From a virus: DNA of 53,459 nucleotides. This document shows, one piece after another, positions 1 through 53,459 of this stretch; the stretch's first letter is position 1; each line of letters starts with the position of its first letter. The notes below the pieces were generated by a model. It saw only the letters and a list, made by a program, of their open reading frames with translations. It was not told where the DNA came from and made no database searches. The stretch lies in IMG/VR virus record IMGVR_UViG_3300017987_000115, positions 1 through 53,459 of that record; one strand, written 5' to 3'. A program made the position numbers and the translations under genes.

Positions 1-2
1 CA

Positions 3-131
3 AAAAAAGAAGAAAGAGATGCTTGGAGTATAAGTGAATTTTGTATGACGGTTGGCGGTACAAGTTTAGAAGAAATGGAATGTTTGTTTGCTAAAAAAGA
101 AAGCGTTGGAATGAAGAGGCCTTGGAGATGA
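3..131 (+). CDS. Hypothetical protein, C-terminal fragment (cut by window start)
   Basis: An open frame runs from the left edge to a TGA at 129-131, giving 42 residues that end in KRPWR. I recognise no domain. The stop overlaps the ATG of the next gene (ATGA at 128-131), the coupling used throughout this genome, which supports a real gene whose start lies outside the window. Confidence 0.6.
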   Translation, partial: KKEERDAWSISEFCMTVGGTSLEEMECLFAKKESVGMKRPWR

Positions 132-301
132 GACTCATAAAGCGAATGTACTTTAGAGGAAAACTAAATTTTCTAAGTAACTTTTACTATTCGCTTATAG
201 AACTTGAAGGACTTGTATATCCGTCTGTTGAAAACGCTTTTCAAGCAATGAAAGACGAAGGTATAAGAAAGTCTAAAAAGATTGTAAAGAGCGCTATGTA
301 A
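128..301 (+). pseudogene. Truncated NADAR (YbiA-like) domain fragment, 57 aa
   Basis: The ATG at 128 overlaps the previous stop, and the frame ends with TAA at 299-301. The translation carries the N-terminal signature of NADAR/YbiA proteins: a FLSNFY-type motif (here NFLSNFYYS), then a G..YPSVENAFQAMK segment at about residues 29-42. NADAR family members are N-glycosidases or ADP-ribose hydrolases of about 150-180 residues acting on riboflavin intermediates or ADP-ribosylated nucleic acid. This one stops just after the EHAYQA-type helix, so the rest of the fold is missing. The next frame does not continue the domain. It is probably a decayed remnant, but a functional short form cannot be excluded. 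Confidence 0.65.
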
Positions 302-570
302 TGCGTTTCGTTATAAAGTGCAGGTGTGGACAGGTCTACTACTTAGGTGACAATGAAGACCTGCCCGACAATGCAATTGATATAGCAAAGCTTTTAAAGA
401 AAAATAAGAAGGTACGTGGGTTGGAAATATCAACTAGGAAAGGTTGGGGACGTTGGGGATCTTTTAGTTGCAAAAAATGTACACGCGTTATATCTTTGGA
501 ATACTCTATTCATACCAAAGGCTCTAAGTTAAAATTCAAAGGAAATTATCCTAAGAAATATGTAGTGTGA
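301..570 (+). CDS. Small putative zinc-ribbon protein, 89 aa
   Basis: The start codon shares bases with the preceding TAA, so translation is probably coupled. The protein has one Cys pair near the N-terminus (CRCG, residues 7-9) and one CKKC at about residues 57-60, a spacing compatible with one zinc ribbon; the rest is basic. I recognise no family. A role in nucleic-acid binding is only an inference from the Cys pairs and the basic composition. Confidence 0.6.
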   Translation: MRFVIKCRCGQVYYLGDNEDLPDNAIDIAKLLKKNKKVRGLEISTRKGWGRWGSFSCKKCTRVISLEYSIHTKGSKLKFKGNYPKKYVV

Positions 571-621
571 GATCCAAAAAAATGAGTCATTTTCCGTATA
601 GGTTTACGTGGAGGAAAAATT

Positions 622-966
622 ATGTTGTGGCATAAAACGTCTTGTGTGACATGGGAATGCAATTTAGGTATTCTGACTATAGGAATTATAGAGTACAATC
701 GAAAATCTTACAGTGGTTTATTTGAAGCTCTTCCCAACTCTGTAAAGTATAAAGATAGAACTTATTTCATGCATATGAAACTTGACAGCACGTTGAACCC
801 AACTTCTGGAATAAGATCTGATTATTTTAAGTCTTTAGATGCAGCAAAAACTTCTTCAGAAAAATGGGTCTTGCACTTCTATAATAAGTTCAGAAAGTTT
901 TTTGAAATAGCAAAGGTAATAGACGAGTCTAATAAAGAGGTTGGCATTGGAGATGTTACTCTATAG
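622..966 (+). CDS. Hypothetical protein, 114 aa
   Basis: It starts at ATG 622 behind a clear GGAGG at 610-614. I recognise no family. The second half has the pattern of a phage small protein with a beta-rich N-terminus and a helical C-terminus (SLDAAKTSSEKW...). A comparable 'sequence plus TLDQAQRW-like helix' arrangement occurs in the gene at 4155, so the two may be distant paralogues; that comparison was made by eye. It is the last gene before a roughly 700-base non-coding stretch. Confidence 0.6.
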   Translation: MLWHKTSCVTWECNLGILTIGIIEYNRKSYSGLFEALPNSVKYKDRTYFMHMKLDSTLNPTSGIRSDYFKSLDAAKTSSEKWVLHFYNKFRKFFEIAKVIDESNKEVGIGDVTL

Positions 967-1665
967 TTAAACTAAAACTAATTACAAATTACAATTGGCT
1001 AGGTTCGTGCACTTTTAATTTTTAAAACGTGAAGGTTTTGTTGATTGAAATTCAGTTCATTGAAGTTCGTTTCAAAATTTTCCATCACTCAGTTCGTGCA
1101 TCCCTTAACGAAAAACGTAAAACTAAATTTGATTTGAAGACGAATGTGCGAATTTTTTTCATTTTGAATTCCCATTTTTGGCACAGTTTTGGCTACAATG
1201 CAAAACTGTGCCAACTGGCTGTAAGGTTTTTGAAAATTTGAATGCAAATTGGCACAGTTTTTGTTAAGAAATGACATTTCAAAAATGTCCAAAATGATAG
1301 CAAACAGTGTGCCAAAAGTGGCAAAAAATGGTGAAAATCGCTGGTTAAAGTTTGGCGTTGTGAAAACTGTCACAATTGGCCATTTTTGGCCCCATTTTTG
1401 CTTCTTGTGCCAGATTTCACAAGTGGGGCAAAATTGCCCGCAAACACGGGAAAGACAAATTCCGGAAATTGTCACAAAACATGCGGCGAAATTTCGCTGT
1501 CAATTTCGCATATTTTTGCACACCGATTTTCAAAAAAGCCCGTTAATTTACAAAAGAATTTGCAAAAATCTTCAAAAAACTGTTGTTTTTTGGCTGTTTT
1601 TGACACATAATTAATATATGAAAACAACAAAAGCGCTGGAAAACAACAAAAAAGGAGACTGGAAA
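967..1665. other. Non-coding region rich in inverted and direct repeats
   Basis: I see no convincing gene in these roughly 700 bases: the short frames have neither ribosome binding sites nor protein-like composition. It contains repeats of TTGGCACAGTTTTG in both orientations (annotated separately), a 12-bp perfect palindrome GCGAAATTTCGC at 1486-1497 nested in a GAAATTG/CAATTTC inverted repeat (1465-1471 and 1501-1507), and a small hairpin GACATTT/AAATGTC at 1273-1289. A weak promoter-like pair, TTGGCT at 1590-1595 and TAATAT at 1612-1617 with 16-bp spacing, could drive the small-gene cassette that follows. The region may hold operators or an iteron-like replication or partition site. Confidence 0.5.
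1178..1263. repeat. TTGGCACAGTTTTG repeat: perfect hairpin plus direct copy
   Basis: TTGGCACAGTTTTG at 1178-1191 is matched by its exact reverse complement at 1201-1214, giving a 14-bp perfect stem with a 9-nt loop. A further direct copy with one extra T lies at 1249-1263. Degenerate versions follow near 1302-1316 (inverted) and 1362-1380. The spacing suggests protein-binding iterons or an RNA hairpin; the function is unknown. Confidence 0.7.
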
Positions 1666-1800
1666 ATGGAAAACTGGACACGGGAAGAATTCGACAGGGC
1701 CATGGCAGAAGCGTGGGTGCGGGCTTTGGATTTTCAAAACAAAAAACGCGCCCAGGTTTTGGCCGTGGCGGTTCGGGAAAACACTGGAAAGGAAAATTGA
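1666..1800 (+). CDS. Small hypothetical protein, 44 aa
   Basis: The start is set by AAAGGAGA at 1651-1657, about 8 nt before ATG 1666; an upstream in-frame ATG at 1618 lacks a ribosome binding site. The product begins MENWTREEFDRAM and is mostly helical and charged. It is the first gene of a cassette of small genes whose leaders share a GGAGA..TGGAAAATG pattern. No family is recognised. Confidence 0.55.
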   Translation: MENWTREEFDRAMAEAWVRALDFQNKKRAQVLAVAVRENTGKEN

Positions 1801-1802
1801 AA

Positions 1803-2114
1803 ATGAAAATCGGGAACAGGAAAATTTTGGTGGCGCTGTTAAACAAAATGGCGCGTGTGTCTTTGGAACGGGACGACGAAAATTTCGTTGTGTCCGAACC
1901 AGCGCCCAACGGTGTTTCTGCTGCAGCAGGAAACATGTTTGAACCGGACAACAGCGAAACCATTCTTTTGGCCGTGTGTTGGAAAGATGGTTTTGTTGCG
2001 CTGTTGGAAAAGAAAAACAACAAATGGAAAGTTTGTTGCACAAAACAAAAAGAAGAATGGGAAACACAAAACGACGCTGTCCGAAATTGGATTGGCGAAA
2101 TTTTCTGCTGTTAA
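1803..2114 (+). CDS. Hypothetical protein, 103 aa
   Basis: It starts 2 nt after the previous stop at ATG 1803, with GGAAAGGA upstream. The N-terminus MKIGNRKILVALL resembles the starts of the cassette genes at 3671 (IKIGNKKMVRV) and 2215 (KTKIGVLRI), both as protein and as DNA. A WKDGFVALLEKKNNKWKV segment suggests a small beta-sheet domain. It is followed by a strong hairpin at 2136-2167. Function unknown. Confidence 0.65.
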   Translation: MKIGNRKILVALLNKMARVSLERDDENFVVSEPAPNGVSAAAGNMFEPDNSETILLAVCWKDGFVALLEKKNNKWKVCCTKQKEEWETQNDAVRNWIGEIFCC

Positions 2115-2135
2115 AATGAAACACAACAAAAACAA

Positions 2136-2167
2136 AAACAGGACCGGCCATGGGGCTGGTCCTGTTT
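2136..2167 (+). terminator. Intrinsic-terminator-like hairpin, possibly bidirectional
   Basis: CAGGACCGGCC (2139-2149) pairs with GGCTGGTCCTG (2154-2164) across a 4-nt loop with one G-T wobble. A-rich sequence lies on the 5' side and TTT on the 3' side, so the structure could terminate on either strand. It lies 25 nt after a stop codon. Confidence 0.65.
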
Positions 2168-2214
2168 CAACTTTATATTTTGGTTTGGAAATAACAAAAC
2201 AGGAGAATGGAAAA

Positions 2215-2556
2215 ATGGAAAACGGGAAAACAAAGATTGGTGTGTTGAGAATTTTCAACAAACAGGACTGGTTCCAATACGAAGGCGCCACGGGCTGGGG
2301 CGACAGCGGGACATGGTGCGGAACAGGCGCGCCGTTTGTTGCAACACTGGCCGTGGGCGAAAGGGAAATGGAACTTTTGGTGGACAGCATGGGCGCCCAG
2401 CTGGTCTGGTGGAACGAAATAAAAGAAATTGAAACTGTTTGGGCAATTGACAAACCGGAATTCGAAAATCGGGAAACAGCTTTTGCAGTGGCCAGTGCGC
2501 TGTGTTGTTTCACCAGTGTTGTTGAATTTGAAAAGTTTGGTTTCGTGGAAATATAA
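2215..2556 (+). CDS. Hypothetical protein, 113 aa
   Basis: AGGAGA at 2201-2206 sits 8 nt before ATG 2215, which fixes the start; an ATG at 2207 is out of frame. The protein has a Gly/Trp-rich centre (EGATGWGDSGTW) and a C-terminal helix (ENRETAFAVASALCCF) like the domain end in other cassette members. It is flanked by hairpins on both sides and may form its own transcription unit. No family is recognised. Confidence 0.65.
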   Translation: MENGKTKIGVLRIFNKQDWFQYEGATGWGDSGTWCGTGAPFVATLAVGEREMELLVDSMGAQLVWWNEIKEIETVWAIDKPEFENRETAFAVASALCCFTSVVEFEKFGFVEI

Positions 2557-2569
2557 AAATGAAACACAG

Positions 2570-2604
2570 CACACGGCCAGCCTGTTTGGTGGGCTGGCCG
2601 TGTG
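2570..2604 (+). terminator. GC-rich hairpin after gene 2215-2556
   Basis: CACACGGCCAGCC (2570-2582) pairs perfectly with GGCTGGCCGTGTG (2592-2604) around a 9-nt loop. No U-tract follows; instead the motif CCAGCAATTCT begins directly after it. The same hairpin-plus-motif order recurs at 3237-3282 and 47102-47150, so it may be an RNA-processing or attenuator structure rather than a plain terminator. Confidence 0.6.
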
Positions 2605-2706
2605 CCAGCAATTCTTTAATTATGATTTTACAAAATGAAATCAAACAACACAGCGGTGTTGAAAATATAAATCGGGAAAAGAAAATTAAAAAGAAAGATT
2701 GGAGAA
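2605..2706 (+). repeat. Leader repeat, copy A
   Basis: This leader shares with 3272-3367 the motif GCAATTCT (2608-2615), TATGATTTT (2621-2629), a CAAACA.CAGC block, and a 32-nt identical stretch at 2660-2691 that contains AATATAAATCGGG. It ends at the ribosome binding site TTGGAGA. The conservation of non-coding sequence suggests a shared promoter or 5' UTR element copied between genes. Confidence 0.7.
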
Positions 2707-2713
2707 TGGTAAA

Positions 2714-3214
2714 ATGAAAAAGACTGGAAAGATCGAAACGATGGTTGTTTGTTGGCAGTGTGTTCAATCGTCTGCGTGTGACCACCACACACGGCTTGGC
2801 CACAAAGAAATTTCAACCGCTTACATTGACATGGAACATGGACAGGGCAGCCTGGTGTGTAACAGCTGCGGCCGCAAAATTGAATTTGGCCATTTCATGG
2901 TGCAACAGTGGTTGCGAGATTCGAAAAAGAAATTGGTGTACAAAAGAAATTCCAACAAAACAAAAAGCCTGGTAAGTTACAACGGATATGAAATTTTGAA
3001 ACAGCACCATTTTGAAAAACAGGACAGCACTGGTCGAAACGGTGCCGTGTTGTTTATGGAATATAAAGACGGCGGAGGTTTAAAGTTTGTTACAGCGGTG
3101 TTGTACAGAACGGGCAACAAATGGGACACCAGTTGGCACCAGGGCAACTATTTTGACTGTGCTGAAGATGCGAAAGAAAATTTTGACAAGCGCGTGAAAG
3201 CAAAACGCTGGTAA
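2714..3214 (+). CDS. Putative zinc-binding protein, 166 aa
   Basis: TTGGAGA lies 8 nt before ATG 2714. The N-terminal half has CWQC (about residues 13-16) and CNSC (about residues 52-55) with extra Cys/His between them (ACDHH), consistent with a treble-clef or zinc-ribbon module. The C-terminal part is a beta-rich segment (NGAVLFMEYKDGGGLKFVTAV) ending in a helix. It is preceded by leader repeat copy A and followed by a hairpin. No function can be assigned. Confidence 0.65.
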   Translation: MKKTGKIETMVVCWQCVQSSACDHHTRLGHKEISTAYIDMEHGQGSLVCNSCGRKIEFGHFMVQQWLRDSKKKLVYKRNSNKTKSLVSYNGYEILKQHHFEKQDSTGRNGAVLFMEYKDGGGLKFVTAVLYRTGNKWDTSWHQGNYFDCAEDAKENFDKRVKAKRW

Positions 3215-3236
3215 GAAGAAAAAAAATGAAACAGAA

Positions 3237-3272
3237 GCGTGTGGCCAGTCTGCCCCAGGGACTGGCCCACGC
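3237..3272 (+). terminator. GC-rich hairpin after gene 2714-3214
   Basis: GCGTGTGGCCAGTC pairs with GACTGGCCCACGC with one bulge. The GGCCAG/CTGGCC core is the same as in the hairpin at 2570-2604. It is followed by CCAGCAATTCT and no U-tract. Confidence 0.55.
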
Positions 3273-3367
3273 CAGCAATTCTAAAACTATGATTTTTGAA
3301 AACGGAAAAACAAACACAGCTGGCTGTGAAAATATAAATCGGGAAAAGAAAATTAAAAGATTGGAGA
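3272..3367 (+). repeat. Leader repeat, copy B
   Basis: This is the second copy of the leader at 2605-2706: GCAATTCT at 3275-3282, a TATGATTTT block, and the 32-nt identical segment at 3327-3358 (containing AATATAAATCGGG) directly before GATTGGAGA. The preceding hairpin is also homologous, so the unit 'hairpin plus leader' appears to have been duplicated as a block. Confidence 0.7.
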
Positions 3368-3374
3368 AATGAAA

Positions 3375-3674
3375 ATGTTAAAAGAACTTTCGAAAATGGA
3401 AGCCCATGAAGAACTTCGAAGGCTGTTGGCAGAAAACGCAATGGAAGATGCGCTGAAAGAAATTAACAATGCGCTGGAAGGAACGATTCGTGTTCAGCGT
3501 GAAATTTCCAGCGCACTGGAAAGAGCAAAAAGCGCAAAGCGTGTAAGCGAAATGGCAAATGTTGTTGATTCGCTTTTGATACAAATTCGCCAAACGCCTG
3601 GTTTGCTGAACAGCTGGAACTTGAATTGTGTTATGAGACGTCTTGACCAGAACAGTGGCGGAGAAGGAAAATGA
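3375..3674 (+). CDS. Helical hypothetical protein, 99 aa
   Basis: The second of two nearby ATGs (3375) is preferred because GGAG at 3363-3366 is 8 nt away from it; ATG 3369 is too close. The sequence is almost entirely alpha-helical with heptad-like Leu/Ala spacing (ELRRLLAENAMEDALKEI), suggesting a coiled coil. It overlaps the next gene by ATGA. Function unknown. Confidence 0.6.
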   Translation: MLKELSKMEAHEELRRLLAENAMEDALKEINNALEGTIRVQREISSALERAKSAKRVSEMANVVDSLLIQIRQTPGLLNSWNLNCVMRRLDQNSGGEGK

Positions 3675-3880
3675 AAAAGAAAATCAAAATCGGAAACAAG
3701 AAAATGGTGCGTGTGTTTGCTTGCATGGCAGACCAGTGTGACCAGTGCGAAAATCTTGGCCACGAATTTGGTACATATGACAGATGGGTTTGCAAACACA
3801 AACAGGGCAGGAAGCTTTTTGACAAACATGAAGATTTCGTTCGCTGCCCGTATTTCAAAAACGGTGAAAATGAAAAATGA
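3671..3880 (+). CDS. Small Cys-rich putative zinc protein, 69 aa
   Basis: Its start overlaps the previous stop and has GGCGGAGAAGG upstream. Five Cys residues (ACMADQCDQCENL, WVCKHK, VRCPYF) plus His could bind one zinc. The N-terminus IKIGNKKMVRV resembles the gene at 1803. It is followed by an ATGA overlap with the next gene. No family is recognised. Confidence 0.65.
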   Translation: MKKKIKIGNKKMVRVFACMADQCDQCENLGHEFGTYDRWVCKHKQGRKLFDKHEDFVRCPYFKNGENEK

Positions 3881-4158
3881 AAACAGTCGTTGTTAAAAAG
3901 GAAAAGCTGCTGTTTATAAATGGTGGCTGGGTGGGGCGATTTGAAAATGGCACAATGGCAATTTCAGTTTTGCCAAACGGCCATTTTGTTGCCCAAGTTT
4001 CGGTTGGCCCATTTCTGGAAACACCAAGTTTAGAAGTGGGCGTGTACAGAACACTTTCAAAAGCTGTTGCTGAAAGCAAAACGAAAATTAAAACCATTTG
4101 GAATGAAAGAGTCCAAAATGCGAAAAGGCTTTTGAAAAAGAAAGGTGTTCGGAAATGA
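3877..4158 (+). CDS. Hypothetical protein, 93 aa
   Basis: It starts at ATG 3877, overlapping the previous stop. It looks like a small beta-sheet domain (GRFENGTMAISVLPNGHFVAQVSV) followed by a helix and a basic tail (RLLKKKGVRK). The layout resembles the next gene's C-terminal half (FENGNWFATIDSHDEM), so the two may share a fold. It is in a tightly coupled run from 3375 to 4688. Function unknown. Confidence 0.65.
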   Translation: MKTVVVKKEKLLFINGGWVGRFENGTMAISVLPNGHFVAQVSVGPFLETPSLEVGVYRTLSKAVAESKTKIKTIWNERVQNAKRLLKKKGVRK

Positions 4159-4688
4159 AAACAAAGAAAATTCTGAATGCCGTGCGCAACAAACAGCACG
4201 GCCAGTGGTTGGAACTAAAATGGGACACCATGGCTTTGTACTGGAACGAAAAGCTGGTGCTGTTAACCGTTCGTTTTCTTCGTTCGTTTTTGGCAAACCG
4301 AAACGGTACAACAGCGCGTGTGTTTACCATTTTCCAAAATCGCCTTTTGCTGAAAAATGAAAAGCGTTTTGAATGCAAGAAAATGCCAGATGCGGTTCGC
4401 AAAGCCAGGCACTGGGGCGAACACGTTTTGAAGAAAATGGAAAACGGTTTGGACGAAAAGGACACGGCAGTGGTGCGCACAGTTTGCACCAGAAATTGGA
4501 ACCGTGTTTCCACAAACGCATACCAGAGAAGCCGTGGCCCAAAGGACGCCACTGTTCAGTTTGAAAACGGAAATTGGTTTGCCACCATTGACAGCCACGA
4601 CGAAATGGTGGAAGCAAAAACGTTTGAAACTCTTGACCAGGCCCAGCGCTGGTGCGATGGGAAACTATATAACAGAAAAGGAGTTTGA
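4155..4688 (+). CDS. Hypothetical protein, 177 aa
   Basis: Start ATG 4155 overlaps the previous stop (ATGA). The sequence looks like two tandem copies of a small beta-sheet plus helix unit: residues about 1-85 (WLELKWDTMALYWNEKL...) and about 120-175 (VQFENGNWFATIDSHDEM...TLDQAQRWCDGK). Similar units are seen at 622 and 3877, judged by eye. It has no catalytic motif that I can see. Confidence 0.65.
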   Translation: MKTKKILNAVRNKQHGQWLELKWDTMALYWNEKLVLLTVRFLRSFLANRNGTTARVFTIFQNRLLLKNEKRFECKKMPDAVRKARHWGEHVLKKMENGLDEKDTAVVRTVCTRNWNRVSTNAYQRSRGPKDATVQFENGNWFATIDSHDEMVEAKTFETLDQAQRWCDGKLYNRKGV

Positions 4689-4690
4689 AA

Positions 4691-5062
4691 ATGCCAAGAC
4701 TGGAATGCCAAGAATGCGGAAAGGATTTTTGCAGTGGTTGCGTGGGGTGGAAAAACAACCAGTGCGGTGGTTGCGAAATGCAAATGCAAATGCTTTGCAG
4801 AGAATGTTTGTATGGCCAGGAACCGAATTGCCGGAAATGTGAATTCCTGGTGGTGGACAGCGAAACCGGATATGAAAGTTGCCGTGTGATGGAAGAAAGA
4901 AACCACATACTGCCAATGGAAGAAATGGAATTGCATTTCGAACTCGGTGGTGTTTACTGTCCTTCTTTCAAACAGGTGGTAGACGATCTTGAAAAAGAAG
5001 AAAGAGAATACTTCAAAGAGGAAAGGGAAAAACAGGAAAAAGAATCTCGGACTTCTGTTTAA
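4691..5062 (+). CDS. Cys-rich putative zinc-finger protein, 123 aa
   Basis: AAGGAG at 4678-4683 precedes ATG 4691. The first 50 residues hold a dense Cys array (CQECGKDFCSGC, CGGCEM, CRECLY, CRKCEF), enough for two zinc sites in a RING-like or tandem-ribbon layout. The C-terminus is acidic and helical (DDLEKEEREYF). Phages use such small zinc proteins as transcription or host-takeover factors, but nothing here proves that. It ends the small-gene cassette and is followed by a strong terminator. Confidence 0.65.
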   Translation: MPRLECQECGKDFCSGCVGWKNNQCGGCEMQMQMLCRECLYGQEPNCRKCEFLVVDSETGYESCRVMEERNHILPMEEMELHFELGGVYCPSFKQVVDDLEKEEREYFKEEREKQEKESRTSV

Positions 5063-5070
5063 GAAAAGGA

Positions 5071-5107
5071 AGTTGGCCCATGCTGTTTTTGCGTGGGCCA
5101 ATTTTTT
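5071..5107 (+). terminator. Rho-independent terminator
   Basis: TTGGCCCATGC pairs with GCGTGGGCCAA (one G-T wobble) around a short T-rich loop and is followed by TTTTTT at 5102-5107. It closes the small-gene cassette ending at 5062. This is the clearest classical terminator in the window. Confidence 0.85.
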
Positions 5108-5194
5108 ATGAAAAGAAAATTGAAAAACGGAAATATGAAATTGGATGAAATGAAAAGGAATATGATATGAAATGTAAAAGAAAGAGAATTGGTT

Positions 5195-5314
5195 AACTCA
5201 AATGTTCCCCCCCCTCCCTCTGTTTCTTTTTAATTTAATTACTTGTGATTACGTTTGAATTTTAAAAGAAAAGAAAGAGAAGGAAAGGGGGGGGAGGGGG
5301 GAGAAGTTTGAGTT
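5195..5314. repeat. Long imperfect inverted repeat with C8/G8 runs
   Basis: AACTCAAATGTT followed by eight C, T, CCC (5195-5218) is mirrored by eight G, A, six G and then AAGTTTGAGTT (5287-5314). The outer 8 bp match exactly and the inner arms pair C-run to G-run. The G-strand has dense G runs that could also form a quadruplex. It lies 55 bases before the first packaging-module gene. Confidence 0.7.
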
Positions 5315-5369
5315 GAAGTTTAAGTGTGTGTTTTAAAAGAAATGAAAAGGAAAAAGAAAGGAAATGTAA

Positions 5370-5837
5370 ATGGTTACAAAGAAATTAAAAGTAAAAGTAA
5401 AAGTGAAAAGGAAAGTAAAAGGAAACAAGAAGAAAGTTAAAGGAAATAAGAAGAAACCAAATGCCGGTGGGCAAAGAACGAGAAACGATTTTAAAACTCG
5501 AAAGGAATGGAGAAGTTTCTGTAAAGGCAAGCGCATGGGGCGTAGAAGAAATGATATATTTTGGTATGGTTATAGACAAATCGGTGCGGCCATGGGTGTG
5601 GACGAACGAACACTGCGCCGTTGGATTTCTAAAGCGGGCATTTGTTTGCCAAGATGGTCTCCTGGCAAGACCGGGTCTGTGTTTCTTGGGAAGGCGCAGA
5701 TTCCGACATTGTTGGAAAGGTTGTTGCGGGCAAAAGTGATAAAACATATTGACACTTTGGAAAGGTTGTGTAAGATGGTAACATCGGCGAACACCACAAC
5801 ACTGGGCAGGTTTGAGAATCGCATGGACAGAAACTGA
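5370..5837 (+). CDS. HTH DNA-binding protein with basic N-terminal tail, 155 aa
   Basis: It starts at ATG 5370 behind AAAGGA. Residues 1-30 are almost pure Lys/Val/Arg/Gly repeats. Residues 66-90 form a clear helix-turn-helix (YRQIGAAMGVDERTLRRWI), as in small-terminase and transposase-type HTH domains. Being directly upstream of the small terminase and next to the long inverted repeat, it may recognise the packaging site, either as a second TerS-like protein or as a regulator of the late genes. Its exact role is not resolved. Confidence 0.7.
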   Translation: MVTKKLKVKVKVKRKVKGNKKKVKGNKKKPNAGGQRTRNDFKTRKEWRSFCKGKRMGRRRNDIFWYGYRQIGAAMGVDERTLRRWISKAGICLPRWSPGKTGSVFLGKAQIPTLLERLLRAKVIKHIDTLERLCKMVTSANTTTLGRFENRMDRN

Positions 5838-5838
5838 C

Positions 5839-6375
5839 ATGGGCAAGTACAGTATCGTTAAAGAAAATGTGGATGAAGATTTCATTCGCATGCCATGCCA
5901 GTTGCGCAAACGAATTGGAAAGTCGCAGAAAATAAAACTTACATGGCGCATGGTTCAAGAAGTGTTTCGTGTGTACGCACAGACACGCGATGTGCGACGC
6001 ACATGTAAGATATGCGGCATCACACGAACCAGATTTAATCGGCTGTGTGAGAAGCACAGGTGGGCGCAACGTTTGGAAGTTTTAGATTCGCGTGTGGCTG
6101 AACAGGCTGACATTTCATACGAACAGTTTACAAAACGGATTCTAAAAACATGCGCTGCTTTGTTGGATGGATATGACAATCAAATTCTTGAAGGAAAGCT
6201 TCCAAAACTTTCAGCAAAGGAATTAAAATTGTTGCAAGGTATTGTTGCCACCGGATTTGGAAAACCAACTGAACATACTGAACATGAACATAAAATCAAC
6301 AACATGTCAGACAAAGAACTTTTAGAAGAAGTGAAGAAGTTGAGATTGCAAATTGCTGGCGATGATATGGATTGA
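5839..6375 (+). CDS. terS: Terminase small subunit, 178 aa
   Basis: Small terminases bind the packaging site and load the large subunit. This protein has an HTH at about residues 50-75 (DVRRTCKICGITRTRFNRLC) followed by HRWAQRLE, the W..R pattern usual after TerS HTH domains. It has a helical oligomerisation middle and a C-terminal MSDKELLEEVKKLRLQI segment typical of the family. It starts 1 nt after the previous stop and lies upstream of the large subunit. An alternative in-frame start upstream (5812) lies within the previous gene and is not needed. The assignment rests on domain layout and position. Confidence 0.75.
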   Translation: MGKYSIVKENVDEDFIRMPCQLRKRIGKSQKIKLTWRMVQEVFRVYAQTRDVRRTCKICGITRTRFNRLCEKHRWAQRLEVLDSRVAEQADISYEQFTKRILKTCAALLDGYDNQILEGKLPKLSAKELKLLQGIVATGFGKPTEHTEHEHKINNMSDKELLEEVKKLRLQIAGDDMD

Positions 6376-6390
6376 CATTTGGATAGTTTT

Positions 6391-6594
6391 ATGAAACGTA
6401 TTTCATTTCACTCCCAGTTCACGAGGGGAATTCAACCCAAAAAAATCAATGTCAATGAATTGTCCAATTTTTTAAAATGTGCTTTTCCTGGGACCTCTTC
6501 ACAAAAATACATGGATTTTCGTCGCCGTCCCAAAATCACTAATGAAATTACTAATTTCGGTGCATGCATGAATTTTGCTGGGTGTTTGTCATGA
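6391..6594 (+). CDS. Small hypothetical protein upstream of large terminase, 67 aa
   Basis: The ATG at 6391 opens a frame whose TGA (6592-6594) overlaps the large terminase ATG at 6591. This coupling argues for translation, because TerL has no ribosome binding site of its own. The product is basic with a FRRRPKITNEIT segment; no family is known. No strong ribosome binding site is visible for this gene, and an upstream TTG (6379) is also possible. Confidence 0.45.
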   Translation: MKRISFHSQFTRGIQPKKINVNELSNFLKCAFPGTSSQKYMDFRRRPKITNEITNFGACMNFAGCLS

Positions 6595-8375
6595 CGCTTC
6601 ACCTTAAATCCCAAAAGCGTCAGCATAAAAAGCTATTTCTGCCTCGTAAACCCAAACCCAAGCGTAATCTCCGTAACCCATTACTTTTAATTGATCCGAC
6701 CACGTTGAAACATGATCAGCTCATACGGTACACTTCACTACTTCGTGAACATCGTGAACGTCAGGTAGCCAAAAATATTAAACTCTGGGCTATGAACCGT
6801 CGTTCCAACATATCTGAAAAACGTATATATCAATTCGAACCTCGATATCCATATCTCTCAGATATTTACACAGACCGTCACCATCAGTTGGTAGTGAAAA
6901 AGTCCGCTCAGTGTGGAATGTCGGAGTTCATGGTCACACAGGGTATGTGGCTATGCGATCATATGGCTCTCACTGCCTTATACATATTCCCAACGGCAGG
7001 TACGATGCATGATTTCGTTCAGCAGCGAGTTGATCAGGCAATATTGGTATCACCATACTTGCAATCTCGAGTTGGATTCCCTAACAATGACTCTTCCAAA
7101 AAATTCTCACGTGGACTACTCGTCTTTCGAGGTGGCTCCGAAACAAAGCATGTTAAATCAGTGGACGCTGATGCCGTATTCCTTGATGAGGTCGACGAAA
7201 TCGATCCCGAGATCGTATCATTAGCAGAACGTCGCGTAGGTGCCTCGTCTCTTAAGTGGCTTCGAAAGGTCTCAACTCCCTCTTTTCCAGATATGGGAGT
7301 TGATGCCGAGTTCCAAAACTCCACACAGTGTGAGTGGTTTATACGATGTCCCCATTGCTCCACTTTGCAACATATGGTCGGTGACCGTCTCATCAGTGAT
7401 GATCCTCGCCATCCTACCCCATACGTACAGTGCGAGAATCCACGCTGTCACCGACCTCTTAATCGTTTCGCCAAGGGCACTTGGGTTCCTGCTCAACGGG
7501 ACCCAACACTGCCGCATGGTTACCATATATCCAAACTTTTCTCCCCTGATTCTACACTGGAAGAGTTGGTCGCTGCATCCTTACAACTCGAGGAGTACAA
7601 ACGACAAACATATTATAACCAGGATCTGGGAGAAACATACACACCAAAGGGAGCTCGTCTTGACGAGGACATTCTCAATGAGTGCTGTATGCGTGGGTAT
7701 AAACTGTCAGGACGTTTAGATAAGCTTGCTTTCCAAACTCCTGGCCGAATATTCTTGGGAGCTGACGTAGGAACACCGCTGATTCATGTGAGGATATCCG
7801 TCTACTCCCAAGACTTCGAATCTAAACGAGCTCTGCACATTGGAACAGTTCGCTCTTTCCAAGAGCTCACAATCCTTTATAAGAAGTATCGGTGCACAGC
7901 TGGAGTAATAGACGCTCATCCAGAAAAACGGAAGGCTAGAGCTTGGGCTCAGAAGGTACCACACCGTCGGTTTGTTGCGTTGTTCATTGAAAGAGAAAAC
8001 GACGTTAAACCAGTTACAGTTCATCCTAAAGAAAATAGGGTTGATATAAATCGTTCGATGGTCATGGACACAATGACTGTTAGGTATATGTCAAAAAGGG
8101 TCGTCTTGCCTATAGACGCAAAACATATAAAAGGCTTCTACGCTCAGATGAAGTCTCCAGCTCGTGTTAACCGTTTAAACAAAGACGGTGAGACAATTTC
8201 AAAGTGGATTAGAACCAACAAGATCGACCACTACGCAATGGCTGAATGTTACGAAGAGTCTGCAGCCGAAATGGTCAAGCAAAAACTTATCTCAGGCCGC
8301 GATGCGGTCACAAACTCAACACTGTTGGAGCAGATGTTCCAGACTATGGGTAAGAGGGAATTTGAACATGCCTAA
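6591..8375 (+). CDS. terL: Terminase large subunit, GpA type, 594 aa
   Basis: This is the ATP-driven packaging motor and nuclease. Residues 102-112 (VKKSAQCGMSE) form the deviant Walker A typical of GpA-type terminases, residues 192-203 (DADAVFLDEVDE) form Walker B with the catalytic Glu, and a CPHC / CENPRC zinc pair spans residues 253-286. The RNase-H-like nuclease begins at about residue 387 (FLGADVGTP), with a further Asp in VIDAHPE. Length is normal for lambda gpA/GpA homologues. The start at 6591 overlaps the preceding small frame. The strand is noticeably richer in C/T than neighbouring genes, which hints at a separate origin. The identification is firm. Confidence 0.95.
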   Translation: MTLHLKSQKRQHKKLFLPRKPKPKRNLRNPLLLIDPTTLKHDQLIRYTSLLREHRERQVAKNIKLWAMNRRSNISEKRIYQFEPRYPYLSDIYTDRHHQLVVKKSAQCGMSEFMVTQGMWLCDHMALTALYIFPTAGTMHDFVQQRVDQAILVSPYLQSRVGFPNNDSSKKFSRGLLVFRGGSETKHVKSVDADAVFLDEVDEIDPEIVSLAERRVGASSLKWLRKVSTPSFPDMGVDAEFQNSTQCEWFIRCPHCSTLQHMVGDRLISDDPRHPTPYVQCENPRCHRPLNRFAKGTWVPAQRDPTLPHGYHISKLFSPDSTLEELVAASLQLEEYKRQTYYNQDLGETYTPKGARLDEDILNECCMRGYKLSGRLDKLAFQTPGRIFLGADVGTPLIHVRISVYSQDFESKRALHIGTVRSFQELTILYKKYRCTAGVIDAHPEKRKARAWAQKVPHRRFVALFIERENDVKPVTVHPKENRVDINRSMVMDTMTVRYMSKRVVLPIDAKHIKGFYAQMKSPARVNRLNKDGETISKWIRTNKIDHYAMAECYEESAAEMVKQKLISGRDAVTNSTLLEQMFQTMGKREFEHA

Positions 8376-11109
8376 AACAAGTAGAGTTCCGGGGTCGATG
8401 GCTCCGCTAAAGAATCCAATGCTCAACCGTGAGACAGCAATTTATTCTCTCGAGATATGGGACCTAAACAAACTCACGCCCTACAATCCCGACTCTCTGG
8501 TGCGAAAGAAGGGCATGCCTGTCTACCGTGAGATGGTGCAACGTGACGATGCCGTTAAGAGTGCACTGTTTACAAAGAAAGCCTCGCGTATGGCATCGGG
8601 CTGGGATTACTTGCCTCCAGACCCTGACGTTGAACCTCGTGGCGAGGAAATGGTCGCTTTTATAAAGCACAATTTCGAATGGATGAAAGGTACAGACTCT
8701 CAGATGATCTGGGATGTCATGGGTGCATTCGAATTTGGCTTTTCTGTTCTGGAAGAAAACTGGGCTGTTATAAAAGACGGTTCAAAATGGGAAGGAAAGA
8801 TCGGGACGTGGTCCATTAAGTCAAAAGACTCTGCCGACTTTGATCCTAAGATTGACGAATATGGTAATATGACTGGGATCATTCAAGGAAAAGGCACACA
8901 GTATCACCGAGACCTTGACGTTGAGAAGTTTATGTACCATGTAAACTTCTTTGAACGTGGGAACTATTACGGAAATAGCGACCTGCGTCCTGCGTATCGT
9001 CCTTATTATGTTAAGGATATGCTTACACGGTTCATGGGTATCTACTTTGAGAAGTATGCCATGCCGATCGCCATTGGAAAGTATCCTGTAGATCTCGTAT
9101 CTTCCGAAGAACCCAAGAGCGAGGGACAAGGTACAAAGAGTATGGCCGAGGCAGAGCGGGAACGTTTTGAGAAGGTACTCAAAAAGATCGCTACTGCAAC
9201 TGCGATGGTTATACCCAGCGACTATGAAGTTGACTTTGCGGAGTCACGTGGCCGTGGTGAGTCTGGATACTTAAACGCTTTTCGATATTTGGATATTGCG
9301 ATTGCACGAGCGATCTTGCTTCCTGCGCTTGTTACAGGGACGTCTGATACTGGTAAAGGAACGTTGGCTCAGTCACGTACTCACCAAGAGAGTTTCATGA
9401 ATGTGGTCATGATGCTTGCAGATCCTATCGAGACTACAATCAACGAGCAACTAATAAGAAAGCTTATAGATATTAATTTTGATAAACCAAAAGCTTACCC
9501 AAAGTTTAAATTCCGTGACTACGACAAGCAGATCTCGCAAAGGGTAGTTGACATATTTGATAAGTTAATTGCACGAGGTGTCTTGGATGAGTCAGACGCC
9601 AAATGGATTAGAAACCAAATCGGACTTCCTGAAAGACCGGAAGACGCTCCGCCTCCTAACTTCAGGTCTAGAGGCGAGTATGGTCCAGTGTCGACATCTG
9701 GAGGAGAGATCCTCGCTCCGGGTGGAGCTCCTGCAAAAGCTCCTACTCCCAGGCCTCGTCGGACCAAGAGAAGTTCTCCTGCGAAAGAGAAAGAAGAGTT
9801 CGCAGAAACATTAGGTAGAAATAACGGTCCGTATTCTGCAGGTCCTGGAGGAAAGTGCAAGTGCACAAAATGCGGGTATGAAATGTCCCATGATGCAGGT
9901 ACACCATGCACAAAGTTGAAGTGTCCGAAGTGTGGAGGTAAGATGCTTCGGAGCTCTCAATTCTCAGAGCAGCACTGCGATAGCATTGTAACTCTCGAAA
10001 GAGAGGAAGGATGTTATCCTGAAACACGTTCGTTCCTGGAAAACTCCGTTGCTGCCATGATGGAAGCAGAGTGTCCTCCTGAAGACTGGCCTGGAAAGAT
10101 GAATGCAACAGACTACATAGTTCATATCAATGATATATTTGAGTTTGCTGAAAAGACTGGACGAAAGTCAGATGCTGAACGGTTTAAAGCAGACTTAAAT
10201 ATGAAGCCAAGTCGTAAACTTAGTACACCTGAGAAGCGTGTTGATTACAACGGTATTCAAGCTTCGTGGCGTGCACTTATTGAACAGACTTTGGCTACAA
10301 TGACTAACAACATGGCACTTCTAAAAGATCAGATGCTTCCAAAGGTGAGGTCTTTGTATGAGAGAGGCGACGATCAAGCGTTTGATAGTTTGCAAGTTCC
10401 TTCAAAACCGATCTCTACGTTTAAGAATGCAGTAAATCAAATGTTTCTGACAGACTTTGTTCTTGGCTATAATAACTCTATCCAAGAGGTTGAAAAAGCA
10501 ACGGGCAAGGATCTTTCACAGTTTGCGGAGGTCGATGGAATACTCGCAGATCCGGCCGAAGCTCTTCAAGCTCTAACTCTCAAACGTCCTCGTCTTCGCA
10601 GGTTCCTGAAAACTTATTCCAGACGTTCCTTCACCATAGCTGGTGTTGAGAGAGCGAGGATTTTAAATGAGGCAAGACGGGTACTTGAAATCGGAGTTCA
10701 AAGAGGCTACTCTACTGACAGGGTCGTCCGTGAACTTGGAGCAGTGCTTGACAAATATACAGACCGACTTGTCAAGGGAGAGGTCGTCAAGCCAGGACGC
10801 CTTCAAACAATCGTACGTACTAATCTTAGTGAAGCGTTTAATACCGCCAGGCGTATGGCATTCGAAGACCCTGCGATATACCCTTATATAGGAGCGTATC
10901 AATATTCAGCTGTCATAGATCGAAAGACAACTGAGATATGCTTGGATTATGACGGTACGACTCGTCCAACCGATGACGCGATCTGGGATGTCATCTGGCC
11001 ACCTAATCACTTCTCATGTCGTTCAATGGTAGTGGCTTGGATGGAGGACGAGAACTTCACGTTTACAGATTATCCAACGTTGCCTCCACAGGAGGGTTTT
11101 GGAGTATGA
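8368..11109 (+). CDS. Portal (DUF935, Mu gp29-like) fused to zinc ribbon and MuF domain, 913 aa
   Basis: ATG 8368 overlaps the terminase stop. Residues about 20-470 match DUF935/Mu gp29 portals (AFEFGFSVLEENW, FFERGNYYGNSDLRPAY, YEKYAMPIAIGKY-like region). Around residues 495-531 there is a four-Cys zinc ribbon (CKCTKC ... CTKLKCPKC). Residues about 750-905 form a Mu gpF/SPP1 gp7 head-morphogenesis domain ending in the diagnostic CLDYDGT...WPPNHFSCRS. Portal and MuF are usually separate neighbouring genes, and here they form one chain. The portal forms the dodecameric DNA gate, and MuF proteins act in head assembly or are ejected. The domain calls are secure. Confidence 0.9.
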   Translation: MPKTSRVPGSMAPLKNPMLNRETAIYSLEIWDLNKLTPYNPDSLVRKKGMPVYREMVQRDDAVKSALFTKKASRMASGWDYLPPDPDVEPRGEEMVAFIKHNFEWMKGTDSQMIWDVMGAFEFGFSVLEENWAVIKDGSKWEGKIGTWSIKSKDSADFDPKIDEYGNMTGIIQGKGTQYHRDLDVEKFMYHVNFFERGNYYGNSDLRPAYRPYYVKDMLTRFMGIYFEKYAMPIAIGKYPVDLVSSEEPKSEGQGTKSMAEAERERFEKVLKKIATATAMVIPSDYEVDFAESRGRGESGYLNAFRYLDIAIARAILLPALVTGTSDTGKGTLAQSRTHQESFMNVVMMLADPIETTINEQLIRKLIDINFDKPKAYPKFKFRDYDKQISQRVVDIFDKLIARGVLDESDAKWIRNQIGLPERPEDAPPPNFRSRGEYGPVSTSGGEILAPGGAPAKAPTPRPRRTKRSSPAKEKEEFAETLGRNNGPYSAGPGGKCKCTKCGYEMSHDAGTPCTKLKCPKCGGKMLRSSQFSEQHCDSIVTLEREEGCYPETRSFLENSVAAMMEAECPPEDWPGKMNATDYIVHINDIFEFAEKTGRKSDAERFKADLNMKPSRKLSTPEKRVDYNGIQASWRALIEQTLATMTNNMALLKDQMLPKVRSLYERGDDQAFDSLQVPSKPISTFKNAVNQMFLTDFVLGYNNSIQEVEKATGKDLSQFAEVDGILADPAEALQALTLKRPRLRRFLKTYSRRSFTIAGVERARILNEARRVLEIGVQRGYSTDRVVRELGAVLDKYTDRLVKGEVVKPGRLQTIVRTNLSEAFNTARRMAFEDPAIYPYIGAYQYSAVIDRKTTEICLDYDGTTRPTDDAIWDVIWPPNHFSCRSMVVAWMEDENFTFTDYPTLPPQEGFGV

Positions 11110-12860
11110 TTAGAAAACGTGGAAGTATGTGGTATGTTCTTGATTCTACAGGCAAGAAGGTACTTGGAAAGCATAAAACTAAAAAGGAAGCTCTTGCTCA
11201 ACTGAGAGCTGTAGAGGCTTCTAAGCACTCCAAATATGGAGAGCCTTCTGTTGTAAATGTAATAGAATTTGCGGAGGGTACAACTGTGGCTAAAAAGATT
11301 GACGAAACTAGCGATGAGTTTCGATATCGTGTACGACCACCTGGACACTTTAGAGAAGACACGTACCGTCGCAAGGTGATTGACGAAGGAGTGTCAATTG
11401 TTATTGCGAATCTGAAACTTGATAAAGCCAAGAAAGACGAGAAGACGACTTCGATGAAGACCCAGGCTTATAGTTTTGATAAGTCAAAGTTCCCGAAGAA
11501 GTCTGACGTCAGAAAATGGCTTAAGAATACAGGCATTGCAAAGTTTGAGGAAATGTCAGAGGCGGAGGCAGAGTACATTGAAGATAACGACGTCTCACTT
11601 TTCTTCGAAGGTTACAGTGTAATTCCAGAGGTTGAGCTTTTCCATACGGGGAAGTTTGCCATCAGGAACAAGGTTGGTGAAATTGTAGGACACCAAGAGT
11701 TCGATGAAAATGACCTGGACGATGTCGAAAGGAACTATAACGAACTTTCAGATATAATTCATCCGCCGATGAAAACATCGCATGCAGAGGACAATAATGG
11801 GATGCCCGTTGCAGGTTGGGTTGAGAATGTAAAGCGTGTCGGAAAGAAACTGTTTGGTGATATTCGAACCTCCGCCAAGTGGTTTCACGACCAGATCACA
11901 AGCGGTGGTTACCGTAAAAGATCTGCAGAGTTTTACAACAACTTTACCGACGACGACGGAGAGGAACATGGTTTGACTTTGCGTGCGGCCGCTTTTGTAC
12001 CTATTGAACGGTGCAAGGGAATGCCGGATATCGCGTTCGCTGAGCAGATGCCGGATGGAGAAGCTTACGTATTCGAAGAGGAGGTCGAAATGCCTGACGA
12101 CAAGAAAAAGAAAGGCACCGACTCTGAGGAAACCAAGGACGAGGAAGAAAAGAAGTCCGAGGGTACCAAAGAAGAGGAAAAGTCCGAAGACGATAAGTCT
12201 GAAGACAAGGCCGACGAAAAGTCCGAAGGCGACGGCGACAGCAAAGAAGACAAGAAGTCCGACGACGATGAAAAGTCCGAAGATGACAAGTCCGAAGACG
12301 CTGACGAAGAAGATACTTCCGACTTCATGGAATTTCCCGAAGCGAAGAAGTCTGACAAAAAGAGTCCGACAGTTCTGGGATCGTCTCCGACGGTTCCGAA
12401 CGTCACGATTCCCATGGTCAACTTCAACGACAATCGTGAAAAGAAGTTCCTTGTCACGAAGTTCGCCGAAGCCGACGACAATCTGATCGGTGAGCTGGTT
12501 ACGACACGTCGTGACCGTTTCAATCTTCAGCAGAAAGAAGCCAAGAACTTCATTGCTGAAATGAAGAAATCAGGGAAGATGACTCCGGCGCAGGAAAACT
12601 ACGCCATGACGATGTTTTCTCCCCAGATGCAAGGCGTTGTGCTTGCCTTCGGTGAAGGTAAGCAGATGAGTATTGCTGACGTATTCAAAGGATACGTCGA
12701 AGCAGGAAAACAGGTCGTTAACTTCGAGGAAACGGCCGAGCAGAAGTCCCCCGATGGCGGACAGGACTCAGACAAAAAAGACGACGATGTGAAAAATTCC
12801 TTCCAGGCCGGAGCCAAGGTGGCTGACGAGATCATGGCTCCTGAGACGGAAGAGAAGTAA
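11106..12860 (+). CDS. Capsid maturation protease-scaffold fusion (Mu gpI-like), 584 aa
   Basis: Start ATG 11106 overlaps the portal stop. The N-terminal 40 residues (KKVLGKHKTKKEAL) are a small basic module often fused to phage head proteins. The core resembles Mu gpI-type proteases: His226 in TSHAED, then MPVAGWVENVKRVGKKL, and a later KRSAEFYNNF strand carrying the candidate catalytic Ser. Residues about 325-430 are low-complexity acidic Glu/Asp/Lys/Ser sequence, followed by a helical C-terminus, as expected for an internal scaffold. The decoration and major capsid genes follow directly. The protease assignment is by motif and position; the Ser is inferred. Confidence 0.8.
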   Translation: MIRKRGSMWYVLDSTGKKVLGKHKTKKEALAQLRAVEASKHSKYGEPSVVNVIEFAEGTTVAKKIDETSDEFRYRVRPPGHFREDTYRRKVIDEGVSIVIANLKLDKAKKDEKTTSMKTQAYSFDKSKFPKKSDVRKWLKNTGIAKFEEMSEAEAEYIEDNDVSLFFEGYSVIPEVELFHTGKFAIRNKVGEIVGHQEFDENDLDDVERNYNELSDIIHPPMKTSHAEDNNGMPVAGWVENVKRVGKKLFGDIRTSAKWFHDQITSGGYRKRSAEFYNNFTDDDGEEHGLTLRAAAFVPIERCKGMPDIAFAEQMPDGEAYVFEEEVEMPDDKKKKGTDSEETKDEEEKKSEGTKEEEKSEDDKSEDKADEKSEGDGDSKEDKKSDDDEKSEDDKSEDADEEDTSDFMEFPEAKKSDKKSPTVLGSSPTVPNVTIPMVNFNDNREKKFLVTKFAEADDNLIGELVTTRRDRFNLQQKEAKNFIAEMKKSGKMTPAQENYAMTMFSPQMQGVVLAFGEGKQMSIADVFKGYVEAGKQVVNFEETAEQKSPDGGQDSDKKDDDVKNSFQAGAKVADEIMAPETEEK

Positions 12861-12895
12861 CATTGTCGAAAAAAGTGAAAGTGAGGAAATCGTAA

Positions 12896-13264
12896 ATGCC
12901 GAGAATTCCTGGCATTACTACGAAGACCGAAGTTCACGGTGCGTGGGTTGTGCAGGACCACGTCGCAGCGAAGGACGTCGTGCTCATTGGCGACGATACT
13001 ATCTGCGGCACGGACGCTCTTCCCTCGGGCCTTGTGCTCGGACAGATCACCGCTTCTGGCAAATACGGTCCGTATGATGATGGTGCCTCTGACGGTCGCG
13101 AAGATGCGGCAGGTATCATGGTCACGGACTCTGTGTTTGCTGCCACAGCGAACGGTGATCAACTTATCAGCATGGCTGTGCATGCGGTTTGCAAGGAAAG
13201 TGGACTGACAGGTATTAATGCCAATGGCAAGACGGACCTGGCTGCTCACTTTGTCTTCGTGTAA
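12896..13264 (+). CDS. Head decoration protein (lambda gpD-like), 122 aa
   Basis: Small beta-rich protein with the family pattern LVLGQITASGKYGPYDDGASDGRE-DAAGIM spread over residues 46-76, as in lambda gpD/HDPD proteins that form trimers on the expanded capsid and stabilise it. Length is typical. It has GTGAGGAA upstream and lies between protease and capsid, as in lambda-like and Mu-like hybrids. Confidence 0.85.
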   Translation: MPRIPGITTKTEVHGAWVVQDHVAAKDVVLIGDDTICGTDALPSGLVLGQITASGKYGPYDDGASDGREDAAGIMVTDSVFAATANGDQLISMAVHAVCKESGLTGINANGKTDLAAHFVFV

Positions 13265-13283
13265 GAAAGGACGGTAGAGTAAG

Positions 13284-14297
13284 ATGGACGACAGAGTTCT
13301 TCAACACACCGTCCTGACTGCGATGGTGGAGAAGTTTCCCCCTCAGGAAATGATGGGTATGGCCATGGCTCCTCGCAAGGCCACCAGCAAGATCAAAGGG
13401 GAAGTGGCGAAGTGGGACGTAAAACGTCGTGGTCGTGACATGGCCACACTGAACACTCCCGGAAGCCCGTCAAAGAAACGTGCCAATATGGTGCATGAGA
13501 CCAAAACGTCTTCGTTTGCGTACATGCGTGAATCGAAGATGGTCACTGCAGAGACCATGTGGTGGCTTCGTGAGGCAGGCAAAGATTTCGTCCAGGCAGG
13601 CGAAAAACGAGTCATGGAAGAGATGGAAGATCTCAATGGCTTTATTGATCGTCGGATGGAGTGGATGATCTGGCAGATGTTCACAGGTGAAATGAAGTAT
13701 GACGTTGATGACGTTACAGACGCTGTTGACGTTGATTATGGAATTCCCTCGGCAAACAAACCAACTGCTGGTACTGACTGGGATGACTTTGCCAATGCAA
13801 CCATCCTGGCCAATCTTCGTGCATGGAAGCGTCTGATTACCCGTGGCGCAAACATGAAACCGACGGATTTGTACATGACAGAGGTCGTGCACAATTTCAT
13901 GATTTCAAACGACGAGATCATTGCCCTTCTTCAAAATACGAAGGGTGACAATATTGTATCCGACGGAGTCATCAAGCGTATCCAGGGCATGAACGTCAAC
14001 GTGTACGACAGTGGTTGGGTTGACGAGTCGACCGGAACATACTATCCGTACATTTCTGACAAGCATATCATCATGCTTGCAAAAGGAAATCCGACTCCCG
14101 GTGGAAAAGCTACAAATGGTCTTTGGGACATTCTCGAAGGTCCGGCACTTGATGTCAAGGCTCGTGGCCGTCCTGGAAAGTTCTCCAAGTCCTGGGAGGA
14201 AGAAGACCCGTCCGGAACGCAGGCTTTGATCGACTGGTACGCACTGCCGGTACTGTACTATCCGGAAGCGGTCGTGTACGCAAGGGTTGATACCTAA
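13284..14297 (+). CDS. Major capsid protein (lambda E / capE family), 337 aa
   Basis: Residues 10-110 match the capE family: an early FPPQEMMGMAMAP loop, then KGEVAKWDVKRRGRDMA and an SSFAYMRESKMV helix. The spine and P-domain are followed by a C-terminal ALPVLYYPEAVVYARV typical of the family. Length is normal (about 340). AGGACGG lies upstream. It is followed by a strong hairpin, as expected after a highly expressed structural gene. Confidence 0.9.
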   Translation: MDDRVLQHTVLTAMVEKFPPQEMMGMAMAPRKATSKIKGEVAKWDVKRRGRDMATLNTPGSPSKKRANMVHETKTSSFAYMRESKMVTAETMWWLREAGKDFVQAGEKRVMEEMEDLNGFIDRRMEWMIWQMFTGEMKYDVDDVTDAVDVDYGIPSANKPTAGTDWDDFANATILANLRAWKRLITRGANMKPTDLYMTEVVHNFMISNDEIIALLQNTKGDNIVSDGVIKRIQGMNVNVYDSGWVDESTGTYYPYISDKHIIMLAKGNPTPGGKATNGLWDILEGPALDVKARGRPGKFSKSWEEEDPSGTQALIDWYALPVLYYPEAVVYARVDT

Positions 14298-14362
14298 GAT
14301 CTCTCTGAGGTATCAGAGAAGTGAAGGGACGCAGGACGTGAAACACATGGGAGTAGCGGTCC

Positions 14363-14400
14363 AATGGACTCGAGGCTTTTCGGAGTCTCGAGTCCATCCC
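14363..14400 (+). terminator. Hairpin terminator after major capsid gene
   Basis: TGGACTCGAGGCT pairs with AGTCTCGAGTCCA (one G-T wobble) around a 6-nt loop. It is followed by the T/C-rich stretch ATCCCTTCCTTT. An AT-rich 75-nt leader then precedes the next gene and may hold a promoter, though no good -35/-10 pair is visible. Confidence 0.7.
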
Positions 14401-14480
14401 TTCCTTTGTAATATTACTTTTACTTGTTGTGTTTGCAATGTTAATGATATTAGCGTTGAATAAAAACTAGGAGTTTGGAA

Positions 14481-14876
14481 ATGTCAAGGTATGTGAAAGT
14501 CCTGTTGGACGGTCTCACAATCGGAGCGTCAGTATGCATGAAAGACGAGGTCGTGAAAGATCCTCCTGATATCATCTTGGAAATGGCGAAGGATCCGAAG
14601 AACACAAAGGTAAAAGTGGCTTCAGAAAGAGAGGCTCGCAAGGCCGCGTATGTAGTCGACGCAGTGACCACTACCAGAGAAGCTCAAAAAGAAGATCCTA
14701 CCGACCTTACAGTCAAAGATAAGGACGGCGTCAATCATAAGGTGAAAGACGACGACATTTCAGACGATGACGAGAAGCCGAAAAAGAAGAAAAAATCCAA
14801 GGCTTCCAAGAAGAAGGTTGTCAAGAAAAAGAAAGTGATCAAGAAGAAAAAGAAGAAAAGGTCTGACGACGAATAA
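14481..14876 (+). CDS. Structural-region protein with poly-lysine tail, 131 aa
   Basis: AGGAG at 14469-14473 precedes ATG 14481 by 7 nt. The first 60 residues resemble the short beta-strand proteins often found after phage capsid genes (VKVLLDGLTIGASVCMKDEVV). The last 40 residues are acidic and then almost pure lysine (KPKKKKKSKASKKK). The gene at 21488 has the same plan, a small N-terminal domain plus a Lys/Glu/Ser tail. Function unknown; DNA binding by the tail is inferred only from charge. Confidence 0.65.
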   Translation: MSRYVKVLLDGLTIGASVCMKDEVVKDPPDIILEMAKDPKNTKVKVASEREARKAAYVVDAVTTTREAQKEDPTDLTVKDKDGVNHKVKDDDISDDDEKPKKKKKSKASKKKVVKKKKVIKKKKKKRSDDE

Positions 14877-14888
14877 CCTTCCAAGAAG

Positions 14889-14906
14889 CGTGGGCTGAGA
14901 CCCACG
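14889..14906 (+). terminator. Small hairpin between 14876 and 14928
   Basis: CGTGGG and CCCACG pair perfectly around a 6-nt loop. There is no U-tract. It may be a weak attenuator or an mRNA-stabilising stem before gene 14928. Confidence 0.4.
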
Positions 14907-14927
14907 GAAAGAAGTAGGTATTTATAA

Positions 14928-15332
14928 ATGTCTCAGTGGTCCGTAAAACAGGTACTTAACAAAGTACTATCAGGTACGACTCTTCGTGTTACGACTGCAG
15001 CAGCTGCAGGTATCACGGTCAAACGTACAGAAGGTACTGGAGCACTTACGGGTCCGCTCCAGGTCCCGTCTAATTGGGCTGTAAAAGCTCGTCCACGTTC
15101 TGTAGGTGTCAATCTGGGAGCGTCTTTAACCGCGACTGTGGAGATATGGTTCAGGTCAAAGACCGGTGCCAGTTATGATCATTTGATGGACTCGTTTACT
15201 GGAACGTTTCAATACTGTCATTGGGACCCTGATAGCGATCTGATTCTTGAGGCAGCTGATGATATTGAAGTCGTTGTGACAGCTGCTAGCGGAACTGGAT
15301 ACGTTACCATCCTTGGAGAGGAGCTGGCGTAA
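14928..15332 (+). CDS. Beta-rich putative virion protein, 134 aa
   Basis: The sequence is Thr/Ala/Gly-rich with alternating beta-strands (TATVEIWFRSKTGASYDH, IEVVVTAASGTGYVTI) and resembles small capsid- or fibre-associated proteins. It precedes the fibre genes and overlaps the next start (TAATG). I recognise no named family. Confidence 0.65.
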   Translation: MSQWSVKQVLNKVLSGTTLRVTTAAAAGITVKRTEGTGALTGPLQVPSNWAVKARPRSVGVNLGASLTATVEIWFRSKTGASYDHLMDSFTGTFQYCHWDPDSDLILEAADDIEVVVTAASGTGYVTILGEELA

Positions 15333-16261
15333 TGTCCTTTACAATTGATGGTCAAAGAAAAGACGTCATAGCCAAAGATGACTCTGACTATGTAGCGAAT
15401 ACTGCCGAGCGCCACGTTCAGGATACCGATAACAAGTTGGATGATGGCGGAGCCAACGAAGTTACTGCAGCAAATGCAAAAGACGCGGTTGATAAGAAGC
15501 ATACTCAAGGTACCGACCTTGGGTTGGATACTGGTGGATCAAACCCAATCACAGCAGCTACTGCAAAAACGCACGTTGATACTGTAGCAGGAAATCCACA
15601 TGCGGTAACCAAGGCCGAGGTTTCTCTGGCCAATGTGACAGATGATGCCCAGCTTAAAAGAGCCGCAGGGGACATTGGAACTTTCACTGAAAAGACTGCA
15701 CCGGTTGGAGACGATGAATTACTCCTTGAGGATAGTGCAGATTCAGACAATAAGAAGTCGGTGAAGCTAAAGAACATGCACGAGAAAACGTTGACGTTCT
15801 TTCCTGAATATCCTGGATCGGTCCAGTACGCGTATGGTGGTGGAAATTCTGACGTGGACATCAGTTCGGACCATGACTGGACAAATAGATTTAACTACGT
15901 CTCAGGCACGACGGAAGTTGCCACACCTACGCAAAAGCGTGCTCTTGTGTTCCAGTTCACTCTTCCGGAATGGTTCGAAGATGTTGACACGTCAGAAGCG
16001 GTTTCCTTCTATTACAAAGATGACGGTGGAGGGGTAGGTAATACAGGCTCCCGAATTGTCGTAAAAGACGCAAGTGGAAATACGTTTACAAGTGGTCTCA
16101 AGACTGCGGCAGGATGGACAAAGTATTCAATCTTAAAGTCTGATCTGACGACGGCAAGTTTGTCATTCAGTGCAGGCGATAAGATTACTATTGCTGTCGT
16201 TCTTGAGTGCGATCAGAGCGAGACCGCCGACGTTCGTGAAGTCGTCGTGAAGTTTGCATAG
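15332..16261 (+). CDS. Fibre-type virion protein, 309 aa
   Basis: Residues 20-130 contain repeats typical of phage fibre shafts, including NPHAVTKAEVSLANVTDDAQ, a variant of the GNPH.VTK..VGL.NV.N motif of tail fibres. The C-terminal half is a beta-sandwich-like domain (FVSGTTEVATPTQKRALVFQF, GDKITIAVVLECDQ). It is probably part of a host-recognition or capsid fibre; its position right after the capsid genes favours a head-attached fibre. Confidence 0.7.
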   Translation: MSFTIDGQRKDVIAKDDSDYVANTAERHVQDTDNKLDDGGANEVTAANAKDAVDKKHTQGTDLGLDTGGSNPITAATAKTHVDTVAGNPHAVTKAEVSLANVTDDAQLKRAAGDIGTFTEKTAPVGDDELLLEDSADSDNKKSVKLKNMHEKTLTFFPEYPGSVQYAYGGGNSDVDISSDHDWTNRFNYVSGTTEVATPTQKRALVFQFTLPEWFEDVDTSEAVSFYYKDDGGGVGNTGSRIVVKDASGNTFTSGLKTAAGWTKYSILKSDLTTASLSFSAGDKITIAVVLECDQSETADVREVVVKFA

Positions 16262-16269
16262 GTGCAGCC

Positions 16270-17853
16270 ATGGCTGATAAATACGTTGATAATGTACTTG
16301 GTAATGATTCACCTAATACAGGCGGGTCAAGCGATCCGTACAAGACCATCGGGAAGGCCCTTTCCTCTGGTGGAGGTCTGACAGCAGGGGATACGTGTTA
16401 CATCAAGGACAACAGCCCGACGAACCCTTACCTGCTCGTAACAGACGAGAGCAGTGAAATCGAGGTACAGGTCAGCGGCACTTCTGGAAACCGCATAACG
16501 ATCAGGCCGTGGGATGACGGGGACACGATCGTCATCGACACGGAGGACCCCGACAACACGAAAGTATTCGACCTGAACGGCAACGACTATCTTGATTTTT
16601 ACGACATCGAGATCGACGGAAGCAGTCAGTCGGTGAATCAGATTGAAATGTGTTTTGACGTGAACGAGTGCAGTTATATCGGAATATACCGGTGCAACAT
16701 GCACGACATCGACCTAAGTAGTGAAGCCATAGGTCTGAACAATACAGGACAGACGCCACCGGCAAACAACATCGACGTCAATGACTGCGCATTTGCAGAC
16801 ATCGCAGACAGCGTGTCGTCATCGTCAGAGTGCATCGCCATAGGCGGGTGCGACGTCAACAACGTGAACATCAAGCGGTGTACATTTTCCGGGACCGTCG
16901 ACGAAGGAATCAAAACACAGTGGCAAGATGAAAACTCTGACATCAACACGATACTCATTGAGGCATGCACGTTTGACAGCACGGTTTCCGGAATCGACGT
17001 TGCCGTCAAACAAGCTCGTGACGTGATTGTACGTGAATGCTATTTTTCATCGTCCACAGACGAGGCAATCCAGCTAAACGGATCGGTGAATGTGACAATA
17101 GAGGACTGTGCATTTTTTGCCACGAAGTCTACGTCGATCAATTTCTTAGGCGCGACATTCGGTGCCAAGACGTTCAGGAATAGCAACGTTATCATTCAGA
17201 GAAACAAGTTCAAGAAAATCAATTTATCAGGATTGTCATGGCAACGTGCAATCTACATACGATGGGTCGACGACTCAGAGGGACCGATCAAAATCCTGAA
17301 CAATACGTTCCACGACGTCGTGAAAATAACTAGTGGTGGTGACGCCATTAATCTTAGACTCGAATTTGACGGGACTGTGATGTCGCAATGCGACGGAGAC
17401 GTTGTGGTCGATATTTACAACAACATTTTCACCGACTGCGACGGATATGCAATAGCGCATCAGGCCAGCGGTGACCCGACAAGTTATGGTGACAGCGTTA
17501 CTGTCAACAACGGGAACAACTGCTATAACAACAACACCGATGGAGACAGAGAAGGTTCTGTGCCGACTGGCTGGACATGGGCCAACAACGGAACGGAACC
17601 CGGTGAGGTTTCAGCGGACCCGAAGTTTATTGACGACGCAAGTGACGATGTTCGCAACCTGAGACTTCGTCACAGTTCGCCTTGCATTCGTGCAGGTGAC
17701 TTCACAAAGCTCGCTTCACGCCATGGCGGTCAAGCTGACATTGGTGGATGGGAGTACGGAGCTCCTATTGGTAAACGTCTTCAGCGTGGCAAGTATTACA
17801 GCGGTCCAACAAACGTCTCAGAGCTATTTGAGCTTGTGAGGATGGAGATTTAA
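16270..17853 (+). CDS. Right-handed beta-helix protein (tailspike/fibre-like), 527 aa
   Basis: It begins with the usual YVDNVLGNDSPNTGGSSDPYKTI entry motif of pectate-lyase-like proteins (shown here in parts: KYVDNVLGND, DPYKTIGKAL). Many NN/IxI rungs follow (NVNIKRCTFSG, VNVTIEDCAFF, VIIQRNKFKKI) that build a parallel beta-helix. Such proteins act as depolymerases or receptor-binding spikes. No catalytic residues can be assigned by eye. Codons here are more GC-rich than in adjacent genes, as is common for exchangeable receptor modules. Confidence 0.8.
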   Translation: MADKYVDNVLGNDSPNTGGSSDPYKTIGKALSSGGGLTAGDTCYIKDNSPTNPYLLVTDESSEIEVQVSGTSGNRITIRPWDDGDTIVIDTEDPDNTKVFDLNGNDYLDFYDIEIDGSSQSVNQIEMCFDVNECSYIGIYRCNMHDIDLSSEAIGLNNTGQTPPANNIDVNDCAFADIADSVSSSSECIAIGGCDVNNVNIKRCTFSGTVDEGIKTQWQDENSDINTILIEACTFDSTVSGIDVAVKQARDVIVRECYFSSSTDEAIQLNGSVNVTIEDCAFFATKSTSINFLGATFGAKTFRNSNVIIQRNKFKKINLSGLSWQRAIYIRWVDDSEGPIKILNNTFHDVVKITSGGDAINLRLEFDGTVMSQCDGDVVVDIYNNIFTDCDGYAIAHQASGDPTSYGDSVTVNNGNNCYNNNTDGDREGSVPTGWTWANNGTEPGEVSADPKFIDDASDDVRNLRLRHSSPCIRAGDFTKLASRHGGQADIGGWEYGAPIGKRLQRGKYYSGPTNVSELFELVRMEI

Positions 17854-17854
17854 A

Positions 17855-18892
17855 ATGAGTTGGAAAGTTCCTTCAACCACGTACCCGACTTGGTGGCGTA
17901 CACATACCAATGACAAGGTTGCAAAAAATAAATTAAATGGTACGTACCATAACAATTTTGAAGAACTGATCGACCAAAATTGGTGGTTGCATGCAAAGAT
18001 TTCTTCTTCTCTTTCAGTTGGATCTACGATAGATTTAAATGACGCTACAGGTGGGTTTGTACCTATAACCGGAAATAGTACAGCTGTGACTAGCTTTGGT
18101 TCAAATGCTCCCACTGGAATTAAGTTCAAATTGAACTTTACAGGAACAGGTAACAGGCTAACTTACAATGCAACGTCTATGATTATACCTGGAGATGCAA
18201 ATCTTTATATTGATCAGGGAGACGTAATAACTGTTATTCACAGTGGTAGTGGAAATTGGGAAGTAATAGGTGTAATGAGAGCCGACGGAATGCCACTTGG
18301 TCGTAGAGGTGTTGCAAACGGTTCTGCAGATGACGGTGTTTGGGAAATTGATACTGACCAGTCTCTGTCAACTGCAAATGATCGACTTATCCATGCCAAG
18401 AATAACGGATCGTCTAGATGGGCGATTGAGTATCAAGGGTATGAGTACGTTTCGAACGCAGGAAACGGTGGAGTGGGTATTTTAGAACGTGTACTTCGCA
18501 ACTACGCAAGGTCAGAACGTATATCAACTTACGACTTCTACAGTGGCGTTGACATTACCATTGATGGATATTGGCATGACATTGATAGTGGTTCACCAGG
18601 TGACGAAAGGTTAGATTGTAGTTCGTTTATTCCAACTGGAACAAAAACTGTTACTTTGCATGTTCAATGGCGATCTACTGTTGCTGGCCAGTATATTCAA
18701 ATAACCGGAGAAGAAAACCCGTCTTCTAATACGACGTACAATACTTTACAGGCAACCAACCCAGAAGCTAATATGTACGGGTTTGCAATTGGCACTATTA
18801 CTTTGCCCGACGATGACAGTCGTAAGTTGTCGTATTTTGCCAATGCCCAAGGAAATAACGCTAGAATTACAGCATTGAAGTGGGGTTTATAA
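17855..18892 (+). CDS. Putative receptor-binding/fibre protein, 345 aa
   Basis: It starts 1 nt after the beta-helix gene. The N-terminus has a short helical adaptor (KVAKNKLNGTYHNNFEELI), and the middle resembles a fibre strand region (ITVIHSGSGNWEVIGVMR, a motif common in fibre shafts that close on a W.V fold). The C-terminus is Thr/Ser/Gly-rich and beta. Together with 15332 and 16270 it forms a three-gene adhesin block. Confidence 0.65.
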   Translation: MSWKVPSTTYPTWWRTHTNDKVAKNKLNGTYHNNFEELIDQNWWLHAKISSSLSVGSTIDLNDATGGFVPITGNSTAVTSFGSNAPTGIKFKLNFTGTGNRLTYNATSMIIPGDANLYIDQGDVITVIHSGSGNWEVIGVMRADGMPLGRRGVANGSADDGVWEIDTDQSLSTANDRLIHAKNNGSSRWAIEYQGYEYVSNAGNGGVGILERVLRNYARSERISTYDFYSGVDITIDGYWHDIDSGSPGDERLDCSSFIPTGTKTVTLHVQWRSTVAGQYIQITGEENPSSNTTYNTLQATNPEANMYGFAIGTITLPDDDSRKLSYFANAQGNNARITALKWGL

Positions 18893-18893
18893 A

Positions 18894-19310
18894 ATGGAAA
18901 TTAGCAAGACAAGTCTTAAAAACGTCGACGATGTTATTGGAGCGGAACTCATTGCCAGAAATGACATGCGTCTTGCAATGTTAATCGTCAATAAGGCGTT
19001 GAACTCGTACGTTTCGCCAGGTGAAATTAAAGACTACGAATTGGAAGAGGTTCTACCAGAGGACGTTATAAGCGGCAACAAAGAAGTTTCTAATATTGTA
19101 AAGGCGTGTCTCGATAAGATCAAAGCTGAAAACGCTTACAATGCAATCGTTGAAGCAATAAACGAAACAGTAAGAACTGCTCAAGCTGCTCAGAAGAGCG
19201 CAAAAATTGACTCTTTGTATGCCAGAGATTTGGCTGTTTGGAAGATCAAAAGACTTTTATATAAAAACGGCGACCAGCTTCCAGCTGATATTCCAAATCC
19301 AGAAGATTAG
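18894..19310 (+). CDS. Helical hypothetical protein, 138 aa
   Basis: It starts 1 nt after gene 17855. Mostly helical with Lys/Glu/Ala-rich segments (IVKACLDKIKAENAYNAIVEAI). It may be a chaperone or assembly factor for the preceding fibres given its position, but no motif proves this. Confidence 0.6.
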   Translation: MEISKTSLKNVDDVIGAELIARNDMRLAMLIVNKALNSYVSPGEIKDYELEEVLPEDVISGNKEVSNIVKACLDKIKAENAYNAIVEAINETVRTAQAAQKSAKIDSLYARDLAVWKIKRLLYKNGDQLPADIPNPED

Positions 19311-19322
19311 GAAATGCTTACA

Positions 19323-19637
19323 ATGGAACCAGACGTTCAAAAAGCCTTTGATAGAACCTTTGATAAGATGGATAAAGGTTTCGAATCTTTGAATGGAAAG
19401 CATGATGAGCAAAGAGAAGAAATACATGCGCTCAACCTTACCGTTCAAAACGTTGCTCAAGCACAACCTGTATGTCGTTTGGAAATGGAACCACGTGTTG
19501 GAGCACTTGAAGAAATTAACAAAATTAAAAAACAGAGAGCGTGGGAAGTCGTCAGACCGATTTTTATAAGACTTCTAGAGGCAGTGATCATAGGGGCTAT
19601 CGTTCTCGCTGGCATTAAATTCGGCAAGGTGATATAA
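19323..19637 (+). CDS. Coiled-coil protein with C-terminal membrane segment, 104 aa
   Basis: ATG 19323 is preferred over 19314 because AGGA at 19309-19312 is 10 nt away. The first 70 residues are a charged coiled coil (KMDKGFESLNGKHDEQREEI), and residues about 78-100 form one hydrophobic helix (LLEAVIIGAIVLAGIKF). This coiled coil plus C-terminal helix plan resembles XhlA-type haemolysin/holin accessory proteins. It is far from the lysis genes, so a virion or membrane-tethering role is also possible. Confidence 0.65.
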   Translation: MEPDVQKAFDRTFDKMDKGFESLNGKHDEQREEIHALNLTVQNVAQAQPVCRLEMEPRVGALEEINKIKKQRAWEVVRPIFIRLLEAVIIGAIVLAGIKFGKVI

Positions 19638-19638
19638 A

Positions 19639-20157
19639 ATGGCTTACTCAACTTGGGAAGAAGCTGAAAAAGTTTCTCCACAGACGTCAGACTTGATTAA
19701 AACTGGAGACGGTAAAGAAATAGATACCGTCAAAGTTCTTGAGATTGTTGATATTATGATCAACGCAGAGCTCAATGAGTTGTTTATTGTACCGTTTGCT
19801 TCTCCGTATCCAAGTCTGATTATCACCATTGCTGAAATGCTCTACGTTGGTTTTGCTTTCAATGTACGTTATACAGAAGACGATCCAAATCAATTAGAAG
19901 ATAATTGGATGTGGTTGACTGGTTGGAATCTTCTCCAGAGAATTCGAAGTGGAAGTTTAATACTTACAGAGTCCAACATTGTAAAGGTTACTTCCGATAC
20001 ATACGCAAAGAAAAAGATTCTTTCCAATACTGTTGACGATTATCCGGTATTCAATCTTGGAGACGAAACATGTTGGAGAGAAGTAACACTGAACATGTAC
20101 AGAGAGCGTATATACTACGAACCAATTAGAGACGATCCTGTAAGAGACGGAAACTAG
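19639..20157 (+). CDS. Head completion protein, DUF1320 (Mu gp36-like), 172 aa
   Basis: The pattern AYSTWEEA..., then a helix of the type INAELNELFIVPFASPYPSLI followed by a long helical core, matches DUF1320/Mu gp36 proteins, which sit at the head-tail connector. The neighbouring gene is gpG-like, the same order as in Mu-type clusters. It ends just before the next start. Confidence 0.75.
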   Translation: MAYSTWEEAEKVSPQTSDLIKTGDGKEIDTVKVLEIVDIMINAELNELFIVPFASPYPSLIITIAEMLYVGFAFNVRYTEDDPNQLEDNWMWLTGWNLLQRIRSGSLILTESNIVKVTSDTYAKKKILSNTVDDYPVFNLGDETCWREVTLNMYRERIYYEPIRDDPVRDGN

Positions 20158-20158
20158 A

Positions 20159-20752
20159 ATGCAAATAAATATTCAGTATGAGGGCGAGCAAGAGCTTAAT
20201 AGGGCCCTTAAAATTTATGCCAAGAGCTGGAGGAATTTAAGAGAGCCTATGGCTTTGATGGGCAATCATATGTTAAAGTCTATTCACAGAAACTTCAGGA
20301 ACCAGGGTATTCAAGAGTTGGGAATTATATGGCCAAGTCTTTCAGACTTTACACTAAGGAAAAGGAAAAAGTCAAGAAAGAAAGGTGGGAGTAAAAGTCC
20401 AAAGTTTGGTAACAAAATGTTGATGGTTACAGGAAAACTGTTCAACTCAATCAAAATAATAATTAGAAAGTCTGGTCTATTAATTGTTTCGATGGTAGGG
20501 TACGGTCAGATCCACCAGTTTGGAGCTACGATACCTGAGCATGAAGAGACCGTGAGAGTTCCAGCTTCAAGACGTAGAAAAAAGAATGGAAAGTATTCGA
20601 GGGTTAGAGCTCATACAAAAACTGTGACTGTACCAACTACTGATATTCCTGCAAGACCTTTTGTGGCTGTAAAACCAAGTGACTTTGTTACCCTTGTAAG
20701 GATATTAAATAAGTGGGCTAATAAAATGGCAAGACGGGCAGGGTGGAGATAA
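20159..20752 (+). CDS. Virion morphogenesis protein (Mu gpG / tail completion S-like), 197 aa
   Basis: The diagnostic pattern of this family is clear: HMLKSIHRNFRNQG, a W.SLS..T..K stretch, MLMVTGKLFNSI, then IHQFGATI and a C-terminal IPARPFVAV. These proteins finish the head-tail joint. The Lys/Arg-rich loop (KRKKSRKKGG) and a basic insert near residue 140 are extra. It overlaps the next gene by TAATG. Confidence 0.85.
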   Translation: MQINIQYEGEQELNRALKIYAKSWRNLREPMALMGNHMLKSIHRNFRNQGIQELGIIWPSLSDFTLRKRKKSRKKGGSKSPKFGNKMLMVTGKLFNSIKIIIRKSGLLIVSMVGYGQIHQFGATIPEHEETVRVPASRRRKKNGKYSRVRAHTKTVTVPTTDIPARPFVAVKPSDFVTLVRILNKWANKMARRAGWR

Positions 20753-21477
20753 TGACAGACGTTGCCTCTATTTCGGTTGCTCCAAACATTGACAACGCCT
20801 CTGTAGATATAACTCTGGCGGCTCTTCCGTCTGGAGCTACTTCTGTTGAGGTTTATAAAAAGACCGATACAGGATACGACAGTTTGGTTCATACATTTAC
20901 TGGAGCTGGATCTTACAACGACGACAATGGCGGAAGTGGATACGGTATATACTCTATCGTACGTTACGTAGCGGTTTCGATTGGAACTCCTAACGCTCCA
21001 CCTTCCAGAGACGTGTTTGCTCAAGTTGGAACGTCTACAATTTATACAATGGCCGCGCATTTGCAAGCTGTAAAAGACTTGATTGATAACGACGTAGAAA
21101 TTGTTAATTTTCATACAGAGGTTGACCAAGATCTTCCACCAAATCCTCACAGACGTTCTATATACGTTGTTCCTGGACTGGAGATACCTGATATAAGATA
21201 TGCAACAGGGTTGATGGAAAATCAATTGCCTGTATTTTGCTACGTCTGTATTCAGTCTCCGTCTAGAGTCACAGGAAAGGCAATGCTAAAGACAATTTGT
21301 GACCGTTTGAAAAAGATATTTGACTTAAATTATCGCTGGGACGAAAAGTGTTACGACTCTAACGTTAACAGCGTCGATTATAATATAAAGGCAGAAGGCT
21401 CGCAACCTAACTTCAGAATTGCGCAAGTGTCGATGACGTCATTCGCAAAGAATGTTAAGTACTTGCCGGTGCCTTAG
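20752..21477 (+). CDS. Ig/FN3-like domain fused to tail terminator-like protein, 241 aa
   Basis: ATG 20752 overlaps the preceding TAA; an upstream GTG (20743) is less likely. Residues 1-85 form a fibronectin/Ig-like beta domain (VDITLAALPSGATSVEVYKK, SYNDDNGGSGYGIYSI). The rest fits a tail terminator or gp37-type protein (MAAHLQAVKDLI ... RSIYVVPGLEI). This call is by position between gpG-like and tail-tube genes. The fused surface-exposed Ig-like domain is unusual for a terminator. Confidence 0.6.
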   Translation: MTDVASISVAPNIDNASVDITLAALPSGATSVEVYKKTDTGYDSLVHTFTGAGSYNDDNGGSGYGIYSIVRYVAVSIGTPNAPPSRDVFAQVGTSTIYTMAAHLQAVKDLIDNDVEIVNFHTEVDQDLPPNPHRRSIYVVPGLEIPDIRYATGLMENQLPVFCYVCIQSPSRVTGKAMLKTICDRLKKIFDLNYRWDEKCYDSNVNSVDYNIKAEGSQPNFRIAQVSMTSFAKNVKYLPVP

Positions 21478-21487
21478 GAGGTTTGAA

Positions 21488-21688
21488 ATGAAGTACAAGT
21501 ACATTGGTGAAAAACTTCCAGTACCGGTTGTACAGGGAGTAAAGATGAGACATCTTGGAGAGATGGTGTACGAAACAGAAACAGTCAATCTCGATCCCAG
21601 GTTGTTTCAACCTCTTGACGTTTCCAGTAAAAAGGAAAGCAGTTCGAAAAAGTCGAAGAAAAAAGAATCCGAAGAGGAGGATAACTAA
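21488..21688 (+). CDS. Small protein with Lys/Glu tail, 66 aa
   Basis: TTAGGAGG, an almost perfect ribosome binding site, lies 7 nt before ATG 21488. The N-terminal 45 residues form a small beta domain (VPVVQGVKMRHLGEMVYETE). The tail KKESSSKKSKKKESEEE resembles that of the gene at 14481. It lies directly before the tail tube gene. Function unknown. Confidence 0.65.
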   Translation: MKYKYIGEKLPVPVVQGVKMRHLGEMVYETETVNLDPRLFQPLDVSSKKESSSKKSKKKESEEEDN

Positions 21689-21690
21689 CT

Positions 21691-22647
21691 ATGTCTTCGA
21701 GATGGGAAGGTTTTATTGGAGTCGGTCAGACCCTGTCAACCGACGTACTCACAGATGCTTATTATGTTGCTGTGGAGAACTGCGGCATGGAGCATACTGC
21801 AGAGATCGAAAGGTCTGACACAGCTCAAGGAGACCAAGAGTATCACCGTGAGACAAAGCTCATGGAAGATATTGCAGGTAATATTGAGCTTGCTGTTGAC
21901 CGTGAGAGTATTGGGTATTTCCTTAAATATCTGATAGGCGACGCTGGTTCTCCAACTGGCTCAGGACCGTACACCCATACGTTCAGCCTGCAAGATGCGA
22001 TGGAAGAGTTTTACGTTCGACGTAAAATGGGTACAGCGGAGGACAAAGTTTGGGGTAAGTGCAAAATCAATCAAGGAACATTTACAGCTGCGCAGGCTCA
22101 GAAGCTAATGGCTTCTTTTGACGTTGTTGGATATGGAGTTGTTGATGCTGGAACACATTCTGCTCCAAGCTTTACAGATATCACAGTCCAGCCATTCGTA
22201 TTCAAGCAGCTTGACTTTTATCTTGATGATCATAGTACATGGCCTCCAACAACTGAACAGGTTTCATTTGAAAGTTTTGAATGTGTTGTCAACAGAAATC
22301 TTGTCACTGATAAGAGGACCGCAAACAATTCGTACTTGCCGAGTGGACTTCCTGAAGGGAAGAGAGAAATTTCTGGAAGTTTTACTCTCGAGTATGAGAA
22401 TAGTGACCTCTACGACGATCTTCTCAATGAACAAGAGCTGATGATGTTTGCTCAGTTTACCGACGGTGCTAACTCTTTGACTCTCAAGTTCCCACGTGTT
22501 CGACTGACATCTCATGACCGTGGAGCCGAAGTTGGCGGAGGCAACGATCGTAATGTTGCAACTGTCGAATGGGACGCTTTGTACGATGCAACTGAAACTT
22601 ATTCGATGCAGGCAGTACTCACTAACCAGAAAAGCTCAGCCTATTAG
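21691..22647 (+). CDS. Major tail tube protein, 318 aa
   Basis: The first residues (SSRWEGFIGVGQTLST) and the pattern of paired beta-strands with HTHAEIERSDTAQGDQEY-like signatures (EHTAEIERSD) match siphovirus tail tube proteins. A long strand-rich middle and LPEGKREISGSFTLEYEN near residues 222-240 also fit. It sits before the tail chaperone and tape measure genes, the canonical order. Hexamers of this protein build the tube. Confidence 0.8.
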   Translation: MSSRWEGFIGVGQTLSTDVLTDAYYVAVENCGMEHTAEIERSDTAQGDQEYHRETKLMEDIAGNIELAVDRESIGYFLKYLIGDAGSPTGSGPYTHTFSLQDAMEEFYVRRKMGTAEDKVWGKCKINQGTFTAAQAQKLMASFDVVGYGVVDAGTHSAPSFTDITVQPFVFKQLDFYLDDHSTWPPTTEQVSFESFECVVNRNLVTDKRTANNSYLPSGLPEGKREISGSFTLEYENSDLYDDLLNEQELMMFAQFTDGANSLTLKFPRVRLTSHDRGAEVGGGNDRNVATVEWDALYDATETYSMQAVLTNQKSSAY

Positions 22648-22679
22648 TAATAGGTTGAAATAAAAAAGGAGAGTGTAAC

Positions 22680-23105
22680 ATGTCCGATGGATTGTTACTC
22701 CTGGCAAAGGACGGTCGGTACGACGACGCCGACCTGGTGCGGACTGACTTCCGTATCAAACGTGGCACGAGACGACGTGCTGAGGAAAATGACGACGACC
22801 CAGTTGTCATTACGATTTGGCTCAAACCTTTGAGCGGTGCCCAACTTCGAAAGATTTTTGATCGTTCATTGATTGAAGTGAAGAAGGGCAAAAAGACCAA
22901 GCACAAAATCAGTGCTGGAGCCTTTACAGTGGACCAAGTGGCTCTGACCATTGCAAAATGGGAAGGAGTTCTTGACCCTGAAAACGGAGAGCCTGCAAAA
23001 GTGAGTGAAGAAAACGTTGATCGTCTTCCTGGATGGATTATCAACAAGCTTCAGAAAAAAGCAAGTGAAATGAATGAGCTCTCGGAGGAAGACGAGGGAA
23101 ATTAG
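22680..23105 (+). CDS. Tail assembly chaperone (gpG-like), 141 aa
   Basis: AAAAAGGAGAG precedes ATG 22680. It is the small acidic/basic helical chaperone found between tube and tape measure in siphoviruses, and it ends NELSEEDEGN. Its last two sense codons lie in the slippery heptamer GGGAAAT at 23096-23102, so part of the translation should continue in the -1 frame (see 22680-23443). Confidence 0.8.
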   Translation: MSDGLLLLAKDGRYDDADLVRTDFRIKRGTRRRAEENDDDPVVITIWLKPLSGAQLRKIFDRSLIEVKKGKKTKHKISAGAFTVDQVALTIAKWEGVLDPENGEPAKVSEENVDRLPGWIINKLQKKASEMNELSEEDEGN

Positions 23106-23443
23106 CTAAAGCCACTAGACTTAGTTTGCAGTCAAAAGGTGGGTTGCAGACCTGTGTTGGATGTGACTCACCTCTTGACTGCTCTGAGTGCGCTCTCAAA
23201 GACGTAGATGAATGGTGCTTTGACGTATTACGTATTTTCAACAGATGCAGAAATTGGGAAAAGCTTCCATACCCCGGTGGGGTTCGACAACAACCGGAAT
23301 GGCTTATGAAGTGTTTCGACGTTATAGCGTTAGAGTACAGAAAATGGGAGACGGCTCAGTTACACAAGTCTGGTGGCTCCAGAGGTTCGAAGATCGGTAG
23401 TTCAAGGTCGAAAAGGTCTAAAAGGTTTAAGAAAAGGTTGTAA
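22680..23443 (+). CDS. Frameshifted tail assembly chaperone (gpGT-like), 254 aa
   Basis: Translation of the upstream chaperone to 23102 followed by a -1 slip continues from 23102 (LAKATRLSLQ) to the stop at 23443. The -1 frame is open from 23078, so it overlaps the 0 frame exactly at the heptamer GGGAAAT (0-frame GGA AAT, -1 frame GGG AAA), right before the 0-frame stop TAG. The 113-residue extension is Cys-rich at its start (CVGC...CSEC) and basic at its end (SKRSKRFKKRL). This is the arrangement of lambda G/GT; lambda uses GGGAAAG. No independent start with a ribosome binding site exists for the second frame. Confidence 0.85.
23096..23102 (+). other. Programmed -1 ribosomal frameshift site GGGAAAT
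   Basis: The heptamer fits X XXY YYZ with the correct phase: GGA AAT in the zero frame re-pairs as GGG AAA after slippage, immediately before TAG. It lies in the short overlap of the two tail chaperone frames, the expected position in siphoviruses. I did not identify a definite downstream stimulatory structure. Confidence 0.85.
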
Positions 23444-23445
23444 AT

Positions 23446-26289
23446 ATGCCACCTGGAGTTGGAGCAGCAGCTGCTCTTTTACAAAGACTTCAAGTATTGA
23501 TCGAAGTCAAGGATAAGATTTCGAAAGGTCTTGAAGGAATTCGTGGAAGACTGCAAAGATTTGGACGATCTGTACGAGGTGTGATGAGTAGTATAGGTCG
23601 ATGGGCTCGTAGAGCTGGACGAATGTTATTGATTGCGCTTGGCGGAGCAGTAACAGGAGTTATAACAAACTTTGCTCAATTTGAGACGGCCATACGAAAC
23701 ATATGGACGTTGCTATCTGTAGGTGAAGACCAGATAAGAGGTCTAAGCAACTCTATACTTCAAATGTCGAAAGTCATACCACAAACTCCGCAAGAGCTTG
23801 GTGCAAGCGCCTACGACATTGTGTCCGCAGGTGTTACAAAACTTAGCGATACGTTATTGGTTCTCGAATATTCAGCAAAAGCTGCGACAGCTGGACTGAC
23901 AACAACCAAGGACGCGTCACGTGGTGCGATCTCTGTTATGAACGCGTTTGGAAGAACTGCAAAAGATATCCCAGACATTTTTGACCTTATGTTCAGTACA
24001 GTTCGATATGGTGTTATCACGTTTAGTCAACTTACAAACTCTATTGGTAAGATGGCAACCCAGTTTGCTGCAGCAAAGGTCCCCATGGAAGAAATGTTCG
24101 GTGCATTTGCTTTCATGACTCGAATGGGTCTTAATGCTTTCAGAGCTTCTACAGCTCTTCGCCAAGCCATTGTTCAGATCATCAAACAGAAAAATAAGTT
24201 TGAAGGATTTGCAAGTGTGTTTGATGAGTTTGGAAAATTTCGTGGTATCAATGTAATCATAGGTGACATGGTCAAGAATTTTGAAAAGATGACAGATGAA
24301 CGACGTCTAGCAAAGATGAGAGAACTGGTACCTAATATCAGAGCACAACAAGCCATTGTTGCAATGGTTAATAACTATTCTCAGCTCAGTAAGATGATAG
24401 ACCTTGTTTCAAAAAGACATGGAGCAATGGAAGCAGCGTTTAAAAAACAAATGGACGCACTTCAGATGCGTTGGAAGCTTTTGACCAATACTATTCGTGT
24501 GCTTATGATTCAAATCGGTAGCAAGCTTGCACCGTCTTTAAAAAGATTCATAGACGGTATTACCGCTGCTTTGAATGAAATCGATATGGAAATTGTGATT
24601 GATCTTATGAAAGAAACAGCAGACGTTGCAGCGTCTGTAATAGCAGCTATAACTGATAACCTTGCCAAGTCACCACAACTGATACTTGCTGCTCTAGGAG
24701 CTCTGATGGTTGGTGCGTTCCAATTGGTAAAAGGGCTTATCAAAGTAATGCTCAGAGTGAATGCAGCTCTTTGGACGCCTTCGTTTGAGATTCTTGCATG
24801 GGTTGGAGATAAGATTGTTTACAACTTCAAAGCCAAGCTTGCCAATCCTTTGATTGACGCATGGAATCTTCTGGCAAAGTTTATGGCTCCAAAAATGCGT
24901 CAGTTTATGACTCCGTTTATCGCAGCGTTTTTCCTTGCAAAGTCAAAAATACTCGACGCGTGGAATACATTGGCAAGTCCATTGTCAAATGGAATGACGA
25001 ACCTCGCAAAGAAATGGAATACACTTGCAGAAGTTACAAACAAATTACTTGATTCAAATATACCTAAACTTGACGACACGTATGATCTGACGGTCGACAA
25101 TGCTGACGCTGTTGACAACTGGACAGATGCAATGTCAAGAGCCAAGGAAACTGCAGACGGTGTAGAGATTCCACAAGTCGAAAGAATGGACGCAGGTGAC
25201 GCACCGGCAAAGTTTGAAGCAGTTTGGTCTGCAGCTGTTCAGGGAATGGGAGTTCAATTCTCAGAGGCCGCAAAAGAGTTTAGTGAAATGATTGACGAGA
25301 TATCTACAACAATGACCGATCTTGGAGGTGTAGCAGCAAGCGAAGCAATTCCTCAAGAATTGAGAGACCGTATGGACGAGCTCGGTAAAAAATGGGACAA
25401 TGTAAAAGGTAGAATGCAAGCAGCTGCTGACCAGGCAAAGAAAACAGGAAAAGAACTAATAGACGCTTCCAAACTCGAAGGTGGAAAAGAAAGTTTGGGT
25501 TTTTGGGAAAGAGTTGACGTTGTAATAAATAGGTTAAGAAAAAGGGTCGCAGCTTTGAGGGAATCTTTCAAAGCCCTTCCAGAGTCTGCACAGTTTGTAA
25601 TGAATGCGTTGCTTAAACTTTTTCAAGTTTCTTCAGATATATTTATGGCACCGTTTAAAGAACTGATGAGCGGTATACAAGATCTGTTCATGAAACAACT
25701 TGTACCGTCTTTTGATGACATGTGGAATGCTTTGCAAGAAGGAACTCTTGATGAATTTATGTCAGACTTTATAAACGGTGCTGTTGCTTTTTGGGAAAGC
25801 ATAGCTGCTAATATAGATATCCTTGTAGACGCTATCATAGGTATCATACCGGATTTAATGAGAGCTATCATAAAAGCAATACCTGAAATATTCCAAGCAT
25901 TTGCAAGAGCGATACCTGACCTTGTTAGTCTGTTCATTCAGTATGTTCCTCAAATCATGTGGGCGTTTGCAAGCGGTCTCGTCAAAGTACTTGGAGATTT
26001 CATAGCAGAGATATTCTCGTTTGGACTTGCTCATACTGAAACGTTTGACGAAAGACCTACGGCTCCTCCTGCTCCCAATATAACAACAGACGGCACAGGC
26101 GGTATTTCAACTGGAGGTGGAGCTGCAGCTACAACGTCTGGAGGTGGAACTGCTATGTCTACTGGCGGAGATGTATTTATTACAGAGGTCCATATTAGTG
26201 GAGTACTTCCTTCAAACGACGTTGTACTTTATGATGATCTGGCAGAAAAGATCAACAGAGCGCAAGCTCGTAGAGCTCGGAGAACGTAA
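23446..26289 (+). CDS. Tape measure protein, 947 aa
   Basis: It is the longest tail gene and follows the frameshifted chaperone. Residues about 75-260 match the TP901-type tape measure core (LGASAYDIVSAGVTKL..., ASRGAISVMNAFG, MGLNAFRASTALRQAI). Hydrophobic stretches follow (GALMVGAFQLVKGL; VDAIIGIIPDLMRAI), then a Gly/Thr-rich C-terminus. It sets tail length: at about 0.15 nm per residue, roughly 140 nm is expected (inference). It ends overlapping the next start. Confidence 0.9.
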   Translation: MPPGVGAAAALLQRLQVLIEVKDKISKGLEGIRGRLQRFGRSVRGVMSSIGRWARRAGRMLLIALGGAVTGVITNFAQFETAIRNIWTLLSVGEDQIRGLSNSILQMSKVIPQTPQELGASAYDIVSAGVTKLSDTLLVLEYSAKAATAGLTTTKDASRGAISVMNAFGRTAKDIPDIFDLMFSTVRYGVITFSQLTNSIGKMATQFAAAKVPMEEMFGAFAFMTRMGLNAFRASTALRQAIVQIIKQKNKFEGFASVFDEFGKFRGINVIIGDMVKNFEKMTDERRLAKMRELVPNIRAQQAIVAMVNNYSQLSKMIDLVSKRHGAMEAAFKKQMDALQMRWKLLTNTIRVLMIQIGSKLAPSLKRFIDGITAALNEIDMEIVIDLMKETADVAASVIAAITDNLAKSPQLILAALGALMVGAFQLVKGLIKVMLRVNAALWTPSFEILAWVGDKIVYNFKAKLANPLIDAWNLLAKFMAPKMRQFMTPFIAAFFLAKSKILDAWNTLASPLSNGMTNLAKKWNTLAEVTNKLLDSNIPKLDDTYDLTVDNADAVDNWTDAMSRAKETADGVEIPQVERMDAGDAPAKFEAVWSAAVQGMGVQFSEAAKEFSEMIDEISTTMTDLGGVAASEAIPQELRDRMDELGKKWDNVKGRMQAAADQAKKTGKELIDASKLEGGKESLGFWERVDVVINRLRKRVAALRESFKALPESAQFVMNALLKLFQVSSDIFMAPFKELMSGIQDLFMKQLVPSFDDMWNALQEGTLDEFMSDFINGAVAFWESIAANIDILVDAIIGIIPDLMRAIIKAIPEIFQAFARAIPDLVSLFIQYVPQIMWAFASGLVKVLGDFIAEIFSFGLAHTETFDERPTAPPAPNITTDGTGGISTGGGAAATTSGGGTAMSTGGDVFITEVHISGVLPSNDVVLYDDLAEKINRAQARRARRT

Positions 26290-26675
26290 TGTCCTATCCA
26301 AAGTTTGAATCTCTCGACTATCCGTCTTCAGGAAATACCTACACATGGGCTGAACTTCCGTCTATTCCAGGAAGCAATCCAACAGATGGCGCAGGAGAAT
26401 CTATAAAAGACTTAACACATATGAACAATGACTATGCTGTCGCTCACTATGTTGTTGGTTCTTTGAAGCATTGGGTGTTCAACTTCAGAGCAATTCCAAT
26501 TGCAATGTTTAAATCGCTTGTTATATTTGCAAAAGAAGGTGTATTTAATTTCTACCCAGATGCAGCAGTGTCTTCTACCTACTATCAGGTTCGTTGGATT
26601 CACGACGGGAAAATAGATCCTCCGCTATTGGGTGGAGGATATGTAAACCTTGAGATAGAACTCGAGGAATTCTAA
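26289..26675 (+). CDS. Tail protein, probably tail-tip associated, 128 aa
   Basis: It starts at ATG 26289 overlapping the tape measure stop and overlaps the next gene at 26675. Beta-rich sequence with aromatic residues (YPSSGNTYTWAELPSIPG; HWVFNFRAIP; VNLEIELEEF). Its position between tape measure and hub suggests a distal-tail-like component, but I recognise no family signature. Confidence 0.65.
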   Translation: MSYPKFESLDYPSSGNTYTWAELPSIPGSNPTDGAGESIKDLTHMNNDYAVAHYVVGSLKHWVFNFRAIPIAMFKSLVIFAKEGVFNFYPDAAVSSTYYQVRWIHDGKIDPPLLGGGYVNLEIELEEF

Positions 26676-29086
26676 TGTTAATACCAGTCGATACAAGATT
26701 TGAAACTGAAAGCGAAAGAAGAGCAAACCCACGTCCGAGGTCTTTACTTGAAATTATTATGGACGACGGTTCCCACTATGAGTTTGGATATGTCTATGAC
26801 CGTAAAAGTCACAGTGACATAAATGTTTCTATACTTCAAACGGGAACTGTTGACAGAAGGTATGAGATTTTTGGAGAGGTTGGAGCAAGTTTTGCTGGCC
26901 AGGTTACGGTAACGGTTTCTAACTTAGATAAAAGATTTAACCCAGGAAACTCTTCAAGCGAATATTATTCAGGTCTACTAGGAAAAGCAGCGATACTGCA
27001 TATATTCTTTGACTTGGTCGAAGACCCTCAGTACATGTCAGAAGAGCTTTACATGGCAGACGATGAGTATATGTCAGATGACTTCACAGACGCTGTTGCT
27101 GTGTTTACTGGTATCATTGAAGAAATTGATAATAGTAATGAAGGCTATACAAGCATAATACTAAAAGACGCTCTTCAGCCTTTGGTTGAAGCCACGTTTC
27201 CAGACACTGGTTATATAGACGGTACTGGTGTAGATATTATCAAGTATCTTGTTGAGACGTACTCAAGTATAAACGTCGACGATTATTCTTACTTGGTTGC
27301 AAGAAAGTATGCACCTGGAACTGAAATGCGTTTAACATGGGAGCTTGGAGATCGTGTTATCGATAAGATTTCAGAGGTGCATAAAGCAATTGGAACGTCT
27401 TGCTTCGCAGACGAGAATAATAATTTAATTATATATAGGCTAGGTCAAGAATCTGGAGAGTATCTTTTAGCCAAAAGACGTGATACTAATACCTATAGTA
27501 TGTATGACGCAACAAAGACCGGAGACAGAGCAAATTTTAACGTCATAAATTCTCAGTCACAGTTGACACTTCTTAACGTTGTTAACCGTATTGAGTTTAC
27601 TTATACAGATTGGAATGGAGACGAACGAACTTATATTGTGAACGATACGGAGTCTCAAAATGATTATGGAGTTCGTCTTCTTCAGATATCGACAACTGTT
27701 ATAATGGGAGAAAATGTCGCGTCTACATGGCCAAGAAGAATTATAAAAAGGTTTTCACAACCCAAACGTAATTATTCTTATAAGTCTACACTACGTTTTG
27801 GAATGTTGAATCAGATAGGCGATATTATAGTACTAACAGATCCTACGCATAGTGAGTCGTCAGGGTTATTTAGAATGTTGGCTACTGGTAAGAATGTTGT
27901 AGAGACAGATGTTCAGATTGAAGTCGAAGATGTTGAAAACGAGTTGGATGATAAATTTGCTTTTGCTGGGTCTGACATTGCTGGGTACTACGGTGACAGG
28001 CGATCGGACGTTCTAGACTTCATTCATAACAAGAGTTTCCTCTATGCCAAAGACCCAGGTGTAGACGATACTCCTATGAGATGGAATACTTATTCAGGAA
28101 CCGGTGGAGCTCTTGACGTAATAGATACGGACTATAAGTTTGACGATAAGTGTGTAAACTGGACCTCCGCAGCTGCGAGTAGGAAATGGTCAACTGTTTT
28201 AAACCTACAGTCTTTGACTAATAATAGATATTATTATTTTTCTGTTTATATAAAAGGAACTCTTACGTCTGGAACACCTAAGATTGAAGTTGTTGATAGC
28301 GTAGGTACGTCTCTTGGATCTATCAGCATAACTTCTTCTTACGCAAGCTGGACGAGGATTAGCTTCAGACTTACTACAAACTCCAATACTCCGCTCGAGG
28401 TAGTGCTTGATAGTGCGGGAGCGACGTTTGACTTTTTACTTGACGGTATTCAGATTGACTTTGCTTACTGGAACGACTACGACCTTGAGCTTGGAACGAT
28501 AGGCTCCACTCCTCCTGGATGGATTACAGTAAAAGACGGAGGGACGGGGTTTACTAATCAAACTAACGGACTGCTCGCGCATGAAGGTTCTCAATGCATG
28601 ATTGTAACTAACAGTCTAGGTTTTGGGCATACGTATAGACTTCTTGACAAGGCTCTTGAGCCAGGTAGTTACACACTCTCATTTTATATGTATGCGTCTA
28701 CAGCCATGGACACCACCGACGTATCTATTCTCCAGAAAGACGGAACTCCGTTGACTACTCCAGCGTCTTTAAACTTCGTATCTGGATTTACAACTGGGTG
28801 GCCGTACATTCAATACTCGATTCCGTTTACTGTTGGCGATAACGACCTTCAGCAGTTGATGATTGAAATTAGAACCTATAACTCTGTTAACGCTTCCCCC
28901 AGGTTTGACTTGTTTGATATTGCAACCGCATTAAATGTCGACGAGTTCAAAATCTTGTGGTCGAGCTTTGCTTATGCAAGTAAGTCAGATGGCGACGCCA
29001 ACCCCGGATTCGACTCAGATGGAAACGTCAACGGTCAGATTGACCCAGGTTATATGGAAGGGTTTGAAGACCACTACAAGGCTTAA
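26675..29086 (+). CDS. Tail hub/tip protein with C-terminal carbohydrate-binding-like domains, 803 aa
   Basis: Residues 1-430 resemble tail hub or tip proteins: a beta-domain (LLEIIMDDGSHYEFGYVYD), then TITVSNLDKRFNPG-like strands and an ARKYAPGTEMRLTWELGDRV segment found in hub proteins. The C-terminal 350 residues hold at least two jelly-roll domains like CBM4/9 (TNNRYYYFSVYIKG..., PGSYTLSFYMYASTAMD...). These could touch the host surface. Placement after the tape measure fits a baseplate hub. The exact fold is not proven. Confidence 0.7.
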   Translation: MLIPVDTRFETESERRANPRPRSLLEIIMDDGSHYEFGYVYDRKSHSDINVSILQTGTVDRRYEIFGEVGASFAGQVTVTVSNLDKRFNPGNSSSEYYSGLLGKAAILHIFFDLVEDPQYMSEELYMADDEYMSDDFTDAVAVFTGIIEEIDNSNEGYTSIILKDALQPLVEATFPDTGYIDGTGVDIIKYLVETYSSINVDDYSYLVARKYAPGTEMRLTWELGDRVIDKISEVHKAIGTSCFADENNNLIIYRLGQESGEYLLAKRRDTNTYSMYDATKTGDRANFNVINSQSQLTLLNVVNRIEFTYTDWNGDERTYIVNDTESQNDYGVRLLQISTTVIMGENVASTWPRRIIKRFSQPKRNYSYKSTLRFGMLNQIGDIIVLTDPTHSESSGLFRMLATGKNVVETDVQIEVEDVENELDDKFAFAGSDIAGYYGDRRSDVLDFIHNKSFLYAKDPGVDDTPMRWNTYSGTGGALDVIDTDYKFDDKCVNWTSAAASRKWSTVLNLQSLTNNRYYYFSVYIKGTLTSGTPKIEVVDSVGTSLGSISITSSYASWTRISFRLTTNSNTPLEVVLDSAGATFDFLLDGIQIDFAYWNDYDLELGTIGSTPPGWITVKDGGTGFTNQTNGLLAHEGSQCMIVTNSLGFGHTYRLLDKALEPGSYTLSFYMYASTAMDTTDVSILQKDGTPLTTPASLNFVSGFTTGWPYIQYSIPFTVGDNDLQQLMIEIRTYNSVNASPRFDLFDIATALNVDEFKILWSSFAYASKSDGDANPGFDSDGNVNGQIDPGYMEGFEDHYKA

Positions 29087-29096
29087 GGAGATAAAA

Positions 29097-29774
29097 ATGT
29101 CACAAGATATAAATCCTGTAACTGCAGCATTTCAAAAAGCTGCGGGATTATTGGATTATAAGGACCCTTGGACCGACCAATATTCTGCTCTTATTGGAGG
29201 GAATACAGGTTACAATTTTCAACGGCTTCCTAAGATGGCTTCTGAATTTACGTTTGGAAGTTCCCCAACTCCTCCAACAAATGACAGAGGACACATCATT
29301 GGAATTTATACAACGTTCACAGACAATAACCCACTTCTCATTGACGACGAGTTTGACTGGACAGACAGACTTGTTACATTCATAGGTCAGATCGGACCAA
29401 ACGACTCTAACTATACAAACTTTGAGCCAGGCGGAGCGAATATGCATCAATGGAACTCGTCAATATACTATGATGCAAATGCGTCGCCAAATCAATTTAC
29501 TTTTATAAGTGACGGGTCTGGAACTTACATAGGGCTACCGGTTATAGCCCACGGTTATTTTGCTGCAGGAAATGATTCGCCTCCCAGCTCAGACGGACAG
29601 TTGTGGATTAAGTATTATCACGGAACACCGTCTCTTCAATTGCTTGGAAAGCTTACGCCTAAGACAAACGGCGATCTTTACGGTATTATAACTGTTCCAG
29701 CTTCAATTACACAAGGTATTGTGCTTTCTGGTACGCTGATAGCGCATCCGAAAGCTGGATACAAAAATTTATAG
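29097..29774 (+). CDS. Tail-tip/fibre-associated protein, 225 aa
   Basis: AAGGAGAT precedes ATG 29097. Gly/Asn/Thr-rich beta protein (NSSIYYDANASPNQFTFISD, GTYIGLPVIAHGYFAAGND) in the last position before lysis genes, a site often held by small tail-tip or adsorption proteins. No family is recognised. Confidence 0.65.
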   Translation: MSQDINPVTAAFQKAAGLLDYKDPWTDQYSALIGGNTGYNFQRLPKMASEFTFGSSPTPPTNDRGHIIGIYTTFTDNNPLLIDDEFDWTDRLVTFIGQIGPNDSNYTNFEPGGANMHQWNSSIYYDANASPNQFTFISDGSGTYIGLPVIAHGYFAAGNDSPPSSDGQLWIKYYHGTPSLQLLGKLTPKTNGDLYGIITVPASITQGIVLSGTLIAHPKAGYKNL

Positions 29775-29787
29775 TAGGAGTGTGACG

Positions 29788-30462
29788 ATGCCACCTCGTA
29801 TGAAACTTGTACTACCTCCAATCACGTTTGACGCAGGTCACGGAGGAGACCATACAGGAGCCGTGACATATTTTCCTGGGACAAAAATTCCTTGGTTAAT
29901 CGAAGCGGCGTTGAATTGGTCTGTTGTCGGTAAAGTATGCGTTGAAGCAAACGTTGCGTCAAAGTGTATTAACGAAACAAGGGTGAGACCTTGGGACGCA
30001 CCAAACCTTGAAGACAGAGCTGAATTTGCAAACTCAAAAAATTCAAACCTCTTTGTATCTGTTCATTTTAATGCAGCGGAAGATCCAAGCGCACATGGTA
30101 TAGAAGTTCTGTACCACCCTGGGTCAAAAGAAAACAGGAGCATGATAGTCGCTGAACGTATGCAAGATATATTGATACGTATGACGAGTGCAAGAGACCG
30201 AGGAATTAAACCACGTGAAGATCTTGTAGTTCTCAACAAAACACTCATGCCAGCTGTACTTGTTGAATGTGGTTTCATTTCCAATCCAGAGGAAGCTTCT
30301 TATATTGCAATGGACAGCTATCTTGATTGTCTTGCTGCTGGAATCTGGAGAGGAACTATTGAAGGGTTGAAAGCCATTGGAGTTAGACCGAAGATGGTTC
30401 CGTTGATAGAGAAGGGCGTTCCGGCCGGACCGTTCAATCCCAGAGTTCCCCAAAAACCATAG
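29788..30462 (+). CDS. N-acetylmuramoyl-L-alanine amidase endolysin (Amidase_3), 224 aa
   Basis: It cleaves the amide between MurNAc and the stem peptide. The zinc ligands are visible: His18 in DAGHGG, Glu39 in WLIEAAL, His93 in SVHFNA; the catalytic Glu160 is in VLVECGF. AGGAG at 29776-29780 sets the start at 29788. There is no signal peptide and no separate wall-binding domain, so release must depend on the adjacent holin-like protein. Length fits a single-domain AmiA/CwlV-type enzyme. Confidence 0.9.
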   Translation: MPPRMKLVLPPITFDAGHGGDHTGAVTYFPGTKIPWLIEAALNWSVVGKVCVEANVASKCINETRVRPWDAPNLEDRAEFANSKNSNLFVSVHFNAAEDPSAHGIEVLYHPGSKENRSMIVAERMQDILIRMTSARDRGIKPREDLVVLNKTLMPAVLVECGFISNPEEASYIAMDSYLDCLAAGIWRGTIEGLKAIGVRPKMVPLIEKGVPAGPFNPRVPQKP

Positions 30463-30473
30463 AGGAGTTTACC

Positions 30474-30887
30474 ATGGAGATTTTGGCTCAAGTTCTGCAG
30501 TTTGTGAGAGAGGTAATGTCCCATCTTGTCGATACGGACGTTATCGCATTTTTGGTAGCTATTGTATTGGCGGTTATGAAAGTACGTCAATTCAAAGACA
30601 ACAAAATCGCAGAAGTTGCTTTGGAAGTTTTCAATTTCGTAGAGAAGATTTACGAATTGAGAACTGAAGAATACGGTGACGAACCTAGCTACATTGTCAA
30701 GGCCAGGCTGTTCAAAGAAGAGTTTGAAAGGGCTTGGAGAAAAGAAACAAAAGGAAAGAGCCCATCAGCTGTCGAGATTCACAAGGCTACCAAGGAAGCT
30801 ACAAAACGTTCTCACGAAAGAAAAAGCGGAGCTAAAAAAGTTGCCGAACTGATCAAAACTTTCGCAGCACTGAAGGGAATCAAATGA
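30474..30887 (+). CDS. Holin-like protein with one membrane segment, 137 aa
   Basis: A hydrophobic helix at about residues 20-38 (TDVIAFLVAIVLAVMKV) is followed by a long charged helical region (VALEVFNFVEKIYELRTEEYG...) as in LLH-type phage holins. It lies 11 nt after the amidase and overlaps the next gene, forming a lysis cassette. A short hydrophilic N-terminus precedes the helix. Pore formation is an inference. Confidence 0.7.
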   Translation: MEILAQVLQFVREVMSHLVDTDVIAFLVAIVLAVMKVRQFKDNKIAEVALEVFNFVEKIYELRTEEYGDEPSYIVKARLFKEEFERAWRKETKGKSPSAVEIHKATKEATKRSHERKSGAKKVAELIKTFAALKGIK

Positions 30888-31576
30888 GCAAACGTACCAA
30901 ATGGAACAACAGGGTACGCAAAAAGTTTAACGCACCTCTCGATTATAAAGTACCTGTCTTTGCAAAGAACGACCCTATCGAAGAAATGTACGGGCTCGTC
31001 GAACCTGGCGACGCTTTACTTTCAGTCAGTTGGTCGAACGGCAGAGCCTACAAACTTCGGTACGGGTATCCTTTCACTCACTATGCGCAGGTATGCAACA
31101 ACCTTCAATTGTCCGAAGCTTTAAAGGGAGGCGTAACACTCACACGTTTTGACAAGTATTGGAAGTCCTCGTTTGCGATACTTAGGTGGAACGGCATCGC
31201 TCCAGAGCAGCAGCAGATTATAGTCAACACGGCTTTAGACCTTGTCGGTATTCCTTATGACTGGGGAGAATTGAGTTGGCTTTTAGGACAAGGTCTTATA
31301 AGTGTTGCAGCTGGACCTGTTGCGTTAACAGGAAGAGTCGGACTTGCTCTCGGTATGAAGTTCTTATCAAGACTGATGATGAAATTCAATCCGTTAGATA
31401 AAAGGACTGAATTGATATGTACTGACGTAGGGGCAAAAGGTGCACTTAAAGCGGGTCTTCCTATACATGAATTTAAAGTAGGTAAAGGATGCTACGCTCC
31501 AGCGATGTGGGCTATGCGTCCAAGCCTATTAAGTTGGATAGCTATAAGACACTGTAAAAACGGACCTCAAGATTAA
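30884..31576 (+). CDS. YiiX-like permuted papain-fold (NlpC/P60 superfamily) hydrolase, 230 aa
   Basis: It overlaps the holin-like gene by ATGA. The permuted NlpC/P60 pattern is visible: GDALLSV, then His66 in the strand THYAQV, a downstream IPYDWGELSW segment as in YiiX proteins, and Cys179 in ELICTDVGAKGA as the likely nucleophile. A hydrophobic stretch lies between them (LISVAAGPVALTGRVGLALG). Such proteins are probable amidases or peptidases. The lysis-cassette position suggests a second cell-envelope hydrolase, though membrane-lipid activity is possible for this superfamily. Confidence 0.7.
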   Translation: MSKRTKWNNRVRKKFNAPLDYKVPVFAKNDPIEEMYGLVEPGDALLSVSWSNGRAYKLRYGYPFTHYAQVCNNLQLSEALKGGVTLTRFDKYWKSSFAILRWNGIAPEQQQIIVNTALDLVGIPYDWGELSWLLGQGLISVAAGPVALTGRVGLALGMKFLSRLMMKFNPLDKRTELICTDVGAKGALKAGLPIHEFKVGKGCYAPAMWAMRPSLLSWIAIRHCKNGPQD

Positions 31577-31707
31577 CTCAAAGTTAGGGGGATACCTCCC
31601 TCCCTTATAATCGGTCGTATACCTTTTTTACTAAGTTAGTTACTTATATTAAAAAAGAAAAGGAGACCAAGGAGCCCCAAATATTGAGTTGAAATTAAAC
31701 CTGAAGC

Positions 31708-31754
31708 ATTCACGTTACTAAACTGTTTGAAATTGTCGGTTTAGTGACGTGAAT
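31708..31754. repeat. 16-bp stem-loop
   Basis: ATTCACGTTACTAAAC (31708-31723) pairs with GTTTAGTGACGTGAAT (31739-31754), with a single G-T wobble and a 15-nt loop. A third related copy, ATTTAGTGGCGTAAAC, lies at 31771-31786 and can itself pair with ACGCCTAA at 31807-31814. The arms could be protein-binding iterons or fold in RNA. Confidence 0.7.
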
Positions 31755-31858
31755 TTATAGTTTTGACGAAATTTAGTGGCGTAAACTAAGTAGCGTTCTA
31801 GAATTCACGCCTAAGGTCAGTAAAATTACGCTGTATTTGGGCTAATTCCATGGCATTG

Positions 31859-31934
31859 TAAAATATCCACAATTAACGGGCTTTATTTGAATAAAAAGAT
31901 TGTTTAAAATATCCACAATTAACGGGCTTTATTT
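31859..31934 (+). repeat. 30-bp direct repeat pair with DnaA-box-like motifs
   Basis: Two identical 30-bp copies (31859-31888 and 31905-31934) are offset by 46 bp. Each begins TAAAATATCCACAATTAACG and contains ATATCCACA at 31863-31871 and 31909-31917, one base different from the DnaA consensus TTATCCACA. The 16-bp spacer is AT-rich. Confidence 0.8.
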
Positions 31935-31993
31935 TTTGTCTTAACCAATTTTTCCTGTTGCTAAAGGTCCAAAATAGAGGGATAATAAGCTTG

Positions 31994-32125
31994 ATGAGAT
32001 TACCGGGAAGAAAAGACTGGGATCGCAGATTTAATCCCACTACGGTATTCTCAACAAATCCATATTCGGAGGTGTTGATGGATTCATTGGTTCGGGTTTC
32101 TTTTTCCAAAAATCAAATGAGGTGA
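31994..32125 (+). CDS. Possible small basic protein, 43 aa
   Basis: ATG 31994 opens MRLPGRKDWDRRF... and ends with TGA 7 nt before the next gene. GAGGGA lies about 12 nt upstream, a weak ribosome binding site. It may be a short real gene or chance; composition is plausible for a small basic phage protein. It overlaps the right end of the candidate origin. Confidence 0.35.
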   Translation: MRLPGRKDWDRRFNPTTVFSTNPYSEVLMDSLVRVSFSKNQMR

Positions 32126-32132
32126 AACGAGA

Positions 32133-32666
32133 ATGGTAAAGAAGAAAAGCAAGGGTGACAAAAGTAAAAAGTCTGTGAATGAAAAAAAGAAGTCGCAGGT
32201 TGAAAGGCTGAAAGCTCAAAAGGAAAAACTGGAGAATCGGATTGCTCCGGTCCAGGAAAGAGCTGACACACAGTTCGACAAGTTCATGGAAGTGCTTGGA
32301 AAGTCTGAAGTGAGACTTCTCAAGCACGCCATGTATTTAGAAAAGCACGAAGGTGAGGAAGACGAACGTTCTGAAAAGAAGCTCATTTCTTTCCACCGTA
32401 TCCGTGAAAGGGCCGATCGGATATTCGAGCGTTTTGTCAGGGTTGACAATCGGTTGGATAAGTACCGTGCCAAGCTTGAAGTGATTGACTCCAAGCTCGA
32501 AAAACTTCGGATCGGAAAAGCCCGTGTCTGGGTGCGGTGCGGAAACAACTCTGCGAACTGCCGTTCCATCAACTGCGCTCGTGACGTTGCGGCCATGATG
32601 CGTGCCAATGGCGACGACGTTGAAATCGTCGTGACCGACCGGGCAGTGAAACAGCTCGGTGAATAG
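32133..32666 (+). CDS. Coiled-coil protein with basic N-terminus, 177 aa
   Basis: It starts at ATG 32133. The first 30 residues are Lys/Ser-rich; residues 20-125 have strong heptad-type charged helix sequence (KKSQVERLKAQKEKLENRI..., RADRIFERFVRVDNRLDKY). A C-terminal region with three Cys and an IVVTDRAVKQLGE end follows. No family is recognised. It is the first gene after the putative origin and may be an early nucleoprotein. Confidence 0.65.
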   Translation: MVKKKSKGDKSKKSVNEKKKSQVERLKAQKEKLENRIAPVQERADTQFDKFMEVLGKSEVRLLKHAMYLEKHEGEEDERSEKKLISFHRIRERADRIFERFVRVDNRLDKYRAKLEVIDSKLEKLRIGKARVWVRCGNNSANCRSINCARDVAAMMRANGDDVEIVVTDRAVKQLGE

Positions 32667-32758
32667 ATAAGATAAGTTTGGATATGGAGGCGCACGCCAA
32701 CATGGTTGGCAACCAGAGCTACCTCAGAGAAACCAAAACTAAAGGAGACCATTTAATT

Positions 32759-33763
32759 ATGGCAAAGAAAAAGAAGGCCAAAGGAAAGGCCAAAGGAAAA
32801 GGCAAGGCCAAGCGTTCCCCATCGCAAAAAGGCCTGGTCAAGAAAGGCGTTCGCAAAGTCGAGCGTGGATTGAAGAAAGCTGCAAAGACCGTTTCACGCT
32901 ATGCGAAAGCTTCGGCGAAGTCGGCCAAGTACCTGGAGCAGCTTGTGTCAGTGCTTGACAGCACGAAGTCGGAACTGGCAGAGCTGAAAAAGTCAGCGTC
33001 AGCCAAGGTGCCGAAGGAAAAGAAAGAAAAGAAGTCCAAGAAGGGCAAGAGCAAAAAGGCAAAGAAAGCCAAGAAGGTCGACAAGGCCGAAGCACCGAAG
33101 AAAAGGAAGAAGGCCAAAAAAGCCAAGAAGGTCAAAAAGGCCCAAAAGGAAGAATCCGAAGACGGTCGAAAGGGCTCCCTCATTTCCAGCGATAACCAAG
33201 CACATGAAATGGGGGAGCCCATTTCATCTTTTACTAAGAGAAAAGTCACGAAGTCTTTCAGTGAAAAGTTTGTTGAAAGGGTTGCTCTGATTGAGCAACC
33301 CAGCAATATTAATAAGTTTGTTCAAGTGTTCAGAGGAGTTAGCGGCAAAGAGTACAGAGTGGAACCTATGCAGAGGTGTTCTGATGCTACGCTAGGCGAC
33401 ATTGGTGACATTGTTATTAGGCACGGTCATGGTTGGAGTCATTACTACTTCTACCCAGCAAACGGACCTATTAAAAAGAAAGATAAGTTCAGGTACTTTG
33501 TTTTGTTTGATCCGTCTATAAGATATTACATTGTTGTTAGGGATAAGTTGTCTCACATTAAACAGTCTCACCAGGCTGGTGAGTACGTTATGCTTGATAA
33601 GAAAACAGCTGCGTTGAAAAATGCAAAGACTTCTAATCATCAGTGTAGACTTCATAGAAACAAAAACGGAAACCACGGTGGACTGAAAAACCGTGATATT
33701 ATATTCAGGGACCGTAAGCTTAAGGTTAAAAGAAAGAAGAGAGCAAAGGAGACTGGAAAATGA
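32759..33763 (+). CDS. Histone-H1-like Lys/Ala-rich protein with C-terminal globular domain, 334 aa
   Basis: AAAGGAGACC at 32741-32750 sets ATG 32759 as start. Residues 1-35 and 80-130 are KAKGKAKGK/AKKAKKV-type repeats like bacterial histone H1-like proteins, flanking a helical stretch (SAKYLEQLVSVLDSTKSELAEL). Residues 165-334 form a separate basic beta-rich domain (RVEPMQRCSDATLGDIGDIV, YFVLFDPSIRYYIVVR). DNA compaction is inferred from composition. The junction between the two parts contains a 15-bp hairpin (33172-33220), suggesting domain fusion by an inserted element. Confidence 0.7.
   Translation: MAKKKKAKGKAKGKGKAKRSPSQKGLVKKGVRKVERGLKKAAKTVSRYAKASAKSAKYLEQLVSVLDSTKSELAELKKSASAKVPKEKKEKKSKKGKSKKAKKAKKVDKAEAPKKRKKAKKAKKVKKAQKEESEDGRKGSLISSDNQAHEMGEPISSFTKRKVTKSFSEKFVERVALIEQPSNINKFVQVFRGVSGKEYRVEPMQRCSDATLGDIGDIVIRHGHGWSHYYFYPANGPIKKKDKFRYFVLFDPSIRYYIVVRDKLSHIKQSHQAGEYVMLDKKTAALKNAKTSNHQCRLHRNKNGNHGGLKNRDIIFRDRKLKVKRKKRAKETGK
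33172..33220. repeat. 15-bp GC-rich hairpin inside a coding sequence
   Basis: GGGCTCCCTCATTTC (33172-33186) pairs with GAAATGGGGGAGCCC (33206-33220), all Watson-Crick except one T-G, loop 19 nt. It is followed by ATTTCATCTTTT, so it looks like a terminator, yet it is translated in frame at the junction of the lysine-rich and globular parts of the 32759 gene. A GGGGGAGCC/GGCTCCCCC hairpin recurs at 36095-36125. Confidence 0.7.
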
Positions 33764-34269
33764 AAAACGTAATCGAGTTTGAGATGGTCAATTACAAGCT
33801 TATGCAAAAGCTCTGTAAATTGACAAATGTGTTTGTCCAGAATATGCTGGACATGAAAGAGGACGTCGAGTTCCCTATCAGGGTAACAGTGGGCGATGAG
33901 GACGAGAGTTACGTTGTCCTTATCAAAAAGAAGTTGTCGAAGCGTCGTCGTAAAGAGCTCGAAGAAGGTAGTGACGAAATCGTGGACCTGGACGACGATG
34001 AAGAGGAAGAGGAAAAGCCGGCTAAGTTAAATAAGAAACCGGGTAAGGGTAAGGCCTCTAAGAAGGCAGTGCGGAAGGCCCCTCCAGCACACGCTACAGG
34101 CCCCATAGAGGCCCCGAAGGGGGAAGACCGGCCCAAGGCCCCGACCTCTGGACCGGTCACAGACTCCATGGGCCGTAAGGTCATAAACAACACGCCTGTA
34201 AAGGCTATGTCAAAGAACCAGGCCAAGAAGAAAAAGAAGGCCAAGGCCAAAGCCAAAAGGAAGAAGTAA
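33760..34269 (+). CDS. Acidic-then-basic tailed protein, 169 aa
   Basis: It overlaps the previous gene by ATGA. The N-terminal 55 residues are a small domain (VIEFEMVNYKLMQKLCKLTNV ... RVTVGDEDESYVVLI, given here in parts). An Asp/Glu stretch and a Lys/Pro/Ala-rich tail (KKKKKAKAKAKRKK) follow. The tail coding DNA is unusually GC-rich with GGCCCC palindromes. The tail is similar in character to the 32759 protein. Nucleic-acid binding is plausible, not shown. Confidence 0.6.
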   Translation: MKNVIEFEMVNYKLMQKLCKLTNVFVQNMLDMKEDVEFPIRVTVGDEDESYVVLIKKKLSKRRRKELEEGSDEIVDLDDDEEEEEKPAKLNKKPGKGKASKKAVRKAPPAHATGPIEAPKGEDRPKAPTSGPVTDSMGRKVINNTPVKAMSKNQAKKKKKAKAKAKRKK

Positions 34270-34270
34270 A

Positions 34271-34594
34271 ATGGGACCGAATACTGACGCGATCTTGAAA
34301 CAGGTTCGTAAACACCTTCCTTCGATCGTAGCTGAATATACAAAACTGCGACGTACGCCTGTAAACATTGGGAAAGGCGTTGACACAGTTTTGCTTGGAG
34401 ACTGGCACGGACCGCACCAGCCTATGGCAGCTGTAGATGAAGAGAACCATTTCATTTTGCTTATAGTCAACAATAGTGTTATGGTTCGCTTTCAAGCAAG
34501 GCATGACTGTGTTAAAGGTTCGTGGTTTTATCCTGTAAAGGATGTTGCAGACGCGATTGTAAAAGCGTGGGAGTCTACAAGCATATGTGAATAG
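34271..34594 (+). CDS. Hypothetical protein, 107 aa
   Basis: It starts 1 nt after the previous stop. A small mixed alpha/beta protein (NHFILLIVNNSVMVRFQ, DVADAIVKAWES), no family recognised. It ends just before a well-formed promoter at 34616-34644, so it is the last gene of its unit. Confidence 0.6.
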   Translation: MGPNTDAILKQVRKHLPSIVAEYTKLRRTPVNIGKGVDTVLLGDWHGPHQPMAAVDEENHFILLIVNNSVMVRFQARHDCVKGSWFYPVKDVADAIVKAWESTSICE

Positions 34595-34615
34595 GTTTGG
34601 CCGTTAAAATTCCTG

Positions 34616-34644
34616 TTGCTTTTGTTGGTGTGTTGTTGTATAAT
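34616..34644 (+). promoter_or_regulatory. Sigma-70-type promoter
   Basis: TTGCTT at 34616-34621 and TATAAT at 34639-34644 are separated by exactly 17 bp. The -10 is a perfect consensus and the -35 matches four of six. The start of transcription would be near 34651, giving a short leader that includes the GGGAGA ribosome binding site of gene 34674. It probably drives the early replication module. Confidence 0.8.
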
Positions 34645-34673
34645 AACGTTTGTCATTGAAGGGAGATTGTAAA

Positions 34674-34880
34674 ATGAAAAGACTGGTTCGTTATTTGTTT
34701 TCTTGTTTGATTTGGAAGTGCGAAGTTTCTTTTCATGAAGAGACAGGCACGTGGTTCTATAATTGCACAAGTCGATTTAAGAAGAGAAAACCTTTTCCAC
34801 GTTGTGTTTCAAAGCATGGAACCAATTTTGATTCGAAGCGTGAAGCTTTGGGTGCCATGAAGAGGGCACTGGTAAATTAA
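34674..34880 (+). CDS. Small hypothetical protein, 68 aa
   Basis: GGGAGA precedes ATG 34674; the frame upstream lacks a ribosome binding site. It is Cys- and Lys/Arg-rich (LIWKCEVSF, YNCTSRFKKRKPFPRC), with possible zinc-binding or disulfide Cys. It is the first gene behind the promoter at 34616. No family is recognised. Confidence 0.6.
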   Translation: MKRLVRYLFSCLIWKCEVSFHEETGTWFYNCTSRFKKRKPFPRCVSKHGTNFDSKREALGAMKRALVN

Positions 34881-34895
34881 AACTGGAGAGTGAAA

Positions 34896-35522
34896 GTGAA
34901 GTTAAAGAAGACTGGTAAGAAAAAAACAAAAACCCAAAAGTCCAAACGCAAAAAAAGTAAACTTACAACACGTAAGACTTTTTCTGTCACGGACGATAGC
35001 CACGGACCTCCATACAACGTATGGGAAAAGATGAATCTATTCATCGATACATGTCATGGTCTAAAAGGCAAAAACCTAAGAAACTTTGTCAGGCAAACGT
35101 ATCACGATTTATTTGCAATTAGACCTGGTCCGAATATTCCAACTGCTCTTGTAAGAGCTGCATGTGGATACGAACTTCAATATAGAGGCTTCATTGAGTA
35201 TGGTATGGAGCATTTGATTTCTGACAGGTTTAAACAAAATAGAGAGTGCTTGCTTTTGTTAGACGTTAATAAGTTGCATCCTAAGTTAGGCGACATATTA
35301 CGTATTTCAATACGTAATGAAGACAAGCAATTGGAAAGGGAAGCTGCAAAAGAGGAACGTCGGCAAGCTAGAGAAAAACGTAGAGAAGAAAGACTTAATA
35401 AAAGGAAGGTGGCTAAAGGTTCTGAAAAGATTTTGAAGAAGCATAGGAAAAAGAAGCGTAAGAAAAAGAAGAAAGAAAAGACTGTTAGTGAGTACGCTTC
35501 ATTGTTGGAAGGTCTGAAATGA
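34896..35522 (+). CDS. Lys/Arg-rich protein, GTG start, 208 aa
   Basis: GGAG at 34885-34888 is 7 nt before GTG 34896, making GTG the likely start; GTG 34890 is too close. The first 40 residues are Lys/Thr-rich, a central region (WEKMNLFIDTCHGLKGKNLRNF...) resembles a globular helical domain, and the C-terminus is very basic (RREERLNKRKVAKGSEKILKKHRKKKRK in parts). Function unknown; nucleic-acid binding is inferred from charge. Confidence 0.6.
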   Translation: MKLKKTGKKKTKTQKSKRKKSKLTTRKTFSVTDDSHGPPYNVWEKMNLFIDTCHGLKGKNLRNFVRQTYHDLFAIRPGPNIPTALVRAACGYELQYRGFIEYGMEHLISDRFKQNRECLLLLDVNKLHPKLGDILRISIRNEDKQLEREAAKEERRQAREKRREERLNKRKVAKGSEKILKKHRKKKRKKKKKEKTVSEYASLLEGLK

Positions 35523-36019
35523 GACTGGTAAAAGCGTACGCAGGTATTGGATCGAGAGAGACGCCAGATCCGATATTGGACTACATGAAAAACGTTGCCG
35601 TACTACTGGCCAATAACGGATATCTGTTGCGGTCTGGTGGCGCAAAGGGAGCTGACTCTGCTTTTGAAGAAGGGTGTGATCGAGTAAAAGGAAAGAAAGA
35701 GATATTTTATCCAGAGCGTGCTACAGATGCAGCGATTAAGCTAGCTTCTGACTTGCATCCAGCATGGCATAGGTGCAGTTCTTACGCTAGAAAACTACAC
35801 GGTAGAAATGTGCAGATTATAAAAGGGAGGTACTATCCTCGCAAAATTCACTCTGTAAAATTTGTAGTATGTTGGCAAGATCCGAACAAGAAGTTTGGTG
35901 GAACACGTATGGGAATGAGTGTTGCAGAACGGTTTGGTATAGATGTATGGAACCTTGCAATAGTAGAACTTCGTGAAGCGTTTGAGCATCACATAATTAA
36001 TAAGTTAGGGAAAGTGTGA
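35519..36019 (+). CDS. SLOG/DprA-like Rossmann-fold protein, 166 aa
   Basis: It begins with the signature YAGIGSRETP (residues 7-16) and has LRSGGAKGAD at about residues 37-46, the nucleotide-binding loop of the SLOG superfamily (DprA/YpsA-like). Many phages encode this small form; DprA itself loads RecA on ssDNA. Ligand unknown; it could bind a nucleotide or signalling molecule. It overlaps the preceding gene by ATGA and its stop overlaps the next start. Confidence 0.8.
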   Translation: MRLVKAYAGIGSRETPDPILDYMKNVAVLLANNGYLLRSGGAKGADSAFEEGCDRVKGKKEIFYPERATDAAIKLASDLHPAWHRCSSYARKLHGRNVQIIKGRYYPRKIHSVKFVVCWQDPNKKFGGTRMGMSVAERFGIDVWNLAIVELREAFEHHIINKLGKV

Positions 36020-37542
36020 GGATGGTACTTAGGTTAAAACGGCGTAGGGTTTTCCAGTCTTCCCAACGCCGACTCTCTTCGCCTGAGCGTCAAGAGGGGG
36101 AGCCTTTTTCCCGGAGGCTCCCCCTACCTCACCAGTCCGAAGCACTTGACTACGGTGAGTTGCTTCGAGAGATTGCGTTGTTTATGGAAATGAGACTGGG
36201 AAAGACTATGGTTGCCATACGTTGGTTGCTTGCAAAAGGCGACGCGCTGTTAAACCTAATAGTGGCACCGTTGTCTGTTTTGTATGTATGGAAGGAAGAG
36301 CTTGCGTTGGAAGGTATACACAACGTTTATATACTGACCGGTTCACAAGAAAAGAGAATGGAAATTATAAAGAAGCATAAGAACGGTTGGTTTCTTTGTA
36401 ACTATGAAGGTCTTACGATTAATAAGAATAAGAAAAAAGGTACACCACGCCGTCCGTCTCAGATCCTCATCAGGCAGTGGGACAGTATTATTCTGGACGA
36501 GTCTGTTCGCATTAAAAGTCCCAAGGCATTCATAACTATTTGTCTGTTAAAGCATTCGTATGCAAAGTACAAAGCAATCTTGACCGGTCTTCCCGCTCCA
36601 GAAGGTCCTCAGGATTATTTCTGTCAGATGAAATTTTTGCACGGTGGGTTCATGGGAGAGTCGAATTATTGGGCTTTCATGAACAGGTACTTTAGAAAAG
36701 ATTTCAAAGGTTGGAATTGGACACCTCATCACAACACAAGAGTTAAGATCAAAGAGTGCATTCACGAAAAGGCTTTTGTAAGGACAAGGAAACAAGCAGG
36801 TATTGGTTCCCCAAAAATATATGAAAAGCGATATGTTGAAATGTCTTCGAAGCAGAAGAAAGCTTACAATAAACTTGAAGAGCAGTTTATTTATGAGGCA
36901 TATGACAAGACAAAAGAGACAAAGTGGATCACCACTAATATGATATGGCTGGCAAGACTGGCTGGAGGATTCGATCCAGACGGTGATAAGGTATCAGACG
37001 AAAAGATAAAAGAATTGCGTAGTCTTTTGGAAACGGAATTAAAAGAGGAAAGTGTTGTAGTATGGTTTAGATTCAACAAAGAAATTAAAGAAGCTTTGAA
37101 GTATCTGAAAAAGAAGATCAAGAAAAAAAATATATCCTGCCACTACGTAGCAGGCGATAATAAAAGCCAACGTGATGAGATAATATCGGAGTTCCAAAAA
37201 GGAAAGTTTAGAGTATTACTCTTCCAGATTAAGTGTGGACAGTACGGTATTAAATGTTCGAGAGCGTCTACAGCTATATACTTTTCAAATAACTATGACT
37301 TTAATGATAGAAGACAATCCGAAGATCGTATTCTTCACATGGAAAAGAAAGAGCCTTTGTTGTATATTGATTTAATAACAAAGGGAACTATTGACGAAGC
37401 AATTGTGAAGGCTCTTAGAGAAAAAGGAGCAACAGCGTCATACTTTATGTCAAGGCTTTTGCAGAATTGGAAAACAGACTTCTATGCTAAGGTTAAAGAG
37501 AAAGAAGAAGAGAAAAGGAAAAAGAAGGTTCATATCAATTGA
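36016..37542 (+). CDS. SNF2/DEAD-like helicase, about 508 aa
   Basis: SF2 helicase: the PHQSEAL Q-motif-like element (about residues 38-44), Walker A in EMRLGKTM (residues 58-65), a Walker B of DESV type (LDESVRIK), and late helicase motifs (LLFQIKCGQYGI; QSEDRILHME matching motif VI Q..gR). It could unwind or remodel DNA during replication or repair. The start is a GTG at 36016 with AGGG 5 nt upstream, or ATG 36022. The N-terminal 40 residues are basic and Y-rich in DNA composition and contain two stem-loops, unlike the rest. Confidence 0.85.
   Translation: MRMVLRLKRRRVFQSSQRRLSSPERQEGEPFSRRLPLPHQSEALDYGELLREIALFMEMRLGKTMVAIRWLLAKGDALLNLIVAPLSVLYVWKEELALEGIHNVYILTGSQEKRMEIIKKHKNGWFLCNYEGLTINKNKKKGTPRRPSQILIRQWDSIILDESVRIKSPKAFITICLLKHSYAKYKAILTGLPAPEGPQDYFCQMKFLHGGFMGESNYWAFMNRYFRKDFKGWNWTPHHNTRVKIKECIHEKAFVRTRKQAGIGSPKIYEKRYVEMSSKQKKAYNKLEEQFIYEAYDKTKETKWITTNMIWLARLAGGFDPDGDKVSDEKIKELRSLLETELKEESVVVWFRFNKEIKEALKYLKKKIKKKNISCHYVAGDNKSQRDEIISEFQKGKFRVLLFQIKCGQYGIKCSRASTAIYFSNNYDFNDRRQSEDRILHMEKKEPLLYIDLITKGTIDEAIVKALREKGATASYFMSRLLQNWKTDFYAKVKEKEEEKRKKKVHIN
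36041..36125. repeat. Tandem hairpins within the helicase 5' coding region
   Basis: GGCGTAGGG (36041-36049) pairs with CCCAACGCC (36062-36070) with one mismatch. AGGGGGAGCC (36095-36104) pairs perfectly with GGCTCCCCCT (36116-36125) over an 11-nt loop. Both lie in the sequence coding for residues about 9-37 of the helicase and could block or delay translation or act as a structural insert. Confidence 0.65.
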
Positions 37543-38002
37543 TCCCGGTCTTGGTGGAACAGGATGGTCGGTCTTTGATAGGGACGTTGGAAAAGTTCCG
37601 ATTGAAGTTGGAATTATAAATAGAAGAAAAGGACACTGGTCTCACAGAGCGTTTATGATTGCGTACGGCATTGTGGAAATATGTGAAGCGTTGGAGGTCA
37701 GAGATTTGTACTGTGAGTATCCAGCTTTCTGGGACACTGTTGCTGGTACAATGGTTGCAAAGAGGGGAGACCTTTTAAAGTTGACGTTTCTTGTTGGTGT
37801 AATATGTGCGATACCGTTCGCATCTGTCAAGTGTTTGAAGAACTTTGAATTGGTTCCGGTTATAAAATGGAAAGGTCAGTTGAAAAAGAACGTTGTTATT
37901 GCCAGAATTTTGGCAAAGCTTGGAAAAGAAGCTTGTAAACGTTTTAGACTTCACATATGGGACGCTGTCGGTATTGGACTTTATAAACTGGGGTTGTTTT
38001 AA
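37484..38002 (+). CDS. RuvC-like Holliday junction resolvase, 172 aa
   Basis: RNase-H-fold resolvase: Asp20 in FISIDPGLGGTGW (residues 16-28), a central Glu in DLYCEYP, and a C-terminal Asp in LHIWDAVGIG. Together these give the acidic catalytic set of RuvC-like nucleases. The start ATG 37484 lies 59 nt inside the helicase gene and gives a basic N-terminus; no better start exists downstream. It would resolve branched replication or recombination intermediates before packaging. Confidence 0.8.
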   Translation: MLRLKRKKKRKGKRRFISIDPGLGGTGWSVFDRDVGKVPIEVGIINRRKGHWSHRAFMIAYGIVEICEALEVRDLYCEYPAFWDTVAGTMVAKRGDLLKLTFLVGVICAIPFASVKCLKNFELVPVIKWKGQLKKNVVIARILAKLGKEACKRFRLHIWDAVGIGLYKLGLF

Positions 38003-38214
38003 TGGTTACAGAATGGTACTGTGAAGTATGTTGGTGTAATTATTGGACTGATCCGTCATTTAGAATTGAGATATTGGGAAATCACGAAGGAAAAAATGAC
38101 GGAACCAAATTGTGGCTGTGTGTTTGTAAAAACTGCATGTTGGAGATAGTCGAGGAGTGTGAATGGAAGAGCGAGATCGCAATTAGTATTAGAAAAAATT
38201 TAAGGGGAGAGTAA
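38002..38214 (+). CDS. Small Cys-rich zinc protein, 70 aa
   Basis: It starts at ATG 38002 overlapping the previous stop. Two Cys clusters, CEVCWC at residues 7-12 and CVCKNC at about 40-45, could hold one zinc ion. The rest is acidic (VEECEWKSEIA). One of a dispersed set of small Cys-pair proteins in this phage. Function unknown. Confidence 0.6.
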   Translation: MVTEWYCEVCWCNYWTDPSFRIEILGNHEGKNDGTKLWLCVCKNCMLEIVEECEWKSEIAISIRKNLRGE

Positions 38215-38502
38215 ATGGGAGCGTACATTAATCCAAAGGGAATGGACAAAGAGGCTTGGCTTGATTTACACGGTAAACCTACGTGTGAAGAGAGCGTTTT
38301 ATATCACAAACCATTCGACGGTGGGTTGGTTGCTGTTTGTTTGGTTAACAATGGGCCGTTTACTGCAGCAGCTATCTTATTCGACGAAAGGGAGAAGAGA
38401 GACTTTAGTGGTCCGCATGATGCGAGACCCAAACAATGGTACTTTGTTGACGTTGAAGAAGTTAAAAACGTTTCAAATTTGGAGTGTTATATAAAAGACT
38501 GA
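38215..38502 (+). CDS. Hypothetical protein, 95 aa
   Basis: AGGGGAGA precedes ATG 38215. Small mixed protein (GGLVAVCLVNNGPFTAAAILFDE...) with no family match that I can recognise. It sits in a string of four short genes between the resolvase and ligase. Confidence 0.6.
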   Translation: MGAYINPKGMDKEAWLDLHGKPTCEESVLYHKPFDGGLVAVCLVNNGPFTAAAILFDEREKRDFSGPHDARPKQWYFVDVEEVKNVSNLECYIKD

Positions 38503-38514
38503 AAGGAGAGAGCA

Positions 38515-38790
38515 ATGAGTTTTCAAGTCGAAAACGTAACCGGGAAAAAAGTGATGAGCGTCAACGTTAGTCTGAGAGGGAATTTTTTAAGTGTGGGCAT
38601 GGACATATATTCAAACCGTTACAAGAGGCTCGCTACAAAGCAAATGAACAATCCAAACAGAACGCCTCCGACTCACTACGACAGTTTTACAATGACACAC
38701 GAACAGGCACTGATGCTCGCTTCTCTTATCTTAAAGAAGGCAGGGGACTTGGCAGACGAAGACAACTTTGATTCGAGGGACATACAATGA
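38515..38790 (+). CDS. Hypothetical protein, 91 aa
   Basis: AAAGGAGAG precedes ATG 38515. A beta-sheet N-terminal half (VSLRGNFLSVGMDIYSN) and a helical C-terminal half (HEQALMLASLILKKAGDL). It overlaps the next gene by ATGA. Function unknown. Confidence 0.6.
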   Translation: MSFQVENVTGKKVMSVNVSLRGNFLSVGMDIYSNRYKRLATKQMNNPNRTPPTHYDSFTMTHEQALMLASLILKKAGDLADEDNFDSRDIQ

Positions 38791-39017
38791 GTATCCCAAT
38801 AGCTCCAAAGTTTAAAGTAATAGCATGTGTAGGTCCGTATCAAATACTTAAAGACGACAAAGGTTTTTTCAGGGTTAAGCTTCCAGGCTATCCGATTAAA
38901 GCTGTCGAGTTTTTAACTGCCGACAAAGCCAAGTTTCAAGCAAGGAAAGCTTTGGAAAAACTACGTGCGGACGGTAAGCTGAAAGCCAGCTCGTCTGAAA
39001 GATACTGGAGACCGTGA
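38787..39017 (+). CDS. Hypothetical protein, 76 aa
   Basis: It overlaps the previous stop. Its pattern (YQILKDDKGFFRVKLPG... FLTADKAKFQARKALEKL) is a short beta hairpin followed by a helix, as in other small proteins of this genome (e.g. 3877). Function unknown. Confidence 0.6.
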   Translation: MSIPIAPKFKVIACVGPYQILKDDKGFFRVKLPGYPIKAVEFLTADKAKFQARKALEKLRADGKLKASSSERYWRP

Positions 39018-39018
39018 C

Positions 39019-40236
39019 ATGAGCAAGAAGGACAAACTCAGAGAAAAGATAAGAGAGTATGGTTTGCCTGGTCCGCTAATGGACTGCAGTGTAGACTTAA
39101 TCCAAAGAACGCTTGCAAAGCGTGTATGGGAATTGGAGCATCCAGATAAAAAGTTTCCAAAGCAGTACGATACTATGCTTGCTAAGGACGCTAGCAAACT
39201 TTCACGTGAAGAGTTTGAAGAAAAGTTCAGCAACGAAAACTGGATAGCCGAAACAAAGCTCAACGGGTGTAGGGGATTACTTATAATCAAGCCGTTGAAA
39301 AACGGAAAGCAAAACGTTCGGATACTTTCAAGACGTCGGTCTGTCAAGACCTTTCGGTATGAAGAGAAGCAAAACAAGCTTCCGCAATTCAAAGACTTTA
39401 AATGGCATGGCGTTAAAGGGTTGACAATTATAGACGGGGAACTTTATCATCCAGAGCAACGGGCAGTGACAGCGTCTGGCACGCAAACAGAAAGTAGACT
39501 TCAAAACGCAACGTCTATACTGAACTCGCTTCCTAGCAAGGCACTGAAGACCCAAAAGAAAATTGGATTTTTGCGTTTCTGTGCTTTCGACGTTTTGTAT
39601 TACAACGGAATGGATCTTCGGAAGCTTCATCTTGAGGAAAGGAAACACTACCTGTCAAAGTTCGGAGCCAACAACGAGTGCTATGTAACTGACATTGATA
39701 TGATGAAGGGTATGATGGTTAAAGAAAGAAACGTCTTCTTTGAGATCATAGGCTTTACAAGATACTTTGACCTTCACAAGCACAAGATCAACAAAAAGAA
39801 GGCAAGCTTCTTCAAGTACTTCATGTCAGAGGTTGAAGACGGCGAGGAAGGTATAATGTTGAAGCGTCTTGACTCTACATATCAATCTGGAAAGAGGTCC
39901 AAAGACTGGTACAAAATGAAGGCTCAACAGACGTTTGACGCCTTCGTAACCGGTTTTCTCCCAGGGCAGGGCCACTTGGCTGGGTTGGTTGGTTCGGTAC
40001 GTTTCTCGGCATATGTAAATGGCGAAGAAAAGATTATTGGAAAGGTCGGAGCTTTTCCACTCAAGGTTCGACAACGCATGACCGGAAAAAATGGAAAGTT
40101 GAAAAAGAAGTGGTACGGTAAGGTTGCCGAACTTCGAGGAGCAGACGTGACCAAGAATAAAAGACTGTTCCACTGTCAGCTTGTACGATGGAGAAAAGAC
40201 AAAGACCCGGACGACTGTGTTGTGGAATTTAAGTAA
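39019..40236 (+). CDS. ATP-dependent DNA ligase, 405 aa
   Basis: It seals nicks using ATP. Motif I is AETKLNGCRG with nucleophile Lys80; the usual KxDG Asp is Asn82 here. Motif Ia/III include RRRS and IDGELY, motif IV is EEGIMLKRLDS, and motif V is DWYKMKAQQ. A C-terminal OB-like region follows (ASVTGFLPGQGH... GKVGAFPLKV). It is complete. It starts 1 nt after the previous stop and belongs to the replication module. Confidence 0.9.
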   Translation: MSKKDKLREKIREYGLPGPLMDCSVDLIQRTLAKRVWELEHPDKKFPKQYDTMLAKDASKLSREEFEEKFSNENWIAETKLNGCRGLLIIKPLKNGKQNVRILSRRRSVKTFRYEEKQNKLPQFKDFKWHGVKGLTIIDGELYHPEQRAVTASGTQTESRLQNATSILNSLPSKALKTQKKIGFLRFCAFDVLYYNGMDLRKLHLEERKHYLSKFGANNECYVTDIDMMKGMMVKERNVFFEIIGFTRYFDLHKHKINKKKASFFKYFMSEVEDGEEGIMLKRLDSTYQSGKRSKDWYKMKAQQTFDAFVTGFLPGQGHLAGLVGSVRFSAYVNGEEKIIGKVGAFPLKVRQRMTGKNGKLKKKWYGKVAELRGADVTKNKRLFHCQLVRWRKDKDPDDCVVEFK

Positions 40237-40247
40237 GGAGAAGAGAG

Positions 40248-40520
40248 ATGATAGGTAAAGTAATTAAATGGGAGCAGTTGAATTATGAAGGGACCGTGTT
40301 TCAATTTACGTACGGGCCTTTTATCTTTCAGGTGAACACGCCGTGTCCCACTATATCGATCTACATGCCAGACGCTTGTTTCCTACCCAAGAGTTTGATC
40401 AATAATAAAGAAAGAGTTTTGGTGCGTATCTTTGAACGCAACTTGGGTCAAGTATCGTGGAAGTCTTTCAATGAAACTGTTGAAAGGTTTCTGAAGACTG
40501 TCTATGGAACAGACTGCTAG
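40248..40520 (+). CDS. Hypothetical protein, 90 aa
   Basis: AAGGAGAAGAGAG precedes ATG 40248. Beta-rich with a C-terminal helix (NETVERFLKTVYG). No family is recognised. It lies between ligase and nuclease genes. Confidence 0.6.
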   Translation: MIGKVIKWEQLNYEGTVFQFTYGPFIFQVNTPCPTISIYMPDACFLPKSLINNKERVLVRIFERNLGQVSWKSFNETVERFLKTVYGTDC

Positions 40521-40543
40521 GTTGTTTAGTTAAGGAGAGTACG

Positions 40544-40948
40544 ATGTCGGAAGAAAGACAAACATTCAAACTACGTTTCCAACCGGGTGACCTTGCTTGG
40601 ATCGTTAACAAAGACGGTTGGGTTCAGCTTGTTATAGTTCGTTCTGTTCATTGTTGTGAAGACGGATGCACATACTCGACTATCGGCATGTGTGGCGAAA
40701 GTATAAAGCTCAAAGACCGCAATGTAACAGATGCAGATATACTCCACTTTGACGATTGCAAAATACCTGGAGAATGGTGGAGGACAAACCTTTACTATGC
40801 AAAGGAAAAACTTATCGCCCATTGGAACGAAAACTACAAAAATCGTACAGACTTTGGCGATACAGAAGAAGATGAATGGATTGGGAAAGAAGATTATCCA
40901 ACTTATAGGCCAGGCGAACATCCTACAAAGGTGGTGGATCCGAGATGA
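40544..40948 (+). CDS. Hypothetical protein, 134 aa
   Basis: AAGGAGAG precedes ATG 40544. The N-terminal part looks like a small beta domain (FQPGDLAWIVNKDGWVQLV) with several Cys (HCCEDGCTYSTIGMCG), resembling an SH3-like or KOW-like fold. The C-terminus is acidic and Pro/Tyr-rich. It overlaps the next gene by ATGA. Function unknown. Confidence 0.6.
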   Translation: MSEERQTFKLRFQPGDLAWIVNKDGWVQLVIVRSVHCCEDGCTYSTIGMCGESIKLKDRNVTDADILHFDDCKIPGEWWRTNLYYAKEKLIAHWNENYKNRTDFGDTEEDEWIGKEDYPTYRPGEHPTKVVDPR

Positions 40949-41937
40949 AGTCTTTACTGGATAAAAAGAAGAAAAAGTATTCGGTCGAAAAAGACGGCAT
41001 TACACAAGGTCTGCTTCAGACCTGGATGAGCTGTCGTTACAAAGCACGTTTCTTTTTGGACGGCTGGCGAACAGTTGACACCAGAATGGCGCTGATTTTT
41101 GGTTCTCTTATTCACGGCATCAACGAGGCTGTATACAAAAAGGTTCGAAAAGGAAAAACAAAACATCCGCCTTCGACTAAAAAGATTAAGTCAATCACCA
41201 ACAAGGCTTCCAAGATTTGGATCAAAGACAATCCAAGAGCAAGCAAACGGGCAAGGGAAATGTTGGCTGAGTCTGTAATGATAGCCAATATTTTAATGCC
41301 GTTGTATTTTGAACGTTGGGAGAAAGATGATTTCAAAGAAGCAGTATGGCAAGAGGTGGAAGGAAAGTTTAATCTTCCTGTAAAATTGAAAGACGGAAGA
41401 CGTACAAGGTTCAGAGGAATGATAGACGGGTCTTTTCTTTCAAAAGGCCTTAACAAATTGTGGTTATTTGAAACTAAAACAGGTACAAGAATCAACCCGT
41501 TGAACCTTACAGACCGTTTGGCTTTTGATCTACAAGTTGGTTTCTACTTAAACGCTCTGTACAAACTTAAGGAAGCAATTCCTGAAGGCTTTCTTTACAA
41601 TAACATTCGTCGTCCAGAGCTTCGTATAAGAAAGAAAGAGTCTCTAAAACAATTCGCAGATAGGATGGAAAACGATATACAAAAAAGACCTGATTGGTAT
41701 TTTGTAAGGCTTCCGATATCTATATCAAAGAAAGAGTTTAAAGCAATACGCAAACAATTGTTTGTTATTGTACGAGAGTTTTATGATTGGTACGAAGGTA
41801 AGCTCGGACACTACAGATGTTCAGGACAGTGCGAAGGAAAGTACGGACGATGTGGATATCTTACAATGTGCGCAAACGGTGGAAAGCCGACTCCTATATA
41901 TGTAAACTCTGGTTTTAGTTATAGGGAGCTTGACTAA
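40945..41937 (+). CDS. PD-(D/E)XK nuclease, RecB/Cas4-like with possible Fe-S cluster, 330 aa
   Basis: The core pattern is clear: His57 in FGSLIHGINEAV (motif I helix), Asp in RFRGMIDGSFL, the E-x-K pair in WLFETKTG, and QVGFYLNAL (Q..Y). An early Cys30 (TWMSCRYKARFF) plus three or four late Cys (CSGQCEGKYGRCGYLTMC) give the layout of the 4Fe-4S cluster in AddB/Cas4 nucleases. It probably processes DNA ends for recombination with the Sak4-like ATPase. There are no CRISPR genes nearby, so it is not a Cas adaptation protein. Confidence 0.8.
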   Translation: MKSLLDKKKKKYSVEKDGITQGLLQTWMSCRYKARFFLDGWRTVDTRMALIFGSLIHGINEAVYKKVRKGKTKHPPSTKKIKSITNKASKIWIKDNPRASKRAREMLAESVMIANILMPLYFERWEKDDFKEAVWQEVEGKFNLPVKLKDGRRTRFRGMIDGSFLSKGLNKLWLFETKTGTRINPLNLTDRLAFDLQVGFYLNALYKLKEAIPEGFLYNNIRRPELRIRKKESLKQFADRMENDIQKRPDWYFVRLPISISKKEFKAIRKQLFVIVREFYDWYEGKLGHYRCSGQCEGKYGRCGYLTMCANGGKPTPIYVNSGFSYRELD

Positions 41938-42149
41938 TGAAAGCAAAATTGACTGGGTGGAAGTTTGAGATAGGTGAAGAAGCAAAAGTAGATGAATGGC
42001 CTGTGAAAGTCATAAGTAGATCTTTCTCTTATATAGAGAACAGTGGAGGGTTTGAGTCAATAGAAACTTATTACTGTGAGAACATTTCAGAAGACTCTGT
42101 TTGGTCTTATGAAAACTTTGATGTTGAAGATATGGAGAAGAAAAAATGA
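41937..42149 (+). CDS. Small acidic hypothetical protein, 70 aa
   Basis: It starts at the ATG sharing bases with the preceding stop. Acidic and aromatic, mostly beta (VKVISRSFSYIENSGGFESI), and it overlaps the next start. No family is recognised. Confidence 0.6.
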   Translation: MKAKLTGWKFEIGEEAKVDEWPVKVISRSFSYIENSGGFESIETYYCENISEDSVWSYENFDVEDMEKKK

Positions 42150-42973
42150 AGGTTGTAGTCTTAGGAGCTGGTCCGGTTGGTTGTATTGCCAAGAGGCGTT
42201 TAAACCTTGTGAATATCAACGGTAATCTTTTCGACTCTATGAGCTATGACGAAATTCACAAAAGAACATTTAACCATGGAGCTCATTATCTTTGGAAACC
42301 TATTGAAGGTTTTTCTGTTAAACGTTGTAGAATTATTACAACTGTTGACGGTGATCAGGCTGTTGAAGAAAGCGTGCGTCGTTACAAAACAAAGGTTGGT
42401 CGATACGAAGAAGGGCGTGATTGGTCTAGACAGTTCAAACCGAAGTCAAAAGGATATCGAATAATATCTTTCCCTGACGTTGTAATTAACCACCATCACA
42501 AAGCCAAACGTATTGACGTGGTAAACAAGACTGTCACATTTGCAAACGGAACAGAAGACCACTTTGACGTTATTATAAGCACAATTCCTCTGAACATCTT
42601 AGTCCAGATCTCTGGTATGGTGGACAGACCGCAGTCGGTATTTGAATATCGTGAAATATACGTATATGAAACTCCGAGTATGCGTTGTAAGAACGAAGAT
42701 ATGGTTGTAGACTATGACTCGTCACCTACAGAGTCTGTATACAGACGTACATATCGAGACGGAAAATGTCATGCAGAGTCATTGAAGAAGTTTGACAAGC
42801 CTGACGCTATTTTAACGCCTGGTAAGATATGGACAAATGAGGAGACTAGAGAATGGGTAGAGCGTTTAAAAAGTTACAATATACATTGCTTTGGACGGTT
42901 CGGTACTTGGGAGGAAGATGAACTCTTGCACCAGGCGTGTGAAAAAGTTCAGAACTTTGTGGAGGGACTGTAA
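42146..42973 (+). CDS. Rossmann-fold FAD/NAD-type oxidoreductase (amine oxidase/UDP-galactopyranose mutase-like), 275 aa
   Basis: It begins with a dinucleotide-binding loop VVVLGAGPVG (Gly7, Gly9, Gly12). A segment like FDVIISTIPLNILV, typical of the second FAD-binding region in flavin amine oxidase/protoporphyrinogen oxidase-type enzymes, follows at about residues 140-153. The end, HCFGRFGTWEEDELLHQACE, matches their C-terminal FAD-contact G.FG motif. The protein is short for these families, lacking much of the substrate domain. It lies next to nucleotide-metabolism genes; substrate unknown. Confidence 0.7.
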   Translation: MKVVVLGAGPVGCIAKRRLNLVNINGNLFDSMSYDEIHKRTFNHGAHYLWKPIEGFSVKRCRIITTVDGDQAVEESVRRYKTKVGRYEEGRDWSRQFKPKSKGYRIISFPDVVINHHHKAKRIDVVNKTVTFANGTEDHFDVIISTIPLNILVQISGMVDRPQSVFEYREIYVYETPSMRCKNEDMVVDYDSSPTESVYRRTYRDGKCHAESLKKFDKPDAILTPGKIWTNEETREWVERLKSYNIHCFGRFGTWEEDELLHQACEKVQNFVEGL

Positions 42974-43046
42974 TGTCAGGTTTCAGAGACCTTTCAATTA
43001 TATATGCAGTGACGTCATTGTCGCCGTTTATACTGTGGAGGACAAC

Positions 43047-44009
43047 GTGAAAGAGTTTGAAAAGATTTGGAAAGACCAGAGAGACTTTAATAAGAACTTC
43101 TTTCCAGCGCCAGAAACTTTCGACGATATGTCTGCTCAGACCAAAGAGCTAATACTTCATATGATGTCTGAGTGTGATGAGCTGTTGAGAGCAACGTCTT
43201 GGAAAATTCATAGGCGCAATAATAACAAGCCAAATCCTGAACAAGTGCGTGAAGAGCTTACAGACATATTCAAGTATTGGATTTCACTATGCCAGGTATG
43301 GGGAGTTTCACCGAAGCAAGCTGTCGAGGATTACTGGAGGAAAAGTATGGTAGTCCGCCAACGATATTCTGAAGAGTTTGTAATGCGTTTGAGCAAACAC
43401 CGGATAGCTCTCTTTGATATAGACGGTGTTATAGCTGACTATTGTAATGGATTTTTAAGTTGGTTGATACGAGAAGCCTCTGCGGATTCGTTAAAGTCGT
43501 TGGCTGATAGGGCAAGAAATCTTGTAGATTCTCAAGTATGGATGTGCGCCGAGTCGTTGAAAATTGGTGAAGGAAAGTGGCAGGAGCTTAAACATAGGTT
43601 CAGAGTTACAAGAGGAAAAGTCTATTTGCCTGTGTTTAAAGACTCTCTCTATCTTCTAGACCTTTGTAGGCAAAAGGGATTTAAAATCGTTCTTTTGACC
43701 AGTAGGCCGATTGACAGGTATCCTAATATATACACAGATACTCTGGAATGGCTCAATAAGCATTCAATTCCATTCGACGCCATCTGGTGGTCGTCCGATA
43801 AAGACGAGATGCTTCTCTCCAGAAACTTGCTACCTAATATTGATTTTATGGTTGAAGACAATCTTCGATACGCAGATCAAATGGCGAATATCGGAGTCAA
43901 GGTTTATTTAATCAATAGATCAAATAAACCTATAGATGTTGGACGTAAAAAGTATAAGCGTCCTGGACAAATTAAAATAATCAAATCATTAGAAGAGGTG
44001 AAGGTATGA
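43047..44009 (+). CDS. MazG-like pyrophosphatase fused to HAD nucleotidase, 320 aa
   Basis: GGAGG at 43037-43041 precedes GTG 43047 by 5 nt. Residues 25-110 form an all-alpha NTP pyrophosphatase/dUTPase-like domain with the ExxE (SECDELL, about residues 41-47) and ExxxD (EELTDIF, about residues 69-75) metal sites. Residues about 118-300 form a HAD phosphatase: DIDGVIAD with Asp124 and Asp126, LTSRP, and a late VEDNLRYAD, as in 5'(3')-deoxyribonucleotidases. A fused dNTP pyrophosphatase plus dNMP phosphatase would drain a chosen nucleotide pool. It is beside a ThyX-like gene. Confidence 0.8.
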   Translation: MKEFEKIWKDQRDFNKNFFPAPETFDDMSAQTKELILHMMSECDELLRATSWKIHRRNNNKPNPEQVREELTDIFKYWISLCQVWGVSPKQAVEDYWRKSMVVRQRYSEEFVMRLSKHRIALFDIDGVIADYCNGFLSWLIREASADSLKSLADRARNLVDSQVWMCAESLKIGEGKWQELKHRFRVTRGKVYLPVFKDSLYLLDLCRQKGFKIVLLTSRPIDRYPNIYTDTLEWLNKHSIPFDAIWWSSDKDEMLLSRNLLPNIDFMVEDNLRYADQMANIGVKVYLINRSNKPIDVGRKKYKRPGQIKIIKSLEEVKV

Positions 44010-44224
44010 CTGGACATCGAGATCACGAGTTTGTTGTAATTGAAAGTAAAAGGCTGGACTTACTTTTGAAGTCTGCAGGATGCCTAGTAACAGGCGACCT
44101 TACAGTGCCTGAATGGAGAGCTAGACTTAAAAAAGCAGTCGCAGACGTTAAAAAGAACGGAAGGATACTATCAGAGGTTATAGATGACGCTCTGAAAAAA
44201 CTTTTAGTGGAGGAAGAAAAATGA
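44006..44224 (+). CDS. Small hypothetical protein, 72 aa
   Basis: It overlaps the previous stop by ATGA and the next start likewise. Its N-terminus MTGHRDH matches the start of the following ThyX-like protein (MNGHRDH), in DNA as well. The rest is helical and charged (EWRARLKKAVADVKKNGRIL). It may be a small partner derived by partial duplication. Function unknown. Confidence 0.6.
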   Translation: MTGHRDHEFVVIESKRLDLLLKSAGCLVTGDLTVPEWRARLKKAVADVKKNGRILSEVIDDALKKLLVEEEK

Positions 44225-45279
44225 ACGGGCATAGAGATCATGCAAGGTTTACAGGGGAGGCTCCTAAGACTCCAATCGATAGGGGTCCTTTTGGACTGAA
44301 AGTTTCTCTTGATATGTGGGGACCGAAAGAAAACTTGATGGCGCACATATGGAATGAGCTAACAGCCAATTGGGGCAACGAACCTGCAAGAGTTGAAAAA
44401 GACGAAGATCTTACAACTCCGGAGATGGAACACGTGTACGAGGCGTTTGCAGGTAAAACTCTGTCACAGGTTCTTGAAGGCGTTCACTTTTGGTTCACTA
44501 TCGACGGTGTGACAAGAGCGTGCACACACCAGTTGGTTCGGACACGTATTGGAGCTGCTATGATGCAACATGGCGGACGTGATAACGACTGGCGACATCG
44601 TCCGTGGACAATGCCGGAAACGATTCATCGTGCGTGTAGTTATTTTGATAGAGAGCCTGCGGAGAAGTTTAAGTACGATGACCGCTCTTATCAAATGCAT
44701 CCGTGTGTAAGAGATCGAGAGGCTTTGGACAATTATATATACGGATCTGACGTAGACGGCGATATGGTTAAGTTAAAGCTCAGGGACCGCGTCTTTGAAG
44801 TTGTAGATGAATGCAAACAGTTATATGCAGCACTTGTTGATGCAGGTATTCCGTGGCAAGATGCTCGGAGGGTACTTCCCATTGGCCTGCAGACTTACAT
44901 TCATATCAACTACAACTACCTTGCTTTGAAAGGCGTGTTGGCAAATCGACTCGAGCATGTGATGGATTGGGAGATTAACTGCGTGTCTCAGCTGATGTTA
45001 CGTGAAATCAAAATGAAGTGCCCGTCAATATTCTCCAAGAACCTCGGTTCGCATTCTGATCGAATGAAGAAAGCAGCGTTTGAGAATATGGAGTCATGGC
45101 CTCCTGACGGAAAGTACGCTTCTGATAAGATGGGTGACGTGAGAACCCACAATCGAACGCAGATGCCGTTTTGGGTTCTTTCTCCAGAATCAATGGAGGG
45201 TGGTCCTATCGAATGGATACCTACCAATGGAATATATCCCAAAAATCTTAGACCAAAAGGAGAGAATAATGTCAAGTAA
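44221..45279 (+). CDS. thyX: ThyX-like flavin-dependent thymidylate synthase family protein with altered motif, 352 aa
   Basis: The fold signature is present: a helix with THQLVRTRIGAAMMQHGGRD (residues 102-121) equals the ThyX motif region, and QDARRVLPIGLQTY... NRLEHVMDWEINCVS near residues 217-258 is the ThyX C-terminal substrate/FAD helix. However the canonical RHR...S signature reads R107-T108-R109...H117, so the Ser that positions dUMP appears replaced by His. It may be a divergent ThyX or an enzyme that adds a different group to a pyrimidine nucleotide. It is flanked by the MazG-HAD fusion. Confidence 0.75.
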   Translation: MNGHRDHARFTGEAPKTPIDRGPFGLKVSLDMWGPKENLMAHIWNELTANWGNEPARVEKDEDLTTPEMEHVYEAFAGKTLSQVLEGVHFWFTIDGVTRACTHQLVRTRIGAAMMQHGGRDNDWRHRPWTMPETIHRACSYFDREPAEKFKYDDRSYQMHPCVRDREALDNYIYGSDVDGDMVKLKLRDRVFEVVDECKQLYAALVDAGIPWQDARRVLPIGLQTYIHINYNYLALKGVLANRLEHVMDWEINCVSQLMLREIKMKCPSIFSKNLGSHSDRMKKAAFENMESWPPDGKYASDKMGDVRTHNRTQMPFWVLSPESMEGGPIEWIPTNGIYPKNLRPKGENNVK

Positions 45280-46114
45280 AAAGAAGAAGACTACAAAGAA
45301 AAAAGCTTCGACGGGTCCGGTACGTTTACCTACAGAACGTTCCAAGCCCAAGCAAAAACTTTCTTCTTATTCCATACTTTTGTATGGTGAGAAGAAGGTC
45401 GGAAAGACTACAATGTGTGCCGAGCCTGAGGCCACTTTGTTTGTACCTTTTGAGCCAGGCACAAAGGCTTTGTCGGTATTTGAAATGAAACCAGAGGACT
45501 GGGGACACTTCAAAAAGATTGTCAATGCATTATGCAAAGACAAAAAGAACAGGTTCAAGACTGTTGTCATCGACACTGTGTCAGTTGCTTACAAACGTTG
45601 TTGGGAGTGGGTTTGCAAGCAGCATGTCATTGGACACCCGTCTGAGGAGAAGTGGGGCAAGGCCTGGACTGACATCTCAGACGAGTTTACAAAGACGTTC
45701 GACAAGCTAATTCATTCTGGAAAAGGCGTTATATTCGTCGCCCATTCTCACACCCAGAGAATCGAGACTGTCGACGACGAGTATGACCATATCTCTCCTG
45801 CACTCCCAAAACAAGCGAACGAATACTTCTCTGCCATTGTCGATATCTGGGCATACTATGGTTATCGAAAAGGCAAAAGGTACCTTACGATTAACGGAGA
45901 CGAAAGCGTTGCAGCTGGTCAGCGTATACCTGGTAGATTCTTGACACCAAAAGGCAAGAGACTTAAAAGGATTTACATGGGTGATAACTCTAAAGAAGCC
46001 TACAGTAATTTTGTTAAGGCTTTTAACAATACATACAAGCCACCAAAGGAGGTGACGAAGTCAAAAGTTAAAAAGACCAAGAAAAAGAGTCTCAAAAAGA
46101 AGTCCAAAAAATAA
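45269..46114 (+). CDS. Sak4-like single-strand annealing ATPase (AAA_24 / RecA-like), 281 aa
   Basis: AAAAGGAGAG precedes ATG 45269, which lies inside the ThyX-like stop. Walker A is YGEKKVGKTT at residues 39-48, Walker B near residues 92-98 (FKTVVIDTVS). The flanking VPFEPGTKALSVF and FVAHSHTQRIE segments match AAA_24/Sak4 proteins, phage RecA-like recombinases. N- and C-terminal Lys-rich tails (SSKKKKTTKKKAS; KKTKKKSLKKKSKK) are unusual. The ssDNA-binding partner follows directly. Confidence 0.85.
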   Translation: MSSKKKKTTKKKASTGPVRLPTERSKPKQKLSSYSILLYGEKKVGKTTMCAEPEATLFVPFEPGTKALSVFEMKPEDWGHFKKIVNALCKDKKNRFKTVVIDTVSVAYKRCWEWVCKQHVIGHPSEEKWGKAWTDISDEFTKTFDKLIHSGKGVIFVAHSHTQRIETVDDEYDHISPALPKQANEYFSAIVDIWAYYGYRKGKRYLTINGDESVAAGQRIPGRFLTPKGKRLKRIYMGDNSKEAYSNFVKAFNNTYKPPKEVTKSKVKKTKKKSLKKKSKK

Positions 46115-46129
46115 AAGGAGAAAAGTGAA

Positions 46130-47080
46130 ATGAGTCTCAAGAGCATTTTGAAGAAGGGTCAGAAGAAATGGAAGAAGGCCCGCAAAGACGCCGAGAATAT
46201 GGGGAAGTCCCAGGTGGAAGACGGAAGGTACGTTGCGAAACTTGTTGAGGTAAAGCCCGGCAAGTCTCAGGCAGGACGCGATCAGATTGTGTTCACGTAC
46301 AAGATTCTGGAGGGCAAGCCCAAAGGCAAGAAGGTTTCTTCCTTCGAAGGAATTGAAACCGAAAAGAACCTCATGTTCCTCGCAAACAAGATTTCGAAAT
46401 TTGGATACGAGGTTCCCGAAGATGCGACTGAAATTGTCGACGTGGTCGAAGAGCTTCAGAAAGAGAAGCCGACATGTCGCATCCGTGTCAAGGACAACGA
46501 CGGCTTTGCCAACGTTTATCTTGACGGTCTCGTAGACGAGGAAGAAGTCGAAGAGTCCGAAGAAGAAGAAGAAGAAGAAGAAGACGAAGACGAAGACGAA
46601 GAAGAGTCCGAGGATGACGACGAGGAAGAAGAGTCGGAGGACGAGGATGAAGACGAAGACGAAAACGAAGAAGAGTCCGAAGAAGAAGAGGACGACGAGT
46701 CCGAAGAAGAAGACGACGAAGATGAAGATGATGAAGAAGATGACGAAGAAGAGGAAGAAGAAAACGAAGAAGAAGAGGACGAAGACGACGAAGAAGGGGA
46801 CGATGCCGACGAAGACGAGGATGAGGAAGAGGAAGGCGAAGAAATCACAAAGGGCATGAAAGTTCTCGTCAAGAAAGGCAAGAAGAAGCTTCCCGGAAAG
46901 GTCACCAAGATTTTTGAAAAGGACGAAGCGGTCAACGTCAAGCTCGATGATGGCAAGCTCTTGAAAAAGGTTTCCATCGACAAGCTCGAAGAGTACGACG
47001 AAGACGAAGTTCCCGAGGAGCCCAAGAAAAAGTCAAAGGGCAAAAATGGAAAGTCCAAAGGCAAGAAAAAGAAAAAGTAG
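46130..47080 (+). CDS. DUF669-type ssDNA-binding protein with long acidic linker and Tudor/KOW-like domain, 316 aa
   Basis: AAAAGGAG precedes the start. Residues 28-130 match DUF669 (DGRYVAKLVEVKPGKS..., IVFTYKILEGKPKGKKV), the SSB-like partner usually beside Sak4. Residues 137-242 are almost pure Glu/Asp, about 105 residues, coded by a GAAGAA/GACGAA repeat. A KOW/Tudor-like domain follows (GMKVLVKKGKKKLPGKVTKI) and a Lys tail. An acidic tail is typical of SSBs for protein contact, but here it is internal and very long. Confidence 0.75.
   Translation: MSLKSILKKGQKKWKKARKDAENMGKSQVEDGRYVAKLVEVKPGKSQAGRDQIVFTYKILEGKPKGKKVSSFEGIETEKNLMFLANKISKFGYEVPEDATEIVDVVEELQKEKPTCRIRVKDNDGFANVYLDGLVDEEEVEESEEEEEEEEDEDEDEEESEDDDEEEESEDEDEDEDENEEESEEEEDDESEEEDDEDEDDEEDDEEEEEENEEEEDEDDEEGDDADEDEDEEEEGEEITKGMKVLVKKGKKKLPGKVTKIFEKDEAVNVKLDDGKLLKKVSIDKLEEYDEDEVPEEPKKKSKGKNGKSKGKKKKK
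46540..46850 (+). repeat. Low-complexity GAA/GAC-rich tract inside the DUF669 gene
   Basis: About 310 bases consist mainly of GAA, GAC, GAG and GAT codons in irregular tandem runs, encoding the acidic linker. Such tracts expand and contract by slippage, so length should vary between relatives. The codon mix (GAA with GAC and occasional TCC) shows it is not a simple trinucleotide run. Confidence 0.8.
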
Positions 47081-47101
47081 CGTGAGCGAAACTTCTTTAA
47101 T

Positions 47102-47127
47102 GGGAGGGAGGCTTCGGCCTCTCTCCC
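47102..47127 (+). terminator. UUCG-tetraloop hairpin after DUF669 gene
   Basis: GGGAGGGAGGC (47102-47112) and GCCTCTCTCCC (47117-47127) pair with one wobble around TTCG. No U-run follows; instead TTCTGCAATTCTAAATTATAATT begins (given in parts: GCAATTCT at 47132, TATAAT at 47144). The same motif follows the hairpins at 2570 and 3237. Confidence 0.7.
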
Positions 47128-47161
47128 TTCTGCAATTCTAAATTATAATTAGGAGTTCAAA

Positions 47162-47779
47162 ATGGAGCCTTTGAAAGTTTTCAAACCTATGCCAATGAAT
47201 ATGAGGGAGCGTCTCACAGACGAGTTTTTCGTAGAGTGCAGGTCTATTCTGGAAAAGAAGGGTAAAGATTACTCTCCAGACGACGAGGCGTTTGGCGAGA
47301 TCATAAAAATGGCACGTGCAACTAACACGTCGCCAGAACAGGTTATGTTTATCTACATGTTCAAGCACTGGTCTGCTATCCAGAGCTATGTGAAAAGAGG
47401 ACGTGTAGAGTCAGAAGAGATTCACGGAAGACTGAGTGACCTTGCAAACTACGCTGCACTAATGTCTGCTTTTATAAAGTTTTACAGGTCGGGAACTGTA
47501 AATGGCAAATCCAACGTTGAAATTTTTGATGACGATTACTATAACTTTAAACACGGTGACAAGGTAAAACTTAATCCAACCGTAAAGTTTGAAGAAATCA
47601 ACGAAGACCTTATGGACGCGTATGCTTGGACGATTGAACAGGGTGTGAAAGAGTGCAGTGATTATGTTGTTGAAGGAAAATCGTTCATAGACTCTCAAAT
47701 AAAAGAACGTCCTAAGTTCATGAAACTAAAAGAATTTCCAAATAGGGTTTTTCTTAGAAGATTGTTTGTAAGGGTTTAA
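47162..47779 (+). CDS. DUF1599/Nmad1-like protein (nucleotide modification-associated), 205 aa
   Basis: Residues 24-100 match DUF1599: CRSILEKKGKDYSPDD (residues 26-41), a MFKHWSAIQSY helix and the closing GRLSDLANYAAL. This family, also called Nucleotide modification associated domain 1, is MazG-related and was proposed from genome context to act in phage nucleotide or base modification. Residues 110-205 are an extra C-terminal domain of unknown type. AGGAG (47151-47155) is 6 nt before ATG 47162. It precedes the polymerase gene. Confidence 0.75.
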   Translation: MEPLKVFKPMPMNMRERLTDEFFVECRSILEKKGKDYSPDDEAFGEIIKMARATNTSPEQVMFIYMFKHWSAIQSYVKRGRVESEEIHGRLSDLANYAALMSAFIKFYRSGTVNGKSNVEIFDDDYYNFKHGDKVKLNPTVKFEEINEDLMDAYAWTIEQGVKECSDYVVEGKSFIDSQIKERPKFMKLKEFPNRVFLRRLFVRV

Positions 47780-47780
47780 C

Positions 47781-49718
47781 ATGGCACGTCTTAAATTAAA
47801 AAGAAAGATTCGTGCTGAACAGTCCGGAATGAACAAGCTTCGTGGAAAGTATATAGCTCTTGACACGGAAACTACTGGACTGATTCCGTACGGACCTTGC
47901 AAACACTGGGGCTTCTATCCTGCCAGACCTTTTGCCTTTTCTTTTTGTGACTGGTACGGTAACAAGGCTTATATACGTTGGGAAGTCGATCCAAAAACAC
48001 GTCGTGTTATACAAGAGAAAAAGACTGCTAAGATGATACAAGACCTTCTTGATAAGAAGGGAGTTGTAATCATATTCCACAACGCTTCATACGACTTGAA
48101 GATGATACAGTTTTCAGGTTTTGAGATACGCGGCAAGTATCACGACACTATGATTATGGCTCACGTTGTGACCGGAGGAAGTGAATTTACGTATGCACTT
48201 AAACCTATTACAGACAAGTTTTTTGACTTCCCACAACAAGACCAGAAAGATCTAATTGAAAGTGTCAGGTCAGCGTGGAAGCAAAACAAAAAAGTGCATC
48301 CTGAGTGGAAGTTCGCAGATAAAGCGTTCCAAGGAAGGCAACCTGTACAAGCAGACTATTGGATGGGTAATAGAAGGCTTTGCAAAAAGTACGCTGTTCA
48401 AGACGCAGTACGTACAATGTTGCTTTATCAGTTTTTGATAAAGAAGCTGAATAAAGATAAAGTACTTAAAGACGTTTACAGAAGAGAGATGCGGCTCCTT
48501 CCTGTTCTTGAAAAAATGGAACTGAAAGGTATGATGGTTCGCAAAGAAAAAGTTCTAGAACTGATAGAATACTATGAGAACTATATGAAAAAGCAGTTGA
48601 GGAAAGCAAATAAAGAAGGTGGTGGTAAAGACCTAAACTTCAGAAGTCATAAACAGTTAGTTAACGTATTCTTTGAGATACGGAAACACAAGCCAGAATT
48701 CTTTACACCTGGCGGAGCTCCCAAGATGGATAGCAAAGTACTTGGACGTCTCGCTGAGAAGGACAAGCTTGCCAAAGCTATTCTGGAGTATAGAACTGCA
48801 GCCCACGCTATTTCAGGTTTCCTTGAACCGTACACTAGGTTTTGGGTACCGGAAGATGGCCTGATGGTTTTACATCCAAACTTTAGACAAGTTGGAACTG
48901 TTACGGGACGGTTGTCTTGCTCAGATCCAAACTTGATGACAGTTTCTTCTGCGTCAACAGGTCGTCGTCGTTCAGATGTTGTAGAGCGTCCTCGTGAAGC
49001 TTTTGGACCTAGACCTGGTACCGTTTGGTACCTACCGGACTATTCACAGATTGAAGTGTGGCTTTTCTCTTTTATGTCTGGTGAGAAGGGTATGCAAAAA
49101 GCCTTGATGAGCGGATACGACTTCCATGGCTCGGTTGCAAATGATGTTTGGGGCAAAGAGCAAAACTTTAAAGAACGTTATAAGTATTGGAGGAAAAGAG
49201 CTAAAATTGTAATGTTCTGTAAGTTGTACGGAGGCGGAGCCAAAGCTGCTTCCAGACTTTTGGAGTGTTCGGTTGAAGAGGCAGAGGACTTTATATCAAA
49301 GTTCGATATGAGGTTTCCAGGTGTCAATAGATTTCAAAGACGTATGATCAACAGGGCAAACAGGCAGGGCTTCGTAAGAAATAAGTTTGGAAGGATTTAT
49401 TACTTACACCACAGCCAGTCTTATCGTGCAGTCAATTACCTTATACAAGGAACTGCCGCAGACATTTTGAAGAACGCTTTGTACTATGTTGATAAGATGT
49501 TGAAAGAGAAGTGGCCTGGTTGCAGTCTTTTGCTTCCTTTGCACGATGAAATATGTGTCGAAGTTCCTCTCGAGTACCACAGCAAGAGGCTTATGAGAGA
49601 AGTAATATTTGAAATGCAAAGAGACTCTGACAGGGTTGGTGTTCCAAAGCCGTTACCTGTTGGAATGAAAATATGTAAGACCCATTGGGATGAAACTACA
49701 GAAATTGAGAATGTATAA
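47781..49718 (+). CDS. polA: DNA polymerase I family A with 3'-5' exonuclease, 645 aa
   Basis: The exonuclease domain has ALDTETTG (Asp28, Glu30), a later HNASYDLK and KYAVQDAVRT. The polymerase domain has motif A DYSQIEVWLF at about residue 420, motif B in WRKRAKIVMFCKLYGGG, and motif C HDEICVE at about residue 588. The motif A Arg usual after Glu is replaced by Val-Trp, and the residue equal to E. coli Phe762 is Phe. It lacks the 5' nuclease domain. It is the phage replicative polymerase, beside the primase-helicase. Confidence 0.95.
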   Translation: MARLKLKRKIRAEQSGMNKLRGKYIALDTETTGLIPYGPCKHWGFYPARPFAFSFCDWYGNKAYIRWEVDPKTRRVIQEKKTAKMIQDLLDKKGVVIIFHNASYDLKMIQFSGFEIRGKYHDTMIMAHVVTGGSEFTYALKPITDKFFDFPQQDQKDLIESVRSAWKQNKKVHPEWKFADKAFQGRQPVQADYWMGNRRLCKKYAVQDAVRTMLLYQFLIKKLNKDKVLKDVYRREMRLLPVLEKMELKGMMVRKEKVLELIEYYENYMKKQLRKANKEGGGKDLNFRSHKQLVNVFFEIRKHKPEFFTPGGAPKMDSKVLGRLAEKDKLAKAILEYRTAAHAISGFLEPYTRFWVPEDGLMVLHPNFRQVGTVTGRLSCSDPNLMTVSSASTGRRRSDVVERPREAFGPRPGTVWYLPDYSQIEVWLFSFMSGEKGMQKALMSGYDFHGSVANDVWGKEQNFKERYKYWRKRAKIVMFCKLYGGGAKAASRLLECSVEEAEDFISKFDMRFPGVNRFQRRMINRANRQGFVRNKFGRIYYLHHSQSYRAVNYLIQGTAADILKNALYYVDKMLKEKWPGCSLLLPLHDEICVEVPLEYHSKRLMREVIFEMQRDSDRVGVPKPLPVGMKICKTHWDETTEIENV

Positions 49719-49924
49719 TGGCTATGAGTAAACGGCTATTGTGCCAAAAAATATGCAGGTTGTCAAGAATAGTAAGAACTAGACACGGTTGTTCGAGTCT
49801 TCAAAAAGATGAACTTAAACAGCTGTATAGTTATCTTTCACTTAAGCAGAAAGAAGTAGAAGACCTCGAGCTAGAGATCTCAAGATTAAGGACTCAGCTT
49901 AAATCGAAAGGCAAGTATAAATGA
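49718..49924 (+). CDS. Small coiled-coil protein, 68 aa
   Basis: It overlaps the polymerase stop and the next start (ATGA). The C-terminal half is a predicted coiled coil (LKQKEVEDLELEISRLRTQLK) and the N-terminus carries Cys and Arg. It may be an accessory linker between replication proteins. No family is recognised. Confidence 0.6.
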   Translation: MAMSKRLLCQKICRLSRIVRTRHGCSSLQKDELKQLYSYLSLKQKEVEDLELEISRLRTQLKSKGKYK

Positions 49925-52035
49925 TAAACCAAAAAACGTTTACGACGCATGGCGTCAACTTTACTGGAGAGTCGGGCGACCAGTGGACCGGAGACTGCCC
50001 TTTCTGTAGTAAAGAGGGAAAGTTTTACGTTAACGTCAACAATGGACTTTGGGATTGCAAGACGTGCGGTTTAAACGGAAACATTTCTGAATTTTTGAAT
50101 CAGACGTCTCTTATTTACAAGAAAAGGCTTAAGAAAAAATTACTGATTAAGCTCGCCAAGGATAGGGGTCTTCCTTCAAAGGCTTTCAAAGGATTAGATA
50201 TCGGATGGAATGGAAAGTCGTTTACTTTTCCTGTCAGAGATGCGAAGGGAAAAGTTGCAGATATTAGAATGTTTAAAACCGGATCAAAGTTTATACGTAG
50301 TACTCCAGGATGCAAGACAGGTTTATTAGGGCTAGATAAAATTGGAGAAAATGTTGAAGAGCCTATTATAGTATGTGAAGGAGAGTGGGACAAAGTTGCT
50401 TTAGATTTCCTTTTGAAAAAAGTGGGAAAACCTGGAAAGGTTGTAGCTGTTCCAGGGGCACAAGTTTTTAAGCAGCATTGGGTTCCGTATTTTGACGATA
50501 GAATTGTATACGCAATGTATGACAATGACAACCCTGGAGAGAACGGAGAACTTGTTCTTGAAAAAAGACTGACAGGGACTGCAAGTGAACTCTGGTATTT
50601 GCATTGGATAGAAAAACTTCCGTCTGGTTTTGATGTACGTGACTACGTGATCCGTGCACGTCGAGACAAAAAATTCAAAAAGTATTATAAGTCCATTATG
50701 TCAATGCTTCGGTCCTCTCCGAGGAAAGAGACTTCTAAGGATACAACGTATTTGAATGAAAAGGGTAAGAAGGTTATAACGAAAAAAGTTAAACCAATCT
50801 CTCTTAAGAAGGTATTTAAGGCATTCAACAAATGGTTGTATCTACCTAATACAGACGCGATTGAAGTTACACTTGCTGTAATGGCTTCGAATAAAATGGA
50901 AGGAGATCCGTTATGGATGTTTCTTGTCTCTCCTCCAGGGTCTTGTAAGACTGAAACGCTATCGTCTTTATCGAAATGTAAAAATGACGTATACGCAACG
51001 TCTTCTCTTACGCCTCATTCGTTAATATCTGGAGCGTCCTGGGTTGAAGGATCTGATCCAAGTTTGATACCGAGGTTGAATGGAAAGGTTCTTGTTATAA
51101 AAGACTTTACAACAATCATGCAGAAAAGGGAGCAAGAGCGTGATGAGATATTTGGTATCCTCAGAGACGCTTATGATGGTAAGTGTTCTAAGGTTTTTGG
51201 AACTGGTATTACTCGAAGCTACTCTAGCAGCTTTTCTGTTCTCGCTGCGGTCACACCACGTATATATGAAGTTGCGGAAAGCCATCAGTCGCTTGGAGAG
51301 AGATTTCTGAAATTTACAATGGCCGATAACATGAAACATTACTCTGAGGAAGAAATTATTAACAAGGCCATTTCAAACGTTAACAAAGAGAATAAGATGA
51401 AAGACGAATTGGCAAACGCTGTATATGCTTTCATGCAAAATAAATATTTGGGTTTCGTACCCGATATGCCAGACGAGGTAAAAGCGAAGATTATTGCATT
51501 GGCGAGGTTCGGTGCAAGAATGCGTGGCACTGTATCTAAAGAAAAACATCGACAAGACATTGTAAAGTCAAGACCGTCTGCGGAAGTTGGAACTCGAATC
51601 GCAAAACAGTTAACAAAACTTGCGTACTCGCTTGCAATGATAAGGAATAAAAAGTCTGTAGGTGACAGGCAGTATAAATTGGTTAAGAAGACTATGCTAG
51701 ATACTATTCCACAAAGGTCAGAGGATATTGTACGTCTTCTTTTCAAGAAGTGCAAGACTATTGACGATACATTAACAACAAAAGAAATTTCTCATGGAAC
51801 CAAGTATCCGCTTGCAACTGTGTTTAGAATTTTATCAGACATGGTTATGCTGGAAATAGTATTACAAGTTGGTCCGGCAGGTAAGCATCAGTATACACTT
51901 TCACCTTATATACGAAAGCATTTAAAGACAGCAGAACTGTACACAACGTCTGAAGAGTTGAATAGAACGTCGATGATGAGAAAACGTTTAAAGATGAAGA
52001 AGAAAAGGAAAAGAAAAAAGTTGGTGATCGTTTGA
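49921..52035 (+). CDS. Primase-helicase with zinc finger, Toprim and P-loop domains, 704 aa
   Basis: Order of domains: zinc finger with Cys26, Cys29, Cys46 and Cys49 (CPFC ... CKTC); Toprim near residues 140-205 (IIVCEGEWDKVA, YAMYDNDNPG); a P-loop ATPase with SPPGSCKTE at about residue 337, then KVLVIKDFTT as Walker-B-like; and a C-terminal winged-helix segment (TTKEISHGTKYPLATVFRIL). The basic end is RLKMKKKRKRKK. It resembles phage and plasmid primase-helicases that have a CHC2-type zinc primase joined to an AAA-type helicase. It likely initiates lagging-strand synthesis. Confidence 0.85.
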   Translation: MINQKTFTTHGVNFTGESGDQWTGDCPFCSKEGKFYVNVNNGLWDCKTCGLNGNISEFLNQTSLIYKKRLKKKLLIKLAKDRGLPSKAFKGLDIGWNGKSFTFPVRDAKGKVADIRMFKTGSKFIRSTPGCKTGLLGLDKIGENVEEPIIVCEGEWDKVALDFLLKKVGKPGKVVAVPGAQVFKQHWVPYFDDRIVYAMYDNDNPGENGELVLEKRLTGTASELWYLHWIEKLPSGFDVRDYVIRARRDKKFKKYYKSIMSMLRSSPRKETSKDTTYLNEKGKKVITKKVKPISLKKVFKAFNKWLYLPNTDAIEVTLAVMASNKMEGDPLWMFLVSPPGSCKTETLSSLSKCKNDVYATSSLTPHSLISGASWVEGSDPSLIPRLNGKVLVIKDFTTIMQKREQERDEIFGILRDAYDGKCSKVFGTGITRSYSSSFSVLAAVTPRIYEVAESHQSLGERFLKFTMADNMKHYSEEEIINKAISNVNKENKMKDELANAVYAFMQNKYLGFVPDMPDEVKAKIIALARFGARMRGTVSKEKHRQDIVKSRPSAEVGTRIAKQLTKLAYSLAMIRNKKSVGDRQYKLVKKTMLDTIPQRSEDIVRLLFKKCKTIDDTLTTKEISHGTKYPLATVFRILSDMVMLEIVLQVGPAGKHQYTLSPYIRKHLKTAELYTTSEELNRTSMMRKRLKMKKKRKRKKLVIV

Positions 52036-52382
52036 GGATTGAATTTTACAAAAAAGAATTGTGGGAATATGGACAGTATGTTTTGCACTTTATTAAAAGA
52101 CGTGACTTCAAAGGTTCTATACTTTATAAAGACGAGATACCAATTTCATGTATTCCTGGAGAAGGAGTCATACTTGAATACCTTAGACGAAAACAATGCA
52201 TGCCGGTTCTCGATGGGGTAGGAAACTTTTTTAGACTTTTAATTCATTTTATGTCGAGAGACGGTCGAGACTTCAAACAGTTCGATGGAAGATTGGCTAT
52301 TGTGGCTTTGATGAAAGGCTTGAGTTTTTTACACGGAAGAAAGGTTGAAGAATGCCAAGGAGAAAAGAAAGTTCCGTTTTAA
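52032..52382 (+). CDS. Hypothetical protein, TTG start, 116 aa
   Basis: The frame begins at TTG 52032, overlapping the primase-helicase stop; no ribosome binding site is evident, so translation may be coupled. Helical, with FKGSILYKDEIPISCIPGEG in the middle. No family is recognised. It overlaps the next gene by 31 nt. Confidence 0.55.
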   Translation: MRIEFYKKELWEYGQYVLHFIKRRDFKGSILYKDEIPISCIPGEGVILEYLRRKQCMPVLDGVGNFFRLLIHFMSRDGRDFKQFDGRLAIVALMKGLSFLHGRKVEECQGEKKVPF

Positions 52383-52702
52383 ATCAACCTGGTCAGATTA
52401 AAATTTTAGACTTTCACCGTTTTTCAGGTTGGAGTAGGAGAGGAACTGTCTATAGAATTGGACTTCGAATACCGCAATTTGACTTTCCAACTCTTCCTGG
52501 TATGGATTTTAAACCTAAAGTTATTTCCAGTGCAAGACGTTTAGATAATAAGGCGTGGTCGTTCTTTGCGTCGTGTGCAGGGTACTCAGACGTTGCTGTG
52601 AAAGACGGTACGATATTTGTATATGGAAATGGCGAAAATGACCTTGCTGAAAGAGTCTCGTATTGGCTAAAATGTAAAAAGTGGAGGGTAGTACTTCTAT
52701 GA
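52352..52702 (+). CDS. Hypothetical protein, 116 aa
   Basis: It starts at ATG 52352 inside the previous gene, with GAAAGG upstream. Beta-rich centre (VYRIGLRIPQFDFPTLPGMDF), then VAVKDGTIFVYGNGENDLAERV. No known family by eye. Its stop overlaps the glycosyltransferase start. Confidence 0.55.
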   Translation: MPRRKESSVLNQPGQIKILDFHRFSGWSRRGTVYRIGLRIPQFDFPTLPGMDFKPKVISSARRLDNKAWSFFASCAGYSDVAVKDGTIFVYGNGENDLAERVSYWLKCKKWRVVLL

Positions 52703-53459
52703 GTTTGTTTATGAAAAAAAGAACTCTTGGGATAATAGTTACCACTGCGTATCCAAATATAATGCGTGACATGTTTATGAAAACCATAGACAATATAAGT
52801 CACATCAAAAATAGGTCCGTACTTTTGATAAATTTCTTGGACAAGGCGTATACAAAAGGTCAGGTGAAGGAAGTAAAAAAGATATTAAAGTCCAAGGGTT
52901 GGAAAGTTAGATGTACCACTCATAGAACAGACCCAGGCATGTCCCCAAAACTTATATGGTTGAGAGAGTCCGCGTGCCAACTTTTTCCAGATGCAAAGTA
53001 TTATCTTATAACAGACGACGACATGAAATTTGGATCGGGTACTCTGAAGTATAATATACCTGCAGGACAGAGGTATCTGGAGTGCCTTGATTACATTGGC
53101 AGATTTGAAAATTGCTGCGGCGTAATGTGCAAAGGCTTCCTAGGCGGATACATACAACAGTTGAAAATTAAACCCACGTGGCATTGTGTCTACTCTATTG
53201 ACAAGGGAATGTTTTTAAGGAACGGCATGCCGATTTTGGGTTATCATATCTCACCTCCAGAAACTTGGAAACTTTACGGAGGGTACGCTGAAAAACCGTC
53301 GTCGTTTGGATGGATTTCAAAAGGCTATTGGTTTGCAAAGCAAATGAATGTTCCAATAATACATAGACCTGAGAAGAAAACTTACAAAAAGTCGAAAAGA
53401 AGTATGCACAGTTTAAAGGTCGTAACTGACAATGTTGGAAAGTACCTAGAAAAAGTTTA
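52699..53459 (+). CDS. GT-A-type glycosyltransferase, partial (cut by window end), at least 253 aa
   Basis: ATG 52699 overlaps the previous stop; GGAGGG lies 9-14 nt upstream. The frame is open to the window edge. A GT-A fold is indicated by the start GIIVTTAYPN and by YLITDDDMKF at about residues 102-111, where DDD (106-108) is the metal/sugar-nucleotide DxD motif. A later GCGVMCKGFLGGY segment is also GT-like. It may glycosylate DNA bases, as phage beta-glucosyltransferases do, or host/virion surfaces; the window cannot decide. Confidence 0.75.
   Translation, partial: MSLFMKKRTLGIIVTTAYPNIMRDMFMKTIDNISHIKNRSVLLINFLDKAYTKGQVKEVKKILKSKGWKVRCTTHRTDPGMSPKLIWLRESACQLFPDAKYYLITDDDMKFGSGTLKYNIPAGQRYLECLDYIGRFENCCGVMCKGFLGGYIQQLKIKPTWHCVYSIDKGMFLRNGMPILGYHISPPETWKLYGGYAEKPSSFGWISKGYWFAKQMNVPIIHRPEKKTYKKSKRSMHSLKVVTDNVGKYLEKV

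Follow-up and report, generated by a model that had tools for sequence, protein, structure and literature searches.

A duplicated hairpin-and-leader module among the small accessory genes of a tailed phage as candidate stop/start punctuation

What do the strong hairpins and long leaders that separate small genes in this phage genome do? The sequence-only reading had proposed that every small gene has a terminator and promoter/leader of its own, a cassette-like organisation suited to gene exchange. We analysed the locus within the whole IMG/VR virus genome entry (53,459 bases, hereafter the window), a tailed phage by gene content, which carries genes for terminase (6564), portal (8368), major capsid (13284), tape measure (23446), endolysin (29788), a predicted helicase (36016), a Sak4-like annealing protein (45269), DNA polymerase (47781) and primase (49921). 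For the terminase, portal, capsid, tape measure and polymerase, the matches are to broad phage families, and those to named phages are weak. The predicted helicase frame contains a GC-rich 13-bp hairpin at its 5′ end (36095–36125), and the true helicase start may be further downstream than the predicted frame start. Positions 37781–53459 are identical to a contig from a second sample (L012), and 5349–10895 are matched at 99.98% by a contig of the same phage from another sample (L010). The record and L012 stop at the same base, 53459, past which reading frames seem to continue; this shared end is either a physical terminus or a common assembly break.

The accessory cluster (1618–5062) consists of about nine small genes running rightward on the plus strand, which four intergenic hairpins divide into the blocks 1618–2114, 2215–2556, 2714–3214 and 3369–5062. 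Between hairpins 1 and 2 lies a gene of 113 codons belonging to no family (2215–2556), followed by a gene for a 166-residue protein with a cysteine-rich N-terminal part (2714–3214), which has copies A and B of a duplicated module on either side as direct repeats. The last block (3369–5062) holds five small genes that abut or share an ATGA overlap and are not separated by hairpins, so that a terminator and promoter/leader for every small gene is not what the cluster contains. No cluster gene had a match in PHROGs, PADLOC or Pfam above cut-off, and no relative of the accessory proteins was found in viral contigs, genome contigs or phage records, L010 from the same phage excepted. Compared with one another by BLAST, the cluster proteins show weak similarity (best E about 0.02), on which ground we rejected a set of paralogous accessory proteins. 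GAA makes up 98% of glutamate codons in the cluster versus 58% elsewhere in the genome, CTC makes up 1% of its leucine codons, and TAG, CTA, CTC and GAG are all strongly depleted; such deviating codon use reflects either acquired DNA or different selection. Upstream of the cluster, about 600 nt (1000–1600) contain no convincing gene and repeat TTGGCACAGTTTT in direct and inverted orientation; they possibly serve in replication or control. In the stretch that separates the cluster from the packaging genes, a C run and a mirrored G run lie inside the inverted repeat AACTCAAA...TTTGAGTT (5197–5315), just past which contig L010 begins.

The three intergenic hairpins with a GGCC core that had been noted from the letters alone proved real, and a fourth had been missed. 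Hairpin 1 (2136–2167) has 14 bp and −25.6 kcal/mol (z −7.3 versus dinucleotide shuffles), hairpin 2 (2569–2605) has 14–15 bp and −32.7 kcal/mol (z −4.7), hairpin 3 (3237–3272) has 13–14 bp with one bulge and −26.6 kcal/mol (z −4.7), and hairpin 4 lies at 5067–5107; every one of the four is intergenic and has the GGCC core. Counting hairpins with at least nine uninterrupted pairs, at least six of them G-C, we observed four in 1600–5110, against a mean of 0.12 and a maximum of 1 in shuffles. ATGAAACA lies upstream of hairpins 1, 2 and 3, giving plus-strand units at 2116–2167, 2559–2605 and 3226–3272. Between hairpins 2 and 3, 4 of 13 pairs are doubly compensated, nine are unchanged, one bulge is present and no pair is broken, and these double compensatory changes indicate that the stems are kept as RNA structure. 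The proposed terminator role fared unevenly: a GC-rich stem-loop followed directly by a U-tract is found at 5067–5107, where hairpin 4 with its true T-run is, judged by its sequence, a standard intrinsic terminator closing the cluster, whereas U is not abundant in the plus-strand tails of hairpins 2 and 3 (33rd–37th percentile of the region); the U-tract of hairpin 1 is weak. Rfam 15 gave no match above gathering score in the whole window, and sub-threshold matches alone in 1600–5200. Integron attC-like sites were set aside on inspection, the stems being short, uninterrupted and devoid of attC-type extrahelical bases.

Hairpins 2 and 3 are part of a non-coding module, some 170 nt long and present in duplicate (2555–2723 and 3222–3385; 75.7% identity over 173 aligned nt) that flanks 2714–3214. 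To this extent the idea of hairpin-plus-leader units stood, but hairpin 1 does not belong to it, having in common with the other two only ATGAAACA and the GGCC core and being followed by a short, unrelated leader of 47 nt without GCAATTCT. The order within the module is hairpin, GCCAGCAATTCT, five variable nucleotides, TATGATTTT, a small stem, an invariant 32-nt block and a ribosome site. In copy A, on the plus strand, the two boxes occupy 2604–2629 and mark a possible start site, the small stem CAACAC/GTGTTG (2646–2661) adjoins the 32-nt block (2660–2691), and block plus ribosome site (2660–2713) reach up to the ATG at 2714. The corresponding plus-strand elements of copy B are the boxes at 3271–3296, the stem CACAG/CTGTG at 3315–3328, and the block (3327–3358) with its ribosome site (3327–3368), up to the ATG at 3369. 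The block is identical in both copies, as the sequence-only reading had stated, and identity resumes after a 5-nt gap and continues through the ribosome site AAAGATTGGAGAA. With 21 differences placed at random over 88 aligned positions, a difference-free run of 32 nt has P = 0.0003, and the block is therefore constrained or was recently converted. GCCAGCAATTCT and TATGATTTT are likewise identical in the two copies, the leader from there to the block mostly differs, and the small stem is present in both with differing sequences. Sequestration of the ribosome site by AATTCT was considered and rejected: copy A could form this long-range pairing, but the outer pairs are disrupted in copy B, whose ribosome site is the same. 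The search for the block in related phages, suggested along with the original observation, returned chance matches alone for an 18-mer, none after a strong hairpin, and no relatives of the module were found in the collections searched. Elsewhere in the genome, a hairpin 3′ of the major capsid gene, then a pyrimidine-rich tail and a long leader with GCAATGTTAATGATATTA (14364–14481), make up a layout resembling that of the duplicated module.

GCAATTCT had been reported after two hairpins, and it does occur right after hairpins 2 and 3 (at 2608 and 3275); beyond the range first considered, a further hairpin-GCAATTCT is present at 47102–47139. There the plus-strand arrangement hairpin-GCAATTCT-N4-TATAAT (47102–47149) lies upstream of the gene preceding the DNA polymerase, and the U-tract of the hairpin is weak. 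A start from this TATAAT (47144) would fall beyond the ribosome site, which weakens the promoter reading for this copy. GCAATTCT alone is not rare, with five matches versus 2.3 expected, and its placement is the unusual part: the 53 kb contain exactly three instances of GCAATTCT-N3..6-TATRAT, each on the coding strand, in an intergenic region and 2–4 nt past a strong hairpin. The suggested promoters found less backing, since the TATGAT boxes of copies A and B have no −35 at the usual spacing and the best promoter-like matches are weak. DNA searches for the GCAATTCT-TATGAT string and for GCCAGCAATTCT-TATRAT returned chance-level matches alone, none with a strong hairpin before it. At 34600–34674, TTGCTT-17-TATAAT ahead of a small gene is a good sigma-70 type promoter, so host RNA polymerase is the likely enzyme at that site; a search of the record for Sigma70_r2 found no such domain.

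Relatives of the polymerase were found in 44 other viral contigs, at 26–49% identity; in 20 of these relatives the terminase was not found. A strong hairpin directly follows the counterpart of gene 46130–47080 in 13 of about 20 distinct loci of distant relatives. These hairpins are of unrelated sequence, and their tails are enriched in U (56 T in 130 versus 26 expected, a count not attained in 20,000 random draws). Only 7–41 nt separate the hairpin from the next ATG, too little for a promoter, so the hairpins in the equivalent place would act without one, and judging from their tails they look like weak terminators or 3′ ends. Within the gene before the polymerase operon, tandem-like internal repeats occur at 46530–46850, and many distant relatives have repeats at this position too.

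The reading that we prefer, and to which we give about an even chance of being right, is that the hairpins are intercistronic partial terminators or 3′-end stabilisers, two of which come with their own leader and a probable start site. With hairpins 2 and 3 lacking U-tracts and the TATGAT boxes lacking a −35, the terminator and promoter roles are ones that we infer. Each hairpin would set the 3′ end of the message before it, by partial intrinsic termination, by blocking 3′ exonucleases or by both, and would lower read-through rather than abolish it. In the two full modules, TATGAT after the hairpin would provide a weak or activator-dependent start, giving the next gene a separate message that has a stem at its 5′ end, then an A-rich leader and a strong ribosome site, and the duplication would allow different expression levels of neighbouring blocks. 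Consistent with such punctuation, the hairpins are intergenic and beyond chance, their stems are compensated, the block and boxes are kept by sequence, all three GCAATTCT-TATRAT pairs follow strong hairpins, and hairpins with U-enriched tails recur in the relatives; against it stand the non-U-rich plus-strand tails of hairpins 2 and 3, the missing −35, the position of TATAAT at 47144 relative to the ribosome site, the short distance from hairpin to ATG in the relatives, and the occurrence of just two full module copies with no independent relative. Taken together, the elements look like ordinary phage start/stop punctuation in a previously unseen sequence family. The direct repeats around 2714–3214 and the deviating codon use of the cluster suggest cassette exchange, as far as sequence features go. 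Identical stretches could in principle serve recombination, although nothing here shows such use.

Some of the same observations would also fit hairpins that act in RNA processing or stability only, a single through-message being cut or trimmed at them while the leaders serve as translation enhancers (5′ stem, A-rich block, ribosome site) and no promoter is involved. The absent −35, the poor U-tracts of hairpins 2 and 3, the position of the 32-nt block beside the ribosome site and the hairpins of the relatives, which lie directly before a ribosome site and leave no space for a promoter, all point this way. Retention of GCCAGCAATTCT and TATGATTTT while most of the intervening leader is not retained fits DNA recognition instead, and the U-enriched tails in the relatives fit terminators; we regard processing alone as somewhat unlikely, though a serious contender. 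A more specific proposal, which we consider improbable, makes hairpin-GCAATTCT-N4/5-TATRAT one composite signal, in which a terminator hairpin would be fused to a −35-less promoter helped by a phage factor; this signal would serve both the accessory cluster and the polymerase operon, and its duplicates would allow single genes to be inserted or lost.

Another possibility is that the inverted repeats are DNA operators for a phage regulator rather than RNA hairpins. This has been proposed for the extended start-associated sequences (ESAS) of cluster K mycobacteriophages, imperfect 17-bp inverted repeats that lie right upstream of a start-associated sequence (SAS) at a subset of small non-structural genes, and whose authors favour an operator reading for their own repeats (PMC3203893). 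The present palindromes similarly stand beside conserved start-associated boxes, with several copies in one genome. An operator would be expected to keep its sequence, however, and hairpins 2 and 3 vary in sequence yet keep their pairing by double changes, the opposite of the ESAS, whose consensus arms do not support RNA pairing (PMC3203893); we consider operators very unlikely here. Just as doubtful is the view that hairpins 1–3 terminate leftward, minus-strand transcripts, perhaps small antisense RNAs arising from the leader, with ATGAAACA read as a U-rich tail (TGTTTCAT). The minus-strand tails do outscore the plus-strand tails, ATGAAACA stands ahead of all three hairpins, and TTTTAA-16-TATATT matches on the minus strand within the 32-nt block. 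The cluster is A-rich on the plus strand, however, hence minus-strand tails are T-rich everywhere (84th–98th percentile of the minus background); there is no convincing minus-strand gene, and ATGAAA is the usual start context in the cluster. Least probable of all, and rejected, are short translated leader genes coupled to the next gene by stops overlapping its start (2559–2717, 52 codons; 3226–3372, 48 codons): both frames are open and stay in register where the two copies share blocks, and their final ATGA resembles that of real gene pairs in the cluster, but the 21 leader differences fall 6/8/7 over the codon positions with no third-position bias, so that the leader is not maintained as protein. 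In addition, the two arms of the stems covary as RNA, the ribosome sites of these frames are weak, and in a region so poor in stops long open frames often arise by chance.

The preferred punctuation reading invites comparison with known systems. Like intercistronic terminators and 3′-stabilising stem-loops, the present hairpins are GC-rich and lie between a stop codon and the ribosome site that follows; they differ in that hairpins 2 and 3 have no U-tract and are coupled to a duplicated leader. Like the SAS/ESAS pairs, the module has inverted repeats just before a conserved start-associated sequence, but its hairpin arms vary between copies with pairing kept. A scan for the 13-bp SAS consensus GGGATAGGAGCCC gave one minus-strand match with two mismatches, where chance predicts 0.3. 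The hairpin before the polymerase operon, conserved in distant relatives, indicates that hairpin punctuation is old in this phage group.

Closest in layout are the promoter early stem-loops (PeSLs), on which the primary work is reportedly that of Arbiol et al. in 2010 and Comeau et al. in 2014. Papers citing that work describe PeSLs, also termed composite promoter-terminator motifs, as mediating shuffling in T4-type phages (PMC4503421, PMC5931544). Like them, the module combines a stem-loop with a promoter-like box in one composite intergenic element, recurs among the small genes of a plastic region, and has copies that flank a gene as direct repeats. Of the PeSL combination of stem-loop and sigma-70 early promoter, the stem-loop and a −10-like TATGAT are present and the −35 is absent. 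The module also differs in lying in a phage that is not T4-type by any gene match here, no T4-type structural genes being recognised among the proteins scanned; in having two full copies and one partial copy without a recognisable early promoter with a −35; and in that no related phage was found here in which shuffling could be seen. By this analogy, the module resembles PeSL cassettes in layout and is not a member of them. If it works as proposed, it would be a PeSL-like stop/start cassette in a phage without recognisable T4-type genes, in which hairpin structure rather than sequence is what is conserved, and cassettes of this kind would then seem to originate again and again where gene clusters are plastic.

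Follow-up and report, generated by a model that had tools for sequence, protein, structure and literature searches.

A recurrent phage gene cassette pairs a non-RHR ThyX-like protein with a miniature UDP-galactopyranose mutase-like flavoprotein and may make a modified pyrimidine nucleotide

We analysed a viral DNA window (the whole stretch, 53,459 nucleotides) in which a set of putative nucleotide-metabolism genes lies beside a family A DNA polymerase gene. These genes belong to a conserved phage cassette; on balance, we believe that it supplies phage DNA with a non-canonical pyrimidine nucleotide. A preliminary description of the window had proposed a pyrimidine-modification kit mixed into the replication module. 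That idea is strengthened by the finding that an altered ThyX clade travels with a flavoenzyme and a HAD protein beside the polymerase, and that relatives of the window phage add a GT-A glycosyltransferase (GT). Two of its parts did not hold: the GT-like gene at the end of the window is not the one found in the cassette, and the label DUF1599/Nmad1, given to a further protein, is unsupported. All window genes described below lie on the plus strand.

The gene set and its order are not due to chance, because about 20 divergent contigs of IMG/VR share the block with an unchanged gene order, and many isolated phages carry an analogous one. Such kits adjoin the polymerase in Streptomyces phage Dryad, Wifcevirus ECML-117, Pbunavirus F8, Carpasina and Cronobacter phage Ss1, as they do in the actinophages Gumball and Onyinye (Mycobacterium), Ranch and Terapin (Gordonia) and Wollypog (Arthrobacter); in Rhizobium phage TM2_3B the kit is close to ribonucleotide reductase genes. 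The accessory genes (GT, methyltransferase, SDR) differ among phages. A nucleotide search with the region found no named relative, and the sole contig overlapping its right-hand part is an exact copy of positions 37018-53459 that ends at the same base. The kit could conceivably serve host takeover, poisoning or draining host pyrimidine pools or degrading host DNA with no involvement of phage DNA chemistry. HAD nucleotidase and MazG-type domains could indeed act on such pools, but the fixed position beside phage polymerase and recombination genes across unrelated phages speaks against this idea, which we regard as very improbable.

The 352-residue protein encoded at 44221-45279 matches the ThyX family PF02511 with E=2.1e-21 and 77 bits, well above the gathering score of 24.8, and by this Pfam match the ThyX fold is clearly kept. 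With canonical ThyX (PF02511, TIGR02170) it shares the fold, the conserved core, the HQ-VR-R context and the C-terminal helices. In contrast to the canonical proteins, its signature reads RTR instead of RHR (THQLVRTRIGAAMMQHGGR), and the longer RHRX7S signature is also broken (RTRIGAAMMQHGGR), as the window family has the X7S serine replaced and carries one inserted residue. Its 62.8 bits fall below the TIGR02170 equivalog cut-off of 87.9, which the ThyX-like protein of Pbunavirus F8 misses only barely (87.8 bits). These results bear out the earlier assignment to the ThyX family and the altered signature motif noted with it. All 23 aligned cassette members have R[TSNQ]R where canonical ThyX has RHR, and in a tree built with the motif columns removed they lie on one side of a single branch (support 96/94), meaning that the RHR histidine is lost across one ThyX clade. 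Grouping with ordinary ThyX, which the preliminary description had named as an outcome that would count against its proposal, was checked and is not what the tree gave.

The second conserved component, a 275-residue flavoprotein of the cassette core, is encoded at 42146-42973 (phrog_8720, 8.8e-9). Its family profile matches the UDP-galactopyranose mutase (UGM) 4dsg with E=1.6e-9 and 2.8e-11, in an alignment that falls into two pieces, and its predicted fold, from a model of modest confidence (pLDDT 69.7), retrieves UGM in all leading Foldseek matches (4dsh, 1.4e-10). An hhalign comparison shows the window protein and the Pbunavirus/Wifcevirus family to be homologous (E=3.4e-14). Features shared with UGM are the dinucleotide-binding motif, a YFP...YR motif, the C-terminal GRF-W flavin motif and the predicted fold. 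The YFP...YR motif includes the equivalent of R327 (A. fumigatus numbering), the substrate arginine of UGM; the aligned arginine is invariant in 15 of 15 and corresponds to R200 in the window. Judged by its flavin-domain sequence and modelled fold, the protein belongs to the UGM superfamily, which refines its earlier description as a small FAD-type oxidoreductase. It is not, however, a full-length UGM with a complete substrate domain: mini-UGMs have about 275-330 residues, whereas the eukaryotic UGMs that they match best have 465-510.

The mini-UGM pairs nearly one-to-one with the non-RHR ThyX clade, and is as diagnostic as the ThyX-like protein. When whole records were searched, it was found in 11 of 11 with an R[TSNQ]R ThyX and in none of 13 with a canonical ThyX. 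A survey of IMG/VR, run with search patterns free of the R[TSNQ]R motif, found the mini-UGM at 72 of 78 R[TSNQ]R loci, as against 0 of 63 canonical loci.

This pairing bears directly on the possibility that the genes provide an ordinary thymidylate supply. Here a MazG/dUTPase-type domain would yield dUMP, the HAD domain would tune pools, a ThyX variant with the RHR histidine substituted would make dTMP, and the mini-UGM would be a dedicated flavin or folate helper. The retained ThyX fold is in keeping with such a role, as are the dCMP deaminase that Dryad additionally encodes and the dUTPase_2 match described below. Moreover, ThyA (PF00303) was found neither in the 11 isolated cassette phages nor in the window contig, in searches whose positive controls worked, so that these phages may still obtain their dTMP from the ThyX-like protein. 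Against this stands the fact that canonical phage ThyX does without a mini-UGM at every survey locus and in every whole record; in addition, dTMP production needs no phosphatase, phages differ in the optional genes (GT, methyltransferase, SDR) that they carry, and the restriction resistance of Wifcevirus has no other known cause. We therefore consider an ordinary thymidylate supply unlikely, and continue to favour a modified nucleotide.

The remaining core protein (43047-44009) fuses a MazG/dUTPase_2-type domain to a HAD phosphatase. Its Pfam matches are dUTPase_2 (1.6e-4, the best for the N-terminal domain), MazG-like (3.6e-3) and HAD (0.06), and HAD-type PHROGs match it down to 9e-14, in agreement with the earlier reading of MazG and HAD within one protein. 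The true start is probably GTG 43047 rather than TTG 42891, because GGAGG precedes the former and the resulting length agrees with that of relatives. A small ORF without a Pfam match (44006-44224) lies between the HAD and ThyX genes.

Downstream of the ThyX gene is a Sak4/AAA_24 recombinase (45269-46114; PF13479 5.6e-40, phrog_124 6e-38) with a likely start at ATG 45269 in an ORF open from 45200. A DUF669 protein with a long acidic stretch (46130-47080; PF05037 2.2e-6), the usual partner of Sak4, is a neighbour outside the cassette core. Next comes a function-unassigned protein, possibly a MazG-like helper (47162-47779), for which the label DUF1599/Nmad1-like had been suggested; no Pfam match of either name appears up to E=0.1, and its PHROG matches are limited to the unknown-function families phrog_6802 (1.5e-9) and phrog_1485 (7.8e-4). 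The cassette proteins Gumball gp64 and Terapin gp62 likewise touch phrog_1485. Homology of the window protein to the DUF domains in actinophage and Pbunavirus cassettes, these two proteins included, had no hhalign support. The family A polymerase, with a 3'-5' exonuclease domain, follows (47781-49718; PF00476 6.9e-69), and then a primase/helicase-type protein (49921-52035; phrog_47 8.5e-25).

The preliminary description had also counted a GT-A glycosyltransferase in the kit. This stands for 12 relatives, which carry a GT-A gene inside the block at a site that contig comparison places in an empty slot of the window (46115-46129). It does not stand for the window's own candidate GT (52681-53459), which is cut by the contig end and fits no family: searches of this incomplete gene against Pfam, PHROG and PDB sequences gave no match, and tblastn finds only distant relatives, in Streptococcus phage GXN1 (7e-12) and in phages of Rhizobium (2e-4 to 4e-4). 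As it does not match the profile of the cassette GT, we rejected its membership in the cassette as unproven. By sequence comparison the two are not orthologous, and the terminal GT may do something else. The cassette GT itself is predicted to have a GT-A fold (model pLDDT 76; Foldseek TarP 6h4f, 6.6e-9, prob 1.00). Its best PHROG is, weakly, beta-glucosyl-HMC-alpha-glucosyltransferase in nine of 10 members, and Pfam TAGT weakly matches three of 10; its score of 16.9 bits is below the gathering score of 27.5. The relatives resemble T4-type and TET-associated DNA glucosylation systems in having a GT-A protein in the replication module, with a weak likeness over the first 100 residues; they differ in that this GT scores under the Pfam cut-off, and the window has no cassette GT gene at all.

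Altered sugar-nucleotide metabolism offers another account of the same genes. The mini-UGM would produce a nucleotide sugar of furanose type, for a GT to transfer to DNA, virions or the host surface, and ThyX and HAD would form a separate nucleotide-pool unit, incidentally adjacent. The UGM-like fold, the retained R327 equivalent and the GT-A in the relatives' block all fit, and in a Rhizobium phage the relative of the terminal GT, about 40 kb away from the ThyX gene, has genes of surface-sugar type close by (UDP-glucose epimerase, pyruvyl transferase). However, the mini-UGM is about 190-235 residues shorter than the matched eukaryotic UGMs, and it pairs near-strictly with the ThyX clade and is linked to HAD, with the GT missing from most carriers. 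Because the cassette GT family is absent from all 11 isolated cassette phages, we lowered the UDP-Galf route as a main explanation, and consider this account improbable.

For a modified nucleotide, we propose the following pathway. The MazG/dUTPase-type domain and HAD phosphatase would either strip away a canonical nucleotide that competes or trim an intermediate, and the altered ThyX would add a one-carbon unit at C5 of dUMP or dCMP, leaving the ordinary methyl unfinished. The simplest product would be 5-hydroxymethyl, although a 5-hydroxymethylpyrimidine intermediate is a suggestion that we make with considerable doubt. The mini-UGM, with its flavin fold and R327-equivalent arginine, would then act on this product by flavin chemistry, and the phage polymerase would incorporate the modified nucleotide. 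Decoration would be optional, by SDR and methyltransferase in some phages and by GT-A in close relatives of the window phage. That this GT is lacking in the window and in all 11 isolated phages counts against the proposal. The unusual building block would probably protect phage DNA. More broadly, and more tentatively, the cassette could represent a widespread, so far unnamed base-modification pathway built on two flavoenzymes, the reaction-changed ThyX clade and a miniature UGM-like enzyme acting on its product. This pathway would be common to therapeutic Pbunavirus, Wifcevirus coliphages and actinophages, each lineage adding decoration of its own, be it glycosyl, methyl or oxidative.

Thymidine hypermodification in phages of the ViI, M6 and SP10 type starts from a ThyA-type dUMP hydroxymethylase. 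Like these systems, the cassette has tailoring enzymes and a relative of thymidylate synthase within the replication region, but, as noted above, its 11 isolated carriers and the window have no PF00303 protein. Yee et al. reportedly dealt with END nucleases and hypermodified phage genomes. Pbunavirus, which carries the ThyX/mini-UGM cassette, is tied to END nucleases by papers citing that work. Modified DNA is what END nucleases act on (PMC12904381), and an inhibitor of END is encoded by a Pbunavirus (PMC12390725); this link, like the restriction resistance of Wifcevirus, gives indirect support to a modified nucleotide. On the other side, ordinary enzymes whose sites are A/T-rich cut Pbunavirus DNA, as in HindIII, EcoRI or XbaI restriction maps (PMC6521218), which makes it unlikely that a bulky base replaces T in bulk in these phages. 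According to a 2021 survey of jumbo phages, which says no more on the matter, the product of TS or ThyX is thymidylate or a modified pyrimidine (PMC7824862).

If the ThyX/mini-UGM pair does build a modified nucleotide, which can be tested right away in cultured laboratory phages, this would account for the resistance of Wifcevirus phages to most restriction systems, which has no known mechanism, and Pbunavirus would offer a candidate target to nucleases that depend on modification. It would also correct a common misannotation: the pair is labelled as "thymidylate synthase" and "hypothetical protein" in hundreds of sequenced phages, among them therapeutic phages of P. aeruginosa.

The window is a linear IMG/VR virus record, 53,459 bases long, and its genes for portal, major head and tape measure proteins show that it derives from a tailed phage. 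The preliminary description proposed that its replication module holds a pyrimidine-modification gene set (MazG plus HAD, a ThyX-like protein and a glycosyltransferase). We found that the gene cluster itself is real, and larger than described. From a small flavoprotein gene (42146-42973) it continues rightwards, all on the plus strand, with a fusion of MazG/dUTPase-type and HAD domains (43047-44009), a small ORF, the ThyX-like gene (44221-45279), Sak4, a DUF669 protein (46130-47080), a protein of unknown function, a family A DNA polymerase and a primase/helicase. The last gene, a candidate glycosyltransferase, is truncated by the end of the contig. Searched as DNA, this region had no match among 50,697 phage records. 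A second IMG/VR contig, L002, is identical to the final 16,442 bases (37018-53459) and stops on the same nucleotide as the window; this right end is therefore either a genuine terminus or an assembly break common to both contigs. The DUF669 protein carries a very long acidic run at mid-protein. At the other end of the window, the portal frame starts at 8188, and long open frames are sparser on both strands of positions 1-6000 than in the remainder.

As a single query, the flavoprotein matched only a PHROG of unknown function. Its family profile matched UDP-galactopyranose mutase (UGM; 4dsg, 1.6e-9, or 2.8e-11 with a wider profile), and UGMs were the leading Foldseek matches of its model, a modest one (pLDDT 69.7, pTM 0.65). 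R200 of the window protein, an invariant arginine, lines up with R327 of UGM, and the protein keeps the GRF-W motif at its C-terminus, although the matched UGMs are much longer; we refer to the flavoprotein and its relatives as mini-UGMs. Profile alignment (hhalign E=3.4e-14) shows homology between the window family and the family found in Pbunavirus and Wifcevirus phages. Both halves of the MazG-HAD protein have weak but consistent Pfam and PHROG matches, and its start is probably GTG 43047, preceded by GGAGG, rather than TTG 42891.

With 77 bits (E=2.1e-21) the ThyX-like protein clears the Pfam threshold, but at 62.8 bits it falls short of the NCBI ThyX equivalog cut-off of 87.9. Its signature reads RTR, as in 12 of 12 sampled family members, in place of the RHR of ThyX; the serine of RHRX7S is also replaced, and one residue is inserted. 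In a maximum-likelihood tree built without the motif columns, which has several long branches, 23/23 cassette ThyX proteins grouped on the same side of a branch with support 96/94. The ThyX reaction proceeds via a C5-methylene adduct of dUMP, trappable as 5-hydroxymethyl-dUMP, and the changed ThyX could therefore release a hydroxymethyl product.

The block recurs in the same order, within each contig's extent, in 19 contigs besides L002, with ThyX identities of 47-62%. Twelve of these encode a GT-A protein (277-295 aa) between Sak4 and DUF669; the gene is absent from that position in the window, L002, L019 and L021. A glycosylation step is thus supported for relatives and not for the window. 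The model of the relatives' protein matches GT-A enzymes (TarP 6.6e-9), and its best sequence matches, all weak, are to beta-glucosyl-HMC-alpha-glucosyltransferase (9/10 members, best E 0.0015) and a TET-associated GT (3 members). Between DUF669 and the polymerase, contig L007 has a DNA methyltransferase-like gene (6777-7367, phrog_799), with similar genes in L012 and L020; none was seen there in the window.

We then asked whether mini-UGM accompanies the ThyX motif change. Whole-record profile searches found mini-UGM in 11/11 records with R[TSNQ]R ThyX and in 0/13 with canonical ThyX (12 RHR, one KHQ). Ten of the 11 positives had contributed to the profile; Ranch, the remaining one, scored 2.2e-50. 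Dryad was located through mini-UGM, and Ranch, Wollypog, Onyinye and Terapin were chosen by ThyX similarity alone. A survey then retrieved 301 IMG/VR loci with ThyX patterns that left the motif out. Where 9 kb or more of upstream sequence was available, mini-UGM was present in 72 of 78 non-RHR loci and 0 of 63 RHR loci (Fisher 1e-33, which overstates significance because the loci are not independent). The six exceptions comprised three RQR and three RSR loci (L305, L325, L326), the latter fetched with the canonical query and lacking mini-UGM within the flank; these three may have lost the RHR histidine independently, or may be misaligned. One cassette locus, L076, reads RTH and retains mini-UGM.

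Pyrimidine modification is, short of proof, the best of the readings of the cassette: its product would be a non-canonical pyrimidine nucleotide that would enter phage DNA. The protein families, the gene linkage, the motif change and the pairing of mini-UGM with altered ThyX are observed directly; this product and every enzymatic step are inferred. Indirect phenotype leads come from the literature. Wifcevirus phages withstand most restriction systems by no known mechanism. Modification-dependent END nucleases are linked to Pbunavirus: their target is modified DNA (PMC12904381), an END inhibitor is encoded by a Pbunavirus (PMC12390725), and in Pbunavirus host-range work the END first author reported a new nuclease defence (PMC12908700). 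Bulk replacement of T is argued against by a Pbunavirus study that used HindIII, EcoRI or XbaI restriction maps (PMC6521218). Studies of Pbunavirus DNA may have reported part of the finding before.

Searches by tblastn with the ECML-117 proteins placed the ThyX-like protein in 461 records and mini-UGM in 359; records in both counts include 291 from Pseudomonas, 27 from Escherichia, 9 from Serratia and 6 from Xanthomonas. Mini-UGM and ThyX adjoin the polymerase in Dryad, ECML-117, F8, Carpasina, Cronobacter Ss1, Gumball, Ranch, Wollypog, Onyinye and Terapin, and nearly all polymerase-side neighbourhoods of isolated cassette phages include HAD and a MazG/DUF-like domain. In Rhizobium TM2_3B mini-UGM and ThyX lie about 7 kb or less apart and adjoin ribonucleotide reductase genes, and some isolated phages add an SDR, a methyltransferase or both.
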